Assembly (NCBI GenBank): GCA_026988115.1
Contig: JALSLV010000108.1
Location: forward strand, 62,001 to 126,000
DNA length: 64,000 nt
Direction of reading: 5' to 3'
Source of the DNA: Lysobacterales bacterium
Lineage (GTDB): Bacteria > Pseudomonadota > Gammaproteobacteria > Xanthomonadales > Marinicellaceae
Below, in pieces: positions 1 to 64,000 of this stretch. The notes under the pieces were generated by a model. That model had not been told where the DNA came from. It made no database searches and worked only from the letters and a program-made list of their open reading frames with translations. The stretch's first letter is position 1. Each line of letters starts with the position of its first letter. The translations under genes and the position numbers were made by a program.

Positions 1-375
1 GGAGCCGTATTATATCGCTTGTCAGAGCGTTTATTTTCATTAACCAAAGATTCGGATAAAACTAAACCAGTTACAGAAAAATTAATGACAATTTTAAACT
101 ACCCTGTTTCTTGGGTGATGGTTATATCCTTGGCAATTGCCAGTGATTTTGAACGCATTTATAAAAAATGCATTCCATCAATGAAAAAACAAAATATTAT
201 GAAAATGGATACTTCATTTTTATACGATGCCGCCGATTTCGCAGTCGAAATCTGTGAAGTAAACTCTGAAGAAAAAGAAAGCATAGAAACAACAACTTTA
301 AATGTATTAAATCGCATGTTGGTCGTTTGGTTGGTGTTTGTGTCGCTTATAGTTATTTTAGCCGTGATGAGGTAA
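1..375 (+). CDS. AmpE-like membrane protein, C-terminal part (5' truncated)
   Basis: The reading frame is open from base 1 with no stop upstream, so the gene starts outside the window; the TTG at 19 is only an internal codon. The visible 124 residues begin GAVLYRLSERL, which resembles the glycine-containing segment of the AmpE/CobD-like membrane family. They end in a single hydrophobic helix (about the last 20 residues) after a short linker, as in AmpE. AmpE is an inner-membrane protein linked to beta-lactamase induction with AmpD in enterobacteria; its biochemical role is unclear. It abuts the DUF4124 gene. The assignment rests on a short fragment and could be another CobD-like membrane protein. 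Confidence 0.5.
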   Translation, partial: GAVLYRLSERLFSLTKDSDKTKPVTEKLMTILNYPVSWVMVISLAIASDFERIYKKCIPSMKKQNIMKMDTSFLYDAADFAVEICEVNSEEKESIETTTLNVLNRMLVVWLVFVSLIVILAVMR

Positions 376-1020
376 ATGAGAAATATGAAAAAGATAATGA
401 TTTTATTGGTTGTAACCCTAATTTTTAGCGCAAGTAATGTCTTGGCGAAAAAGAAAATGTACAAATGGGTTGATGAAAACGGAAAGGTTTCCTACAGCGA
501 TACAGTACAGCCTGAACAAATAAAGAAAGCACATGAAGAACTTAACGAACAAGGAGTCGTTATTCAGAAAGTTGGAAATGCACGCACAGACGAAGAATTT
601 TATCAGGAAAAACTCAAAGAATTAAGAAAGAAGAAAGAATTAGAAAAGCAAAAAAGGCTTGAGCAAAAGCGACAAAATATAATTAAAGCTTATACCAATG
701 AAAAAGAAATCACTCGTTTAAATGATGAACGCTTGGCATCTCTTGAAAGAAATATTGAATTAGCAGAGCAAAGTTTGACGTTCCAACGTGCCAGTAAAGA
801 AGAATTGATGTCACGTGCCGCTGACAGTGAACGAAATGGTCAGGTAGTCTCAAAAGCATTGAAATCAAGAATTGCTATAATTGAAGATAAAATCAACTAT
901 CAATTGAAGTTTATTGAAGTGAAGAAAAAAGAAATTAATAGAGTGCAACTAAAATTTGAGCAGGATTTAAAAACATACAGAGAAGCTAAAAGTGCACAAA
1001 ATAACGAGGTTAGTCATTAG
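376..1020 (+). CDS. DUF4124 domain-containing exported protein
   Basis: The protein has 214 aa. A signal peptide (about 1-24, cut after VLA) is followed by a DUF4124 domain, whose hallmark YKWVDENGKVSYSDT lies near residues 29-44. The rest is a long, highly charged Lys/Glu helix (about 70-205) that should form a coiled coil. DUF4124 is common in gammaproteobacterial envelope proteins, and no reaction is known. The ATG at 376 follows the upstream stop directly and has GAGG just before it; an ATG at 385 is an alternative start. The gene is probably cotranscribed with the AmpE-like gene. Function is unknown. Confidence 0.8.
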   Translation: MRNMKKIMILLVVTLIFSASNVLAKKKMYKWVDENGKVSYSDTVQPEQIKKAHEELNEQGVVIQKVGNARTDEEFYQEKLKELRKKKELEKQKRLEQKRQNIIKAYTNEKEITRLNDERLASLERNIELAEQSLTFQRASKEELMSRAADSERNGQVVSKALKSRIAIIEDKINYQLKFIEVKKKEINRVQLKFEQDLKTYREAKSAQNNEVSH

Positions 1021-1095
1021 TAAACACTGTTATAAGCTAAAAATCAGTTAATAAAGAGAAACTTCACCACTTAAAACTGGATTATTATTTTATCA

Positions 1096-1125
1096 TTGCA
1101 TAAAATACAACCGAATTTTTAATAT
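1096..1125 (+). promoter_or_regulatory. Candidate promoter for acpP
   Basis: TTGCAT (1096-1101) and TAATAT (1120-1125) are separated by 18 bases, in an AT-rich 127-base gap before acpP. An AGGGG Shine-Dalgarno sequence lies at about 1133-1137, ten bases before the ATG. Identified by eye from consensus only. Confidence 0.45.
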
Positions 1126-1147
1126 AGACCGTAGGGGTACGAAACAC

Positions 1148-1387
1148 ATGAGCGATTATGAAAAACGCGTAAAAGACATTATTGTAGAACAACTTGATTT
1201 GGATGTAGATGTCTCTGAATTAAATAACAGTTCTTCATTTGTAGATGATTTAGGAGCAGATTCTTTGGATACTGTTGAGTTAGTTATGGCATTGGAAGAA
1301 GAATTTGATTGTGAAATTCCAGAATCTGATGCAGATAAAATTACAACAGTGCAACAAGCCATTGATTACGTTTCAGCTAACGCTTAA
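1148..1387 (+). CDS. acpP: Acyl carrier protein
   Basis: This 79-aa, strongly acidic protein has the phosphopantetheine attachment motif [10 protein letters not shown] with the modified serine at residue 39. Length and sequence are typical of AcpP (78 aa in E. coli). It carries growing acyl chains as thioesters between the soluble type II fatty acid synthase enzymes in the cytosol. It lies directly upstream of fabF, the usual gammaproteobacterial arrangement, with a terminator-like hairpin between them. That hairpin fits AcpP being made in large excess over FabF. Confidence 0.98.
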
Positions 1388-1408
1388 ATTTATTCTAAAG
1401 TGATTTTT

Positions 1409-1438
1409 AAAGCTGCGTTTTGACGTGGCTTTTTTTTT
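1409..1438 (+). terminator. Intrinsic terminator/attenuator between acpP and fabF
   Basis: A 9-bp stem (1409-1417 with 1424-1432, two G-T wobbles, six-base loop) is followed by an uninterrupted T-run to 1438. fabF starts 28 bases later and I see no promoter in between, so partial read-through is likely. Confidence 0.75.
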
Positions 1439-1466
1439 GAAGATATATTAGGGGACTTTAATATAA

Positions 1467-2705
1467 ATGAGTAAAAGAAGAGTCGTAGTAACAGGTATTG
1501 GCATAGTATCACCAGTAGGCAATACTTTACAAAATGCATGGAACAATATTAAAGAAGGGATTAGCGGAATTGATTTGTTAACCCATTTTGATGCCAGTGA
1601 GTTTGCTTGTAAGATTGCAGGTGAAGTCAAAGGTTTTGAAATTGAAAAATACTTAAAAAAGAAAGACGCTCGTAAAATGGATCCTTTTATCCACTATGGT
1701 ATGGCAGCAGGAATTGATGCCATAAATGATTCTGGATTAACCATAGTCGAGTCAAATGCTCAACGCATTGGCGTTTATGTTGGTGCTGGTATCGGTGGCA
1801 TTTACGGCATTCAAAATACTGCTGATGCATTAGCAGCAAAAGGACCTAGAAGAATCTCACCCTTTTTTATTCCCAGCACTATCATTAATATGGCTGCAGG
1901 GCAACTCTCTATCATGTATGGCATTAAAGGACCGAGTTTTTCAGCGGTATCGGCTTGTTCAACAGCCACCCACAATATCGGTTTAGGAATGCGCAGCATT
2001 GCTTATGGTGAAGCCGATGTGATGATATGTGGAGGTTGCGAATATGCCAGCACTCCATTAGCAATGGGTGGGTTTGCATCGGCTAAAGCCATGAGCACAC
2101 GTAATGATAACCCCAAAGCTGCATCACGTCCATGGGATAAGGACCGTGATGGTTTTGTCTTGGGTGATGGAGCAGGTATCCTTGTGCTGGAAGAATACCA
2201 ACATGCCAAAGCACGAGGGGCAAAAATATACGGCGAAATCATAGGCTTTGGTATGTCATCCGATGCTTACCACATGACATCACCCTCTCCAGGTGGAGAA
2301 GGAGCAGCACGATGCATGACAAATGCCATAAACGATGCACACATAAATCCTGACGAAATCGACTACATCAACGCTCATGGTACATCAACACCTTTGGGAG
2401 ATGTCGGTGAAAGTGATGCCGTTAAAATTGCTTTGGGAGATTATGCTTATAAAACAGCTGTTGGCTCTACCAAATCCATGACAGGGCATTTACTGGGGGC
2501 CGCAGGTGGTGTTGAGGCAATATTTAGTTTAATGGCCATGTGTGACAATGTCCTACCTGCCACAATTAACTTGGATGAGCCAGGCGAAGGATGTGACTTG
2601 GATTATATTGCCAACACATCACGCGATGCTCAAGTGGATATTGCCTTGTCCAACTCTTTTGGATTTGGCGGAACCAATGCCACCGTGGTGTTTAGAAAAA
2701 TTTAG
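1467..2705 (+). CDS. fabF: Beta-ketoacyl-ACP synthase II
   Basis: FabF condenses malonyl-ACP with acyl-ACP in fatty acid elongation in the cytosol. The 412-aa thiolase-fold protein matches E. coli FabF in length. The Cys-His-His triad is visible: Cys164 in SACSTA, His304 in [11 protein letters not shown] and His341 in [13 protein letters not shown], one residue off the E. coli numbering. The C-terminal [10 protein letters not shown] motif is intact. A GGGGAC ribosome-binding sequence lies upstream. Its stop codon overlaps the GTG start of pabB by one base, so the two are translationally coupled. FabF is chosen over FabB because of the acpP linkage and overall sequence. Confidence 0.97.
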
Positions 2706-4009
2706 TGTCCAAAAAAACTTACCGAGCTAAACTCAAAACAAAACCAGATTTGATTGGTTTAGCTCGTTGTTACCCTAAGAAGTTTCCTGCTTTATTAGCA
2801 AGCAATACCAAAAATCAAAAGACTGGGCGCTTCTCCTTGCTTTTAGCTAAATCTAAAAAGATTAAAAAAGCGTTTACCCAACAACAATTAACTAAGTTAT
2901 TGGACAAAATTGATAAACAAATCAAACCCACTAAAACTGATGACTTGCCCTTTTACTCAGGTTGGTTCCTCTACCTCGCCTATGAAAGTACAGCGATGTG
3001 GGAAAAATCTCTAAAAAATATTCAACACGATGATAATCAACCCTTAGCCATTGCTATTAGTTGCCAATCGGCGATTATTATTGATCACATCAAGGATGAG
3101 TTTTGGTTAGTGGCAGACTCAAAAAAACGCATAAAAAAATTAAAGAAAAAACTCAAGTACCTTGACTGTTCCTGTATTAAATTTAAAAATCACCTCCGCT
3201 TGCAAACCGATGATGTCAAAAGTTATATTGAAAATGCCAAAAAGGCAAAAGATTACATCAAGCAAGGTGATGTCTATCAAGTCAACTTAGCACGAAATTG
3301 GCAAGTCAAAGCCGATCACCAAATAGATGCGTTGGAACTTTACACCAGTTTATCGGTTCACAACCCAGCCCCTTTTGCTGGATTTTTACGTATCAAAGAC
3401 TTTGCCATCATTAGTTCATCACCAGAACGGTTGGTCAAAGTTGAGAATAACTTCATCGAATCACGACCTATTGCTGGAACTCGCCCCAGACATAAAGACA
3501 AACAAAAAGATGATGCTTTAATCCAGGAGCTCATTAATCATCCAAAGGAACAAGCCGAACACATTATGCTTATTGATTTAGAGCGCAACGACTTAGGACG
3601 AGTCAGCAAAATTGGTACCGTTAAAGTGGATGAATTTATGGTGGTAGAATCTTATGCTAAAGTGCATCATATCGTTTCCAATATCGTTGGAGAGTTAGCA
3701 GAAAACACCCTTTTTTCTGATGTTATTAAAGCCACATTCCCTGGTGGAACAATTACTGGTTGCCCAAAAATACGGTGCATGCAAATTATCGACGAACTCG
3801 AAAACGCACCACGTGGAGCCTATACAGGTTCAATGGGTTATATCACCGATGACGGCCGAATGGATTTGAATATCCTCATCCGTACTTTCACCCTGTCACA
3901 CAACAACCTGAGTTTTCACGCGGGAGCGGGAATTGTTTATGACTCAATTGCCGAAAAAGAAGCCGAAGAATCTATGCATAAGGCGAAGGCATTAATTAAT
4001 TCACTTTAA
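2705..4009 (+). CDS. pabB: Aminodeoxychorismate synthase component I
   Basis: PabB converts chorismate plus ammonia (from a PabA glutaminase) to 4-amino-4-deoxychorismate in folate synthesis. At 434 aa it is PabB-sized (TrpE is about 520). FPGGTITGCPK and the IDELE segment are PabB-like; TrpE has GTLSGAPK there. The N-terminal domain is Lys-rich and divergent. The oddity is PIAGTRPR at 255-262: residue 257 is Ala, where E. coli PabB has the catalytic Lys274 (PIKGT) and TrpE has Ala. The GTG start overlaps the fabF stop. The 3' end overlaps the convergent gene by 9 bases. A minor alternative is an anthranilate synthase-like enzyme. Confidence 0.85.
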   Translation: MSKKTYRAKLKTKPDLIGLARCYPKKFPALLASNTKNQKTGRFSLLLAKSKKIKKAFTQQQLTKLLDKIDKQIKPTKTDDLPFYSGWFLYLAYESTAMWEKSLKNIQHDDNQPLAIAISCQSAIIIDHIKDEFWLVADSKKRIKKLKKKLKYLDCSCIKFKNHLRLQTDDVKSYIENAKKAKDYIKQGDVYQVNLARNWQVKADHQIDALELYTSLSVHNPAPFAGFLRIKDFAIISSSPERLVKVENNFIESRPIAGTRPRHKDKQKDDALIQELINHPKEQAEHIMLIDLERNDLGRVSKIGTVKVDEFMVVESYAKVHHIVSNIVGELAENTLFSDVIKATFPGGTITGCPKIRCMQIIDELENAPRGAYTGSMGYITDDGRMDLNILIRTFTLSHNNLSFHAGAGIVYDSIAEKEAEESMHKAKALINSL

Positions 4010-5074
4010 TTTTTTTTCGCAATCATGAGGATTGAAATCAGGGTTAAAACCATGAGAACGAACTGTGTCATAAACCTTAAAAGCTAAATTATATGTCGCT
4101 TGCCCTTCACCGTATTCTATCGCATCAAAAAGGTATTGTTTAGCAAAGTCAGGATTCAAGGATTGTGCAAAAAGCATGTCTTGGGACTGCGAGAGACAAG
4201 AAGCCATTTGGTAAGATTTAGTGCCAACTGTATTGGGTTTCGTGATGCCATTGATTTTTTGAGAAATAGCATCTGCCATCATTTGACCCATGAATGTCTT
4301 GTCCGTCTTTAACACCTCAGCAATATAATGACATTGTTCGTAAAACTCATTATTCTTACAAAATTTTGAAAATTTTCTCATCGAAACTGATTGAGCCATC
4401 ATTATGTCCATAGATATCATATAAGATAAGCTTTCATGATAATTTTCAACAAAACTTTGTTCTAACAAGCCTTTTTCAATCAGTCTGAATTCTTTAACCA
4501 AGGATAGTGTTTCCTCTTTGTCTTGATTAAATATAAAAGATGGGTTTTCTTCATTAAATAAAGCAATCTCTTTTGATAAAATTAATGATAATTCAAATAA
4601 AAAAGAATTGGAGTAAGTCCCTTGATTAGCAACTAAATCCAGCCAAGCTGTAGCTATATTTTCATTTTTTTCATTTTTTTCATTATGCAGTTCATTAATG
4701 TAAGTCATGATATTTTCAGGATCTACTAGTTGATGCACTTGGTGTATTTGTTTTTTATGGCACCAATTTTCCAAGTTTTTCTCAGTATGGCACAGGTTAT
4801 CAGCTAAAAATAAAGTTTGCTCATCTGAACTGGTATTGATTGCTTTATCTAAGATTTTCTTTATGGCTTGTACGTCCATTTCATCATCTGCCACAAAAGT
4901 CGAATAACCAATTAATTGAATTTTGGGTGATGAATGGTGACGCAAATAATCACAGAGAGCATGATAGTAAGCTTTATTCTGTGCCAGTTCTTCATCAGAA
5001 ACATGATAACTTTCTTGAGCAAAGCTTAATTGTGCGAAAATCAGTAAAAAGAATGCAATGGTTTTGATAATCAT
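4001..5074 (-). CDS. Unrecognised exported protein
   Basis: The protein has 357 aa with a clear signal peptide (about 1-19, cut after SFA) and no lipobox cysteine at the cleavage site. The mature part is polar, mostly helical in appearance, with scattered cysteines. A C-terminal stretch (EYGEGQATYNLAFKVYD) faintly recalls Sel1/TPR-type helical repeats, but I cannot assign a family. A short Glu-Lys-Asn repeat occurs near residues 132-139. It is the last gene behind the RND pump-alkA operon after a 110-base gap and converges on pabB with a 9-base overlap. The likely location is the periplasm; the function is unknown. Confidence 0.7.
   Translation of the reverse strand: MIIKTIAFFLLIFAQLSFAQESYHVSDEELAQNKAYYHALCDYLRHHSSPKIQLIGYSTFVADDEMDVQAIKKILDKAINTSSDEQTLFLADNLCHTEKNLENWCHKKQIHQVHQLVDPENIMTYINELHNEKNEKNENIATAWLDLVANQGTYSNSFLFELSLILSKEIALFNEENPSFIFNQDKEETLSLVKEFRLIEKGLLEQSFVENYHESLSYMISMDIMMAQSVSMRKFSKFCKNNEFYEQCHYIAEVLKTDKTFMGQMMADAISQKINGITKPNTVGTKSYQMASCLSQSQDMLFAQSLNPDFAKQYLFDAIEYGEGQATYNLAFKVYDTVRSHGFNPDFNPHDCEKKLK
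4658..4683. repeat. Short 9-bp tandem repeat with T7 tracts
   Basis: CATTTTTTT is repeated twice and begun a third time inside the exported-protein gene, encoding the EKN-type amino acid repeat. The unit is a multiple of three, so unit gain or loss keeps the frame, but slippage within a T7 tract would not. Confidence 0.7.
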
Positions 5075-5184
5075 AGAATTTCCACGTGTAAGGTCAATTG
5101 AAATTTATTCTATCATTCTCTATTTATTTAGTCTATAGGCTAAAAGTCCTGTTTTATGAGCAACCACATTTCTTTGAAAACAAC

Positions 5185-6075
5185 TTAATCTGTTAAACTC
5201 CTCCATAAATAAAAATTAAGGTACGACTCCCAACTTGCAAAGGGTTTGAATACCGCATCAATAATTTTCTTATCGGGTTTCTTGTCGGTTTTAAAATGAG
5301 TGTGCAATGATGAACTCAAACCTGTATCGCCATAGGCAATACAAGTCATGTCTCGAAGTGATTTCATCAAAACATAATTGGCAGTCCATGGTCCAATGCC
5401 TTTGATGGCGGTAAGTTTGGTCATTTGTTGCTCTTTAGTTAACTTTAACAATTCTGGCTTATGCAATTCACCTTGGCAGAAGGCCCTAGAGATATTGATG
5501 ATGTAATTAATTTTCTGTTTAGAAAATTGCATATCGACCAGTTCTTGTCTTTGAATATTTTGCAGTGTTTGAGGTTCTGGAAAACAATAATATTCGATTC
5601 CATCTCTGCTGAGTTTATCACCGTATTTATGCACCAATCGAGTTTTTATTTTGTGAGCGAATGTTAGGTTGATTTGTTGCCCAATCACGCACCAACACAA
5701 GGCTTCATATAAGTCCACAATTCCCATTAAACGCAATCCAAAATAATCTTGAGGAAAGCTTTGGGTTGCATTGTGTTGTTTAAGCAATTGGTAAAAGGGA
5801 TTCAAATCACGGTTTAAGTCAAACCAATCAAGAGTATAGGCATACACCTCACTTTTATCCTCTTGGCTGATATTTTCTTTTTCAATTTCAACAATAAGCA
5901 TATGCTCTTTCGATGAAACTGTTATAAATGCCAATCCTGATTGCAAACGAATGAGCCTTTTGACATCTTTTCCGTTAACGTGGTATAAACACTCGTCAAA
6001 ACCTCGGTCTAAAAACTGCAAACAAGCATCAAAACTAAAGTTTTCAGGCTGTTTAATGCGAAGCGTTGTTGCCAT
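5185..6075 (-). CDS. alkA: AlkA-type DNA-3-methyladenine glycosylase
   Basis: A base-excision enzyme that removes alkylated purines from DNA. In this 296-aa protein an N-terminal AlkA_N-like domain precedes a HhH-GPD domain. The helix-hairpin-helix AIKGIGPWTANY lies near residues 223-234 and the catalytic aspartate is in AYGDTGL (Asp250). There are no iron-sulfur cysteines. The ATG at 6075 is chosen because it overlaps the upstream stop as TGATG; a TTG one codon earlier is also in frame. No Ada methyltransferase domain is fused. Its place behind an efflux pump operon is unusual and suggests coupled expression. It could be a related DNA glycosylase with different base preference. Confidence 0.88.
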   Translation of the reverse strand: MATTLRIKQPENFSFDACLQFLDRGFDECLYHVNGKDVKRLIRLQSGLAFITVSSKEHMLIVEIEKENISQEDKSEVYAYTLDWFDLNRDLNPFYQLLKQHNATQSFPQDYFGLRLMGIVDLYEALCWCVIGQQINLTFAHKIKTRLVHKYGDKLSRDGIEYYCFPEPQTLQNIQRQELVDMQFSKQKINYIINISRAFCQGELHKPELLKLTKEQQMTKLTAIKGIGPWTANYVLMKSLRDMTCIAYGDTGLSSSLHTHFKTDKKPDKKIIDAVFKPFASWESYLNFYLWRSLTD

Positions 6076-7106
6076 CAATTAATGACGTTAACTTCAGAGC
6101 CTGCTCTAATGCGTTCGTTTCCACGAATGATAATGGTCTGACCAATTTTTACACCCGTGACTTCTATCATTTCACCCGATGCCATGCCTATTTGCACATC
6201 CACTTTTATCGCTTTGCCATCAACAACCGTATAAACGTAAGCTCCACTGCGACGAATAACCAACGCATCTCGTGGAACAGCAATAACCTCGCGCGGTGTT
6301 TGTGTCGGAACAACAACAGAAACAGGTTCACCAGACCACAAACTGTTCTTTTCTAAATTTAAATGCACTTCAACTGCATGGGATGGACCAATTGCCGCTG
6401 GCGTAAATTGAGTGATATTCGCATTGTATTGTTTACCTTGCTCAGTTATGACTTTCCACTGGGCTTGTTTTTTAATTTGCGATTTATATTTAACAGGAAC
6501 AAATACAACAACCTCTAAATTATCTGCTTGCATCAGTTCGGCAACGGAATCGCCTGAGTTTAACAAAGCACCTATTTGAGTCATTTGCTGCAACACATAA
6601 CCATCGTATGGAGCCGTGATTGTCAGTTTTGTCACTTGGTCTTTGTATTGATTTAAGCGTGAACGACTCTGAGCCAATTCACTTTGAGCAGAGAGGTAAT
6701 CGGATTTATTTTGCTCCAATTCTGTTTTTGAAATTAAATTCTTTTTCACTAAATCTTGCAGTCGTGTTTTTTCGGCTTTTAAGAATTCATAGCGAGCTTG
6801 GCTGCTCTTGACGGCATCTTGTAACTCCTGTGAACGTAATTTTGATTGCGTATCGGTTAATTCTGCTACGGTTCCGCCTTTTTTGACAAAGCTACCGGCA
6901 TCAAGCAATGAAATCACCACGCCTCTGAATTCGGCTTTTAGTGTTGCCACCACTTTAGCTTGTACTGTTGTTGGTATTTTTCGCACGGGTGACATCTTGA
7001 TTTTTTCTACCGTTGCCACTTTGACAGGCGATGGGGCACCTTGTTGTGCCAATGAAAACTGTGCAACCAATAAAAAGCTGACTAATATCGTTTTAAATCT
7101 ATGCAT
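6075..7106 (-). CDS. RND efflux membrane fusion protein (HlyD/AcrA family)
   Basis: This is the periplasmic adaptor that joins an RND pump to an outer-membrane channel. The 343-aa protein has a signal peptide (about 1-20, ending SLAQ) without a lipobox cysteine, so it is probably not a lipoprotein like AcrA. Next come a biotinyl-lipoyl half motif (FRGVVISLLDAGSFVKKG), a helical hairpin (about 75-140) and the second lipoyl half (ITAPYDGYVLQQMTQIGALL). Beta-barrel and membrane-proximal domains follow. Its start overlaps the permease stop by 8 bases and its stop overlaps alkA. No outer-membrane factor gene is nearby, so TolC would come from elsewhere. Confidence 0.92.
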   Translation of the reverse strand: MHRFKTILVSFLLVAQFSLAQQGAPSPVKVATVEKIKMSPVRKIPTTVQAKVVATLKAEFRGVVISLLDAGSFVKKGGTVAELTDTQSKLRSQELQDAVKSSQARYEFLKAEKTRLQDLVKKNLISKTELEQNKSDYLSAQSELAQSRSRLNQYKDQVTKLTITAPYDGYVLQQMTQIGALLNSGDSVAELMQADNLEVVVFVPVKYKSQIKKQAQWKVITEQGKQYNANITQFTPAAIGPSHAVEVHLNLEKNSLWSGEPVSVVVPTQTPREVIAVPRDALVIRRSGAYVYTVVDGKAIKVDVQIGMASGEMIEVTGVKIGQTIIIRGNERIRAGSEVNVIN

Positions 7107-10100
7107 CGATTTTTTCCATTAAGTTTTGTTCTTTTGAAAAAAGCTTCAAAAGACTCGGTAATAAAATAAGTGTGAAAATAGTTGATAAAAACATACCACC
7201 AACAATAACACCTGCCAGTCCTCGGTACAATTCCGCACCAGAACCAGGGATAAGTAATAAGGGCAACATACCAAATATACTAGTCAGGGTACTCATTAAG
7301 ATAGGTCTAATACGTAATAATACGGCATTTTTTACTGCATCTGCTATTGCCATACCATCTTTGACTGCCATGCGTGCTCTATCAACAAGTAAAATGGCGT
7401 TATTCACAACCAAGCCAAGTAAAATGATAAAGCCAATCATAGTCAGTAAATCCATTTGTTGTCCAACAGCTAAATCCATAATTCGTATGGCAGCTACTCC
7501 TCCAACAGTTGCCATGGGAATAGTTGTAATGACTAGCAATGAATCTTTAAAGGATTGGAACATAGCTGAAATTAACAAATACAAGATAACAATTGCTAAT
7601 AAAAAGGATTGAGTTAAACTTTTGAGTGCAATGGTTAAGGACTCGGCTGTCCCACGGTAATTTATCATGCTGTTTTCAGGCATCATTTCTTTGAGCATTG
7701 GTGTGAGCTCTTGCTGCAAAATATTCATGCCCTGCTCTAAAGCCAAATCATCAGGCAAGGTCACTTGTAATGTCAAGGTACGTAGCCTTTCTAATCGTTG
7801 TATTTGACTGGGTCCTGCCGTGCGTTTAATTGATGCCAAATCACCCAACGCTAATACTTCTCCACTGCCGGTATAAAGTGGTACATTGGCAAATTCTTCG
7901 GGCGTTAACCACTTATCATTACGTAGAATCACATTGTATCGGCGAGTGCCGTTAAAATATTCACCAACAAAGTTACCATTACCTAAAGAACGCACAATAC
8001 CGGATAAATCTGCTCGTGTCCAACCCGCTTGTGCTAAGGCACGGTCATTGGGTTTGAGTTGTAACTCGGGTTGCCCATATTCTAATGATGGAGAAGGTCT
8101 GATTTGTGCTTTGGGTATCAATTGGCTAATCTTACCAAAAGCCGCTTTTCCCACATCCAACAGTTTTTCATAATCTCCACCTTGTAAATCGACATTAATC
8201 TGACGGGCGCCTCCAATACCTCTAAAGATTGATGCTCGACGGGCAAAACCAAAGGTATCGGGTAAATTTTGCAATATTTGACTGTTAACAATCTTGAGTA
8301 ATTCATCAACTTCATCGGTATTTTCAGCACGCACGCCTAAAAAAGCACCTTGACCAAAAAGACCCAAGAAATAATTTTTGACCTTTGGCTGTTTTGTGCC
8401 ATCAACATAGGGTTGCATGCGTTCTTTTATGACATTAACCAAATCTTCTCGAGCTGATTTAACCGACAAACCTGGTTGTGGCAATAAAAAGCCAAAACTT
8501 TGGTTGCGCTTTCCTGATGGCAAATAATCTGCTGGAGGAATGATGCTGTAAGCAACAACCATTGGGATTAAGGTCAAAGCTAAAATCCAACTAATTTGTT
8601 TAGAGCGTGTGTTGGTTATTTTTGAGATAAAGTCCGCAACACTTTGCCACCAATGATAATGCGCATCATCAAAGTTATCCTCTTTAATCCATTTGGATGC
8701 TGCCGCTGGCAATACGGTAACGGCTACCAGTAGAGAAACGATAATTGAAACCGATATTGTAACGGCTAAATCAGCAAACAACTGTCCTGATTCATCTTTT
8801 AAGAAAATAATGGGCAAGAAAATTGCCACCGTTGTTGCAGTAGATGCCAACAAAGCAGCCCAAACTTGCGTTGTTCCAATTAAAGAAGCGGCGGTGGCTT
8901 TAAGGCCTTTTTCACGTTGACGAATGATATTCTCCAACACGACAATAGCCGCATCAAGCACCATTCCCGTAGCAAAGGCAAGACCTGCAAGGGAAATAAT
9001 ATTCAGTGAACGCCCTAAAATCTCCATAGCAATAAATGATGCTAATAAACATATTGGAATAGCTAATGCCACAATAAGTGCAGGAATCGCGCGCTTAAGG
9101 AAAAACCACAAAACTGCTATGGCTAAAAACATCCCTAAGAGTAAATTGTTTTGCACCATATTAATAGAAGCATTAGTGTAAATGGTTTCATCGTACAATT
9201 GTGCTATGTTTAAGCCATTGTCTTTTAACAACCCTCTTTTGAGCTCTGCTATTGTCGCTTTTAATTTGGTCATCACATCCAACACGTTTACACCAGACTC
9301 TGGGATGACATTCATCACCAAAGCTGCGGAGCCATTTTGTGTGATTGATCCCATAACATCCATCATTTGCAATTTGATTTCCGCCACATCTCTTAAATAA
9401 ATTGGTTTGCCATCTCGCCATTGAAGAATCATATCAGCTAAATCATCTGGATTATACTTGCCTTCATAACGTATGGTGTATTTACGTTTGCCTACATCTT
9501 TCGTGCCTGCAGATACATTTCGAAAAGCTGTGTTCATATTTGCAAAACTGGTTAAATCCAGTCCCAAAGTTGCCGCTTTAAATGGATCAAAAGTGATGCG
9601 CAATTCATAAGGACGACCGCCAAAAGCATTAACCGCAGTGACTCCGTTGATTTGTTCGATTTTTGGCACAACATTATCCGCGATGAAGTCTTGATAAGTT
9701 GCAATGTCTTTTGTGTTGTTAGCCAGTGGTGTAAAAGAAAACCAAGCAATAGGATTGCCACCAAAACGTTTTGCACCAAGATTAACCGTTGGTTCGGTGG
9801 CATCAACTGGATAAGCAGGTACTTGATTAAGGCGGTTAATGACTTCAACCAATGCCCGCTGCATATCCATATCAGAGACAAACTCCAAGGTAATGCTACC
9901 CGAGCCTGAATTAGCACTGGATGCCATTTGCGTTAGTCCAGGCAAACCCTGAAAAACTTTTTCTTGGGGTTCTAATATTTCCGACTCAATTTCTTGCGGA
10001 GCGGCACCACGCCAGTTGGTTGAAATACCAATGGCTGGACGCTCAACATTGGGAGCGAGTTGAATCGGTAACTTTGTTAAACTAATATAGCCAAAAATGG

Positions 10101-10164
10101 CTATCAGTAATACAGCTACCGCAACGGCTACGCGATTTTTTAGGGAGGCTTGAGTTAGTTGCAC
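7099..10164 (-). CDS. RND efflux permease (AcrB-like)
   Basis: This inner-membrane proton-driven exporter has 1021 aa, the usual RND size, with 12 expected membrane helices and two large periplasmic loops. The helix-4 motif GMVLDAAIVVLENI keeps the first of AcrB's paired aspartates (about residue 403) but has Ala for the second. In helix 10, GLVVNNAILLVD has Asn where AcrB has Lys940. Such changes occur in non-AcrB branches of the family, so the substrate should not be inferred from AcrB. The start codon is GTG. It is first in an operon with the adaptor and alkA, the reverse of the common adaptor-first order. Confidence 0.93.
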   Translation of the reverse strand: MQLTQASLKNRVAVAVAVLLIAIFGYISLTKLPIQLAPNVERPAIGISTNWRGAAPQEIESEILEPQEKVFQGLPGLTQMASSANSGSGSITLEFVSDMDMQRALVEVINRLNQVPAYPVDATEPTVNLGAKRFGGNPIAWFSFTPLANNTKDIATYQDFIADNVVPKIEQINGVTAVNAFGGRPYELRITFDPFKAATLGLDLTSFANMNTAFRNVSAGTKDVGKRKYTIRYEGKYNPDDLADMILQWRDGKPIYLRDVAEIKLQMMDVMGSITQNGSAALVMNVIPESGVNVLDVMTKLKATIAELKRGLLKDNGLNIAQLYDETIYTNASINMVQNNLLLGMFLAIAVLWFFLKRAIPALIVALAIPICLLASFIAMEILGRSLNIISLAGLAFATGMVLDAAIVVLENIIRQREKGLKATAASLIGTTQVWAALLASTATTVAIFLPIIFLKDESGQLFADLAVTISVSIIVSLLVAVTVLPAAASKWIKEDNFDDAHYHWWQSVADFISKITNTRSKQISWILALTLIPMVVAYSIIPPADYLPSGKRNQSFGFLLPQPGLSVKSAREDLVNVIKERMQPYVDGTKQPKVKNYFLGLFGQGAFLGVRAENTDEVDELLKIVNSQILQNLPDTFGFARRASIFRGIGGARQINVDLQGGDYEKLLDVGKAAFGKISQLIPKAQIRPSPSLEYGQPELQLKPNDRALAQAGWTRADLSGIVRSLGNGNFVGEYFNGTRRYNVILRNDKWLTPEEFANVPLYTGSGEVLALGDLASIKRTAGPSQIQRLERLRTLTLQVTLPDDLALEQGMNILQQELTPMLKEMMPENSMINYRGTAESLTIALKSLTQSFLLAIVILYLLISAMFQSFKDSLLVITTIPMATVGGVAAIRIMDLAVGQQMDLLTMIGFIILLGLVVNNAILLVDRARMAVKDGMAIADAVKNAVLLRIRPILMSTLTSIFGMLPLLLIPGSGAELYRGLAGVIVGGMFLSTIFTLILLPSLLKLFSKEQNLMEKIDA

Positions 10165-10245
10165 TGTGTGTTATAAATTCCTAGGGTTAATTATCAGTAT
10201 TGGGCATCATTTTATATTGAATCGGTATAAAAAGTTAGATTTAAT

Positions 10246-10275
10246 TTGTTAAATTAGTGTTAAAAAAGTTATAAT
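10246..10275 (+). promoter_or_regulatory. Candidate promoter for the CTERM-tailed protein
   Basis: TTGTTA (10246-10251) and a perfect TATAAT (10270-10275) are 18 bases apart, about 40 bases before the start at 10317. The 152-base gap is shared with the divergent pump operon, for which I see no equally good promoter. Confidence 0.55.
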
Positions 10276-10316
10276 TAAGGCAATGATTTAATAAATTAAA
10301 TAATGGGAAATAAAAA

Positions 10317-11096
10317 ATGAATAAAAAAATAGCACTTATTGCAAGTATAATATTAACAAGTAATGTTGCGTTTGCGGCAAGCTTTAGTATCAACTCTAAT
10401 TCACTCGGTTTGAGTTCTGTCGACACAGGATATAACCCTGCTGCTAGTAGTTACACACAAAATATCGACCCAGCTACAATTACACCTGCCAACTCTGTAT
10501 CGTGTAGTGCTGGTGGTTTACATGCAGACAACTCTTATATAAGACGCTTTGACTTAGATGGCGATCATGGCGTTACAGGCTCAATCAACATTGACAGTGT
10601 TGACATTGGAATCGAAACAGCGGCAGGTGCTGGTGGAACACAACCAATCACCATTAACCTGTATTCTATTGCCAATGCTGACGCTTTATTATTTGCTAAT
10701 TTAAATAATATTGGCACTTTAAGTACAAATGTTGCGGATGCTGCCACAGTAATTCAGAACTTTGTTGTTACAGGAACAATTAATGGAACAACTGATGATT
10801 TGGTTGTAGAAGTTTTTACTCCTGATGGACAAGCTGCGGGTCATTCATTCTTTATGGGTTCGAATGCTGCGGGTCAAATTGCTCCTGCTTTTATTGCCGC
10901 TGCTGCTTGTGGAATCACTGAACCAACAGATACTGCTGCTATTGGCTTTCCTGATGCACAGTTTGTTATGACTGTAAACGCATCAAATGCTGCTGTAGCC
11001 TTAGCTCCACCAACTCCAGTACCAAGCTTAACATGGTTAGGTCTTGCTTTAATGGTATTGACTTTAGGTTTCTTTGGAAGAAAATTTGTGAAATAA
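10317..11096 (+). CDS. Secreted protein with IPTL-CTERM-like sorting tail
   Basis: The protein has 259 aa. A signal peptide (about 1-20, ending AFA) leads into a Gly/Ala/Thr/Asn-rich, low-charge mature region that looks beta-rich. The C-terminal tail reads VPSLTWLG, then a hydrophobic helix, then a basic end (GRKFVK). That tripartite tail (short motif, transmembrane helix, basic residues) is the CTERM sorting design; VPSL fits the IPTL type better than PEP-CTERM because no PEP is present. The protein is expected to be exported and transiently held in the membrane. It has its own promoter and terminator. No sorting protease gene is in the window; the molecular role is unknown. Confidence 0.7.
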   Translation: MNKKIALIASIILTSNVAFAASFSINSNSLGLSSVDTGYNPAASSYTQNIDPATITPANSVSCSAGGLHADNSYIRRFDLDGDHGVTGSINIDSVDIGIETAAGAGGTQPITINLYSIANADALLFANLNNIGTLSTNVADAATVIQNFVVTGTINGTTDDLVVEVFTPDGQAAGHSFFMGSNAAGQIAPAFIAAAACGITEPTDTAAIGFPDAQFVMTVNASNAAVALAPPTPVPSLTWLGLALMVLTLGFFGRKFVK

Positions 11097-11120
11097 TAGA
11101 TTTAACAATTTGAATTTATT

Positions 11121-11151
11121 AAAAGGTGAGCTTTTTAGCTCACCTTTTTTT
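11121..11151 (+). terminator. Strong intrinsic terminator, probably bidirectional
   Basis: A perfect 12-bp stem (11121-11132 with 11137-11148) and TTTT loop are followed by a T-run. It closes the rightward CTERM gene. On the other strand it lies just after the uup stop, followed by TTTT, so it may serve both. Confidence 0.9.
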
Positions 11152-11157
11152 ATGGAT

Positions 11158-13032
11158 TTATTTATCCAACTCATCCCAGCGTGAAAATTTTTGCTCTAAC
11201 TCTTGATTGAGTTTTTGTTGTTTTTGCGTGGTTTGTTTGATTGTGTGTGCGTCTTTTTGATAAAAGTCTTCATGTGCCATTTGGGTATTGAGTTCTTCTA
11301 ATTGTTTTTCCAGCTTATCAATTTCTTTTGGCAAGTTATCCAGTTCATATTGCTCTTTAAAAGTTAATTTCTTTACTTCAGTTGCTGATGCATTGGTTTT
11401 TTTGACTGTTTCAATTTTACTTTTTGTTTTAGTTGCTATAACTTTATCTGGTCGTTGGACCAGATAATCCTGATATCCACCAACGTATTCTTGAATATGT
11501 GCGTTGTCTTCAAAAACATAAGTTTGAGTTGCCACTTTATCAATAAAATCCCTGTCATGACTAATTAACAACACCGTTCCTGGAAATTCATACAACTGTT
11601 CTTGCAACAAATCCAGCGTTTCTATATCCAAATCATTGGTGGGCTCATCCAATACCAGAACATTGGCTGGGCGTGCAAATAAGCGCGCTAACAATAAACG
11701 TGAGCGTTCGCCTCCAGACAAGACCTTGGCAGGTGCTCGGATTTTATCAGGACGAAATAAAAACTTTTGCAAATAACTAATTACATGGGTTGGCTTGCCA
11801 TTAATAACGATTTCATCGGTTCCTTGATTGAGGTTGTTGGCAACCGTATCTTCTAAGTTCAAATTTCCTTTTAATTGATCGAAATAAGCAATCTCGAGTC
11901 CTACTCCGTGCTTAACGGTTCCTGTTAATGGCTCAAGCTTTCCAAGTAAGATATTAACTAAGGTCGTTTTTCCTACGCCATTTTTACCGATAATACCAAT
12001 TTTATCTCCACGACGAATCTTTGCTGAGAATTTTTCGAACAAGATTTTTTTATCAGCCCCTTGCCCCCAACCAAAACTAATGTTTTCAGCAGTGATTACT
12101 TTTTTACCCGTTTTTTCGGCAATATTAATCTGCACTTGGGCTAATTCACTTTGCACACGTCTTTGGCTGCGTATAATTCGTAATTTTTTTAACTCTCTGA
12201 CGCGTCCTTCATTGCGAGTACGTCTGGCTTTGATGCCTTGTCTTATCCACACCTCCTCTTTGGCTAAATTTTTATCAAAGAGTTTGTTTTCTTTATCTTC
12301 TGCATCTAATCGGGCTTCTTTTCTAAGCAGATAAGTGTCATAGTCACAATCGTAATAATGTATTTTACCTCTATCGAGTTCTAAAATACCTGTGGCGATA
12401 TTTTTAAGAAACGCCCTGTCATGGGTGATAAACAAAACGGCTATATTTAAACTTTTTACAAATTTTTCTAACCAAATAATTGTTTCTATATCCAGATGAT
12501 TAGTTGGTTCATCTAATAGCAATAAATCAGGTTCTTGCACCAAGGCTCTTGCCAAAACTACGCGTCTTTTGACTCCACCAGAGAGGTCATTAAACGTTTG
12601 GTCTTTGTCTAAATTCAATTGAGATATTACCGTTTCTATTGTATTTAATTGCATCCATGAGTCACTGGCAGTAATTCGCTCACCGATGCTATCAATCGTA
12701 TCTAAGTCATTATTAAGTGCATGGTGGTAGGCGATAATGTCATCACCAACACTACCTAGCGCCTTAGCGACCAAGGTGTATATGTCATCATTGCTTTTGT
12801 TTGTTGGTACATTTTGTTCCATCATGCCAACTTTTGCCGAACCATGACGGCGAATCTCTCCATGCTCTAACGGGATTTGCCCTGTTAAAAGCTTCATCAA
12901 AGATGATTTTCCTTCACCATTTCTTCCAATCAAACAAATCTTTTGTCCTTTGTTGATTGAGAAATTTATTTCATCTAAAAGTGGTTCTGCACCAAAGTCT
13001 AATGAGACATTGATTAATGAGAGTATTGCCAT
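11158..13032 (-). CDS. uup: ABC-F ATPase Uup
   Basis: Uup is a soluble ABC-F protein of 624 aa (E. coli 635), with no membrane segments. The first cassette has Walker A GRNGEGKSS (36-44), signature LSGGVKR (about 150) and Walker B LLLLDEPTNHLD (about 170). A charged linker (about 230-300) follows. The second cassette has GKNGVGKTT (349-357), LSGGERS (about 438) and LDEPTNDLD (about 460). The C-terminal 85 residues form the Lys/Glu/Gln-rich coiled coil that marks Uup and binds nucleic acid in E. coli. ABC-F proteins act on ribosomes; Uup also affects transposon excision and replication-linked phenotypes. It follows gapA after 109 bases and ends at a shared terminator. Confidence 0.95.
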   Translation of the reverse strand: MAILSLINVSLDFGAEPLLDEINFSINKGQKICLIGRNGEGKSSLMKLLTGQIPLEHGEIRRHGSAKVGMMEQNVPTNKSNDDIYTLVAKALGSVGDDIIAYHHALNNDLDTIDSIGERITASDSWMQLNTIETVISQLNLDKDQTFNDLSGGVKRRVVLARALVQEPDLLLLDEPTNHLDIETIIWLEKFVKSLNIAVLFITHDRAFLKNIATGILELDRGKIHYYDCDYDTYLLRKEARLDAEDKENKLFDKNLAKEEVWIRQGIKARRTRNEGRVRELKKLRIIRSQRRVQSELAQVQINIAEKTGKKVITAENISFGWGQGADKKILFEKFSAKIRRGDKIGIIGKNGVGKTTLVNILLGKLEPLTGTVKHGVGLEIAYFDQLKGNLNLEDTVANNLNQGTDEIVINGKPTHVISYLQKFLFRPDKIRAPAKVLSGGERSRLLLARLFARPANVLVLDEPTNDLDIETLDLLQEQLYEFPGTVLLISHDRDFIDKVATQTYVFEDNAHIQEYVGGYQDYLVQRPDKVIATKTKSKIETVKKTNASATEVKKLTFKEQYELDNLPKEIDKLEKQLEELNTQMAHEDFYQKDAHTIKQTTQKQQKLNQELEQKFSRWDELDK

Positions 13033-13141
13033 AATATTTATTGCTTGTGTTTTGTGCAGAAGTGTACAGTCGACTTATTCAACATGCAACAAGGCTTAAT
13101 AAATCAACAAAAATAGATGCCTTTATTCAGGCTCCAATTTT

Positions 13142-14149
13142 TTAACAATTCATTAATGCCTTAGCTGTGTCCAACATTCTATTTGAAAAGCCCCATTCAT
13201 TGTCATACCATGAAACAACTTTGACTAAGTTCCCGTTGGTAACCAGTGTTAATCCTGCATCAAAAGTTGATGATTTAGCATTGTGATTGAAATCAATGGA
13301 AACCAATGGATCATCATTATAGCCAAGTACCCCTTTCATGCCTTTTGACGCTTCTTTCATAATCGCATTGACCTCTTCAACGGTTGTAGGTCGAGAGGCT
13401 TGAAACACTAAATCAACAACTGAGACATTAATCGTTGGTACGCGCATTGCATAGCCATCAAGTTTGCCATTTAATTCAGGAAGAACCAAACCAACCGCCT
13501 TTGCAGCCCCCGTACTTGTGGGTATCTGACTCATTGTGGCTGAACGTGCGCGGCGCAAATCTTTATGTGGTGTATCGGACAATACTTGATCATTAGTGTA
13601 AGCATGAATGGTCGTCATTAAACCACTTTCTATACCAATCGAATCGTATAAAGGTTTTACCAGAGGAGCTAAACAATTGGTTGTACAAGAAGCATTAGAA
13701 ATAATCTGACAATCTGATGTTAGTACATCATCATTAACTCCATAAACGATTGTGGCATCCATTTGTCCACTACCAGGAGCTGAAATAATGACTTTCTTTG
13801 CCCCTGCTTCAATATGCTTTGATGCCGCTTCTCTGCTGCGAAATAAACCCGTACATTCCATGACAACATCGATATTTAATTCTTTCCACGGTAAATCTTT
13901 TGGGTTAGGTATGGAAAAATGTTTGATAAAGTCACCATTGACAGAAAACCCCCCTTCAGCCATTTCAACATCTTCTTTAAAGTATCCATGAACGGTGTCA
14001 AACTTAGTCAAATGCACCGAAGTTTTTAAATCAGCCAAATCATTGATTGCAACTATTTTAAATTTATTTTGAGCGTTTAATTCATACAATGCTCGAACGA
14101 TATTTCGACCAATTCGGCCATAACCATTTATTGCTATATTTATTGTCAT
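13142..14149 (-). CDS. gap: Glyceraldehyde-3-phosphate dehydrogenase, type I
   Basis: The enzyme catalyses reversible oxidative phosphorylation of glyceraldehyde-3-phosphate in glycolysis and gluconeogenesis. It has 335 aa. The Rossmann motif is NGYGRIGRN (8-16), and Asp37 in AINDLAD favours NAD over NADP. The catalytic Cys155 is in [13 protein letters not shown] and His182 is in [10 protein letters not shown]. The region [16 protein letters not shown] separates it from erythrose-4-phosphate dehydrogenase (Epd) and resembles the GapA of xanthomonads and pseudomonads. No pgk, tkt or fba lies beside it. It has its own promoter within an inverted repeat (see those entries). Confidence 0.96.
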
Positions 14150-14164
14150 TTTATTAACCTATTA

Positions 14165-14222
14165 TTGAGATATTAACCTTGCGGAATAATAATATTATAA
14201 CAAATAATAGCTCATATCTCAA
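14165..14222. repeat. 9-bp inverted repeat flanking the GAPDH promoter
   Basis: TTGAGATAT at 14165-14173 is the exact inverse of ATATCTCAA at 14214-14222. One arm covers the -35 box, the other lies in the 5' leader, and 40 bases separate them. The spacing suits a repressor binding two sites, but no regulator is identified. Confidence 0.6.
14194..14222 (-). promoter_or_regulatory. Promoter of the GAPDH gene
   Basis: On the minus strand, TTGAGA (14217-14222) and a perfect TATAAT (14194-14199) are exactly 17 bases apart. The predicted RNA start is near 14187, giving a leader of about 38 bases before the ATG at 14149. Confidence 0.8.
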
Positions 14223-14238
14223 TCAAGTCAATGCAAGT

Positions 14239-15153
14239 TTAGGTGCGAATTGCCTTTACACAATTTCGACCACTATCCTTGGCTTTATACAACGCCTTGT
14301 CGGCACGGTTAATAATTTTATCAATCGTTTCATCTATAGCCAATGATTCAGAAACACCCAAACTTATGGTGTAACTGATTGATTTTTCTTTAACTTGATG
14401 GGAAGAATTTTCAACTTTTTTTCTTATTTTTTCTGCTACATTGTTAGCATTATTCATTCCCGTACTAGGCAATAGGATTGCAAACTCTTCCCCACCCCAG
14501 CGACAAACTTTATCGGTAGTACGAAAAGACGATTCCATTAACTGGGATAAACTTTTTAAGATTTCATCACCGACCATGTGTCCGTAGGTATCATTTATGT
14601 CTTTAAAAAAGTCAATATCAATAATTATAAGAGAAAAAGGCTCTGAACGAATTTTCGCATTTTTAAACGCATGTTCTATATATTTTGTAAATGACCTTCG
14701 ATTAAGTATCCCCGTCAATTCATCTGTATTGGCTTGGTAGCTTAATTCGTCTTGTCTATTTTCATTGTACCGAATCCATTTCGTTACACCTATCGCTAGC
14801 AGACTATATCCACAGACAAATAGCATTTTACTCGAAATATTAACAACTTCTTTAGGGTATACAAAAACAGTATCAAGTGTGATAATAAAAAGTCCATAAA
14901 AAACGAACGAAAAACCTATAGAAGTATAATAATAAAATCCACTCTTATTTGTGCTGTGCTTTTGCGTAATATAGATAAGGTACAAAGTGGTTAAAAGTAA
15001 GACAGCATTAGCAAATAATTGAAAAAAAATAATGTGAGATTTTAAAGTATAAAATACTGAATTTATAACTATAAAAACGACAGAACTGTATATAACCAGA
15101 TAGAATATATTGAAACTCTTACCAACTTCTATATTCAAATCCGAATATTTCAT
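14239..15153 (-). CDS. Membrane diguanylate cyclase (GGDEF)
   Basis: The enzyme makes cyclic di-GMP from two GTP. It has 304 aa: about four membrane helices in residues 15-125 form a small uncharacterised sensor. The GGDEF domain (about 140-300) opens with DELTGILNRRSF. The active-site loop is GGEEF (220-224), with the product-inhibition I-site RTTD (211-214) at the standard five-residue distance, so it should be active and feedback-inhibited. There is no EAL domain. A perfect TTGACA lies at 15203-15208, but the matching -10 is poor. Exopolysaccharide synthesis is a typical c-di-GMP target; linking it to the locus at 50-64 kb is only inference. Confidence 0.93.
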   Translation of the reverse strand: MKYSDLNIEVGKSFNIFYLVIYSSVVFIVINSVFYTLKSHIIFFQLFANAVLLLTTLYLIYITQKHSTNKSGFYYYTSIGFSFVFYGLFIITLDTVFVYPKEVVNISSKMLFVCGYSLLAIGVTKWIRYNENRQDELSYQANTDELTGILNRRSFTKYIEHAFKNAKIRSEPFSLIIIDIDFFKDINDTYGHMVGDEILKSLSQLMESSFRTTDKVCRWGGEEFAILLPSTGMNNANNVAEKIRKKVENSSHQVKEKSISYTISLGVSESLAIDETIDKIINRADKALYKAKDSGRNCVKAIRT

Positions 15154-15353
15154 GCAATAAAAACCCTATTCACATTGTTGTTTAAATGGATAAAATAATT
15201 ATTGTCAAAGCCAGCTTTCATCCAATTTTGATTCATAAATAATTCTTTATCCAACCCATTCATACACACATTTTATCCATAAGAATCATTAATCCAAAAT
15301 TGTTACAATCATTAAAGGCAGACAATATACTATGCATTGCATTTATTTTCTGT

Positions 15354-16601
15354 CTACCAGTTCACTTTATCGCGATGAATTGGCATGGTCATGCATCGAC
15401 AACCGCCTCCTCCACGACTCAATTCTGCACCTTGCATGGAAACTGCAATGAGCTTACCTGCTTGAATTGTTTTTTTGTCTGTAATTATTTCATTGGCCTT
15501 TATAATCTCAAATCCTGATTTATTCAAAGCTTCCAGTGTGGCTTTATTATGCTCATACCCAATAATTTGGCCCGGTGCAAAGGTAAAGAAATTAGCTCCA
15601 CTTGTCCATTGCTCTCTTTCTTGAGAAAAGGGATGGTCGCCACCACAATTTATAAATTCAGCTTCAATTCCTAATGAGCGCATGGCTTTAGGTAAACCTG
15701 AAAACTCAGTGATTTTTTGTATCTCCCCTTTACTGCAACGCATATGAAAGCTTTTACATTTATCAGGACCCGTTATCAATGGAGGAAAAACCATAAATTT
15801 ATCCACATCCAACATAGTGAAAATCATATCTAAATGTATTGTTGCACGGATTTTTGGTAAGTTGACAACAAGAATATTCAATTTTTCTTTATCACGGGAC
15901 ATTTCTTGTGCCAATCGGTCAATGGCTCTTGCCGAAGTTCTTTCACTAAATCCAATGATCAGCAAATCTTCTTTGATGACAAGAATATCTCCCCCTTCAA
16001 CAGTCACTTCATCTTGCTGTTTACGTGTTCCATCATGGTAAAATTTATTGACTCCCAATAAAGGATGATACCTAAAAATATATTTTAATAACAGAGCTTC
16101 GGTTAAACGTACTTTATGTGCCATCGAACCAATAATTATATTTTCATAAACACACATAACCGCATCACGGGTAAAAAAAGCATTTGGTAATGGCGGGATA
16201 GCGTGTCTGGAAGAACTAATAAAACGTTCCAATGTGTTTTTTTCAAGAAGAGCACCTGTAAAAAACTGATCAGATAATTCGCATGCTTGTAACTCAAATA
16301 AATCATCAATTAATTCTGGGTGACCGTATAAATTACAAACATCTCTAAGCAATTGCAATTTGACCTTATCATCTTTTAATACATCACAAAGAAGATCAGA
16401 AAACTCCAATACTTTGGCAACACGCCTTAACACTCCTGTTAACTGGCGGTGTTCATTTAAGGCTAAATCAAGCGTTAAAATATCATCGTATAAAACTTCC
16501 TGAGCAGTTGCAGGAGTCATATTTTCCATTTCACTGCCAGGCTGATGTATAATAACTGTGTTTAATTTACCTATCTCTGAATGTACTGAAATATTACTCA
16601 T
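15354..16601 (-). CDS. arcA: Arginine deiminase
   Basis: It hydrolyses arginine to citrulline and ammonia, the first step of the arginine dihydrolase pathway. The protein has 415 aa (Pseudomonas enzyme 418). Diagnostic motifs are visible: FTRDA, VEGGDILV, HLDMIFTMLD with the catalytic histidine, and the C-terminal GGGGCRCMTMP loop where Cys403 aligns with the nucleophile. No ornithine carbamoyltransferase (arcB), carbamate kinase (arcC) or antiporter (arcD) is next to it, so citrulline must be used or exported by genes elsewhere. It is third in the dsbB-DAHP synthase-arcA run, 18 bases after its neighbour. A weak hairpin overlaps its stop. Confidence 0.95.
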   Translation of the reverse strand: MSNISVHSEIGKLNTVIIHQPGSEMENMTPATAQEVLYDDILTLDLALNEHRQLTGVLRRVAKVLEFSDLLCDVLKDDKVKLQLLRDVCNLYGHPELIDDLFELQACELSDQFFTGALLEKNTLERFISSSRHAIPPLPNAFFTRDAVMCVYENIIIGSMAHKVRLTEALLLKYIFRYHPLLGVNKFYHDGTRKQQDEVTVEGGDILVIKEDLLIIGFSERTSARAIDRLAQEMSRDKEKLNILVVNLPKIRATIHLDMIFTMLDVDKFMVFPPLITGPDKCKSFHMRCSKGEIQKITEFSGLPKAMRSLGIEAEFINCGGDHPFSQEREQWTSGANFFTFAPGQIIGYEHNKATLEALNKSGFEIIKANEIITDKKTIQAGKLIAVSMQGAELSRGGGGCRCMTMPIHRDKVNW

Positions 16602-16619
16602 AAAGGTGCCCTATAAATT

Positions 16620-17954
16620 TTAGCTGTTATATTTACTAACTATAGCCATTGCCATTTCTAGTGATTGTTCGTAATTTAACCGTGGGTCAACCTGTGTTTT
16701 ATAGGCTCGTTCCAAATCCTTTTCACATAACTCTCTTGCACCTCCTAAACATTCTGTGACATTTTCACCCGTCAATTCCAGATGAACACCTCCTAAAATT
16801 GACCCTTCTGATTTATGAACATCCATTGCTAATTCAACTTCTTTTCTAATATTTTGAAATTTGCGTGTTTTAAAACCGTTTGACGTTGACTCAGTGTTAC
16901 CGTGCATTGGATCACAACACCAAACCACTCCAATACCTTCTTCTTGTAAAATCTTAATCATTTTTGGTAAACTAGATTCAATATTTTTCGCACCAAAACG
17001 ATGAATTAAAGTGATTTTTCCCGCTTCATTCGTAGGATTTAACGTCCTACATAAACCAATTAAATGTTTTTTAGTTGTCTCTGCGCCGACTTTTATCCCT
17101 ATAGGGTTATTTATACCCCGTAACAATTCTACATGAGCACTGTCTAATTGATTCGTTCTTAAACCAATCCATGGGAAGTGTGTACTCAAATTAAAGTACC
17201 CCTCTTGTCTTGGAACTTTTCTTGTTAAGGCTTGTTCATAGTGTAAATGCAGAGCTTCATGAGATGAGTAAAAATCAACTCTTGATAAATTGCCCAACCT
17301 TCTTCCAGCTAAAATCTCAGCAAATCCAATTGACTCACTGATTTTTTTCATCATTTCCTGATATTCTGTTGACTGTCCTGAGTGTTCAATCCATGCCAAG
17401 TTCCAATATTCAGGATGCCTAATATCCGCAAATCCACCATCAATTAGAGCGCGTACAAAGTTTAAAGTCATTGCTGATGAAGCATGTCCAACTAGCATTC
17501 TTGCAGGATCTGGCTCTCTATCTTTTGCAGTAAATCCAATTTTGTTAACAATATCTCCCCGATAAGAAGGCAAAGTAACCCCATCTTTAGTTTCTTCATT
17601 TGATGAGCGTGGCTTAGCATATTGCCCAGCAAATCGTCCGATTCTTACAATAGGCATTTTCAATCCATGAATAAGCACCAAGCTCATTTGTAACAAGACT
17701 TTAATTCTATTAGAAATAATTGGAGAATTACAATCTTCAAAGGATTCAGCGCAATCGCCACCTTGAATCAGGAACCTCTTTCCAATTTGTACTTCAGCCA
17801 ACTTTTGCTTCAGTTTATATATCTCCCATGAAGTCACAAGAGGCGGCATATTTGATAATTTATTGAGTGCTTTATTTAAAGCATCTTCATCTTTATAGAT
17901 GGCTTGCTGTCTAATTTCTTTTGTAGACCAGCTTTGAGGAGACCAATTTTTCAT
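16620..17954 (-). CDS. Class II (plant-type) DAHP synthase
   Basis: It condenses phosphoenolpyruvate with erythrose-4-phosphate, the committed step of aromatic amino acid synthesis. The 444-aa protein is class II by its N-terminal WSPQSW, by FLIQGGDCAESF (substrate and metal site, about 58-69), by the RIGRFAGQYAKPRSS segment and by DPARM. This class is unrelated in sequence to E. coli AroF/G/H and often has allosteric sites made from extra N-terminal helices. It starts 7 bases after dsbB and is followed closely by arcA. No other shikimate gene adjoins it. Confidence 0.95.
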   Translation of the reverse strand: MKNWSPQSWSTKEIRQQAIYKDEDALNKALNKLSNMPPLVTSWEIYKLKQKLAEVQIGKRFLIQGGDCAESFEDCNSPIISNRIKVLLQMSLVLIHGLKMPIVRIGRFAGQYAKPRSSNEETKDGVTLPSYRGDIVNKIGFTAKDREPDPARMLVGHASSAMTLNFVRALIDGGFADIRHPEYWNLAWIEHSGQSTEYQEMMKKISESIGFAEILAGRRLGNLSRVDFYSSHEALHLHYEQALTRKVPRQEGYFNLSTHFPWIGLRTNQLDSAHVELLRGINNPIGIKVGAETTKKHLIGLCRTLNPTNEAGKITLIHRFGAKNIESSLPKMIKILQEEGIGVVWCCDPMHGNTESTSNGFKTRKFQNIRKEVELAMDVHKSEGSILGGVHLELTGENVTECLGGARELCEKDLERAYKTQVDPRLNYEQSLEMAMAIVSKYNS

Positions 17955-17961
17955 GTTTATA

Positions 17962-18456
17962 TTATTTCTTTTGTAATGTTGACCAGATTATTGTATATAC
18001 CACAAAGCCAACAAAACAAACTAATGTCCACATTGGCATTGTAAGACCCAAAAATCTCCAACTAACTTCTGCACATTCTCCTGAACCATGTAGTATTTCT
18101 TGTAAGACAGAACCAAATGGCAATGTATCAAGCATATAAAACAAACCAGGCCCACACGCAGGAACTTCATCAGGTGGAAGATTTTGTATCCAAATATGAC
18201 GAGCAGAAACTGCTATTCCAGCAATGGATACTAGGGAGATTATAACAGCAACTATTTTTCTGAAAACAAATTGTGGTGGTTTTACTAAAGTTAGTAAAAA
18301 TAAGACTCCAATAATCAAAAAAATTAACCTTTGAACCATGCATAAAGGGCAAGGATCCAAATATTCAACATATTCTTCGTAATAAGCATAAGCCAATAAA
18401 AGAACTGTGGTAATAAATGGAATAAAACTGTAAAGACGCAATGACTTGACTTTCAT
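17962..18456 (-). CDS. dsbB: Disulfide bond formation protein B
   Basis: This inner-membrane quinone reductase re-oxidises periplasmic DsbA. The 164-aa protein has four expected helices. Both periplasmic cysteine pairs are present: Cys36-Cys39 in DPCPLCMVQR and Cys101/Cys128 (PACGPG and GSGECAE), matching E. coli 41/44 and 104/130. The WRFLGLTMPMW segment is typical. No dsbA is in the window. Its GAGGAAAT ribosome-binding site starts directly after the T-tract of the rplQ terminator, leaving no space for a promoter of its own. Transcription probably comes from read-through or from inside rplQ. Confidence 0.95.
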   Translation of the reverse strand: MKVKSLRLYSFIPFITTVLLLAYAYYEEYVEYLDPCPLCMVQRLIFLIIGVLFLLTLVKPPQFVFRKIVAVIISLVSIAGIAVSARHIWIQNLPPDEVPACGPGLFYMLDTLPFGSVLQEILHGSGECAEVSWRFLGLTMPMWTLVCFVGFVVYTIIWSTLQKK

Positions 18457-18466
18457 AATATTTCCT

Positions 18467-18497
18467 CAAAAAAAAACCCGGATTAACCGGGTTTTTA
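18467..18497 (-). terminator. Intrinsic terminator at the end of the ribosomal super-operon
   Basis: A perfect 8-bp GC-rich stem (18474-18481 with 18487-18494) with a five-base loop is followed on the minus strand by a T-run (18467-18473). It lies 17 bases after the rplQ stop and just before the dsbB start. Confidence 0.9.
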
Positions 18498-18513
18498 TTA
18501 ATTTAATTAAACT

Positions 18514-18903
18514 TTAATCTTCTTGTGTGTCACTTGGGCGAGGACGATCAACCAATTCCACGTAGGCCATTGGCGCATTATCACCTGCACGGTAACCGCA
18601 TTTAAGAATTCTTAGATAACCACCTGGACGGTCTTGGTATCTTGTTCCTAAAGTTTCAAAAAGTTTCTTAACAACAGCTCTGCTGTGATTAGGCAGTCTA
18701 GAGGCTGCTAATCTCCTGTTTGCCACACTGTCGTTTTTAGCAATTGTAATCAATGGTTCTGCAACCATACGTAGTTCTTTTGCTTTGGGTAAAGTTGTTT
18801 TAATTAATTCATGTTCAAATAATGAAGCAGCCATATTTTTAAACATCGCTTTACGATGTGAACTGTTTCTATTAAGTTGACGACCTGATTTTCTATGACG
18901 CAT
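18514..18903 (-). CDS. rplQ: 50S ribosomal protein L17
   Basis: L17 is a large-subunit protein near the exit-tunnel side. It has 129 aa (E. coli 127) and begins [20 protein letters not shown], the family signature. The body ends [20 protein letters not shown], with a short acidic tail. It is the last gene of the alpha operon, 13 bases after rpoA, and is closed by an intrinsic terminator. Confidence 0.98.
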
Positions 18904-18916
18904 TTTATATCACCTA

Positions 18917-19924
18917 TTATCCGAGTAAACGCTCAACTGTACGAATGGAAGCTGGTGGCCAATTATCAATACGGACACCAAAATTTAAACCCATTTCTGC
19001 GAGCACTGCTTTTATTTCATTTAATGATTTCTTACCCAAATTAGGAGTTTTCAACAAGTCAACTTCCGTTCTTTGGATCAAATCACCAATATATTGTATG
19101 TTTTCTGCTTTTAAGCAATTCGCTGAACGAACTGTAAGTTCTAGCTCATCAATTGGCTTAAGCAAGATTGGGTTAAGTTTTTCTTCTTCAGAAACTTCTT
19201 CAACTGGAGCAGACATTTCAAAATCTACAAAAACCGCCATTTGCTCAATAAGAATTCTTGCTGCTAATTGAATAGCTTTTTCAGCTGTTATAGAGCCATC
19301 TGTATCAATACTTAAAACCAATTTATCAAGATTTGTGCGTTGTTCTACACGCGCATTTTCAACTTCATAAGAAACGCGTCTAATTGGACTGTAACTCGCA
19401 TCAAGCACTAAAGAACCGATAGAACGTGATTCATCATCGTTCTTAGTTTTAATTGCAGGTTCATAGCCAATACCTTCTTTTACAACCAAGTTCATGTTAA
19501 TTGAACCCTTTCCAGCTATATTACAGAGAACATGATCTGGATTAGCAACAGTCATTCCATCAGTTAATTGCAAATCCCCTGCAGTTACAGGACCTGGTGA
19601 ACTTTTAGATAATGATATATTAAATTCAGTTTCACCCTCTCTTCCTGAAACAGAAAAAGCAACACCCTTTAAGTTTAACATAATTTCAACAACGTCTTCT
19701 TTTACATTGTTGATAGTTGAAAACTCATGTGCAACACCATCAATTTGTACATCTGTAATAGCATATCCAGGAATTGAAGACAGCAATATTCTTCTAAATG
19801 TATTTCCAAGCGTATGACCAAAACCTCTTTCCAAAGGTTCAATGACCACGACAGCTTTATTTTTTGTTTCTTCTTTTACTGCGACAACTTTTGGTCTCAG
19901 TAATTTTGCCAATATCTCAGACAT
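18917..19924 (-). CDS. rpoA: RNA polymerase alpha subunit
   Basis: Alpha dimerises to scaffold the polymerase core and contacts activators and UP elements. I take the ATG at 19924 (335 aa) because GAGGA lies eight bases ahead; a TTG two codons upstream is in frame. The N-terminal domain carries [17 protein letters not shown] (about 33-49). The C-terminal domain (about 245-330) has [10 protein letters not shown], whose Arg matches E. coli Arg265 for UP-element DNA, and [10 protein letters not shown]. Intact UP-element contacts fit the A/T-rich tracts seen before the tRNA-tuf and rpsL promoters. It lies between rpsD and rplQ. Confidence 0.98.
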
Positions 19925-19942
19925 AAGCAATATCCTCGCTAG

Positions 19943-20572
19943 TTATTTAGAATATAATTCCACAATTAGGTTTTCGTTGATTTCAGCTGGTAAATCGTCT
20001 CTTGTAGGAGCACTTTTGAATGTACCAGTCATTTTTTTAGAATCCACAGAAACCCAGTCAGCTGTTAAATTCATTTCTTGCCATAAATTGAGTGCTTCTT
20101 TAATCCTCAATTGTTTTTGAGCCTTTTCGCGAATAGAAACGACATCACCTTCTTTAATTTGGTATGAAGGAATGTTGCATGTACTTCCATTAACTTCAAT
20201 TGCTTTGTGTGAAACCAATTGACGCGCTTCACTTCTTGTAACTGCGTAACCCATTCTGTAAACAACATTATCTAATCTTGACTCAAGTAATAAAAGTAAA
20301 TTTTCACCTGTTGCGCCTTTTTGCTTAGCTGCTTTTTTATAGTAATTTCTAAATTGCTTTTCTAATACACCATAAATACGCCTAACTTTTTGTTTTTCAC
20401 GTAACTGCGATGCATAATCGGTAGGTTTTCCACGACGCATCGTTGCACCATGCTGACCAGGAACTTGATCTAATTTACATTTTGTTTCTACAGCACGTGC
20501 TGGAGATTTTAACATTAAATCAGTACCTTCTCTTCTTGCTAATTTGCAAGTTGGTCCAATATATCTAGCCAT
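19943..20572 (-). CDS. rpsD: 30S ribosomal protein S4
   Basis: S4 is a primary 16S rRNA binder that starts 30S assembly and also helps processivity and antitermination. It has 209 aa (E. coli 206), starting [19 protein letters not shown]. The S4 RNA-binding domain is near residues 99-160 ([27 protein letters not shown]). The zinc-binding N-terminal cysteines of some S4 proteins are absent. In E. coli S4 represses the alpha operon by binding its leader; the leader here precedes rpsM at about 21357-21437. Confidence 0.98.
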
Positions 20573-20582
20573 ATTATTCTCC

Positions 20583-20969
20583 TTACACTCTTCTTTTCTT
20601 AGAAGGACGACAACCGTTATGAGGTATCGGCGTCACATCTATAATATTAGTAATTCTGTACCCTAAACCATGCAAAGCTCGTACAGACGACTCTCTTCCA
20701 GGTCCAGGTCCCTTGATTTGCACTTCAAGATTCTTCAATCCAAAATCCTGTGCAATTTTACCTGCATTAGTCGCAGCAACCTGTGCAGCAAAAGGAGTAC
20801 TTTTACGCGAACCTCTAAAACCTGCGCCACCAGCGGTTGCCCAAGCAAGAGTATTGCCTTGTCTATCAGTAAGAGTTACAATAGTATTATTGAATGAAGC
20901 ATGAACATGTGCGATTCCATCGACAACTGTTCTTTTATTCTTCTTTTTAGTTTTTTGTGGTCTAGCCAT
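20583..20969 (-). CDS. rpsK: 30S ribosomal protein S11
   Basis: S11 forms the platform of the small subunit beside the mRNA exit and the anti-Shine-Dalgarno helix. It has 128 aa (E. coli 129). [20 protein letters not shown] and the C-terminal [17 protein letters not shown]-like end (here [17 protein letters not shown]) are family hallmarks. The N-terminus is Lys/Thr-rich. Gaps are 30 bases from rpsM and 10 to rpsD. Confidence 0.98.
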
Positions 20970-20999
20970 AACTTTTCTCTTTAAATTCTATGTGTTAAA

Positions 21000-21356
21000 T
21001 TAACGCTTGATAGGTCTTTTAGGACCTTTTCGTGTACGTGCATTATTTTTGGTCTTCTGACCACGCAATGGTAAACCACGTCTGTGTCGAATACCACGGT
21101 AACAACCCAGATCCATCAATCGTTTAATATCCATTGCAACATCACGTCTTAGGTCGCCCTCAACATTAAATTTTGCAACTTCATTACGAATTTTTTCCAA
21201 AGAAGCTTCGTCTAGATCTCTTACTTTAGTTGTTGGATTTACACCTGCATTATCGCAAATCTGATATGCTCTGGTTCTTCCTATACCAAATATACTGGTT
21301 AGGCCGATCCACGCATGTTTGTACACTGGTATATTGACACCTGCTATACGCGCCAT
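21000..21356 (-). CDS. rpsM: 30S ribosomal protein S13
   Basis: S13 sits at the head of the small subunit and contacts the P-site tRNA and L5. Its 118 aa equal the E. coli length. [10 protein letters not shown] at the start, [11 protein letters not shown] near 24-34 and the basic [20 protein letters not shown] tail are typical. It is the first gene of the alpha operon here, with promoter elements at 21444-21472 and a leader of about 80 bases that may hold the S4 regulatory site. Confidence 0.98.
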
Positions 21357-21443
21357 TTAACTCTCCTAATAAACTTGTTTTAAATATATTATCTCTTTAA
21401 TTATGAAGCCTATTTTTTTCAAGTATTCATAAAAAAGCGATGC

Positions 21444-21472
21444 ATTATAGTGCAAAAAAAGACACACAGCAA
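21444..21472 (-). promoter_or_regulatory. Promoter of the alpha operon (rpsM)
   Basis: On the minus strand, TTGCTG (21467-21472) and a perfect TATAAT (21444-21449) are 17 bases apart. The -35 box lies inside the hairpin of the upstream terminator and the T-run forms the spacer. RNA would start near 21437. Confidence 0.65.
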
Positions 21473-21488
21473 GCTTGCTGCAGTCTTT
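21454..21488 (-). terminator. Intrinsic terminator after secY
   Basis: The core is a 14-bp palindrome (CAGCAAGCTTGCTG). It is extended with wobbles and one bulge by AAAGAC/GTCTTT, and is followed on the minus strand by seven Ts (21454-21460). It would separate spc-operon from alpha-operon transcripts. Confidence 0.7.
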
Positions 21489-21684
21489 TATTGCAAATTT
21501 CTCATAAATCCAGACAATCTATTTAGTAAATAGATATCAGAAGATTTTATGTACTCTAAATCTGTATTTAACGCATTACGCACGTTGTTTAGAGTTGTTT
21601 ACTGCAATTTTACAATGGAGAAATCAACGCAAACTTTCTCAGTACATCATAAAATTTTCATTCAATCAGATTAAATACTAATAT

Positions 21685-23043
21685 TTACCTTTTTTGAATT
21701 CCAGATTTACCGTAATTCTTTAAATTGGACTTTTTCATTAAGCCTTCGTACTGACCTGACATTAAGTGTGTTTGTAACTGCGCCATGAAATCCATAGCCA
21801 CAACCACGACAATTAATAATGAGGTTCCACCCAGTGCAAATGGCACTGACCATATATTCATTACAAATTGGGGCAATAAACTCACACCTAATAGGTATAA
21901 TGCTCCCCAAAAAGTTATTTTAGTTGTTACGCTATCAATGTAATCGGCTGTATGTCTACCTGGTCTAATACCTGGTATCACAGCGCTTGATCTTTTTAAG
22001 TTATCAGCCATTTCATTAGGATCAAAGGTTAATGCCGTGTAGAAAAATGCAAACCAAATAATCAACGTACCAAAGAATATCATGTACAAAACATTACCAG
22101 GCGATAACCATTGTGATAAATCCAACAACCATCCCCAACCATCTTTTTGTCCAAGGAAGTTAGCTAAAACACCTGGGAACAACACAAGACTTGAGGCAAA
22201 GATTACTGGGATTACACCAGCCATATTAACTTTTAATGGTAAATACGAACTCTGAGCATTGGTTGCCATTCTACCGCGACGTTGTGCATATTGCATTGTT
22301 ATACGCCGTTGCGCTCTTTCTACAAAGACGACAAAATAGGTTATCCCTAAAGCTAATACTAAAAAGAATAAAGCTTCTAAGGCATTTAAACTGCCTGTCG
22401 AAACCATTGTAAATGTTGAACCAATTGCTGAAGGTAACCCAACCACAATGCCCGCGAATATGATAAGTGAAATACCATTACCAATTCCACGTTCTGTAAT
22501 TTGCTCCCCTAACCACATTAAAAACAACGTTCCACCAGTAAGTGAAATAGTTGCAGGAAACAAAAATCCAAAACCTGGATTGGGAACAACTTCTAAACCG
22601 TTGCTGCCACCCATTTGCTGTAATGAATAAGAAATTCCGTATGCTTGAAAAGCAGCAAGAACCACGGTGAAGTAACGTGTGTATTGATTGATTTTTTTAC
22701 GCCCTGACTCACCTTCTTTCTTAAGCTCTTTAAGCTTAGGGATAGAATGACCTAAAATCTGCGTAATAATCGATGCAGTAATATAGGGCATCACGCCAAG
22801 AGCAAACAATGAGAAACGTCCTAATGCTCCACCTGAGAACATATTAAACATATCAAGAAGTCCACCGCCTTGAGTTTCTAACAAATCAGAAAGTACTTTC
22901 GGATTAACTCCTGGCACTGGAATATATGAGCCCAGTCTAAATATAACTAAAGAAACGACTACAAACCATATTCTTGACTTCAATTCAGAAAGGTTATTCT
23001 TGTTACCTAACATTTTTTGTACTTGTGCTTGTGATGCTGACAT
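21685..23043 (-). CDS. secY: Preprotein translocase subunit SecY
   Basis: SecY is the ten-helix channel of the SecYEG translocon in the inner membrane. It has 452 aa (E. coli 443). Typical stretches are the plug and helix-2 region GGLLDMFNMFSGGALGRFSLFALGVMPYI (about 65-93), GNGISLIIFAGI, the cytosolic loop with ITMQYAQRRGRMA, and PNEMADNLKRSSAVIPGIRPG. It follows rplO by 9 bases. The expected rpmJ does not follow it. Its partner SecE is at 48094-48462. Confidence 0.98.
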   Translation of the reverse strand: MSASQAQVQKMLGNKNNLSELKSRIWFVVVSLVIFRLGSYIPVPGVNPKVLSDLLETQGGGLLDMFNMFSGGALGRFSLFALGVMPYITASIITQILGHSIPKLKELKKEGESGRKKINQYTRYFTVVLAAFQAYGISYSLQQMGGSNGLEVVPNPGFGFLFPATISLTGGTLFLMWLGEQITERGIGNGISLIIFAGIVVGLPSAIGSTFTMVSTGSLNALEALFFLVLALGITYFVVFVERAQRRITMQYAQRRGRMATNAQSSYLPLKVNMAGVIPVIFASSLVLFPGVLANFLGQKDGWGWLLDLSQWLSPGNVLYMIFFGTLIIWFAFFYTALTFDPNEMADNLKRSSAVIPGIRPGRHTADYIDSVTTKITFWGALYLLGVSLLPQFVMNIWSVPFALGGTSLLIVVVVAMDFMAQLQTHLMSGQYEGLMKKSNLKNYGKSGIQKR

Positions 23044-23052
23044 AATTTTATA

Positions 23053-23484
23053 TTACTCTACTGATCCACCGGCTTTTTCAATCGCTTCTTTAGCGCCCTT
23101 AGTGACTTTAAGTCCAACTACTTTTACTGGTTTGGAAATAGTTCCTGTGTTGATAACTTTTACTTTAGTTACAAAACGTCTGACTAATCCTTTTTCAATC
23201 AAAGAAGCCAAATCAACAGTATCAACTTTCATTGACTCTAAGTGATACAAACAAATCTCATCACTGTATTTTGCCATTCTTGAAGCAAAGCCAAATTTTG
23301 GAAGTCTTTTTTGCAAAGGCATTTGACCGCCTTCAAAACCAACTTTATGCCAACCACCTGAACGTGATTTCTGACCTTTGTGGCCACGACCACAGGTTTT
23401 TCCTGAGCCCGAACCAATTCCACGACCTACTCTTTTTGCTGCTTTTTTACTACCAGCAGCAGGTTTTATTGTATTTAATTGCAT
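23053..23484 (-). CDS. rplO: 50S ribosomal protein L15
   Basis: L15 is a large-subunit assembly protein with a long extension into 23S rRNA. It has 143 aa (E. coli 144). The Gly/Lys-rich N-terminal extension [20 protein letters not shown] (about 18-37) is diagnostic, and the C-terminal globular part has [17 protein letters not shown]. It lies between rpmD and secY, the conserved spc order. Confidence 0.98.
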
Positions 23485-23498
23485 TGTAATATCCGCCT

Positions 23499-23690
23499 TT
23501 ATTTAGTTTCATCAACTGTTAATAAGTGACTCACTTTGTTTATCATACCTCGATTCTGCGGAGTATCAATGACTTCAACAGTGTGGTGCATTCTGCGCAG
23601 GCCTAAACCCTTCACACAGGCTTTATGATTTTTCAAAGCGCCAATAGGACTTTTTGTTAAGGTAACTTTAACTGTATTTATTTTAGCCAT
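23499..23690 (-). CDS. rpmD: 50S ribosomal protein L30
   Basis: This small large-subunit protein has 63 aa (E. coli 59). [15 protein letters not shown], then [20 protein letters not shown], match the short bacterial L30 form. Its start lies within the last codons of rpsE (8-base overlap), which couples the two genes in translation. Confidence 0.97.
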
Positions 23691-24201
23691 GATTTTTCAT
23701 CACCTCTTCAATTGTTTTGCCTCTTCTTGCTGCAACAGAATCTGGAGAAGTAATATTCTTCAACCCATTAATTGTTGCCCTAACAAGATTTTGCGGATTG
23801 TTTGATCCTTGAGATTTTGCTAATACATTATGCACACCAACAACATCAAAAACAGCACGCATAGCGCCACCTGCAATAACACCTGTACCATCAGATGCTG
23901 GTTGCATGTATACTTTTGACCCTGAATGCTTTGCTTTTATTGGATGCCAAAGAGTTCCTTCTTTAAGATCAACACGAATGATATTGTTACGTGCTTTGTC
24001 CATTGCTTTTTGAATAGCTATTGGCACTTCTTTTGCCTTACCGTAACCAAATCCAATTTTTCCATTTCCATCACCAACTACTGTTAATGCTGTAAAACTA
24101 AATACTCGACCACCTTTTACAACTTTTGATACACGGTTAACCGCTACCAAACGTTCTAATAGACCATCACCTTCATCTTTTCTTCTATCTACGCTCGCCA
24201 T
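23683..24201 (-). CDS. rpsE: 30S ribosomal protein S5
   Basis: S5 contributes to decoding fidelity and mRNA unwinding at the entry channel. It has 172 aa (E. coli 167). The double-stranded RNA-binding part has [23 protein letters not shown] near 14-36, the loop where E. coli spectinomycin-resistance and ram mutations fall. The sequence there looks wild-type. The C-terminal half has [19 protein letters not shown]. The gap to rplR is 57 bases, larger than most spc gaps. Confidence 0.98.
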
Positions 24202-24258
24202 TATTATTTACCTTAATCTTTAATATTTATTTACTGTTTTGACTCAAATCGCGCCAGA

Positions 24259-24618
24259 CTAAATCTCTAGTCCTGCTTCTCTTGCTGCATCTGCCAATGC
24301 TTTTACTTTACCGTGGTAAAGAAAACCAGATCTATCAAATGCAACTTTATCAATTCCTGCTTTTTTTGCACGTTTAGCAATCGCTTCACCAATTATTTTG
24401 GCCGCTTCAACATTCTTACCAGAAGCTCCTTTTTTAATTAATTTCTTCTCTAAAGAAGAAGCACTTGCTAATGTTTGTGTTTTATCACCAGAAAGTATTT
24501 GAGCATAAAGATTTTTATCAGTTCTATGAATAGATAACGAAGGAACACCAAGTGTACGAATTTTAGCACGTGCTGTTTTTGCTCTTCTTAATCTCGCTTT
24601 ATTTTTAACATTACTCAT
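24259..24618 (-). CDS. rplR: 50S ribosomal protein L18
   Basis: L18 binds 5S rRNA and, with L5, anchors it in the central protuberance. It has 119 aa (E. coli 117). The basic N-terminus ([14 protein letters not shown]) and the [14 protein letters not shown] and [24 protein letters not shown] segments are family features. It lies 25 bases after rplF. Confidence 0.97.
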
Positions 24619-24643
24619 TTTTTTTACTCAAATTTAATTGTTA

Positions 24644-25174
24644 TTAAGCTTTCTTAGCTTCTTTTCTAAATACTCTTTCATCTGCATATTTCACGCCCTT
24701 TCCTTTATAAGGCTCAGGTGGTCTATACGCTCTAATTTCTGCACAGACTTGACCAACTTGCTGTTTATCAATTCCTGAAACATCAATTTCTGTTTGATTT
24801 TTTGCCACTTCAAATGTAATTCCTTCTGGAGCCTTATAAACAACATCGTGAGAAAAACCTAAAGCTAACTTTAAATCTTTACCTTGAAGAGTGGCTCTGT
24901 AACCAACGCCAACTAACAACATTTTCTTTGTATAACCCTGAGTTACACCGATAACAATATTATTAACTAATGAACGCATTGTGCCAGTAATTGGCATAGA
25001 TGCGTCGTTTTTTGGACTAAACAACAATGAACCATCTTCTTCTTTAATAGCCACATTTTCATTTAATATAATTGAACCCGTTCCTTTTGGCCCTTTAATT
25101 GTAACATTTTGACCCTTAATATCAACGGTCACACCAGAAGCGATAGTAACTGGATTTTTTGCAATTCTAGACAT
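24644..25174 (-). CDS. rplF: 50S ribosomal protein L6
   Basis: L6 lies near the sarcin-ricin loop and the factor-binding site. It has 176 aa (E. coli 177) with two repeated alpha/beta domains (about 1-80 and 85-176). The end YKGKGVKYADERVFRKEAKKA, and RPPEPYKGKG within it, are typical. It follows rpsH by 14 bases. Confidence 0.98.
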   Translation of the reverse strand: MSRIAKNPVTIASGVTVDIKGQNVTIKGPKGTGSIILNENVAIKEEDGSLLFSPKNDASMPITGTMRSLVNNIVIGVTQGYTKKMLLVGVGYRATLQGKDLKLALGFSHDVVYKAPEGITFEVAKNQTEIDVSGIDKQQVGQVCAEIRAYRPPEPYKGKGVKYADERVFRKEAKKA

Positions 25175-25188
25175 ACTATTCTCCTATC

Positions 25189-25596
25189 CTATTTAACTAT
25201 ACAGATGACTTCGCCACCGATACCAGCTTCTCGAGCTTCAAAATCTGTCAATAAACCTTTTGAAGTTGAAATAATAGCAGTACCGAATCCTGCATCAATT
25301 TTTGGTAACTCACTTTTACCTTTATACAATCTTAAACCAGGCTTAGAAGCACGATTTATGTATTCAATCACAGGCTTTCCTTGGTAATATTTCAAGTTAA
25401 CTTGTATTTGCGGGTGTCCAGTGGAACTGTCTTCTCCATTAATCAATGCAAAAGATTGGATATACCCTTCCTTTTGCAATACTGAACATAGGCTTTTCTT
25501 AATTTTTGAAGCTGGAATCATAACTGATTTCTTAGCTACCATTTGTGCATTTCTTATGCGTGTTAGCATATCTGCAATTGGATCTGTCATACTCAT
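25189..25596 (-). CDS. rpsH: 30S ribosomal protein S8
   Basis: S8 is a primary 16S rRNA binder of the central domain, and in E. coli it is the translational repressor of the spc operon. It has 135 aa (E. coli 130), starting MSMTDPIADMLTRIRNAQ as in E. coli. The C-terminal RNA-binding segment is TSKGLLTDFEAREAGIGGEVIC. A few extra residues appear in the middle. I did not identify the S8 target site near rplE. Confidence 0.97.
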   Translation of the reverse strand: MSMTDPIADMLTRIRNAQMVAKKSVMIPASKIKKSLCSVLQKEGYIQSFALINGEDSSTGHPQIQVNLKYYQGKPVIEYINRASKPGLRLYKGKSELPKIDAGFGTAIISTSKGLLTDFEAREAGIGGEVICIVK

Positions 25597-25622
25597 AATC
25601 TTTTTCCTAATCTATTAGCAGC

Positions 25623-25928
25623 TTACCAGCTCGCTTTTTTCAAGCCAGGGATATCGCCACGCATTGCAGCTTCTCTGAACTGTGTTTTACTTAAACCAAA
25701 CTTACGGTAATAACCACGAGGCCTACCTGAAAGCTTACATCTATTTCTTTGTCTTGAAGGAGAAGAATTTCTTGGCAACTTTTGCAACTTAACATAAGCA
25801 TCCATCATGTCTTCAAATGAAGTTTCTGGATTTGTGATAATTGCTTTTATTCCCGCTCTTTTCTTAGCGTATTTTGCTACAATTTTTGTTCTTTTCAAAT
25901 CTCTTTGAATCATTGATTCTTTAGCCAT
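25623..25928 (-). CDS. rpsN: 30S ribosomal protein S14 (zinc-free form)
   Basis: S14 belongs to the 30S head. Its 101 aa equal the long C-minus form of E. coli. The zinc CxxC pairs of the short form are absent; the single Cys is in [20 protein letters not shown]. The C-terminus [18 protein letters not shown] is diagnostic. It sits between rplE and rpsH. Confidence 0.98.
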
Positions 25929-25937
25929 AACTCTTCT

Positions 25938-26480
25938 CTATTTATTCTTAAAGGGAAAACTAAAAGCAGCCAATAATGCTTTTGCTTCTTTATCACTTTT
26001 TGCAGTAGTAACAAAAGTAATGTCCATACCACGAATCGTGTCTATTTTATCGTATTCAATTTCTGGGAATATAATCTGTTCTTTAATACCCATTGAATAG
26101 TTTCCACGACCATCAAAAGACTTTGCATTTAATCCACGAAAATCTCTGATTCTTGGAATAGAAATATTGACCAATCTATCAAAAAATTCATACATTTTAT
26201 TGCGTCTTAAAGTCACCTTACAACCAATTGGCCAGCCATCACGGATTTTAAATCCGGCAACGGATTTTTTTGCATAAGTCACCAAGGCTTTTTGCCCAGC
26301 AATCTTTTCCATGTCACCAGTGGCATTTACCATGATTTTTTTATTACCAACGGCCTCACCAACACCCATATTTAAACCAATCTTAACAAGTTTGGGAACT
26401 TCCATAACATTTTTGTAACCGAATTCTTTCATCATCAAAGGAATTACAGTCTCTTTATAATATGTTTCTAATCTAGTCAT
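25938..26480 (-). CDS. rplE: 50S ribosomal protein L5
   Basis: L5 binds 5S rRNA and forms the bridge to S13. It has 180 aa (E. coli 179). The segments [37 protein letters not shown] and [20 protein letters not shown] are characteristic. It lies 13 bases after rplX; in E. coli the S8 repressor site covers the start of this gene. Confidence 0.98.
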
Positions 26481-26493
26481 AATATCACTCTAC

Positions 26494-26814
26494 TTATGCG
26501 TCAACCGCTTCGCCATTTGAACGAAACACTCTAATTTTTTTGCCATCTTTAAGAGTTTTAAAACTAACTTTATCGCCTTTACCAGTAGCATTGTTAAATA
26601 ACATTACATTGGATACATGAATTGGCGCCTCTTTAGAAATAATTCCACTTGGCTTTTCAGGATTATTTGGGTCAACTTTGACATGCTTCTTAATCATGTT
26701 AACGTTGTCCACAAGCAATCTCCCATCTTTTAATACAGATAATACTGAACCACGAGTCCCTTTTGAGCGTCCCGCAATCACTATTACTTCATCACCTTTT
26801 TTAATTCGATTCAT
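26494..26814 (-). CDS. rplX: 50S ribosomal protein L24
   Basis: L24 is an assembly initiator that binds the 5' part of 23S rRNA near the tunnel exit. It has 106 aa (E. coli 104). The KOW motif is at the N-terminus (KKGDEVIVIAGRSKGTRGSVL, about 5-25), followed by NMIKKHVKVDPNNPEKPSGI. It sits between rplN and rplE. Confidence 0.97.
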   Translation of the reverse strand: MNRIKKGDEVIVIAGRSKGTRGSVLSVLKDGRLLVDNVNMIKKHVKVDPNNPEKPSGIISKEAPIHVSNVMLFNNATGKGDKVSFKTLKDGKKIRVFRSNGEAVDA

Positions 26815-26824
26815 TTTCTTACTC

Positions 26825-27193
26825 TTATAATACTTCAGGAGCTAATGAAATAATTTTCATAAACTTTTCTGAACGAAGTTCTCGGGTTACAGGGCCAAAT
26901 ATACGTGTTCCAATTGGCTCTAGCTTACTATTTAACATAACTACAGCATTGCCATCAAAACGAATCAAAGATCCATCTGGACGTCTAACACCTTTACGTG
27001 TTCTAACAACAACCGCATTATAAACCTCACCTTTCTTTACTTTTCCGCGTGGAATGGCGTGTTTTACGGTTACTTTAATAATGTCACCAATACCAGCATA
27101 TCTTCTTTTAGATCCACCTAGTACTTTGATACACATCACTTCTTTAGCACCGCTGTTATCAGCTGCGCTTAATCTACTTTGCATTTGAATCAT
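26825..27193 (-). CDS. rplN: 50S ribosomal protein L14
   Basis: L14 forms an intersubunit bridge with 16S rRNA helix 14 and binds the silencing factor RsfS. It has 122 aa (E. coli 123). [19 protein letters not shown] and the [19 protein letters not shown] segment are diagnostic. It is first of the spc group, 33 bases after rpsQ; I see no distinct promoter in that gap. Confidence 0.98.
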
Positions 27194-27226
27194 GGTTTAT
27201 ACCTCTTTAATTTAATGCCTAAGCAC

Positions 27227-27487
27227 TTATTGTGCAGCGTTGACTAAGCCAACAACTTTCCATGATTTAGTTTTTGAGTATGGACGAGTTTCAGTAATTT
27301 TTACTTTATCACCCATTTTAAAACCATTCTCTTCATCATGTGCATGAATTTTACTTGAACGTTTGATGTATTTTCCATAAATTGGATGTTTCTCTTTTCG
27401 TTCAATTAATACAGTAACCGTCTTATCCATCTTGTCACTAACGACAACACCTTGCTTAGTACGCAATATTTCTTTTTCAGTAGTCAT
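27227..27487 (-). CDS. rpsQ: 30S ribosomal protein S17
   Basis: S17 is a primary 16S rRNA binder of the 5' domain with an OB fold. It has 86 aa (E. coli 84). [19 protein letters not shown] and [18 protein letters not shown] match the family. Its start overlaps the rpmC stop by one base (TAATG). It is last of the S10 group. Confidence 0.97.
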
Positions 27488-27699
27488 TATTTGTTTCCTG
27501 CGTTGTTCAATTCAAGCTCTTTCTGCTTTATTATTGTCTTAGCTCTAGCAATATCACGCCTAACTTCTCTTAAAACATTTGTTTTTGTTAGTTGCCCATT
27601 ACCTCTTGCCATTCTTAAATCAAACTGAGTTTTCAACAATTCTGTTAATGTCTCTTTTAATTCTGCTGGCTTTTTACTTTTCATTTCTTTAGCATTCAT
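27487..27699 (-). CDS. rpmC: 50S ribosomal protein L29
   Basis: L29 is a small helical hairpin protein by the tunnel exit that helps dock trigger factor and SRP. It has 70 aa (E. coli 63). [20 protein letters not shown] and [16 protein letters not shown] are typical. Its start directly abuts the rplP stop. Confidence 0.97.
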
Positions 27700-28113
27700 T
27701 TACATCACCGTTCTTTTAACAAATGTTGTACTAAACGGGAATTTAGCAGCCGCTTTTGCAAATGCAGCCTGAGCCACTTCTTCTGCAACGCCCTGAATCT
27801 CGTATATCACTCGACCTGGTTTAATAACCGCAGCCCAATACTCAACATTACCTTTACCTTTACCCATACGAACCTCAACAGGTTTTGCTGTTATTGGTTT
27901 GTCTGGAAATACTCTTATCCATAATTTACCACCACGACGAACGTGACGGGTAATGGCTCTACGTCCAGCTTCGATCTGTCTAGCTGTCATAAAACCTCTA
28001 CCAGTAGCTTTAAGACCGAATTCGCCAAAGCTTACTTTATTACCTGCATGCGCAAGACCGCGATTACGACCTTTTTGCTGCTTTCTAAATTTTGTTCTTT
28101 TTGGTTGCAGCAT
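27700..28113 (-). CDS. rplP: 50S ribosomal protein L16
   Basis: L16 lies near the A-site tRNA elbow and is needed late in 50S assembly. It has 137 aa (E. coli 136). [19 protein letters not shown] and [20 protein letters not shown] are signatures. The KPGRVIYE arginine near residue 81 is the residue hydroxylated by YcfD/RoxA in E. coli. It follows rpsC by 3 bases. Confidence 0.98.
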
Positions 28114-28116
28114 TTG

Positions 28117-28794
28117 TTATCTCCGTTTCTTACCTTGTTGTTTCTTTTGTTCTTGAGAAGCATGTAAGTCAAAAACATCACCTTTATAAACCCACACTTT
28201 AATACCTAGAACACCATAAGTTGTATAAGCCTTACCCATTGCATAATCGATATTAGCTCTGAATGTATGCAAAGGCACTCGTCCTTCTCTATACCATTCA
28301 GTTCTTGCAATCTCGGCACCGTTTAAACGACCAGCTACGGCAACTCGAATACCAAGAGCTCCAAGTCTCATTGCACTACCGACTGCACGCTTCATGGCGC
28401 GACGGAACATAATACGCCTTTCTAGCTGAGATGCAATACCTTGAGCTATTAAATCTGCATCTAATTCAGGTTTTCTGATTTCGGCAACATTAATGTTAGT
28501 TGGAACACCCATCATTTTTGATACAGTTTTCTTTAAACGTTCAATATCTTCGCCTTTTTTACCGATAACAATACCCGGTCTTGCCGTATGAATTGTAACC
28601 CGAGCATTGTTTGCAGGGCGATCAATTTCAATTTGACTAACTGAAGCATTTGCTAATTCTTTTCTTAAGTATTTTCTGACTTTAATATCCTTAATCAATT
28701 GATCTGCAAAAACTTCTTTTTCTGCATACCAAGTTGCATTCCAAGGCTTCGATATACCTAGTCTAATTCCAATTGGATGTACTTTTTGACCCAT
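28117..28794 (-). CDS. rpsC: 30S ribosomal protein S3
   Basis: S3 lines the mRNA entry tunnel with S4 and S5. It has 225 aa (E. coli 233). It begins [14 protein letters not shown]; the KH type 2 domain (about 40-110) contains [18 protein letters not shown]. The C-terminal domain has [14 protein letters not shown], and the tail is Gln/Lys-rich. It lies between rplV and rplP. Confidence 0.98.
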
Positions 28795-28804
28795 AATATT
28801 ACCT

Positions 28805-29140
28805 TTATGATGCTTCAGCCACTTTCACAGTGATATGGCTGGTTCTTTTTAATATTCTTGTTCCCCTTCCTTTTGCACGTGCTCTTCCACGCTTCAAAGT
28901 TGGGCCTTCATCTACTGTGATAGTGCTAATGATTAACTCATCAACATCCAGTCCTTCATTATGTTCTGCATTTGCAATCGCCGACATCAATACTTTCTTG
29001 ATTAAATGTGCTGCTTTTTTAGGGCTGAAAGACAATAATTGTTCAGCTTTTTCTACCTGCATGCCGCGCACTTGGTTTGCTACTAACCGCACCTTTTGTG
29101 CCGATATTGCAGCTCTGTTATGTTTTGCTGTAATTTCCAT
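28805..29140 (-). CDS. rplV: 50S ribosomal protein L22
   Basis: L22's loop lines the exit-tunnel constriction. I choose the ATG at 29140 (111 aa; E. coli 110) because [20 protein letters not shown] aligns with the known start and AGGTG lies six bases ahead. A GTG and an ATG up to three codons earlier are in frame. The tunnel hairpin is in [19 protein letters not shown], with no deletion suggestive of macrolide resistance. Confidence 0.97.
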
Positions 29141-29155
29141 ACTCATCACCTATAA

Positions 29156-29425
29156 TTATGATTTTTTATCAGCCTGATGGCCTTTAAAAGTTCTTGTTGG
29201 CGAAAACTCACCCAATTTATGGCCGACCATTTCTTCAGAAATTAGTACAGGAACATGCTGTCTACCATTGTGTACAGCGATTGTTAATCCAACCATTTCC
29301 GGCAATATCATTGACCTACGTGACCAGGTTTGAATTGGTCTTTTGTTATTTTCCTCAACAGCCTTGAGTACTTTCTTCATTAAATGATGGTCTACGTGAG
29401 GACCTTTTTTTAGAGAACGTGGCAT
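29156..29425 (-). CDS. rpsS: 30S ribosomal protein S19
   Basis: S19 forms the 30S head with S13. It has 89 aa (E. coli 92). [19 protein letters not shown] and [20 protein letters not shown] followed by [16 protein letters not shown] are diagnostic. It follows rplB by 10 bases. Confidence 0.98.
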
Positions 29426-29435
29426 ATCTATTTAC

Positions 29436-30263
29436 CTATTTTTTGTTTCTACGACGTACAATATACTGATCTGTACGCTTGTTTTTACGAGTCTTATAAC
29501 CCTTAGTTTTCATACCCCAAGGAGTTACAGGGTGACGACCACCAGAAGTACGACCTTCACCACCACCATGTGGATGGTCTACTGGATTCATGGCAACACC
29601 ACGAACAGTCGGTCTAACACCTCTCCAGCGACTAGCGCCAGCTTTACCTAATTTTTCAAGGTTATGCTCACCATTTGATACTTCTCCTAGCGTTGCTTTA
29701 CACGCAGCAGGAACTTTACGCATCTCACCAGATCTCAATCTAAGTGTTGCATACATTCCAGCACGAGCAACCAACTGCACATTTGCACCCGCTGAACGAG
29801 CTATTTGTGCGCCTTTTCCTGGCTTCATTTCAATACAATGAACAACAGAACCTAAAGGTATATTGCTCAAAGGCAATGCATTACCTGGTTTAATTGGTGC
29901 ATTGTTACCTGACTGTACAGACATACCCGCTTCCAATCCTTTTGGTGCAATGATATAACGTCTTTCACCATCTGCATAACAAATTAATGCAATATAGGCT
30001 GTACGATTTGGATCGTATTCAATGCGTTCTACATTGGCTACAATTCCATCTTTATTTCGTTTAAAGTCAACGATTCTATAACGTTGCTTATGACCACCAC
30101 CAATATGACGTGTAGTGATTCTGCCGTTATTATTTCTACCGCCAGTTTTTGATTTTTTTTCAACTAACGCCTCATGAGGACCGCCTTTATAAAGACCATC
30201 TCTCTTAACTCTTACCGTGCCTCTTCGGCCTGGGGAAGTTGGTTTTAATACGATTAATGCCAT
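29436..30263 (-). CDS. rplB: 50S ribosomal protein L2
   Basis: L2 is a primary 23S rRNA binder needed for subunit association and peptidyl transfer. It has 275 aa (E. coli 273). [20 protein letters not shown] and the C-terminal [20 protein letters not shown], which carries the conserved histidine (His229 in E. coli), are present. It follows rplW by 13 bases. Confidence 0.98.
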
Positions 30264-30276
30264 GATTATCTCCTAA

Positions 30277-30573
30277 TTATTCCGCAGTACCAAAGTCAAT
30301 TAATTGACCTGATTGAACCTTAACATAGGCTTTTTTCCAATCTGGACGTTTGCCTGGCTTTCCTTTAAATGATTTAGTTTTACCTTTAACATTTAAAATT
30401 TGTACGTTTTCAACATTTACTGAGAAAAGCTTCTCTATCGCTGCTTTTACCTGCTGCTTACTTGAAGTCACTGCAACTTGAAAAACATATTGATTTGATT
30501 GTTCACCCACTCGATTACTCTTTTCAGATATAATTGGCGCCAATACTGTTGTGTATAAGTTGTTCAAACTCAT
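30277..30573 (-). CDS. rplW: 50S ribosomal protein L23
   Basis: L23 at the tunnel exit is the docking site for trigger factor and SRP. I start it at the ATG at 30573 (98 aa; E. coli 100). It overlaps the rplD stop as ATGA and has AGGAG eight bases ahead; a GTG three codons upstream is in frame. The trigger-factor contact region (around residues 15-25) and VKVQSGQLIDF are typical. Confidence 0.97.
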   Translation of the reverse strand: MSLNNLYTTVLAPIISEKSNRVGEQSNQYVFQVAVTSSKQQVKAAIEKLFSVNVENVQILNVKGKTKSFKGKPGKRPDWKKAYVKVQSGQLIDFGTAE

Positions 30574-31175
30574 GATAACCACTCCTGTACTTTTTCTGCA
30601 GCCGCTGCTGTCATAATAACTTTTTCAGAAGACACTAATGATACAGGATCAAGTGATCTAACATCAGTAACATATATATTTGGAATGTTACGTGTTGCCA
30701 ACACTAGTTCAGATGTAATCTCATCAACTACAATTGTTCCCTTTGTCATTTTATGTTTAGCTAAAAATTTAATCGCTTCTTTAGTTTTGCCTTCTTTGAT
30801 AGAAATACTGTTTACGAAGACCATTCGTTCTGAACGAGTCAATTCTGAAATAATTGATTTCATGCCAGCTCTATACATTTTTTTATTAACTTTTTGAGAG
30901 TGATCTCTTGGTGCTGCTGCGAAAGTCTTACCACCACCAACCCAAATAGGGCTTCTGATTGTCCCTGCACGCGCACGACCAGTTCCTTTTTGTTTAAAAG
31001 GTTTTTTGCCGCCACCTCTAACTGCTGAACGATTTTTTTGTGCTTTTGTTCCAGCACGACCACCAGCCAAGAATGCTGTTACAACTTGGTGAACCAAGCT
31101 CTCAGAATAATCTCTGTTGAAAACTTCATCAGAAACTTCAACATTAGCTTTTTTACCTGCTACTTTAATTTCCAT
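30570..31175 (-). CDS. rplD: 50S ribosomal protein L4
   Basis: L4 reaches into the exit tunnel opposite L22. In E. coli it also represses the S10 operon by transcription attenuation and translation control. The second ATG (31175, 201 aa) fits the AAGGAG spacing better than the first, three bases upstream. GGKKPFKQKGTGRARAGTI (about 55-73) is the tunnel loop and RDHSQKVNKKMYRAGMKSI follows. Its repressor target would lie before rpsJ, where a hairpin is seen at 32157-32181. Confidence 0.97.
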   Translation of the reverse strand: MEIKVAGKKANVEVSDEVFNRDYSESLVHQVVTAFLAGGRAGTKAQKNRSAVRGGGKKPFKQKGTGRARAGTIRSPIWVGGGKTFAAAPRDHSQKVNKKMYRAGMKSIISELTRSERMVFVNSISIKEGKTKEAIKFLAKHKMTKGTIVVDEITSELVLATRNIPNIYVTDVRSLDPVSLVSSEKVIMTAAAAEKVQEWLS

Positions 31176-31185
31176 CATAGTCTCC

Positions 31186-31812
31186 TTAAGCTTTGACAGC
31201 TGGTTTAATGATTACTCTTGAATTTTTAGCACCTGGAACAGCGCCTTTAATAAGTAGCAAACCTTTTTCAGCATCTACTCTTACTATTTCAAGATTTTGA
31301 GTCGTAACATTTCTGTCACCCATGTGTCCTGCCATTTTTTTACCTTTAAATACTCGTCCAGGCGTTTGACATTGCCCGATGGAACCTGGTGCTCTATGAG
31401 AAACAGAGTTACCATGGGTGGCATCTTGCATTTGGAAGTTGTAACGCTTAATTACCCCTTGAAAACCTTTACCTTTAGAACGACCAGTAACATCTACTTT
31501 CTGTCCTGCTTCAAACATATTGACATCTAATTTAGTCCCAACTTCTTGAGCTTCGTCTGTTCTAAATTCCATAACGTCTTTACCTGCTTCAACACCTGCT
31601 TTCGCAAAATGTCCCGCTAAAGGCTTGCTTACTTTAGATGCTTTTAAAGCACCAGTTGAAACTTGAATGGCACTATAACCATCAATTTCTAATGTCTTGA
31701 CCTGTGATACAATGTTATCTGCAATACTAACAACAGTAACTGGAGTCGAATTTCCTTCATCAGAAAACACTCTTGTCATACCTACTTTTTGTCCGATAAG
31801 TCCGATAGTCAT
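31186..31812 (-). CDS. rplC: 50S ribosomal protein L3
   Basis: L3 initiates 50S assembly and its loop approaches the peptidyl-transferase centre. It has 208 aa (E. coli 209). [14 protein letters not shown] at the N-terminus, [17 protein letters not shown] and the central loop [20 protein letters not shown] are diagnostic. The Gln in that loop (about residue 151) matches the residue methylated by PrmB. Confidence 0.98.
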
Positions 31813-31824
31813 TTCCTATACTCC

Positions 31825-32136
31825 TTAAGATAGTTGGATTTGAACGTCGACACCTGCTGCTAAATCTAATTTCATTAGCGCATCGACTGTCTTGTCATTT
31901 GGATCCACAATATCAACAAGACGTTTATGTGTGCGTATCTCATATTGATCACGCGCATCTTTGTTTACATGTGGAGATGTTAACACTGTATAACGCTCAA
32001 TACGTGTCGGTAAAGGAATTGGCCCTTTAACCTGAGCACCTGTGCGCTTTGCAGTATCTACGATTCTTCCAGCTGATTGATCAATTAATTTGTGATCAAA
32101 CGCTTTTAATCTAATTCTAATTTTCTGTTCGGCCAT
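31825..32136 (-). CDS. rpsJ: 30S ribosomal protein S10
   Basis: S10 is a 30S head protein that also serves as NusE in antitermination with NusB and NusG. I start it at the ATG at 32136 (103 aa, the E. coli length), with AGAGG eight bases ahead. An in-frame GTG nine codons upstream lies in the hairpin and is unlikely. [20 protein letters not shown] and [15 protein letters not shown] are signatures. It heads the S10 group, 85 bases after tuf. Confidence 0.98.
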
Positions 32137-32156
32137 TACCGTCGCCTCTGTAGTTT

Positions 32157-32181
32157 TGTGCACAACTTCTCGTTGTGCACA
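32157..32181 (-). promoter_or_regulatory. Hairpin in the tuf-rpsJ gap (S10 leader)
   Basis: A perfect 10-bp stem (32157-32166 with 32172-32181, GTGCACAAC core, five-base loop) ends about 20 bases before the rpsJ start. No T-run follows on the minus strand, so it is not a simple terminator. Position suggests a role in the S10 leader or RNA processing. Confidence 0.6.
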
Positions 32182-32221
32182 CTATTTTAATTAATAATTC
32201 TTTTTATTCTATTGCTAATTT

Positions 32222-33412
32222 TTATTTAAAAATCTTAGCAACAACACCTGCACCAACTGTGCGTCCGCCTTCACGAATAGCAAATCTCAAACCTTCTTCC
32301 ATCGCAATTGGATTGATTAAGGTAACTGTCATTTTTACGTTATCGCCAGGCATTACCATTTCAACACCTTCTGGTAACTCACAAGCTCCAGTGATGTCAG
32401 TTGTACGGAAGTAAAACTGTGGTCTATAGCCTTTGAAAAATGGAGTGTGACGTCCGCCTTCATCTTTTGACAAGATGTAAACTTCTGCTTCAAACTCTGT
32501 ATGTGGAGTAATTGATCCAGGATGTGCCAATACTTGACCACGTTCAACGTCATCACGCTTAGTTCCACGTAATAATACACCTACGTTTTCACCTGCACGA
32601 CCTTCGTCTAGTAATTTACGGAACATTTCAACACCCGTACATACGGTTTTTTGTGTGTCTCTGATTCCGATGATTTCTAATTCTTCACCCACTTTAACAA
32701 CACCACGCTCTACACGTCCAGTTACAACTGTTCCACGACCTGAAATTGAGAACACGTCTTCAATAGGCAATAAGAAAGGTTGATCAACATCGCGTTTAGG
32801 CTCTGGAATATAATCATCCAATACGTCTAGCAATTTCTTTATTGATGGAACACCAATATCACTTTCGTCACCTTCTAGTGCTTTAAGTGCAGAACCCATA
32901 ACCATAGGAGTATCATCTCCAGGGAAATCATAATCGCTTAATAATTCACGAATTTCCATTTCTACCAATTCCAACAACTCTTCGTCATCAACTTGGTCAC
33001 ATTTATTCATGTATACAACGATATAAGGTACGCCAACTTGACGACCCAATAAAATGTGCTCGCGTGTTTGTGGCATTGGACCATCAGCAGCTGATACGAC
33101 TAAGATAGCACCATCCATTTGTGCTGCACCTGTAATCATGTTCTTAACATAGTCAGCATGGCCTGGACAATCTACGTGTGCGTAGTGACGACCTTCTGTT
33201 TCATATTCTACGTGTGCTGTAGCAATTGTAATACCACGCTCGCGCTCTTCTGGTGCATTATCAATTTGATCATAATCTTTGAATTCACCACCTTGTAATT
33301 CTGCTGCCACTTTTGTAAGGGCGGCTGTCAATGTAGTTTTACCGTGATCAACGTGACCAATTGTTCCCACATTTACATGCGGTTTGTTGCGTTCAAATTT
33401 TTCTTTAGACAT
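32222..33412 (-). CDS. tuf: Elongation factor Tu, copy 1
   Basis: EF-Tu is the GTPase that delivers aminoacyl-tRNA to the ribosome. It has 396 aa. G motifs: GHVDHGKTT (19-27), DCPGHADY (about 81) and NKCD (about 136), with the effector region [13 protein letters not shown]. The protein is identical to the second copy at 48668-49858 and the DNA appears identical throughout. Similarity stops one base before the ATG and continues about 15 bases past the stop with one mismatch. This copy is in the str group after fusA and has a weaker AGAG ribosome-binding site than copy 2. Confidence 0.99.
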
Positions 33413-33450
33413 TCTATTTCTCTTTTGCTAAATATGTTTATTACAATTAC

Positions 33451-35526
33451 TTACTTATTAAATACATTATCTGATGCTATCTCATAATGATCAAATTCCA
33501 TCGAGTAGTTAGCCCGACCTTGAGTGGCTGACCGCAAATCCATTGCGTAACCAAACATTTTTGATAGTGGAACAAAAGCTTTAATAATTTTTCCTGATAC
33601 CGTATCTTCAATACCTTCCAAATTACCATTCTTTTTATTAACATCTCCTACCACATTCCCCATATATTCCTCTGGGGTAATTATTTCTACTTTCATAATT
33701 GGCTCTAGCACAACTGGCTTCGCCTCTAATGCACCACTTCGAAAAGCTTGTGCTGCTGCAATTTTGTAAGCCATCTCAGTTGAATCCACCTCATGAAAAG
33801 ACCCACCTAACAGCGTCACTTTCACATCAACAACAGGATACCCTGCCAAAACTCCATTTTGCATTTGCTCTTGCAAACCTTTATCAATAGCCGGAATAAA
33901 TTCACTTGGAATTATTCCACCTTTAATCTCATTCACGAATTGATAACCCGCACCCTGCTCTAAAGGCTCTAATCTAATTTTTACATGGCCATATTGACCC
34001 TTACCACCAGACTGCTTTATAAATTTACCTTCTTGCTCCACAGCCCTTGATATGGTCTCACGGTAAGCCACTTGCGGATTACCAACATTTGCATCAACTT
34101 TAAATTCGCGTTTCATTCGATCCACGATGATATCCAAATGTAATTCGCCCATACCTGCGATTATTGTCTGTCCTGACTCTTCATCAGTAGTGACCCTAAA
34201 AGAAGGGTCTTCTTGAGCTAACTTTTCCAAAGCTTGACCCATTTTTTCTTGATCGGCAGTTGTTCTTGGCTCAACCGCAACAGCTATAACTGGTACAGGA
34301 AACTCCATTTTCTCTAAAGTTATCACTGCTTTTGCAGCACAAAGTGTTTCACCTGTTGTTACGTCTTTCATACCAACAACTGCAACAATATCGCCTGCAT
34401 AAACCTCCTTAACCTCCTCACGAGAGTTAGAATGCATTTGCAAAAGCCGACCTATACGTTCTTTTTTTCCTTTGATAGGGTTATAAACCATATCACCAGT
34501 TTTCATTGTTCCAGAATATACCCTCAAAAAAGCCAAGGTTCCAACAAAAGAATCTGTAGCAATTTTAAACACTAAAGCAGCAAATGGCGCTTTATCGTCT
34601 GGATGACGCTCTTCAATATCACCTTTTTCATTTAAGCCAGTGATAGCAGGAACATCTAATGGAGAAGGGAGAAACTCAACAACCTTATCCAACATCGCTT
34701 GCACGCCTTTGTTTTTAAACGCAGAACCGCACAAACAGCATACAATTTCATTATTTATTGTACGCAGTCGTAAGCCTTGAAGAATTTCTGAATCTGTCAA
34801 TAAACCCTCTTCCAAGTATTTATCCATCAATTCATCGTTGGCCTCAGCAGCAGATTCAATCATGAACTCTCTTGCTGCTTCGCATTTGGCTAGCATATCA
34901 GCTGGGATTTCTTTAGCCTCATATTCCATTCCCATGTTTTCTTCTTTCCAGTATATTGCTTTCATCCTTAGCAAATCAACCAACCCAACAAAATCCTCTT
35001 CGCTTCCAATTGGCAACTGTACAGGCACTGCATTAGCACCTAACTTTTCTCGCATATTTTCCACAACACGATCAAAATCCGCACCCGTTCTATCCATCTT
35101 ATTCACAAATGCCAATCGTGGCACTTTGTAACGGTCTGCTTGCCTCCAAACAGTTTCAGACTGCGGTTCAACACCGCTTACAGCACAGAAAACAGCTACT
35201 GCGCCATCCAAAACCCTTAAAGACCTCTCAACCTCAATGGTAAAGTCAACATGCCCAGGGGTATCAATAATATTAACCCGGTGTGACTCAAACTGGTTGT
35301 CCATTCCCGACCAAAAACAGGTAGTAGCTGCCGAAGTTATCGTAATGCCACGCTCTTGCTCTTGCTCCATCCAGTCCATAGTGGCATTACCATCATGAAC
35401 CTCTCCTATTTTATGCGACACTCCCGTGTAGTATAAAATTCTCTCTGTTGTCGTGGTCTTACCCGCATCTATGTGAGCCATAATACCAATATTTCGATAC
35501 CGCTCTATTGGTGTCTGTCTTGCCAC
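33451..35526 (-). CDS. fusA: Elongation factor G
   Basis: EF-G is the GTPase that drives translocation. It has 691 aa (E. coli 704). G1 AHIDAGKTT (17-25), DTPGHVDF and NKMD are in domain I. Domain IV, which reaches the decoding site, carries [12 protein letters not shown] and [15 protein letters not shown]. The C-terminal domain V has [16 protein letters not shown]. It lies between rpsG and tuf as in the classic str operon, with a 30-base gap from rpsG. Confidence 0.98.
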
Positions 35527-35556
35527 AACTTTTTCCTTTATTTTTTCTTTATTATC

Positions 35557-36039
<483 letters not shown>

Positions 36040-36081
36040 TTATTTACTTCTCTCAAAGGACAACCCCTTGAAATACTCTAA

Positions 36082-36456
36082 TTATCCCTTAGGACGCTTA
36101 GTTCCATATTTAGAACGACCTTGCTTTCTATCACTTACACCTGCCGTATCTAATGCACCACGGACAACATGGTAACGAACACCAGGCAAATCCTTTACAC
36201 GTCCACCGCGTATTAAAACAATACTGTGTTCTTGCAAATTATGACCTTCACCACCGATATAACTTGTCACTTCAAAACCATTGGTCAATCTTACACGAGC
36301 CACTTTACGTAGAGCCGAGTTAGGCTTCTTTGGTGTTGTTGTATAAACACGAGCACAAACGCCACGTCTTTGTGGGCACGCTTCTAAAGCTGGCACATTT
36401 GTTTTATACGCCTTTGGCTTTCTTGGCTTTCTTACTAATTGATTTATTGTTGCCAT
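36082..36456 (-). CDS. rpsL: 30S ribosomal protein S12
   Basis: S12 sits at the decoding centre. Its 124 aa equal the E. coli length. [17 protein letters not shown] includes the lysine matching Lys43, and [15 protein letters not shown] includes Lys88 next to Asp89 (the methylthiolation site). Both streptomycin positions are wild-type. It is first in the str group, with its own promoter (36530-36558) and a terminator-like hairpin in the leader. Confidence 0.98.
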
Positions 36457-36484
36457 ATTACTTTTTCTTTACCTTATAGAAAAC

Positions 36485-36513
36485 AAAAGACAGGCCAAAC
36501 AAGTCAGCCTGTC
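36485..36513 (-). terminator. Terminator-like hairpin between rpoC and rpsL
   Basis: A 7-bp stem (GACAGGC/GCCTGTC, 36489-36495 with 36507-36513) with an 11-base loop is followed on the minus strand by TTTTGTTT. Because the rpsL promoter lies upstream of it, the hairpin falls in the rpsL leader. It could end rpoC transcripts and also attenuate rpsL. Confidence 0.65.
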
Positions 36514-36529
36514 GAAATTTAGAACGGGG

Positions 36530-36558
36530 ATTTTAGTGACTACACCCCTTTTAGTCAA
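36530..36558 (-). promoter_or_regulatory. Promoter of the str operon (rpsL)
   Basis: On the minus strand, TTGACT (36553-36558) and TAAAAT (36530-36535) are exactly 17 bases apart. A GC-rich CCCCG discriminator follows and an A/T-rich stretch precedes (36560-36598). This is the layout of strong, growth-rate-controlled promoters. Confidence 0.75.
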
Positions 36559-36598
36559 GCATTGTTTTTAATATTTAATTAAAAACTTTAATAATTGA

Positions 36599-39500
36599 CT
36601 AATCCTCCATTAACATTGCAGAATCATCCACTAAAGACTCTTCCAACAAAGCTTCTGACTCAACTTTCATCAAATCAGATTTAAGCATATCTTCACGGGA
36701 TTTTTTACGATCTTGATGGAATGCTAGTCCAGTACCTGCTGGAATTAAGCGTCCAACAATGACATTTTCCTTCAATCCATTCAAATAATCCTTACTGCCT
36801 CGAACTGACGCTTCTGTCAATACGCGCGTCGTTTCTTGGAAAGATGCTGCTGAAATAAAGGACTCAGTTGCTAATGAAGCTTTTGTAATTCCTAACAACT
36901 GCAACTCATACTCAACTGGTATCCCATCTTTCTTCAGTATTTCTTTATTGATTGCCGTTACTTCTTTTAAGGTAACTTGTTCGGATTTTAACAAATCAGA
37001 ATCACCTGGTGAAATTACCTCAACCTTACGTAACATTTGGCGAATAATTGTTTCAATATGCTTATCATCAATGCCCACACCTTGTAAGCGATAGACATCT
37101 TGTATTTCATTAACCAAGTAGTTAGCCAATTTTTCTACTCCCTGCAATCTTAAAATATCATGCGGGGATGGCTCTCCTTCAACTATAACTTCACCCTTTT
37201 CGACATGCTCCCCTTCAAAAACAATTATTTGCCTCCATTTAGGTATCAATTTTTCAGTGCTTTCGCCCTCAGAATTTGTAATCACAAGTCTATTTTTTGT
37301 CTTAGTTTCCTTCCCAAAGGATATGACTCCGGCAGCCTCAGCTTGCAGTGCCGCATCTTTTGGTTTACGCGCTTCAAATAAATCAGCCACGCGTGGCAGA
37401 CCACCAGTAATATCCCTGTTCTTAGAAGATTCTTGTGGGATTTTTGCTAAGAAATCACCCACTTTTACTTCTTGACCATTTTGAATATTGATGGTCGCTC
37501 CAGGAGGTAAGAAATATTGTGCAGGGATATCCGTTCCAGGAATCATAATTGCTTTACCGCGTTTATTCTCTAAACGCACCATTGGTCGCATATCCTTACC
37601 CTTAGAACCACGTGTCTTAGGATCTGTAATAACAAAACTTGTTAGTCCTGTTAACTCATCCAATTTCTCTTCTACGGTGACATTGTCTTGGAAGTCGATG
37701 AAACTAACAACACCCGCCACTTCTGTCACAATTGGATGTGTATGAGGATCCCAAGTCACCAGAATGTCTCCACCCTTAACTTTAGCTCCATCATTTACTC
37801 CAATTAACGCGCCATAAGGAATCTTATACCTTTCTTTTTCCTTACCTGATTTTTCATGTATCGATAATTCACCAGAGCGAGAAATCGCAACTAATTTTTT
37901 ATCTTTATTTTTAACTGTTTTAATGTTGTGCAACTTAGCAATACCATCTGCTTTAATCTGTATCTGATTATTTGCCGCTTGTTTTGATGCCACCCCACCA
38001 ATATGGAAGGTACGCATGGTTAGCTGCGTTCCTGGTTCACCAATTGACTGCGCTGCTACAACACCAACAGCTTCACCAATACTAACAAACTTACCCCGAG
38101 CCAAATCACGTCCATAACAACTAGCACAAATACCAGTTGGTGCTTCACACGTAATTGGCGACCTTACTTTAATTGAGTCCACACCTTGAGATTCAATAAC
38201 TTCAGCCCAACTTTCATCAATCAAAGTACCCTGAGGAATAATTGGTGTTTCACTATTATCATTATTGAATACATCGATAGCAACAATGCGACCCAGCACT
38301 CTATCACCTAGAGTTTGAACCACTTCACCACCAGCAACAATTGCTTGCATGTTCATGCCTTCAATGGTTTCACAGTCATGTTGTACAATAACCACATCTT
38401 GTGCTACATCAACTAAACGACGTGTTAAGTAACCAGAGTTTGCCGTTTTAAGGGCAGTATCAGCCAAACCTTTTCGTGCTCCATGAGTCGAGATAAAGTA
38501 TTGCATAACATCCAAACCTTCACGGAAATTCGCTTTAATTGGTGATTCAATAATTGAGCCATCAGGTTTTGCCATCAATCCACGCATTCCTGATAACTGC
38601 CTCATTTGGGCTGGGGAACCCCTCGCACCAGAATCAGCCATTACAAATACCGAATTCATTGAATCTTGACGGATTTTCTTACCCTCTTTGGTCGTTACTG
38701 TATCCGTACCCAATGCATCCATCATCGATTTAGCCACTTCTTCATTGGCACGAGACCAGATATCAATAACTTTATTATAACGTTCACCTGCAGTCACCAA
38801 ACCATCGGTGTATTGCCCTTGAATCGCCATAACTTCTTTTTCTGAATCTGCAAGAATTGTTTTCTTCTCATCAGGAATAATTAAATCATCAATACCAATT
38901 GACATGCCCGCATAAGTTGCATACCTAAAACCTGTATACATGAGTTGATCAGCAAATATTACCGTGTCCTTAACACCCATTTCATGGTAACAAGTATTTA
39001 ATAATTTTGAGATGTTCTTTTTAGATAAAACAACATTCAGGTTTGAAAAATCCATCCCTTTTGGAAGAATTGTCGCCAGCAAAGCACGTCCCACCGTTGT
39101 ATCAACAATACTGGTATTTTCAATTTCTTCACCATCATCACCCTTTGTCACTTGCGTTAAGCGAACTTTTATTTTTGCTTGAAGTGTGACCTTAGCATTA
39201 TCGTATGCTCTTTGAACTTCATCAATATTAGCAAAAATCATGTCTTCGCCAGGCTGATTGACTAATTCACGAGTCATGTAGTAAAGCCCTAAAACAACAT
39301 CCTGTGAAGGAACAATAATGGGTTCACCACTAGCTGGTGACAATATATTATTAGTTGCCAACATGAGCGTACGCGCTTCTAATTGTGCTTCAATTGATAA
39401 AGGCACGTGTACCGCCATTTGGTCACCATCGAAATCAGCATTAAATGCCGTACAGACTAATGGGTGTAATTGTATGGCTTTACCTTCAATTAAGATGGGT

Positions 39501-40813
39501 TCAAAAGCTTGAATACCTAATCTATGCAATGTTGGCGCACGATTTAGCATAACAGGATGTTCACGAATCACTTCTGAAAGTATGTCCCACACTTCAGGTG
39601 TTTCATCTTCAACACTGCGTTTAGCGGCTTTAATCGTTGAAACATAATCATTTTGTAATAATTTACCAAGAATAAAAGGTTTGAAAAGCTCCAATGCCAT
39701 TTTCTTTGGTAATCCACATTGATGCAACCTCAAGGTTGGACCAACAACAATCACTGAACGACCAGAATAATCGACTCGCTTACCCAGTAAGTTTTGACGG
39801 AAACGACCTTGCTTGCCTTTAATCATATCAGCTAAAGATTTTAATGGGCGTTTGTTTGTTCCAGTTATCGCACGTCCTCGACGACCATTATCTAATAAGG
39901 CGTCAACAGACTCTTGCAGCATACGTTTTTCATTACGCACAATAATATCAGGCGCATGTAAATCCAATAAGCGACCTAAACGGTTGTTACGGTTAATCAC
40001 ACGACGATATAAATCATTCAAGTCAGAAGTGGCGAAACGACCACCATCCAAAGGCACTAATGGACGTAATTCTGGTGGTAAAACGGGTAAAACCGTCATT
40101 ATCATGTGCTCAGGACGGTTTCCTGATTTTACAAAAGAATCAAAAAGCTTGATTCGCTTTGACAAACGCTTAATCTTGGTAACTGATCGGGTTGACTCGA
40201 TTTCTTCATGAAATTGAATCAACTGCTTGTTTAAGTCAATTTCTTTGAGCAAATCATATATAGCTTCGGCACCCATTTTGGCAGTAAACTCGTCTCCCCA
40301 GGATTCAATAGCTGCGGTATATTGTTCATCCGTTAATAAAGAGCCTTTTTCGAGATCAGTCATGCCAGGATCGGTAACGACAAAAGATTCAAAATAGAGA
40401 ATTCTTTCAATCTCACGCAAGGTCATTTCTAACATTAAACCAATGCGTGATGGCAAGGATTTTAGAAACCAAATATGAGCCACTGGACTGGCTAAAGCAA
40501 TGTGACCCATGCGTTCACGTCTAACCTTTGACAAGGTCACCTCGGTTCCACATTTTTCACAGACGACGCCACGGTGCTTCATGCGCTTATATTTACCACA
40601 CAAGCACTCATAATCTTTTATTGGTCCAAATATAGCAGAACAAAACAAGCCATCACGTTCAGGTTTGAACGTTCTATAATTGATGGTTTCTGGCTTTTTA
40701 ACTTCACCAAAAGACCACGAACGAATTAACTCAGGTTGTGCTAGGCTGGCTTTAATCGCATCGAAGTCTTGGACTTCTTTTTGTGGATTAAATAGTTTTA
40801 GTAAATCTTTCAT
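36599..40813 (-). CDS. rpoC: RNA polymerase beta' subunit
   Basis: Beta' is the catalytic core subunit. It has 1404 aa (E. coli 1407). The N-terminal zinc-binding cysteines ([13 protein letters not shown] then VVCEKCG) are near residue 70. The absolutely conserved [12 protein letters not shown], whose three Asp hold catalytic magnesium, is near residue 460. The second zinc site ([19 protein letters not shown]) is near residue 890, followed by the bridge and trigger region ([18 protein letters not shown]). No intein or split is present. It follows rpoB by 24 bases. Confidence 0.99.
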
Positions 40814-40837
40814 GTATTTCTCCTATTTTTCCTGTAG

Positions 40838-43800
40838 TTATTCGTTTTCTAATTCAATATTCAAGCCCAAAGAACGCACTTCTTTAACTAGCACATTAAA
40901 TGACTCTGGCATTCCTGCTACGATTTCATGACGACCATCAACGATATTTTTGTAAGTTTGATTTCTACCGACAACATCATCTGATTTCACTGTTAACATT
41001 TCTTGTAGCGTATAAGCTGCACCATAGGCTTCCAGTGCCCATACTTCCATCTCACCAAAACGCTGGCCACCAAATTGTGCTTTACCACCTAATGGTTGCT
41101 GTGTTACAAGTGAATAAGGCCCTGTAGAACGGGCATGCATCTTATCATCAACCAAATGATTCAATTTTAACATGTACATATACCCTGTTGTTACAGGTCT
41201 ATCAAACTGCTTCCCTGTTCTTCCATCGTATAAGATAGCTTGTCCACTCGTTGGCAAATCAGCCAATTCAAGCAATGCTTTAATGTGCTTTTCTTCTGCT
41301 CCATCAAAAACAGGAGTACCCATTGGCACACCGCCTTTGAGGTTATTTGATAATTCAAAAATTTCATCATCACTAAAAGTCGTTAAGTCGACTCTGTCTC
41401 CATCCAAATTATAGACTTTAGACAAGAAATCGCGCAATTCATTTGCTGAACGATTTTTTTCTATCATATCAGTAATCTTATCACCAAGCCCACGAGCTGC
41501 CCATCCTAAATGAACCTCCAATACCTGTCCAATATTCATTCGAGAAGGCACACCCAGTGGATTCAAAACGATATCAACTGGACGTCCATTTTTGTCATAA
41601 GGCATATCTTCTTCTGGTACAACCATAGAAATCACACCCTTATTTCCATGACGGCCAGCCATTTTATCACCTGGTTGAATGCGCCTTTTAACAGCCAAGT
41701 AAACCTTAACCATTTTAAGAACGCCTGGAGCCAAATCATCTCCAGAGGTGATTTTTTGCTTCTTATCTTCAAACTTTTCATCAAAAATACTTCTTTGGCG
41801 AGCAATTTGTTCAGCCATCATATCAATTTGTTCAGCAATTTTACTGTCAGCAACTTTAACATCAAACCATTGTGAAGCATCAAGTTCTTTTAGGTATTCT
41901 TCAGTAATGACAGCACCTTTTCTAAGGTCTGGAGCTTTAACTACTTTCTGACCCACTAAAATTGAATGCAAACGCTGTTGAATTACACCACGCATAATTC
42001 TAAATTGATCATTCATGTCATTTCTGACTTGTTCCAGTTGCTCTTGTTCGATTTTTTCAGCTCGATTACCCTTTTCAATTCCATCGCGAGTAAACACTTG
42101 TACATCAATAACCGTTCCAAATGTACTGCCAGAAACTTTTAAGGAGGTGTCTTTAACATCCAATGCTTTTTCACCAAAAATAGCTCTTAGTAATTTTTCT
42201 TCGGGCGTTAATTGTGTTTCACCTTTTGGTGTTACTTTACCCACCAAAATATCACCAGGACCCACTTCAGCACCAACATAGACAATACCAGAATCATCTA
42301 ACTTTGTTAATGCACTTTCACTGATATTTGGAATATCGGCTGTAATTTCTTCTGTTCCAAGTTTAGTATCGCGGGCAACACAGGTTAATTCAACAATATG
42401 AATCGTAGTAAACCTATCTTCCTTAACAACCTTTTCAGAAATAAGAATCGAATCTTCAAAGTTATAACCATTCCATGGCATAAAGGCGATTAACATATTT
42501 TGTCCTAATGACAATTCTCCCAAATCAGTAGATGGACCATCTGCTAGCACATCACCCACATCAACCCTGTCACCAATGTTGACCAAAGTCTTTTGGTTGA
42601 TGCATGTATTTTGGTTTGAACGTGTGTATTTAGTTAAGTTATAAATATCAACACCTGGATCATTTTCACCAATATATTCTTCATCCACACGAATAACTAT
42701 TCGTGAAGCGTCAGCCATTTCAATAACACCTGGACGCCTAGCCATTGCGGTTACACCTGAATCACGTGAAACGATTTTTTCCATACCTGTTCCAACCAGA
42801 GGCTTATCCACAATTAAGGTAGGAACAGCTTGTCTTTGCATGTTTGAACCCATCAAAGCTCTATTGGCATCATCGTGCTCTAAGAATGGAATCAATGAAG
42901 CCGCTACAGATACAATTTGTTTAGGTGACACATCCATGTATTTTACATCTGATGGAGGAATTAAAGTCACATCACCAAAGTGCCTAGTGACAACAAATTC
43001 ATCCAACAACTTGCCCTTGCTATCCATGTTTGCATTGGCTTGAGCAATTGGAAATTCACCTTCAACAATTGCCGAGAGATATTCCACTTCATCAGTTACA
43101 ACACCATCAACAACTTTGCGGTAAGGCGTTTCTAAAAAACCGTAAGAATTAGTTTGAGCATACACTGCTAAGGAATTAATCAAACCAATATTTGGCCCCT
43201 CGGGAGTCTCAATTGGACATAATCGACCATAGTGAGTTGTATGCACATCGCGCACTTCAAAACCAGCTCGTTCTCTTGTTAAACCACCAGGACCTAAAGC
43301 CGAAATACGGCGTTTATGTGTAATCTCTGACAATGGATTGTTTTGATCCATAAATTGAGACAGTTGATTAGAACCAAAAAACTCTTTAACCGCAGCCGCA
43401 ATTGGTTTAGCATTTATTAAATCTTGGGGTGACAATCCCTCAGAATCGGCAACAGTTAAGCGCTCTCTTACTGCGCGCTGAACACGAACCAAACCAACTC
43501 TAAATACATTTTCAGCCATTTCTCCAACCGAACGGACACGTCGGTTACCCAAGTGGTCGATATCATCAACAACACCCAAGCCATTTCTGATATTGACCAA
43601 TTCTTTCATTACGTCAACAATATCTTCATTACTTAAGATGCTAGAACCTTCAACTTCTTCACGTCCTAAACGCTTATTAAACTTCATGCGTCCAACTTCA
43701 GATAAATTATACCTGTCGGCATTGAAGAACATGCCTTCAAATAGTGCTTTGGATGAATCCTCTGTTGGTGGCTCACCGGGTCTCATCATGCGGTAAATTT

Positions 43801-44899
43801 CTATTAGTGCTTCCATTTGTGATCGTGTTGGATCAACATTAATAGTAGTCGACATGTATGGGCCATTATCTAAATCATTAACCAATAAAATATTAAATGA
43901 TTTTATGTTGTTTTCTCTTAATAGCTCTAGTAATTCTTCAGTTATAGTGGCATTTGGCTCAACTATAACTTCACCAGTCTCTTTATGAACTATTTGATGA
44001 GCGATAGTTTTTTCAAAAAGATAGGAATCATCCAAGCTAATAACTGATATTTTTGACTTAGCTAACATTTTAACGTGGCGTGCCGTTATGCGCTTTCCTT
44101 TTGGTACTATTATTTTGTTACCATCTTTAATGTCAAAATCGAAAATTTCACCTTTGACGTATTCAGGCACAAGCTTCATTGAAGCGCCTTCTTTTTTCAA
44201 AGTGATGCTAACTTTTTCAAAAAACAAATCTAAAATTTCTTCAGTTTCATAACCCAATGCACGCAAAAGTATAGTTGCTGGTAATTTTCTGCGTCTATCA
44301 ATTCGAACAAAGACATTGTCTTTAGGGTCAAACTCAATATCCAACCACGAACCACGGTAAGGAATAATACGTGCCGAATAAAGCAGCTTCCCTGACGAAT
44401 GAGTTTTTCCTTTATCATGATCGAAGAAAACACCCGGAGAACGATGCAATTGATTAACAATGACACGCTCTGTTCCGTTGATTACAAAAGTTCCGTTGGG
44501 TGTCATTAATGGTAGGTCACCTAAATAAACCTCTTGCTCTTTAACGTATTTTAGTTTCTTTTTACGAGCAGAACTTTCCTTATCATAAATTATTAATTGA
44601 ACCTTTGCTTTAATTGCCGCCCCATAAGTCAGTCCTCTTAACTTACACTCAACAACATTAAAAACAGGTTTATCAACTTTAACACTTACATAATCTAGCT
44701 TTGCGTAGCCAGAATAACTCTCAATTGGAAAAACAGAATTAAGCGCTTCATCTAACCCACACTTTGCATCCTCAACCAACCCTAAAAATTTATTATATGA
44801 TTCCACCTGAGTTTTAAGCAAAAATGGAACATCCACAACCACTTCGCTTTTACTAAAATCTTTACGTATTCTTTTCTTTTCAGTGAATGAATAACTCAT
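40838..44899 (-). CDS. rpoB: RNA polymerase beta subunit
   Basis: I choose the ATG at 44899 (1353 aa; E. coli 1342). [15 protein letters not shown] aligns with the known start and AGGTGG lies eight bases ahead; a GTG four codons upstream is in frame. The rifampicin region [13 protein letters not shown], then [13 protein letters not shown], looks wild-type and sensitive, with Asn just before LSQF where E. coli has Ser. The C-terminal part has [20 protein letters not shown]. The gap from rplL contains two hairpins. Confidence 0.98.
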
Positions 44900-44968
44900 A
44901 ACAACTGCCACCTACCAATATAAATTTATATAAACTGATTGTAAAACCAGCTGAACCGAATCCAATTC

Positions 44969-44989
44969 TTGATGTTATTTAAACATCAA
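44969..44989 (-). promoter_or_regulatory. Hairpin upstream of rpoB
   Basis: A perfect 8-bp AT-rich stem (TTGATGTT/AACATCAA, five-base loop) lies 70 bases before the rpoB start. No T-run follows, so a role in processing or translation control is more likely than termination. Confidence 0.45.
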
Positions 44990-45058
44990 CTTCATCCTTG
45001 ATTTTAACCGCATAGATCATGCATTATCTTGCGATTAAAATATCTTATTTCTTAAGCG

Positions 45059-45093
45059 ACTAAAGGCCAGCGACAAAATCGCTAGCCTTTAGT
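45059..45093 (-). promoter_or_regulatory. Strong rplL-rpoB intergenic hairpin
   Basis: A 15-bp stem with one wobble (45059-45073 with 45079-45093) and five-base loop lies 20 bases after rplL. No T-run follows. In E. coli this gap holds a partial terminator and an RNase III site that lower rpoBC relative to rplJL, and this hairpin is in the matching place. Confidence 0.75.
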
Positions 45094-45113
45094 GCCAATA
45101 AGTAATTGCTTAC

Positions 45114-45491
45114 TTATTTAACGTCTACTTGAGCACCAGCTTCTTCTAACTGAGTCTTAACAGATTCAGCTTCAGCTTTATCAACGCCTTCCTTAATTGT
45201 AACAGGAGCACTTTCTACCATGTCTTTAGCTTCTTTCAAGCCAAGACCAGTAATGCCACGTACCGCCTTAATTACAGCAACTTTTTTGTCGCCAAAACTA
45301 GACATTACAACGTCAAATTCAGTTTGCTCTTCAGCAGCACCGGCGTCACCACCTGCTGCAGGAGCTGCAACTGCTACAGCAGCTGCTGCAGTTACACCAA
45401 ATTTATCTTCCATTGCTTCGATTAATTCTACAACTTCCATAACACTCATGTTAGAAATTGCTTCCAAGATATCGTCTTTAGAAACGGCCAT
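45114..45491 (-). CDS. rplL: 50S ribosomal protein L7/L12
   Basis: L7/L12 is the multi-copy stalk protein that recruits GTPase factors. It has 125 aa (E. coli 121). The N-terminal dimerisation helix region is [18 protein letters not shown]. The Ala-rich hinge ([20 protein letters not shown], about 35-54) leads to the C-terminal factor-binding domain with [20 protein letters not shown]. It lies 64 bases after rplJ; the strong hairpin downstream probably sets the L12-to-polymerase ratio. Confidence 0.98.
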
Positions 45492-45555
45492 CTTTATTCT
45501 CCAAAATTATTTTATTAAATATTAAATTATTATACTTAGCTTAAAATTAGTTAAG

Positions 45556-46083
45556 TTAAGCAGATTCTTTTTGATCGCGAATTGCTGCAACTGTGCGAAC
45601 CATTTTAACTGTAGGTTCTGCCAGTGTACGTACAAACTTCTCGACAGGTGCTTTCATCACACTCATCAATTGGCTAATTGCCTGATCTTTAGTTGGTAAT
45701 GATGCCAGTCTTCCTAATTCGGAAGCATCAAACATTTTACCGCCTATTGATACAAGTTTAGTAATTAGCTTATCGTTCTTTTTAGCGTAATCTTTAATTA
45801 AGCGAGCAGCACAACCTGGATCTTCAATTGAAAATGCGTATATCATTGGACCAACCAACGACTCTGCCACACATTCAAATTCAGTACCTTGTACGCCTCG
45901 TTTAACTAAAGTATTTTTTGCAACTTTTAAAAACACACCCGTTTTTCGTGCTTCACTGCGCATCTCGGTAAAATCTTCTACCGTAATACCCGCATATTCC
46001 GCAACAACTAACGAATGTGCATTAACTGCAACGCCAGCAATCTCAGCAACCACAGCTTTCTTCTGTTCTAGACTTAGAGCCAT
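45556..46083 (-). CDS. rplJ: 50S ribosomal protein L10
   Basis: L10 is the stalk base that binds L7/L12 dimers. In E. coli the L10-L12 complex represses its own mRNA. The ATG at 46083 (175 aa; E. coli 165) has a strong AAAGGAGG just ahead, while an in-frame start nine codons earlier lies within the leader hairpin. MALSLEQKKAVVAEIAGVA, the middle VAKNTLVKRGVQG and the C-terminal L12-binding helix are recognisable. A promoter lies at 46162-46189. Confidence 0.97.
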   Translation of the reverse strand: MALSLEQKKAVVAEIAGVAVNAHSLVVAEYAGITVEDFTEMRSEARKTGVFLKVAKNTLVKRGVQGTEFECVAESLVGPMIYAFSIEDPGCAARLIKDYAKKNDKLITKLVSIGGKMFDASELGRLASLPTKDQAISQLMSVMKAPVEKFVRTLAEPTVKMVRTVAAIRDQKESA

Positions 46084-46093
46084 GTTTACCTCC

Positions 46094-46111
46094 TTTGATA
46101 AACGTATCAAA
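46094..46111 (-). promoter_or_regulatory. Leader hairpin next to the rplJ ribosome-binding site
   Basis: A perfect 7-bp stem (TTTGATA/TATCAAA, four-base loop) ends immediately before the AGGAGG of rplJ. It could take part in L10-mediated translation control, but the E. coli-type L10 site was not matched. Confidence 0.5.
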
Positions 46112-46161
46112 CAAACCCTTCTGCATTTCTACATCTGGGACTTTGGTGGCCTTGAAAGGCA

Positions 46162-46189
46162 TTAATACCTAATATTAACAAACTGTCAA
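46162..46189 (-). promoter_or_regulatory. Promoter for rplJ-rplL
   Basis: On the minus strand, a perfect TTGACA (46184-46189) and TATTAA (46162-46167) are 16 bases apart, about 75 bases before the rplJ start. This is the equivalent of the E. coli L10 promoter. Confidence 0.7.
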
Positions 46190-46275
46190 GACGTCACCAT
46201 CTACGCAGGAAATTAAGAAACTCACATAAATATCTATTAGCTATTTATACAAAAACTTCACCTGCGGTCTTTGAC

Positions 46276-46342
46276 GGCTATCATAATGACAGCCCTCAAA
46301 ATTTCTTACAAACCATCTACTCGATTCCCACTTTCGCAGGAA
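46276..46342. repeat. Two hairpins of dispersed-repeat type in the rplA-rplJ gap
   Basis: One hairpin (46323-46342) is an 8-bp ATTCC-type stem with a GAAA/TTTC tetraloop, resembling intergenic repeats common in proteobacteria. The other (46276-46294) is an 8-bp stem with a 3-base loop. The words ACCATCTAC and GCAGGAA from the first recur at 46196-46212, suggesting a decayed second copy. Confidence 0.4.
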
Positions 46343-46354
46343 TGGCATTGTGCT

Positions 46355-47053
46355 TTATTTCAAATCAAGACTTGATTGATCAACTTCAATACCTGGACCC
46401 ATAGTTGATGAAACAACAACTTTCTGGATGTATTTTCCTTTCGCAGCAGAAGGCTTCTTTTTAATCAAATCTTTTAATAGAGCATCTAAATTTTGCTTAA
46501 GTGAATCAACAGTAAAACTTACCTTACCAATCATGGTATGAATAATTCCATTTTTGTCGATTCTATACATAGCTTGACCTGCTTTGTTGTTTTTAATTGC
46601 AGTGACAACATCTGGTGTAACCGTACCAACTTTAGGGTTAGGCATTAAACCACGAGGACCTAAAACCGTACCAAGTTTACCAACAACACGCATAGCATCT
46701 GGAGAAGCGATAACCACATCAAAATCCATCATGCCACCTTTAATCTCATCAGCCAAATCATCCATACCAACAAAGTCAGCACCAGCTTCTTTAGCTGCAT
46801 CTGCCTTAGGCCCTTGTGTAAATACAGCAACGCGGATATTTTTTCCTGTTCCTGCGGGCATGATGGTTGCACCACGTACAACTTGATCTGATTTAGTTGC
46901 ATCAACACCCAATTTAATAGCAACATCAACAGACTCATCAAATTTAACTTTAGAGTTATCACTTAAAATCTTGATTGCTTCATCAATTCCATAAGCTTCT
47001 TCAGCATTATACTTTTCGCGAATAGCTTTTAAACGCTTACCTAATTTAGCCAT
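46355..47053 (-). CDS. rplA: 50S ribosomal protein L1
   Basis: L1 forms the mobile stalk that helps E-site tRNA leave, and in E. coli it represses rplKA by binding the mRNA leader. It has 232 aa (E. coli 234). GRNIRV-like [34 protein letters not shown] and the C-terminal [11 protein letters not shown] are signatures. Its start overlaps the rplK stop by one base (TAATG). A 271-base gap to rplJ follows. Confidence 0.98.
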
Positions 47054-47487
47054 TATTTAACTCCTTCAGAATTAACACCCATACTGCGCGCAGTACCAGC
47101 AATTGTTCTTACCGCTGCATCCATAGAACCAGCAGTTAAATCAGGTTCTTTTGTTTTTGCAATTTCTTCCATTTGAGCACGAGTAATTGTTCCAACTTTT
47201 TCAGTATTTGGACGACCACTACCACTTTTTAGACCCAATGCTTTTTTAATTAAAATAGCTGCAGGAGGCGTTTTGATAATGAATGAAAAACTTCTATCAT
47301 TGTAGACAGTGATAACAACAGGTGTAGGAAGACCTTGTTCTGCTGACTGAGTTTTGGCATTAAATGCTTTACAAAACTCCATGATATTCACACCATGCTG
47401 ACCCAACGCAGGACCAACTGGAGGACTCGGATTTGCCTGACCTGCAGGCACTTGTAGCTTAATATAAGCTTCGACTTTTTTAGCCAT
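47053..47487 (-). CDS. rplK: 50S ribosomal protein L11
   Basis: L11 forms the GTPase-associated centre and is needed for RelA activation. It has 144 aa (E. coli 142). [21 protein letters not shown] with the thiostrepton-region prolines (residues about 22-30), [16 protein letters not shown] and [11 protein letters not shown] are diagnostic. A 58-base gap with a hairpin separates it from nusG; no promoter was seen there. Confidence 0.98.
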
Positions 47488-47509
47488 TATATTTTCTCCG
47501 GGTTCAAAC

Positions 47510-47526
47510 GCTTATTTTCAATAAGC
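47510..47526 (-). promoter_or_regulatory. Hairpin upstream of rplK, possible L1 site
   Basis: A perfect 7-bp stem (GCTTATT/AATAAGC) with a three-base loop lies 23 bases before the rplK start. E. coli L1 represses from this position, but the asymmetric loop of the known L1 site was not verified here. Confidence 0.4.
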
Positions 47527-47545
47527 TCCCCATCATTTTAATAAA

Positions 47546-48082
47546 CTATCTTATTTTTTCAACTTGGGCAAAACCCAACTCCACAGGAGTTGAACGACCA
47601 AAAATTGAAACTGCGACTCTAATTTTACTTTTTTCGTAATTGATATCTTCAACTTCACCGTTGAAATCATTAAACGGACCATCAACCACCCGAACTACTT
47701 CACCAATATCAAATAAGATTTTTGGTTTAGGTGCATTTTCTCCATCATGCACGCGTTGCAATATTGCCTCTGCTTCTTTTTTAGTAATCGCAGCAGGCTT
47801 TTCTTTTGTTCCTCCAATGAAACCAAGAACTTTATTCGTTTCCTTAACCAAATGCCATGAGGCATCATTCATTTCCATTTCAACCAAGACATAACCAGGA
47901 AAAAACTTCCTTTCACTTTGCCTTTTTTGTCCTTTGCGCATTTCTATAACAGTTTCAGTAGGCACAAGAATCTCACCAAAATACTCTTCCATTCCTAGCC
48001 TTTCTATTCTTTCTTGCAAAGACCTTACAACTTTATGCTCAAAATTTGAGTAAGCATGAACTACGTACCATTGTTTAGACAT
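47546..48082 (-). CDS. nusG: Transcription termination/antitermination factor NusG
   Basis: NusG binds the polymerase clamp, suppresses pausing, and links to Rho or S10. It has 178 aa (E. coli 181). The NGN domain (about 1-120) starts [16 protein letters not shown] and has [12 protein letters not shown]. The C-terminal KOW domain has [19 protein letters not shown]. It follows secE by 11 bases, the near-universal secE-nusG pair. Confidence 0.98.
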
Positions 48083-48093
48083 AGTAAACTCCG

Positions 48094-48462
48094 TTACCCA
48101 AAGAGTGAGCTGACTGACCAGCTAAAAAAGAAATCAACCAATGATAAAAACAAGCCGATAATTATAACGACAACAATAACAACCAAAGTTGTTTGCAATG
48201 TTTCGTTACGTGTTGGCCATACAATTTTTTGTCTTTCTATATTAGCACTTTTAACAAACGTGAAAAAGTTACGGCCTTTTTTTGTAGTTGCTGCTATAAT
48301 TGCACCAAGCGCTATACCGCCAAACAAAATAAGAACACGTAAAATGGTTGCTAACTCGTCTTCAAAATACAAGTTGCCAACAACACCAGCAACAACTGCA
48401 GCAATTGCCAGCCACCAACGTAATTTTTCACCAATTGAACTTGTTACTTCTGTTTGACTCAT
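48094..48462 (-). CDS. secE: Preprotein translocase subunit SecE
   Basis: SecE clamps SecY in the translocon. The 122-aa three-helix form (E. coli 127) has two hydrophobic helices (about 17-35 and 39-60). A conserved amphipathic stretch ([10 protein letters not shown]-like [14 protein letters not shown], about 77-90) precedes the essential third helix. AAGGTG lies eight bases before the ATG. It starts 41 bases after tRNA-Trp and is probably on the same transcript. Confidence 0.97.
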
Positions 48463-48503
48463 TCTTATTACACCTTATTTTTACTATTTATCTAGAATCT
48501 TAA

Positions 48504-48579
48504 TGGCAGGCCAGGAGGGAATCGAACCCACAACCTACGGTTTTGGAGACCGCCACTCTGCCAATTGAGCTACTGGCCT
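48504..48579 (-). tRNA. trnW: tRNA-Trp (CCA)
   Basis: A 76-base cloverleaf with acceptor stem AGGCCAG/CTGGCCT, D-stem GCTC/GAGT (last pair a G-T wobble), anticodon loop TCTCCAAAA with anticodon CCA, T-loop GGTTCGATTC, and an encoded 3' CCA. It lies between tuf copy 2 and secE, as in many gammaproteobacteria. Confidence 0.97.
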
Positions 48580-48591
48580 ACTTCATTAAAA

Positions 48592-48607
48592 TAGGATTAA
48601 AATCCTA
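48592..48607 (-). terminator. Weak terminator-like hairpin before tRNA-Trp
   Basis: A 6-bp AT-rich stem (TAGGAT/ATCCTA) is followed by TTTT on the minus strand. It is too weak to be a convincing terminator and may only mark tRNA processing. Confidence 0.25.
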
Positions 48608-48616
48608 GAGCGACCA

Positions 48617-48642
48617 AAGCCAACAATCAAAATTGCTGGCTT
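48617..48642 (-). promoter_or_regulatory. Hairpin between tuf copy 2 and tRNA-Trp
   Basis: An 11-bp stem with one wobble (48617-48627 with 48632-48642) and four-base loop lies 25 bases after the tuf stop. Its TTTTG loop region and the GTCGCT just after it resemble the rplL-rpoB hairpin at 45059-45093. A processing site is likely. Confidence 0.55.
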
Positions 48643-48667
48643 AGTCTTAACTTTCTATTGCTAATCT

Positions 48668-49858
48668 TTATTTAAAAATCTTAGCAACAACACCTGCACC
48701 AACTGTGCGTCCGCCTTCACGAATAGCAAATCTCAAACCTTCTTCCATCGCAATTGGATTGATTAAGGTAACTGTCATTTTTACGTTATCGCCAGGCATT
48801 ACCATTTCAACACCTTCTGGTAACTCACAAGCTCCAGTGATGTCAGTTGTACGGAAGTAAAACTGTGGTCTATAGCCTTTGAAAAATGGAGTGTGACGTC
48901 CGCCTTCATCTTTTGACAAGATGTAAACTTCTGCTTCAAACTCTGTATGTGGAGTAATTGATCCAGGATGTGCCAATACTTGACCACGTTCAACGTCATC
49001 ACGCTTAGTTCCACGTAATAATACACCTACGTTTTCACCTGCACGACCTTCGTCTAGTAATTTACGGAACATTTCAACACCCGTACATACGGTTTTTTGT
49101 GTGTCTCTGATTCCGATGATTTCTAATTCTTCACCCACTTTAACAACACCACGCTCTACACGTCCAGTTACAACTGTTCCACGACCTGAAATTGAGAACA
49201 CGTCTTCAATAGGCAATAAGAAAGGTTGATCAACATCGCGTTTAGGCTCTGGAATATAATCATCCAATACGTCTAGCAATTTCTTTATTGATGGAACACC
49301 AATATCACTTTCGTCACCTTCTAGTGCTTTAAGTGCAGAACCCATAACCATAGGAGTATCATCTCCAGGGAAATCATAATCGCTTAATAATTCACGAATT
49401 TCCATTTCTACCAATTCCAACAACTCTTCGTCATCAACTTGGTCACATTTATTCATGTATACAACGATATAAGGTACGCCAACTTGACGACCCAATAAAA
49501 TGTGCTCGCGTGTTTGTGGCATTGGACCATCAGCAGCTGATACGACTAAGATAGCACCATCCATTTGTGCTGCACCTGTAATCATGTTCTTAACATAGTC
49601 AGCATGGCCTGGACAATCTACGTGTGCGTAGTGACGACCTTCTGTTTCATATTCTACGTGTGCTGTAGCAATTGTAATACCACGCTCGCGCTCTTCTGGT
49701 GCATTATCAATTTGATCATAATCTTTGAATTCACCACCTTGTAATTCTGCTGCCACTTTTGTAAGGGCGGCTGTCAATGTAGTTTTACCGTGATCAACGT
49801 GACCAATTGTTCCCACATTTACATGCGGTTTGTTGCGTTCAAATTTTTCTTTAGACAT
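48668..49858 (-). CDS. tuf: Elongation factor Tu, copy 2
   Basis: This is the second EF-Tu gene, 396 aa, identical in protein to copy 1 at 32222-33412. It occupies the tufB position between tRNA-Thr and tRNA-Trp. Nothing upstream of the ATG resembles copy 1: the 5' leader here carries TGGAG at good spacing. Identity confined to the coding region is the mark of ongoing gene conversion. Transcription is expected from the promoter before tRNA-Tyr, with tRNAs cut from the same RNA. Confidence 0.99.
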
Positions 49859-49957
49859 TGCTGTACTCCACTATGTTTAAATGTTTCGTTTTAATGCATC
49901 TACCTTTAAAACCTTAAATAATTAATTTTTGATTGAGCAAGAGCTTAACCTATTACA

Positions 49958-50033
49958 TGGTGCCCATAACTGGAGTCGAACCAGTGACCTCTTCCCTACC
50001 AAGAAAGTGCTCTACCGACTGAGCTATATGGGC
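49958..50033 (-). tRNA. trnT: tRNA-Thr (GGT)
   Basis: A 76-base cloverleaf: acceptor GCCCATA/TATGGGC, D-stem GCTC/GAGC, anticodon loop TTGGTAG (anticodon GGT, reading ACC and ACU), T-loop GGTTCGACTCC, and encoded CCA. It sits directly upstream of tuf as thrT does in E. coli. Confidence 0.97.
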
Positions 50034-50047
50034 GCGCCTAATAGCTT

Positions 50048-50121
50048 TGGAGCGGGTGAAGGGAATCGAACCCTCGTAGTCAGATTGGAAATCTGAAGTT
50101 CTACCATTAAACTACACCCGC
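50048..50121 (-). tRNA. trnG: tRNA-Gly (TCC)
   Basis: A 74-base cloverleaf: acceptor GCGGGTG/CACCCGC, anticodon stem TCAGA/TCTGA with loop TTTCCAA (anticodon TCC), T-loop GGTTCGATTCC, and encoded CCA. It matches glyT of the E. coli tufB operon. Confidence 0.97.
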
Positions 50122-50182
50122 ACAGGCACTTTTTACACAAAACAAAAACAGGCTACCTAATGACAACCTGTTATTTCGAATA

Positions 50183-50267
50183 TGGTGGAGGGAGGAGGAT
50201 TCGAACCTCCGAAGTTAGAAACAGCAGATTTACAGTCTGCCCTCGTTGGCCGCTTGAGTATCCCTCC
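50183..50267 (-). tRNA. trnY: tRNA-Tyr (GTA)
   Basis: An 85-base class II tRNA with a long variable arm. Acceptor GGAGGGA/TCCCTCC, anticodon stem GCAGA/TCTGC with loop CTGTAAA (anticodon GTA), T-loop GGTTCGAATCC, and encoded CCA. It is first of the tRNA-tuf operon. Confidence 0.97.
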
Positions 50268-50286
50268 GGCTCAAATAAAGCAAGGC

Positions 50287-50315
50287 ATTTTCACGGAAAG
50301 TCCAACCCATGTCAA
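50287..50315 (-). promoter_or_regulatory. Strong promoter of the tRNA-tuf-secE-nusG operon
   Basis: On the minus strand, a perfect TTGACA (50310-50315) and GAAAAT (50287-50292) are 17 bases apart. An A/T-only-like tract upstream (about 50317-50337) looks like an UP element, and GCC follows the -10 box. Transcription would start about 12 bases before tRNA-Tyr. Confidence 0.75.
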
Positions 50316-50395
50316 CCTATATTTTTATATTTTTGCATTTAATCTATTAAAACCCAAGCCAAATCATTTTATTACTAAAAAGTTTATACCATAAG

Positions 50396-51049
50396 TTAAG
50401 TGCTATCCATTAATGGCTGCCAAAATTCACGCTTGCATGTTTGATATTCAACGCGATTATTCTCATACAAATAATCGCAAAACTCAAACAAACGTGCAAA
50501 CATTAAGGCCGAACCAACCAACCTTTCAATGACAACATCATCCTGACTGGATAAGTACACTAACATCTTCTTTTTCATAACAGAATCAATGCTTTCCCAA
50601 TTTGAAAAAAGAAGCTGAGAAACACTCAATACCACCTTCCTTTCAAACGGGGCGAGCATTATAGCTTTATTTGCCGAAGGATTGAAATCATTTTGTTCAA
50701 TTTTTTTAATTTGTGCCAATCCAGAATAATAATAGGGCCAAGAAGGTCTTATTTTTAGCAAACCGAAGTAAGCATCACTTAATTTTTCGCTATTCTTCAA
50801 AGATTCTGATTTTGAAATAGACAAGAATGCCCTAATATACAATTCTATTTGATTTGGGTTGACACTAACAAACGAGATAAATTTTAACTTGCGGCTATCA
50901 GGAAGTGAATTTTTCACACTGTCAGAGCCCAATCGATAATCGACCCTACTTGCCTCATAGCTCAGACTGGATTGAAACATAAGAACAAATAAAACCAAAA
51001 ACAACAGCAAAATCAAGTAGACAAATAACAGAGCAACTCTATTTATCAT
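50396..51049 (-). CDS. Membrane-anchored EPS locus protein, VpsP-like by position
   Basis: The protein has 217 aa from the ATG at 51049. A TTG six codons upstream overlaps the kinase stop (TTGA) and is the alternative start. One N-terminal hydrophobic helix (about 5-28) is followed by a soluble, mainly helical domain with a faint tetratricopeptide feel (DAYFGLLKIRPSWPYYYSGLAQI). I do not recognise the family from sequence with certainty. Its place directly after the barrel, exporter and kinase genes matches vpsP of the Vibrio vps-II cluster. It is last in the EPS operon, and I see no clear terminator behind it. Confidence 0.5.
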   Translation of the reverse strand: MINRVALLFVYLILLLFLVLFVLMFQSSLSYEASRVDYRLGSDSVKNSLPDSRKLKFISFVSVNPNQIELYIRAFLSISKSESLKNSEKLSDAYFGLLKIRPSWPYYYSGLAQIKKIEQNDFNPSANKAIMLAPFERKVVLSVSQLLFSNWESIDSVMKKKMLVYLSSQDDVVIERLVGSALMFARLFEFCDYLYENNRVEYQTCKREFWQPLMDST

Positions 51050-51063
51050 TTTGAAGCTACCAC

Positions 51064-53256
51064 TCAAACCTGTTTAGCGCTTTTTTTTTGATCCTCATGG
51101 TAGCCATAGTGACCATAATAACTTCCTTCATACTTATAATATCGCCCATATTTCGCTTTACTGGTTCTCAACCTATTCATGGCAATGCCAATTATTTTTG
51201 CTGATGAACGCCTCAACCGAGTGATTGCACTTTCCACCAATTGCGATGGAGTGGAATCATTTTTTAATACAAATAATACACCATCGACTTTTTGAGATAA
51301 AACCAAAGCATCACTAACCGCCATTACTGGCGCACAATCAATAACAACAAACTTGTATTTACTTTTAAGTTTAGTTAGCAAAATATCAAACTTTTCTGAA
51401 GACAGTAATTCCAAAGGGTTGGGGGGAATCATTCCGGATGCCAGAGTATGTAATTTACCAGACCCCTTTTCCACAGTTATGCATTCAGCAAAACTCGCTT
51501 CTCCTGACAACAAGGTCGTCAGTCCCGATAGTTTTGTCATGCCCATATTTCTTTTTACCATTGGTCGCCTTAAATCCGCTTCAACTAATATTGTTTCACC
51601 TAAATGTGATAACGAGTGCGCCAAGTTCATTGCCACCGTTGTCTTGCCTTCACTCGGAACTGTTGAAGTCACCAATATTGATTTGTTTTCAACATCTGGA
51701 AGCGATAATAACACTCCTGTCCTGAGGGTTCGAATAGACTCAGAGAAAGCAGACTTTGTATGCTCAACAAATTGCATCGCCGGAGAGCTGCCACTGTCTT
51801 TTTCATCAATATCAGGCAACATACCAATAACTGGTAAATTAATTTTACTTTCAACCTCTCTAGAAGATTTGAAAGTATTATCAAAATGCTCCATTAAAAA
51901 AGACACTGCAATACCCAACAACAAACCAACAACGACACCAATAACAATCATAATTTTTTTATTGGGCTTATAAGGATTGCTTGGGACAGTAGCCTTATTT
52001 ATCACGCGTGCATTAATTGTTTGAACGGATGAGGTTTTGACCGCATCTGTTTCTTTTGATTGTTTTAAAAAAGCATCGTATATTTGCTTATTGTAATTGT
52101 AGTCGCGCTTTAAAGAATTGTACTCAAATGCCTGTTCATTATTTGAAGAAATTTCTCCTTTAATTGATTTAACGCCACTTTCTTCATGTATTATTTCTTG
52201 TGATATTGATTCATAGTCTGCAACCACCAAATCAGCAGCGACACGCAAAACGCCATCATACTCAAGTTGAGTTAAACGCCTTAATTCAACAGCCTTTTTC
52301 ATCTTTGGGTGCTTTGGACCATAAACCAAAGCCAAAGAAGATACTTCGGATTGCACATCAGTCAACTCATTTTTTAATCGCACAACCTCTGGTTTGTCCA
52401 ACAGCGCAGGAATTCTAGCCAACTGCTTAGTGTCATTACCAATGCTTTTAATTCTTCTATAAACCGCTTCTAAACTTAATTTTTTTCTTTTTAACTCACC
52501 AATTCTTGTGCTTAGTTGAGTCAATTCCTGAACGGCTAACTCGTCACCACCTTCTGGCATAAACATCTGATACTTTCTTTGGTATTGCTTTAATTTTTGC
52601 TCAGACTCTTGCACTTTCTTTTTCAATTCTGGCAATTGCTTGGATATGTTTTCGCCCGTGCGTTGCTTGGCATTAATATCAACCTCAATCACTTCTTCGA
52701 TATAAGACTCTGCCAATGCATTGGCCTTTAGTGTTGCCAAATACGGATCATAATCGTCAAAAGCTATGTAAAAAACGCCACTGCCCTTTGCTTGAGAAAC
52801 CGACATGGTTGATTGCACATTTTCAATGGCGAGATTAAATAATTCATCCGATGATTTATTAGCGTAGTTTTCTTCTACAGACCCTGGCAATAATTTCTCG
52901 TACCACCGAAGCTCTTTTGGTTTTGGAATAAACTTCTCAACACCTATGCGCTGAACAACCTTTTGGGCAACAGGTGTGGACTTAAGCACATGAATTTGAT
53001 TGGGGTAAAATTCCCAGTTCATTCCCATCATGCCAAACAATTGATCCAAAGAACCCATTCGACTCGGTCGCTCAATCATTAAACTTGTTGAAGCTTGATA
53101 GACAGGCTTTGCCTTGATTGCCAAATAGAATGAGAATAAAGAAGTGATTAAAACAAATGTTAGTATAATTAACCAATGACTCTTAATTAACTCAATGAAA
53201 TCCTTAATATCAAATGCATTGGATTCTTTGACTGCATTTTCTGGTTGCGAATTCAT
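51064..53256 (-). CDS. Polysaccharide co-polymerase with tyrosine autokinase (Wzc/VpsO type)
   Basis: This inner-membrane regulator of polysaccharide chain length and export has 730 aa (E. coli Wzc 720). The Wzz domain lies between helix 1 (about 30-50) and helix 2 (about 434-455), with a periplasmic coiled-coil part in between. The cytosolic BY-kinase has Walker A STVPSEGKTT (531-540), Walker A' ILVEADLRRP (556-565) and Walker B VVIDCAP (Asp640). The C-terminal tail (703-719) has eight tyrosines, the autophosphorylation cluster. It starts one base after the exporter stop. No matching phosphatase (Wzb) is in view. Confidence 0.94.
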   Translation of the reverse strand: MNSQPENAVKESNAFDIKDFIELIKSHWLIILTFVLITSLFSFYLAIKAKPVYQASTSLMIERPSRMGSLDQLFGMMGMNWEFYPNQIHVLKSTPVAQKVVQRIGVEKFIPKPKELRWYEKLLPGSVEENYANKSSDELFNLAIENVQSTMSVSQAKGSGVFYIAFDDYDPYLATLKANALAESYIEEVIEVDINAKQRTGENISKQLPELKKKVQESEQKLKQYQRKYQMFMPEGGDELAVQELTQLSTRIGELKRKKLSLEAVYRRIKSIGNDTKQLARIPALLDKPEVVRLKNELTDVQSEVSSLALVYGPKHPKMKKAVELRRLTQLEYDGVLRVAADLVVADYESISQEIIHEESGVKSIKGEISSNNEQAFEYNSLKRDYNYNKQIYDAFLKQSKETDAVKTSSVQTINARVINKATVPSNPYKPNKKIMIVIGVVVGLLLGIAVSFLMEHFDNTFKSSREVESKINLPVIGMLPDIDEKDSGSSPAMQFVEHTKSAFSESIRTLRTGVLLSLPDVENKSILVTSTVPSEGKTTVAMNLAHSLSHLGETILVEADLRRPMVKRNMGMTKLSGLTTLLSGEASFAECITVEKGSGKLHTLASGMIPPNPLELLSSEKFDILLTKLKSKYKFVVIDCAPVMAVSDALVLSQKVDGVLFVLKNDSTPSQLVESAITRLRRSSAKIIGIAMNRLRTSKAKYGRYYKYEGSYYGHYGYHEDQKKSAKQV

Positions 53257-53766
53257 TTAAAAGAAACTTTCTTTGATTAAGATTACATCGCCAGAAAGAA
53301 TACTGGCATCCATATCTACTTTTACCTCTTTGGAAGTTGCAGAATTAGCATGAGTGAGGTATATCTTTTTCTTGCTTGCTCTTTCAGTTAAGCCACCTGC
53401 CTTTGCAATTGCTCTTCTGACCGTCATGCCTATTTCATAAGGGTAAGAACCAGGAGAGCGAACCTCTCCCTGAATGTAATAAGGCTTGTATTGTTTAATG
53501 GCAACAGTCACTTGCGGATTGACAAAATAGCCATCTTTGAGCATTGAAACAACCTTTTGTTTAATTGAATCAACCGTTTCTTCTTTGACTTGCAACTTAC
53601 CAATAAATGGATATTCGATATACCCTTTTGAGTCAACCGTTAAATCAAGCGCCAGCTCTGGCTCTCCATAAACCTCAACATGCAACACGTCGCCTGCACC
53701 AATCGCATAAGAATATGCAAGGTTTGTAAAAATCAACATGAGTAGAGCCAATAAAACCAAACGCAT
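53257..53766 (-). CDS. Polysaccharide export protein (Wza/VpsN family, short form)
   Basis: The protein has 169 aa from the ATG at 53766; an in-frame GTG lies three codons upstream. A signal peptide (about 1-20) is followed by the Poly_export domain, starting YAIGAGDVLHVEVYGEPEL, and one SLBB-like beta-grasp domain (about 85-150, YYIQGEVRSPGSYPYEIGMTVRRAI). It is half the length of E. coli Wza: no lipoprotein cysteine and no C-terminal outer-membrane helix. It probably works with the separate barrel protein encoded just upstream, which would supply the outer-membrane part. Confidence 0.88.
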   Translation of the reverse strand: MRLVLLALLMLIFTNLAYSYAIGAGDVLHVEVYGEPELALDLTVDSKGYIEYPFIGKLQVKEETVDSIKQKVVSMLKDGYFVNPQVTVAIKQYKPYYIQGEVRSPGSYPYEIGMTVRRAIAKAGGLTERASKKKIYLTHANSATSKEVKVDMDASILSGDVILIKESFF

Positions 53767-53776
53767 AACAGTCACT

Positions 53777-54955
53777 TTATTTTGAGAGTTCTAAAGTAAA
53801 CAGCAAAGAATTGTCTTTGTACTCAAATTCATTAATGCTCGAATTTCGACTTGCATGCCGATAACCTAGACCAGAAACCAACCAATCACTAAACTGGTAT
53901 TTGGCTGAAACGCCGTAAAAATTCAAGTCATCACTTCTTAAGCTGCCTTTATAGGTCTCATCAGAAATGCCAACATTTGCAGTCGTACTAAAACGATCTC
54001 TCCAAAAATGCGTCCAACCCAAATCCGCTGTATTGCGCACAACATAAGAGCCATTACCGTTTGTCTCATCCGTTTCACGAGATAATGACAAATCAAAAAT
54101 AGAATAACTTCTTAGCGACCAAGTCAGACCCGCTTCAATAGCCAAACCATTAAAATCATCGTGTTGCGGCTCATCAAAGTCTTTAGTTAAGTATCCAACC
54201 AAAGCTCTTGCACTTGTTTTACCAGTTGCTTGCCATTGAGCACCAAACATATAACGTGTTTCTTTATTATCTAAACTGGCAACATCATAATCTATATTGG
54301 TTCTTTTAAACTGAGCAAGAAGACTTGTTTTGGGTGAAACTCGGTGCGAGTAAGTGACTCCAAAATACCGAGCCTGCCTGTTTCTTGTTGCTGTGAACTG
54401 CTCGTTATTGTCGTATTGCCTATCAACATATCCCAGGTCGAAATCCAAAGCTCCTTTTGCACCAACCCCACCATAATGCCACTTTCCACCAACACCAAAA
54501 GAATGCCACTGATCGGGATCTAAATTTAAATCAATTAAACCACCTTGCTGGTTTCCTGTTCCAATTCTATCTGACCCATCAAGGTACTCAACAGAAGCCT
54601 CTAACTGAGAGCGATTTGATACAAAATACCCCAGTTTGAACAACAATTGCTGCCTATCAAAATTATACCGAGAATCCGAATTAAATGAGGTTTTACTGTA
54701 ATCGTACTGACCCAGAAAGCTAAGTTTTTCTCCTTCTGCCTCAACCCTTACCCCTGGGGAAAAAACAAAGAAATTTGAGCTAATTGCCCGACTATCATCA
54801 AACAAATAAGAAACATTGTCATCGTAGCCATAGCTCAAGCCAATGGTTGGAAAAACATTAAAACTTCCCAATTGCAACCCATCTTGTTGTGCTTGAGCAT
54901 ACTTCCCAAAACATGCCACTACCACAACTGTTATTATCTTCAATACTGTCTTCAT
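53777..54955 (-). CDS. Outer-membrane beta-barrel protein of the EPS locus (VpsM/EpsL-like)
   Basis: The protein has 392 aa with a signal peptide (about 1-22, ending AQA). The mature part is built of alternating-hydrophobicity strands rich in Tyr, Asp, Arg and Ser (SYGYDDNVSYLF, YDYSKTSFNSDSRYNF and others), consistent with about 16 strands. It ends FTLELSK rather than in the usual terminal aromatic. Its position before a short Wza-type exporter suggests the outer-membrane pore for the polysaccharide. A candidate promoter lies upstream. Confidence 0.75.
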   Translation of the reverse strand: MKTVLKIITVVVVACFGKYAQAQQDGLQLGSFNVFPTIGLSYGYDDNVSYLFDDSRAISSNFFVFSPGVRVEAEGEKLSFLGQYDYSKTSFNSDSRYNFDRQQLLFKLGYFVSNRSQLEASVEYLDGSDRIGTGNQQGGLIDLNLDPDQWHSFGVGGKWHYGGVGAKGALDFDLGYVDRQYDNNEQFTATRNRQARYFGVTYSHRVSPKTSLLAQFKRTNIDYDVASLDNKETRYMFGAQWQATGKTSARALVGYLTKDFDEPQHDDFNGLAIEAGLTWSLRSYSIFDLSLSRETDETNGNGSYVVRNTADLGWTHFWRDRFSTTANVGISDETYKGSLRSDDLNFYGVSAKYQFSDWLVSGLGYRHASRNSSINEFEYKDNSLLFTLELSK

Positions 54956-54990
54956 AAACTTTTACTCGTTCTCACACACACTAACCATGC

Positions 54991-55018
54991 ATTTTCTCAC
55001 AAATGAAAAATAACTCAA
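54991..55018 (-). promoter_or_regulatory. Candidate promoter for the EPS export genes
   Basis: On the minus strand, TTGAGT (55013-55018) and GAAAAT (54991-54996) are 16 bases apart in the 100-base gap between the ligase and barrel genes. Both boxes are imperfect. Confidence 0.35.
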
Positions 55019-55055
55019 GGCTTGCAAACAAACAATCTGATATAAACAGTTAAAA

Positions 55056-56504
55056 TTAGCTTTGGCTAAGTGGTTTTTGTGATTTTTTAACTTTTAAAGT
55101 CACTAATTTGCCGTAAACCAGTGAAATTGCTACGATTATTGTCACTACATTCGCAGGAATCCTAGCGTTAAAATCGAATGTTCCATGCAAAAGCAGGTAT
55201 AAAATTGCAGATAATATCGAAATTGTCAACAATTGATAAAACTGGCTTTTTATTCTTAATGCAAAAATAAACAGGCGATAAAAGAAAATAACGACTAAAG
55301 TAGCAAGAATTAAAGAGAATAATCCAAACTCAACAATAAACTCAATATAATCATTATGAGCGTGATCAAAATAAGCCGTCTGCTCCAGCATTCGGTGATT
55401 GACAAAGAACACCTGATAAGCACCAGGACCCACTCCTGAAAACCAATATTTGGGCATATGAGTGATGGCTTGCTCAACAGCCAACAAACGCCCTTGCACC
55501 GAATCCATCAAAAACGCTTGGCTATCATCAGAATTTTGGCCCAATGTTTGCCAATAATAATTTACATCATCTGAAACAAAAACCAAAACCACCAACCCCA
55601 TGATGAAAACCATAAACAGTTTCTTAATTCCCCTTTTTTTATTTTTCATTGAATACAACAACAAAGAATAATTAAACACTAAAGCCAACAAAAGCGATGC
55701 CAAGCCAGCGCGTGAGTGTGTATTCCAAACACCCACCACAATTAAAAACAGGGCAAAATCTAAAAAACGCAAGGGATGACCAATAAAACGAATAAACCTT
55801 TCTTTTAATCCAATCCCCGAATACCTCACCACTTTTCTCGATAAAACAAACCGCAGCCCCAAGCCCAACAGAAAACTCAAAGACAAAAAAGCAACCAAAT
55901 GATTTTTATTAATAAAAGTCCCTGAGGCATTAAAAACTGAAACAGAAGTGACTTGAACCAAGGTTCCTGTTTGACCAATAGAGACGAGATACATGCCATA
56001 TACCGCTTCAAAAACACCCAAAAGCAGTATCAAAAACAATACAATGGTAATCCTTTTTCGTGAATTAATTAAAACAATACCAAGAATAAATACAATGGCG
56101 TAATAGCTGCTTAACAATAACATTTTATAACTGGCATAAACATCTAAAGACAGGTAGCCATAAGACAAACCAAGGTCAGCATAAGCCTGTGCTACATTTG
56201 GTGTCATTAACCTTAAAAGCGGCAGCGGCAAAGGAATCAAATAAAGTGCAATAACACACAACCACAAAGCAATTAACTTCAATTCCGAACGCATTTTTTT
56301 GAGCCGACCCCAACTAAAATAACACGAATGAAAAACTTGCGAACAAAGCAACATAAACACCAAAATAAGCGTGGAAAAAGCCGCTTCTAATGACCATGCC
56401 CAAATGCGATTAGAACCTAGCGGAAAAGGATTAACAACAATAAGCAAACAAAACAAAACAAAAAACACTCTTTGTTTTAGGGGTTGATAAGCACGCGAGT
56501 TCAT
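55056..56504 (-). CDS. O-antigen polymerase/ligase family membrane protein (Wzy_C)
   Basis: This is a multi-pass inner-membrane protein joining or polymerising lipid-linked sugar repeats on the periplasmic side. I start it at the ATG at 56504 (482 aa), which overlaps the WecA-type stop as ATGA; the longer frame would overlap that gene by 97 bases. About 11 hydrophobic helices are seen. The large periplasmic loop carries the family motif SGVGPGAYQ followed by AHNDYIEFIVEFGL, with the conserved His. In a cluster with a WecA-type starter it is most likely the Wzy polymerase. No Wzx flippase is visible in the window. Confidence 0.85.
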   Translation of the reverse strand: MNSRAYQPLKQRVFFVLFCLLIVVNPFPLGSNRIWAWSLEAAFSTLILVFMLLCSQVFHSCYFSWGRLKKMRSELKLIALWLCVIALYLIPLPLPLLRLMTPNVAQAYADLGLSYGYLSLDVYASYKMLLLSSYYAIVFILGIVLINSRKRITIVLFLILLLGVFEAVYGMYLVSIGQTGTLVQVTSVSVFNASGTFINKNHLVAFLSLSFLLGLGLRFVLSRKVVRYSGIGLKERFIRFIGHPLRFLDFALFLIVVGVWNTHSRAGLASLLLALVFNYSLLLYSMKNKKRGIKKLFMVFIMGLVVLVFVSDDVNYYWQTLGQNSDDSQAFLMDSVQGRLLAVEQAITHMPKYWFSGVGPGAYQVFFVNHRMLEQTAYFDHAHNDYIEFIVEFGLFSLILATLVVIFFYRLFIFALRIKSQFYQLLTISILSAILYLLLHGTFDFNARIPANVVTIIVAISLVYGKLVTLKVKKSQKPLSQS

Positions 56505-57517
56505 GACTGAGGAATTTTCCTCCACGCTTTTTTCAAGACCAAGTAATAAATAATCGAGAACAACACAAAAAGATAAAATTGAATATATTCTTGCCACCGA
56601 TTAATAATAAAAACAGCAAAGACTATCATTAATGCATGCATAGACAAAATCAATGCTAGAGTCTTATTTTGCGACAATCCTTTGGACATAAAAAAATGAT
56701 GCAAGTGTGTTTTATCTGGCATAAAAGGCGAAACGCCTCGGATAAAACGCCGCACCATCACAAAAATAGTATCATAGATGGGCAAAGCCACAAGGTACAA
56801 TGCTGTTACGGGTTTTATCAACCCAACAGGAGCTTGACTAAAATACACCAACAACCACGCCAATAAGAAACCCAAAAACATACTGCCATTGTCGCCTAAA
56901 AATAATTTATACGAATGTGATTTATTAAAAAGCACAAAAATGACGACCGCAATTAACAGCAAAAACAACCAATCACTCAAACCAGAACCATAAGCAAGCC
57001 AAGCGAGCATTAAGACAGGCAAAACAAAAGTCATCGCAGCCAAGCCATCAATTCCATCGGACATATTAAGGGCATTTATCACTCCAACGACACCAAAGAC
57101 AGTAATGGGAATCGCCAATAGACCTAAATCCATATGCCATGAAGGCATTAACAAATAACCAAAAGAGAACAATTGAACTTTTGTCATAAAGACGATAAAC
57201 AAACTGGCTGCAATTTGCACCACAAAACGAATAAAAGCGGATAAATCAAACAGGTCATCTAAAAAACCAACACAAGCAACCACACAGGCAGACAAATACA
57301 AATACAAAGCAAACTCACCCACACCGATAAGCAGAGCCAAAGCCACTCCTGACGAAATAACTAAGGCAACACCGCCGACTAGAGGAACTGGATTTTGGTG
57401 AATCTTACGTTTATTGGGCTGATCGACCAGATTAAATTTCAACGCCAACTTCCTTAAACCAATAATAAGCACAGGAGTTAGTAAACTAATAATTAACGCA
57501 TTCTCAACCATACTCAC
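56501..57517 (-). CDS. WecA/TagO-type undecaprenyl-phosphate sugar-phosphate transferase
   Basis: It starts repeat-unit synthesis by moving a HexNAc-1-phosphate from a UDP-sugar to undecaprenyl phosphate. The 338-aa protein has about 11 membrane helices. Family motifs: the substrate-binding FLDDLFD (about 84), the catalytic NALNMSDGIDGLAA (about 148-161), FLGDNGSMFLGF, and the cytosolic His loop PDKTHLHHFF. It begins directly after the gmd stop and overlaps the next gene. It could also serve the organism's O-antigen, but its position argues for the EPS. Confidence 0.93.
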   Translation of the reverse strand: MSMVENALIISLLTPVLIIGLRKLALKFNLVDQPNKRKIHQNPVPLVGGVALVISSGVALALLIGVGEFALYLYLSACVVACVGFLDDLFDLSAFIRFVVQIAASLFIVFMTKVQLFSFGYLLMPSWHMDLGLLAIPITVFGVVGVINALNMSDGIDGLAAMTFVLPVLMLAWLAYGSGLSDWLFLLLIAVVIFVLFNKSHSYKLFLGDNGSMFLGFLLAWLLVYFSQAPVGLIKPVTALYLVALPIYDTIFVMVRRFIRGVSPFMPDKTHLHHFFMSKGLSQNKTLALILSMHALMIVFAVFIINRWQEYIQFYLFVLFSIIYYLVLKKAWRKIPQS

Positions 57518-58573
57518 TTAACGCTTAAAATCATTTTCCATCATATCGGCGACCAATTGCTCAAAAGAAGTCGCAGGAGTCCAACCGAGTTTATCTTTTG
57601 CTTTTTGTGGGTTACCTAATAACGACTCCACCTCTGCTGGTCGATAAAATTCAGGCGAAACCGCAACCACCTTATCGCCAACCTTAGCCGCAATGGCAAC
57701 AGAGCCAATCTGTTCAATGGTGGCGTATTCTGATTCTCCAGTACCATGCCAAGCTAAAGTTACTTCAACATGTTTAGCAGCGGCATTGACAAAATCACGA
57801 ACACTAAATTGTTGACCCGTAGCAATCACAAAATCATCGGGCTTGTCCTGTTGCAACATCATCCACTGCATCATGACGTAATCACGGGCATGACCCCAAT
57901 CGCGCAATGCATCTAAGTTACCCAAATACAAACAATTTTGTTCGCCCAATAAAACACGAGATAATTCGATAGTAATCTTACGCGTAACGAAAGTTTCGCC
58001 GCGTCTTGGACTCTCATGGTTAAACAAAATGCCGCTACAGGCATACATACCATAAGATTCACGGTAATTAATAACAATCCAATGCGCATACAATTTAGCC
58101 ACGCCATAAGGAGAACGCGGATAAAAAGGAGTTTTTTCCGTTTGAGGCACTTCTTGCACCTCACCAAACAACTCCGAAGTCGAGGCTTGGTAAAAACGTG
58201 TTTTGTCAACCAAACCATTAATCCGAATCGCCTCAAGTAAGCGAACCGTACCCAACGCATCGGTATTCGCCGTGTATTCTGGTGCATCAAAAGAAACCGC
58301 CACATGCGATTGAGCTGCCAAGTTATAAACCTCATCGGGTTTGACCTGAGCTACAATAGCATTGAGAGAAAGGGAATCGGTTAAATCGCCATAATGCAGG
58401 AAGATATTTTTGCCGCTGTTTTCACCCGCATCCAGCAAGTGTTCAATTCGCCCAGTATTGGCAACAGAGGCTCGGCGAATAATTCCATGGACTTCATAGC
58501 CTTTTTGCAGTAATAATTCTGCCAAATAAGAGCCGTCCTGACCTGTAATTCCTGTAATGATTGCTTTTTTCAT
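57518..58573 (-). CDS. gmd: GDP-mannose 4,6-dehydratase
   Basis: It turns GDP-D-mannose into GDP-4-keto-6-deoxymannose, the precursor of fucose, rhamnose, colitose or perosamine. The 351-aa SDR protein has nucleotide motif [16 protein letters not shown] (7-22), the catalytic residues Thr132, Glu134, Tyr156 and Lys160 (YGVAKLY), and the ETFVTRKIT tetramer/GDP segment. No GDP-fucose synthase, Rmd reductase or aminotransferase is adjacent, so the final sugar is unknown. It looks somewhat GC-richer than its upstream neighbours. It has its own candidate promoter. Confidence 0.96.
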
Positions 58574-58610
58574 AGTGATTGATTTTTAATATAAATAAAT
58601 TAAGGACTTA

Positions 58611-58639
58611 ATGATAAAGAAATACACAAACAGTTGCAA
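58611..58639 (-). promoter_or_regulatory. Candidate promoter for gmd
   Basis: On the minus strand, TTGCAA (58634-58639) and TATCAT (58611-58616) are 17 bases apart, about 40 bases before the gmd start. It would also drive the WecA-type and polymerase genes. Confidence 0.55.
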
Positions 58640-58669
58640 TGAATTTCAAATCAAGTGATAGAGTTAGGA

Positions 58670-59788
58670 TTAGCCAACAAGAGACTTTATCTGTTTAAGG
58701 TAAGCATCAATAACGATTTTCTCATCAAATTCATTTTCCACCTTAACCCTGCCCTTTTTTCCCATCGCCAACAATTGTTGATTATCCAATGCCAATACCT
58801 TATTCATCTGCACAGACAAATCATGGCTATTTTTCACCTCACACAAAAATCCGTTCACACCATCATCGACCACATCCATACAACCTGGAACATTCGTCGT
58901 GATGATTGGTTTAGCTAATGCCGCCGCCTCCAACAAAACACGCGACAAACCTTCGCGGTACGAAGGCAAAACCACACAATCCGCTTTATTCATGACACAC
59001 GCCACATCATCGGCATGACCCAAGTATTTAATTTCAGGCAACTCTGTCCATTTATCCAGTTGTTTTTGGCTAATTGCCGTTGGGTTGGCTTCATACAAAT
59101 CGCCCAACAACCAAAACTCTACCCCTGTTTTTCGCTCTTTTTGCACCAATTCTTGCGCTGCTTGGATATATTCTACAACCCCCTTGTCTTTAATCATTCG
59201 GGCAACAAATAAAAATACAAAAACCTCGCTTTTATGTTGCACAGGCCTAAACTTCGCCAAGTTGATTCCAGAGCCTGGCAACAACCCAGTTTTATTTTCT
59301 TTAACTAACTTTTTATCCACAAAGAGCTTTCTATCATGCGGATTTTGAAAAAATACTTTATACGCATATTTAAAAGAAAACCGGTAGAGCCAACGCGCTA
59401 TTTTTGATGACATTCCATCATTGAGAAAAACAGTCCCCAAACCCGAAACATTATTTATCACCGGAACACCTGACAATTTCGCACCCAAAGTACCATAAAT
59501 ATTGGGCTTTATAGTGTACTGCAACACAACATCAACCCCTAACTTTTTATAAAGTCTAGAAAAACGCCAAACCAAAAGCAAATCTTGAAATGGATTCGTG
59601 CCCTTATTATTAATTTTAATCTCATGGTATTCAAAACCCAAGTCCACCAACTTTTGCGAATAATCATCGCGCGGAGCAATCAAAACTAGGCGATAACCTT
59701 CATCTCGCAAAGCGTTAAGCAAACCTAAACGAAAATTATAGATATTCCAAGAAGTATTAATGACAATGGCGATAGTTTTTTTAGACAT
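58670..59788 (-). CDS. Family 4 glycosyltransferase
   Basis: This cytosolic GT-B enzyme adds one sugar of the repeat unit. It has 372 aa from the ATG at 59788 (an in-frame GTG lies four codons upstream). The N-terminal half has INTSWNIYNFRLGLLNALRDEGY and NNVSGLGTVF. The C-terminal half has the nucleotide-sugar part FLFVARMIKDKGVVEYIQAA and the E-x7-E type motif PSYREGLSRVLLEAAA. This resembles transferases that add HexNAc or hexose to lipid-linked intermediates. The sugar cannot be told from sequence. A 48-base gap separates it from the deacetylase, breaking the tight overlap pattern upstream. Confidence 0.88.
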   Translation of the reverse strand: MSKKTIAIVINTSWNIYNFRLGLLNALRDEGYRLVLIAPRDDYSQKLVDLGFEYHEIKINNKGTNPFQDLLLVWRFSRLYKKLGVDVVLQYTIKPNIYGTLGAKLSGVPVINNVSGLGTVFLNDGMSSKIARWLYRFSFKYAYKVFFQNPHDRKLFVDKKLVKENKTGLLPGSGINLAKFRPVQHKSEVFVFLFVARMIKDKGVVEYIQAAQELVQKERKTGVEFWLLGDLYEANPTAISQKQLDKWTELPEIKYLGHADDVACVMNKADCVVLPSYREGLSRVLLEAAALAKPIITTNVPGCMDVVDDGVNGFLCEVKNSHDLSVQMNKVLALDNQQLLAMGKKGRVKVENEFDEKIVIDAYLKQIKSLVG

Positions 59789-59848
59789 CCCGCTGCTCAC
59801 GCCACATTTGAAACATTAATATAAACCATACTTTGATTGCTTTAGCAT

Positions 59849-60685
59849 TCATAGCATTGAAAAACCATATCGTTTAATTTCTTCTTGTTTAAGTAACTGT
59901 TTAAATTGAGTCGAAATCAACACATCGTATTCTATCTGACTAATGGAACTTATACGAGTAAGATTTTTTTCTTCATCCCTCGCATTTGAGATCGGATGTA
60001 CCATTAATTCAGACACCCCTTGTTTCAAGCTTTCAATACAACTTTTATACAAGTCAAATGAAACTTCTCCATTTTTAGGGATAAAGTCAAAAACGCTAGT
60101 TAAATAGTCGTTACTGGATAATTGATTGCTCCATTTCTTTTCATTTCTTGAATTTAACTTTTGTATAATGGCCATCCTTATGTATTTGTTTATGCCACTA
60201 CTCCTAACTCTTCCTTGTTTTAGCACTCTTAAAGGAACGCTATTTTTAACGCAATAAGATGCTAATCTATCAAATATATTGGGCAATACATGTATGTGTT
60301 GGTGAGAATCAATGTGGTCCAAATGCAATCCATACGACATAAACTTCTCAATTTGTGCAAAAAACTCTACCCCAATCTCTTGAGTGGAAATTCTATTTAA
60401 AAAATAACGTTTAATAAATTCTCTTCGAGAATAGAATTTTCCATTTTCATTTATTAAGGATTTAACTTTACAGGCATCAGATATAGGTCTTCCAAGAGTT
60501 ATATTAAAATGCAAACCCACTGGCAATTGAAAATTAACACTCATTCCAACCGCTTCTTCGACACAAGGCATATTAACCATTAGAGTCGCACTATCTATAG
60601 AACCGAACACAAAACAGTCTAAAATAGCCTTATTAACCGCATGACTTATGCCAAAATCATCGGCATTAATAATAAGTTGCTTCAT
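59849..60685 (-). CDS. ChbG/HpnK (YdjC) family carbohydrate deacetylase
   Basis: The protein has 278 aa. The family motifs are NADDFG (7-12) near the N-terminus and LDHIDSHQHIHVLPN (about 124-138), which supply the metal-binding Asp and His residues. The known members ChbG (chito-oligosaccharide) and HpnK (hopanoid) remove N-acetyl groups. Here it probably de-N-acetylates a HexNAc of the repeat unit or its lipid-linked precursor. Its ATG overlaps the ATP-grasp stop (ATGA), so the two are translationally coupled and may act one after the other: free the amine, then acylate it. That order is inference. Confidence 0.85.
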   Translation of the reverse strand: MKQLIINADDFGISHAVNKAILDCFVFGSIDSATLMVNMPCVEEAVGMSVNFQLPVGLHFNITLGRPISDACKVKSLINENGKFYSRREFIKRYFLNRISTQEIGVEFFAQIEKFMSYGLHLDHIDSHQHIHVLPNIFDRLASYCVKNSVPLRVLKQGRVRSSGINKYIRMAIIQKLNSRNEKKWSNQLSSNDYLTSVFDFIPKNGEVSFDLYKSCIESLKQGVSELMVHPISNARDEEKNLTRISSISQIEYDVLISTQFKQLLKQEEIKRYGFSML

Positions 60686-61866
60686 GTCATTCTCAAAATT
60701 CTTTTTATTAGTTTTGTAATATATGTCCTCAATTCTGCAAAAAAAGGCTTAATATCAGCTAAGGTAAACACGGGGTAAGTTCGTTTATAGTTGAACTTTA
60801 AATGAGGTTTAACCTTTGGTTTAGGCAAAACAAAGTTTTTATTTTTAAAATACTTCCATTGCGAAAACAAATCTTTAAGGCCATACCTCCATAACACCTT
60901 CGCTTTATTGTTTTTTATTGGAATATTTTCCAAATTCAACTTTCTACTTATAACTTGAGAAACAATAAGTGCACCTGATGCTGTTGCTACAGAATACCAA
61001 AGAGCTGGACGAGGATTAAATTCAATAACTACCCATTGATTTCGTCTACCACACCACTTAAACTCTCCGCTGCATACGCCTGAATAACCGACTTTTGACA
61101 ATAACTTGGAAGACATATCAACAATGTCTTGATTAAATTCTGTAATAACTAAACTGGCAGAGCCAAATCCAATTGGACTTTGGCGGAGCTTTCGCGCAGT
61201 AAAACAATCAATCAACTGATATTTAGAATCAAAACAACCCACAAACAACATTATATTATCTTCAGAGCCTAAAATTATTTCCTGAGCCAACCAATCTTTC
61301 TGACTGCTCTTATAACGACTAAACCAGTCTAGCCATTGTTCTTTATTTCTGATCACCATCCCTTTCTTGCCAGGAATGTCAGACCTCTTTTGGTGGATTA
61401 TTTTTGGTTTAATAAAAATAGGATAACTTTCTATTACCTCAGATTGTTGACTAAAATCATCTATCGAATAAACTTGTGGTTGCAATAAGTTATTCTCACT
61501 TGCAAGCGAACTAAATGTCTCCTTATCTAATAACTTCAAAGCAATTTGATCTAAATAGCAATCATCAAAAAAACAAAATTGATTTAAAACAGCTGCGTTA
61601 TGACAAACCCATTCAACAAACAAATCAGAACTAGGCATTAAAACAATATTATATCTTCGGCTTACTTGTTCTATTTTTTTTGTCAAGTCACTTAAGTCAG
61701 ATAAAACCCAACTTTCTTTAACAAAACGACTCGTATTTGCACACCCTTTTTCTAAACTAGCAACAACAATTGACGTATCAGGAATCCTATTAAGCTCGCG
61801 CACTATTGCCAAAGCCGTTGCTGAAGAACCGAGTACAAGCACAAGTTTGTCTTTAGTGTTATTCAT
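60682..61866 (-). CDS. ATP-grasp carboxylate-amine ligase-like protein
   Basis: The protein has 394 aa. The N-terminal part (about 8-110) is a Rossmann-like pre-ATP domain. The ATP-grasp core (about 115-310) has FIKPKI, a Gly/Lys loop (GKKGMV), QEIILGSEDN for the adenine hinge and VIEFNPRPALW, whose Glu and Asn bind magnesium. The family makes acyl-phosphate intermediates and couples a carboxylate to an amine or other nucleophile. Relatives (COG3919 type) occur in polysaccharide loci. A basic C-terminal region (about 340-394) may touch the membrane. It overlaps both neighbours by 4 bases. Substrates are unknown. Confidence 0.75.
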   Translation of the reverse strand: MNNTKDKLVLVLGSSATALAIVRELNRIPDTSIVVASLEKGCANTSRFVKESWVLSDLSDLTKKIEQVSRRYNIVLMPSSDLFVEWVCHNAAVLNQFCFFDDCYLDQIALKLLDKETFSSLASENNLLQPQVYSIDDFSQQSEVIESYPIFIKPKIIHQKRSDIPGKKGMVIRNKEQWLDWFSRYKSSQKDWLAQEIILGSEDNIMLFVGCFDSKYQLIDCFTARKLRQSPIGFGSASLVITEFNQDIVDMSSKLLSKVGYSGVCSGEFKWCGRRNQWVVIEFNPRPALWYSVATASGALIVSQVISRKLNLENIPIKNNKAKVLWRYGLKDLFSQWKYFKNKNFVLPKPKVKPHLKFNYKRTYPVFTLADIKPFFAELRTYITKLIKRILRMT

Positions 61867-63155
61867 ATTTTATACTTAATTAATAGTTTATAAAACCACC
61901 CTTTTTTACGGAAGTAAATTCCATAAGAAATAATTGCCAATAAATAGGGTAACGCCTGCATTCTCCACCTAAACAGAGCACCTTTATTTGTCGTTGTCGA
62001 GCCATAAACAACCAATATCCCAAAACCAAACCCCAGCAATGGTAAGGCTAAATTTCTATGCCTTCTCCATATTTCTTTTGCGCCTACAACCAAGTTTGGA
62101 AATAAGTTCATAAAAAGTAAAACTTCAGGTAATGCCATTAGCTGCCTGACACTTCCCAGTGAAGTAATGTCTAAAGATAAGAATGAATAATAAACTGCTA
62201 AACTAAACGATTTTAAATCATTTAACCAGCCTTGTCCCCAAACAGCATCTTCTTCATTTTGAAAAAAACGTCCACTACCATGATCACTTAGCTTAACCCT
62301 TGCATGATTCAAATAATCCAAATCGAAATAAACTGAATCTGCTATTCTATCCATTGCAAAAAAACCAAACCCTGCCAGTTGAGCAATAAAACCCATGATA
62401 AGGATAACAGCAATCCATCTAACAAAAACACCAAGAGTTGACCCTTTTAATGGCACCAAAGAGAGAAAAACAATCATCATGCTAATATACAACATGTACT
62501 CTCTTACACCCAAAAATATCATTAACCCTATTAATATTGAAATAACATATTTAACAGAAAACTTTATTTTCACGCTAACTGTTCCGTAAACAAGAAGAGA
62601 TACGGCTAACCATGAAATTGGGTCTTTGAGCATCAATACAGACCAATAAATAAAGGAGGGAAAAAAAGCCACCATTAAAGTCGTTAAACGCGCGATGCGA
62701 ATATCTGGAAAAACTTTTTTTAAAGTATGAAATACTATTATTGGCATGATACTGGCAACTGTAATATTAAACATCTGCACATAAATGGGATGAGGTCCAA
62801 ACAAATAAAACACCAGTCCATTGAACTGAAACCACGCATTATCTATCCATCTAGGCCAATTGAAATTACCGTTTGCCATTTGATTAGCAACAATTTTACC
62901 AACACGAGTGTAATAAAGAGAATCTGATGACAAACCCAACTTCTCAATTGCTCCCGTCATATTGACAAACAACAACAATGATAGCCTAATAGACCATGAA
63001 GTAAAAAACACCTTTCTTAAAAACAAATGGTGATCTGACTTTCTTATTTCAGGCTCAGCGAAAGGTGCGGTTGAAATTTTATTTCGCCCATTTATAAAAA
63101 TAAAAAAGGCAAAAACAAAGAAACCAATGGAAGCAATCAAAATGGCATACATCAT
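61863..63155 (-). CDS. Multi-pass membrane protein of the EPS locus
   Basis: The protein has 430 aa and about 11 hydrophobic helices. A large hydrophilic loop follows helix 2 (about 75-105, SSDSLYYTRVGK... with acidic and aromatic residues). This layout recalls GT-C type mannosyltransferases (GT39-like) or Wzy-type polymerases, but no defining motif convinces me. If Wzy-like, the locus would have two polymerase/ligase candidates, counting 55056-56504. It overlaps its neighbours by 4 bases on each side (ATGA), so it belongs with the glycosyltransferase and ATP-grasp genes. Confidence 0.6.
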   Translation of the reverse strand: MMYAILIASIGFFVFAFFIFINGRNKISTAPFAEPEIRKSDHHLFLRKVFFTSWSIRLSLLLFVNMTGAIEKLGLSSDSLYYTRVGKIVANQMANGNFNWPRWIDNAWFQFNGLVFYLFGPHPIYVQMFNITVASIMPIIVFHTLKKVFPDIRIARLTTLMVAFFPSFIYWSVLMLKDPISWLAVSLLVYGTVSVKIKFSVKYVISILIGLMIFLGVREYMLYISMMIVFLSLVPLKGSTLGVFVRWIAVILIMGFIAQLAGFGFFAMDRIADSVYFDLDYLNHARVKLSDHGSGRFFQNEEDAVWGQGWLNDLKSFSLAVYYSFLSLDITSLGSVRQLMALPEVLLFMNLFPNLVVGAKEIWRRHRNLALPLLGFGFGILVVYGSTTTNKGALFRWRMQALPYLLAIISYGIYFRKKGWFYKLLIKYKI

Positions 63156-64000
63156 TTGCTTAACCTTTGGACTTTAGTATACACTTTATCATAATGCTGA
63201 ATGCCATGCTTTAACGAAAAATATTTACCTGCCAATGATTGACATAATTTAACTGTTTGCCTTTCTTGACTCAAAGAGATGATATCATCAATTGCGTTAA
63301 CCAATAACTCGGGGGAATAATCATCACACAAAACAGCAACTTCAGCAGATAAAATCTCATCCATATCGCCAACGCCAGAATTACATAAAACAGGCATTCC
63401 ACAAGCCATGTATTCACCAATCTTAGTTGCGCAACTGGCTTTTTTGCTAAAATGAGGCTGAATAAAAGATAGGCCTATTGTGTATTGACCCAATTCTTTA
63501 GGGACTTGCTGGTGATTTAATCTCAAGTGAGAAATTTTGCTTAAGTCTACCTTATTGTTTTGTGCCAACTTTTCAACAAGCTTCTTCTGAGAACGTGAAA
63601 TAAGAATAATTTTATAGTTAGGGTAGTTTCTTTGAACAATTGAGAAAACTTTAAAAATCACATCACCCATGTAACCATCACCTATAGAGCCTAAATAGAC
63701 AAAAGATTTTATTTTATTTTGATGACTCTTAAAAACGGTAGTATCCACACAGGTTGGTATAACTGCAATTGGTATTTTTACGCCATTCTTAAAACAATCA
63801 TTTTTAATAATAGCCACTGCTTTTTGTGTCAATGATACAATTGCTGATGCTTGATTGTAGTTTTTAGCATCGAGTCTTTTGAGAAACTTATACAAAAATG
63901 AGTTTTGCCTAAGCTTGCCTTTGTAAACTTTTTCATCCACCCAGAATCCACGAATATCATAAATATAGGGGATTTTTATTTTATTAGAAACCCAACGTGC
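63152..64000 (-). CDS. Glycosyltransferase (GT4-like), 5' end outside window
   Basis: The frame stays open to base 64000: 20 further codons precede the GTG at 63940 and read IPYIYDIRGFWVDEK, the typical GT-B acceptor-side segment. The true start therefore lies beyond the window. About 282 residues are visible. The C-terminal domain has FVYLGSIGDGYMGDV for the nucleotide-sugar site and TKIGEYMACGMPVLCNSGVGDM, the family's donor-binding motif region. It adds a sugar during EPS repeat synthesis; donor unknown. Its stop overlaps the next gene (ATGA). Confidence 0.82.
   Translation of the reverse strand, partial: ARWVSNKIKIPYIYDIRGFWVDEKVYKGKLRQNSFLYKFLKRLDAKNYNQASAIVSLTQKAVAIIKNDCFKNGVKIPIAVIPTCVDTTVFKSHQNKIKSFVYLGSIGDGYMGDVIFKVFSIVQRNYPNYKIILISRSQKKLVEKLAQNNKVDLSKISHLRLNHQQVPKELGQYTIGLSFIQPHFSKKASCATKIGEYMACGMPVLCNSGVGDMDEILSAEVAVLCDDYSPELLVNAIDDIISLSQERQTVKLCQSLAGKYFSLKHGIQHYDKVYTKVQRLSK

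Follow-up and report, generated by a model that had tools for sequence, protein, structure and literature searches.

Gene Organization of the Locus

The window analysed here, that is, the whole stretch of 64,000 nucleotides, belongs to a genome of 3.5 Mb in 121 contigs. On its minus strand, a gene for an ATP-grasp protein is followed downstream by a gene for a YdjC-type deacetylase, and the stop of the former and the start of the latter share four bases. A preliminary description, made from the sequence alone, had reported both ORFs with this overlap and had placed them in an exopolysaccharide (EPS) locus. The two ORFs are present as described, and the setting was confirmed, since the pair lies in an operon with WecA-like, GMD, GT4, Wzy_C-type, outer-membrane barrel and Wza-/Wzc-like genes. 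The features, all on the minus strand and given from upstream to downstream, are the following:

63152 to 64000, minus strand, running beyond the window end: glycosyltransferase-like gene (GT4_410; 410 aa in locus L003), named from its relative at 9712-10926 of locus L185 (PF13579, PF13439)
61863 to 63155, minus strand: polytopic membrane protein, PMT-like in a relative, probably a polymerase; no Pfam match of its own
60682 to 61866, minus strand: ATP-grasp carboxylate-amine ligase-like protein, a predicted ligase; ORF of 394 aa, predicted fold, conserved residues
60682 to 60685, minus strand: ATGA shared by the ATP-grasp stop and the YdjC start
59849 to 60685, minus strand: YdjC/ChbG-type N-deacetylase; ORF of 278 aa, PF04794 (E = 1.2e-57), predicted fold, conserved residues
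58670 to 59800, minus strand: GT4 glycosyltransferase (PF00534)
57518 to 58573, minus strand: GDP-mannose 4,6-dehydratase, GMD (PF16363, 494.5 bits)
56501 to 57517, minus strand: WecA-like initiating HexNAc-1-P transferase (PF00953; TIGR02380 at 239 bits, below the cut-off of 326)
55056 to 56597, minus strand: Wzy_C/O-antigen-ligase-like membrane protein (PF04932)
53777 to 54955, minus strand: BBP2_2 outer-membrane beta-barrel (PF10082), EpsL-like but below the EpsL cut-off
53257 to 53775, minus strand: Wza/EpsE-like polysaccharide export protein (TIGR03028, below cut-off)
51064 to 53256, minus strand: Wzc-like chain-length/tyrosine autokinase (TIGR01007 at 151 bits, above the cut-off of 108)

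The glycosyltransferase-like gene that runs off the window continues upstream, where two further ones follow. A 4-base overlap also occurs between the start of the ATP-grasp gene and the preceding membrane-protein gene (61863-63155), whose product we regard as a probable polymerase because the same slot is filled by EpsG in genome G065; its relative in locus L073 matches PF02366 with 27.1 bits.

Other traits of the surroundings can be mentioned in passing. The genes at 59849-64000 (YdjC, ATP-grasp, membrane protein and glycosyltransferase) have a GC content of 32-34% versus 38-44% in the other measured genes of the operon, with the Wzy_C gene (36%) as the exception, hinting at a separate acquisition of the module. 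Beyond the window, positions 8628-13633 of locus L003 hold a divergent FdtA-like isomerase, two hexapeptide acyltransferases, a DegT aminotransferase, a Wzx-like flippase and a GT2 gene, a cluster that probably makes a 3-amino-6-deoxy sugar and provides a flippase. The end of the EPS operon adjoins tRNA genes and tuf (window 48504-50267 and 50396 onward), and the same operon likewise ends at an EF-Tu-like ORF in a genome of another genus (G031; locus L127, 16979-19290), suggesting a conserved chromosomal site. The two EF-Tu genes of the window (32222-33412 and 48668-49858) are identical across all 1191 bases.

The YdjC Protein

The product of the downstream gene reaches 196.2 bits with PF04794, over the cut-off of 29.7, and as judged from its sequence the YdjC family assignment is certain. 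Its predicted fold matches K. pneumoniae ChbG (7vi8) and CmCBDA (8jqe), and the likeness extends to the active-site residues. In ChbG these are D10, D11, H61, H125 and H206, as given in PMC9402603, and their equivalents in the window protein are D9, D10, H59 and H128 in the alignment with 7vi8, together with H230 in the alignment with 8jqe only; these five residues are invariant in 8 of 8 aligned rows.

The fold and the top NCBIfam matches, namely the ChbG chitin-disaccharide deacetylase equivalog (NF002559, 147.5 bits) and HpnK (TIGR03473, 136 bits), might be taken to indicate an enzyme of chitobiose utilisation or of hopanoid synthesis that stands here by chance. We consider this very improbable, as both scores lie below the curated cut-offs (227 and 232.6, respectively), the gene is located within the EPS operon, and it gave the sole PF04794 match found in its genome. 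Moreover, a tree separates the nine paired YdjCs from the 14 other YdjCs of the order by one label change, with weak support (63/88). The substrate of ChbG itself is diacetylchitobiose according to the same source (PMC9402603), whereas the window protein stays below the cut-off of that equivalog.

The ATP-Grasp Protein

The upstream partner is harder to recognise. Its best Pfam match, CPSase_L_D2, stops at 17.9 bits (cut-off 19.8), its best NCBIfam score is 29.5 versus a cut-off of 271, so that no curated ATP-grasp family is reached, and a sequence search of the PDB returned a single match at chance level (E 0.73). The predicted structure (mean pLDDT 81) is more telling: in the best VIA-align row it matches the PurK-type chain 10bm_A with a Z of 25.9 and an rmsd of 3.7 over 327 residues, and it matches PylC (4ffr) with a Z of 24.3 and an rmsd of 3.1 over 294, these PurK- and PylC-type matches covering almost the full length of the model. 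Residues K115, K153, E196, E268, E282, N284 and R286 are invariant in 8 of 8 aligned rows, and we take the conserved Lys, Glu and Asn among them (K115, K153, E196, E268, E282 and N284) to be residues of the ATP/Mg site. Membership of the ATP-grasp superfamily, weak from sequence, is thus supported by the predicted fold, a fold that leaves the substrate unspecified. An article of 2009 by Iyer et al. reportedly names amidoligases with ATP-grasp domains in its title. As for an amphipathic C-terminal helix, just 4 of 8 tails are above shuffles at 0.05, for which reason we make no claim of membrane attachment.

Recurrence of the Pair

Close relatives of the ATP-grasp protein were found in 10 genomes from 5 genera and 4 families of one order, the named ones being Lysobacterales MAGs, and in 10/10 a YdjC gene lies directly downstream on the same strand. 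The pairing is therefore more than chance, and the recurrence that the preliminary description had proposed to look for in other EPS loci was borne out. It had also hoped for fused pairs, of which there is none among nine complete pairs; the tenth is incomplete because its contig (G1187) stops 66 model positions into YdjC. Two long frames were considered as candidate fusions and rejected: in the 832-aa frame of G1187 the profile covers residues 445-829 only, the rest being frame upstream of the true start, and the 699-aa frame of L102 is likewise a long frame that precedes the true start.

The close group is narrowly distributed. With a four-row ATP-grasp profile, 37 of 299 genomes of the order showed any match and 8 belonged to the close group; the four profile rows score 680-789 bits, the four held-out members 268-273 and the next best sequence 102. 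Any match was present in 39 of 369 genomes of a class sample, and a match at E 1e-20 in 14 of 398 genomes of a phylum sample, and in these two samples the close group was represented solely by G000 and G043, which both belong to the order. Searches by family found the close ATP-grasp in 4/33 genomes for f1, 4/233 for f12 (two of them new), 1/39 for f8 and 1/43 for f9, and a narrow two-pattern scan of genome contigs gave three loci, which are contigs of three g4 genomes.

The deacetylase follows the same pattern. A YdjC alignment search matched 22 of the same 299 genomes; scores were 386-433 bits in 8 of them and no more than 169 bits in the remaining 14, a gap inflated by the training of the profile on those 8; with a four-row YdjC profile, held-out members score 159-224 bits and the best other YdjC 126. 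Close ATP-grasp and close YdjC occur in the identical 8 genomes of this sample, and the 14 other YdjC-bearing genomes are without the close ATP-grasp. With regard to the junction, the ATGA stop/start overlap is seen in the window, L071, L074, L161 and L162, and a TGATG in L072; a short gap separates the two genes in L128 and L129, and the frames as listed overlap in L127 and L073, where the start position is unsure.

A Possible Other Deacetylase in the YdjC Slot

When 72,556 plasmid records were searched by tblastn, 46 of them matched the ATP-grasp. The best match, on plasmid pDY25-F of the alphaproteobacterium Pacificitalea manganoxidans (locus L185), is full-length (32% identity, 99% covered) and reaches 257 bits against the four-row profile, next to the 260-274 of held-out members. 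A quick tree puts it somewhere within the clade of YdjC-paired proteins (11 rows, SH-aLRT 99), and upstream of it lie matches to the three upstream glycosyltransferases of the window, two of them in swapped order.

The YdjC slot of this plasmid is occupied by a gene of 320 aa that has the ATGA overlap with the ligase and no YdjC match. It gives instead a weak match with PF01522 (NodB-type; 19.7 bits, below the cut-off of 23.1) and one of 15.9 bits with NCBIfam HfsH. Its relatives are 42-47% identical, those with an annotation being labelled polysaccharide deacetylase, and the one from Caballeronia goes over the Pfam cut-off with 24.7 bits; in the Caballeronia and Palleronia loci viewed, no ATP-grasp is annotated. 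Our own NodB profile missed the gene, and hhalign against our NodB alignment gave a probability of 9.8%. From the weak match and the annotated relatives, the 320-aa protein may be a NodB-type deacetylase. Counting this eleventh case by its weak match, a deacetylase adjoins the ligase in 11/11 close cases, with a stop/start overlap in at least 7/11, and all evidence for a change of deacetylase inside the close clade comes from this one plasmid.

A Conserved Glycan-Assembly Module

The pair belongs invariably to a small glycan-assembly module, in which the polymerase slot switches family. This follows from the neighbouring genes, searched for with the proteins of the window as queries: where the contig extends (window included), the upstream glycosyltransferase genes of 368 and 410 aa are found in 8/8 and 9/9 cases, the PMT-like membrane protein occurs in 9 of 10 loci, L071 having an EpsG protein (PF14897) instead, and 6 of 9 assessable loci have the downstream GT4, which is missing from the three g4 loci. 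In three g15 loci, a hexapeptide acyltransferase-like frame is interposed between YdjC and the downstream GT4 or overlies them (L072, 10101-10724; L162, 9861-10610; L074, 9162-10601).

Because the genes travel in this larger glycosyltransferase module, co-occurrence is insufficient to prove that the two enzymes act in sequence on one amine; it could instead reflect a shared glycan. In its plainest form, this would mean that YdjC and ATP-grasp are co-inherited as accessories to a single EPS module, with separate substrates, and the conservation of the upstream glycosyltransferase genes and of the polymerase slot beside the pair speaks for it. Nevertheless, the polymerase slot is variable in family (L071 has EpsG there, and L185 an EpsG gene after the deacetylase-like gene) and the downstream GT4 is missing from the g4 loci, yet the ligase keeps its adjoining deacetylase throughout, in most cases with the overlap. 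We thus deem a mere sharing of neighbourhood quite improbable.

The module also informs about the sugar that is likely to be modified. A WecA-like gene is found in 5 of 9 assessable loci (window, L127, L128, L129 and L073) and is absent from the fetched stretches of L071, L072, L074 and L162. PF02397 initiators are present in 1/10 genomes and absent from the other nine, from which it is likely that a WecA-type HexNAc transferase initiates. Both observations together indicate that the first lipid-linked sugar is probably a HexNAc, a natural substrate for YdjC.

The Wider ATP-Grasp Group

Outside the close group we considered 66 looser ATP-grasp ORFs from 62 loci, a set that excludes the 16 weakest matched genomes (4 of the order sample and 12 of the class sample) and in which some fetched stretches are short contigs (at least 3.4 kb) where a missing neighbour says little. 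YdjC occurs in the fetched stretch of 0/66. In 5 of the 66, the next gene on the same strand codes for a Pfam-confirmed NodB protein, the other 61 being without it. The NodB profile was built from 8 Pfam-confirmed proteins and replaced an earlier motif filter, by which 4 of 62 ATP-grasps had been picked out, for two of these on account of genes that were later confirmed by Pfam (L119, L124). On either strand, the profile matches 7 of 142 next-door slots versus 15 of 609 farther ones, counts that are biased, as the profile seeds were picked for nearness to ATP-grasps, and that we do not use as a test; its silence elsewhere is weak, since it missed both the Pacificitalea and the Methanosarcina deacetylases. 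A Pfam scan of 62 direct neighbours showed no dominating family, with Ldh_2 as the commonest (5/62) and PF01522 not among the 25 families listed.

Among plasmids, two near-identical Methanosarcina loci have an annotated polysaccharide deacetylase next downstream of the ATP-grasp, after a gap of ~0.5 kb; the protein tested scores 23.1 bits with PF01522, equal to the cut-off, and 154.7 bits with the VimE model, below its cut-off of 440. In Priestia, 36 records match the ATP-grasp, 3 of which were viewed, and a PIG-L gene lies two genes upstream of the ATP-grasp in 4/4 viewed plasmids of Priestia and Cytobacillus, out of 37 found. These four plasmids carry operons with the order PIG-L deacetylase, GT4, ATP-grasp and kinase-like gene (L187, 3040-7238; L192, 2843-7077; L197, 3039-7243; L198, 2917-7111). 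The PIG-L protein of L187 is nearest to BshB1 of bacillithiol synthesis (59 bits, below cut-off), and its GT4 has BshA among the lower matches; the operons are a candidate pathway for an amino-sugar metabolite. A single-sequence PIG-L query found no match in 70 genome loci. No deacetylase is annotated in seven other plasmid loci viewed (two of Deinococcus and one each of Azospirillum, Halorussus, Bradyrhizobium, Mesorhizobium and Natrononativus), and in two plasmid loci without annotation no deacetylase was found by profiles that include the NodB one with the misses just given. On the Deinococcus plasmids (L189, 4728-7068; L190, 3008-7155), the related ATP-grasp adjoins an LLM-class flavin oxidoreductase, joined by an amino-acid racemase in D. 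deserti.

In a quickly built tree, 89 ATP-grasps were compared, of which 21 have and 68 lack a deacetylase label; the tree requires five changes of the NodB label, at least four of them forced by starred branches; it came with long-branch warnings, and 3 of 92 rows were left out of it (two for coverage, one for E-value), including the NodB neighbour L148. Taken together, the 61/66 ORFs without a next NodB, the 0/66 with YdjC, the lack of a dominant neighbour family and the seven plasmid loci without deacetylase imply that an ATP-grasp of the wider group needs no deacetylase. The association is thus not general in this group, and yet it seems to have arisen several times with different deacetylase families.

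A Proposed Two-Step N-Acyl Exchange

The reading we favour, with a probability of roughly 0.6, is a two-step N-acyl exchange, in which an N-acetyl group is removed and a carboxylate is then attached to the freed amine at the expense of ATP, probably on a lipid-linked HexNAc. The exchange would take place in the cytoplasm, on an EPS building block, and would precede flipping and polymerisation. YdjC would take the N-acetyl off a HexNAc, most likely on an undecaprenyl-PP-linked oligosaccharide started by the WecA-like enzyme, and the ATP-grasp protein would convert a carboxylate into an acyl phosphate, the acid being probably an amino acid or some other common one, and join it by an amide bond to the amine freed by YdjC. 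No gene for making an unusual carboxylate was recognised in the locus.

The proposal draws on the observed gene overlap, the recurrence, the conserved catalytic residues, the predicted folds and one close relative that overlaps another kind of deacetylase (weak match). We infer which amine is involved, a lipid- rather than nucleotide-linked substrate, the nature of the carboxylate and the order of the steps. Deacetylation followed by ligation was already the idea of the preliminary description; it has gained from the pairing in 10/10 genomes and from the weak NodB-type match in the YdjC slot of Pacificitalea, and, given the absence of fusions and the larger module in which the genes travel, it counts as partly supported.

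On the other hand, the two enzymes might act on separate residues, YdjC leaving a free amine and the ATP-grasp amidating the carboxylate of a sugar acid (uronic or nonulosonic), like the TupA-like domain of Cj1438 in the Campylobacter capsule. That C-terminal amidoligase domain of the C. jejuni HS:2 capsule was shown to form an amide on capsule GlcA, according to the portion of PMC11800379 that deals with it; the parallel with the role proposed for the window protein is amide formation by an ATP-grasp during surface-polysaccharide assembly, and the difference is that an amine is joined to the GlcA carboxylate, with no deacetylase partner mentioned in that portion. The domain is TupA-like, and no TupA family is among the Pfam matches listed for the window protein (E 0.1). 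UDP-sugar dehydrogenase domains in 10/10 genomes make an acid acceptor possible, and the G065 locus contains the gene of a LegC-family aminotransferase (467 bits, above the cut-off of 420); however, the window's own contig has no UDP-sugar dehydrogenase match, and the domain is ~18 kb away from the ATP-grasp in G104 and missing from the fetched stretch of the other eight genomes. Moreover, amidation of a sugar acid leaves the other-kind deacetylase in the YdjC slot of Pacificitalea unexplained. Overall, we find this division of labour unlikely.

Comparison with Known Systems

In the synthesis of mycothiol (MshB/MshC) and bacillithiol (BshB/BshC), a GlcNAc conjugate is deacetylated and an amino acid is then joined to the amine; these systems differ in their PIG-L deacetylases, in their unrelated ligases and in their products, which are small molecules rather than polysaccharides. 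The C7orf58-type fusion of a PC-esterase with an ATP-grasp domain in animals is also distinct, with a TTL-like ATP-grasp and an esterase rather than an N-deacetylase, and is a eukaryotic protein known by prediction only.

For surface polysaccharides, a close parallel is the Wbp/Vim pathway of Porphyromonas gingivalis and Tannerella, for which a removal of the 2-N-acetyl group by VimE and a transfer of Ser or Gly to the freed sugar amine by VimA have been proposed; VimE is termed putative and the VimA transfer presumed in the pages of PMC7468200 that concern them, where amino-acid-modified sugars are also suggested for PEP-CTERM EPS loci. The proposed logic is the same for the window pair, and the families are others (PMC7468200, same pages): VimE is a CE4 esterase and VimA a GNAT/FemAB-like protein, whereas the window encodes PF04794 and an ATP-grasp fold instead of the CE4 deacetylase and FemAB/GNAT-like transferase that characterise the Wbp/Vim pathway. 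The ATP-grasp amino acyl ligase CA_C2189 of Clostridium resembles the window protein in its surface-polysaccharide gene neighbourhood, and for its neighbour it has been mooted that a peptide or glutamine is transferred to an amino sugar (PMC4000134, in its passage on this gene, where no YdjC appears).

Significance

In a literature search, with most subscription journals outside it, no paper was found that names ATP-grasp and YdjC together. The class of chemistry is already known, whereas this pair of enzymes appears undescribed, as does a clade of ligases with a possibly changing deacetylase partner. More tentatively, and with odds that we place a little short of even, the ligases would form an ATP-grasp subfamily dedicated to the re-acylation of deacetylated lipid-linked HexNAc with interchangeable deacetylases (YdjC, and a NodB-type enzyme in Pacificitalea), with distant relatives beside NodB and PIG-L proteins in other phyla, and would constitute an undescribed route to the N-acyl, possibly aminoacyl, amino sugars of surface polysaccharides. 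Such unusual sugars shape the charge and the recognition of surface glycans, and their enzymes often lack assignment. A deacetylase beside an ATP-grasp of this kind is a compact two-gene signature that would serve as a searchable marker, and the pair would be a further enzymatic way to carry out an exchange of the kind proposed for VimE and VimA.
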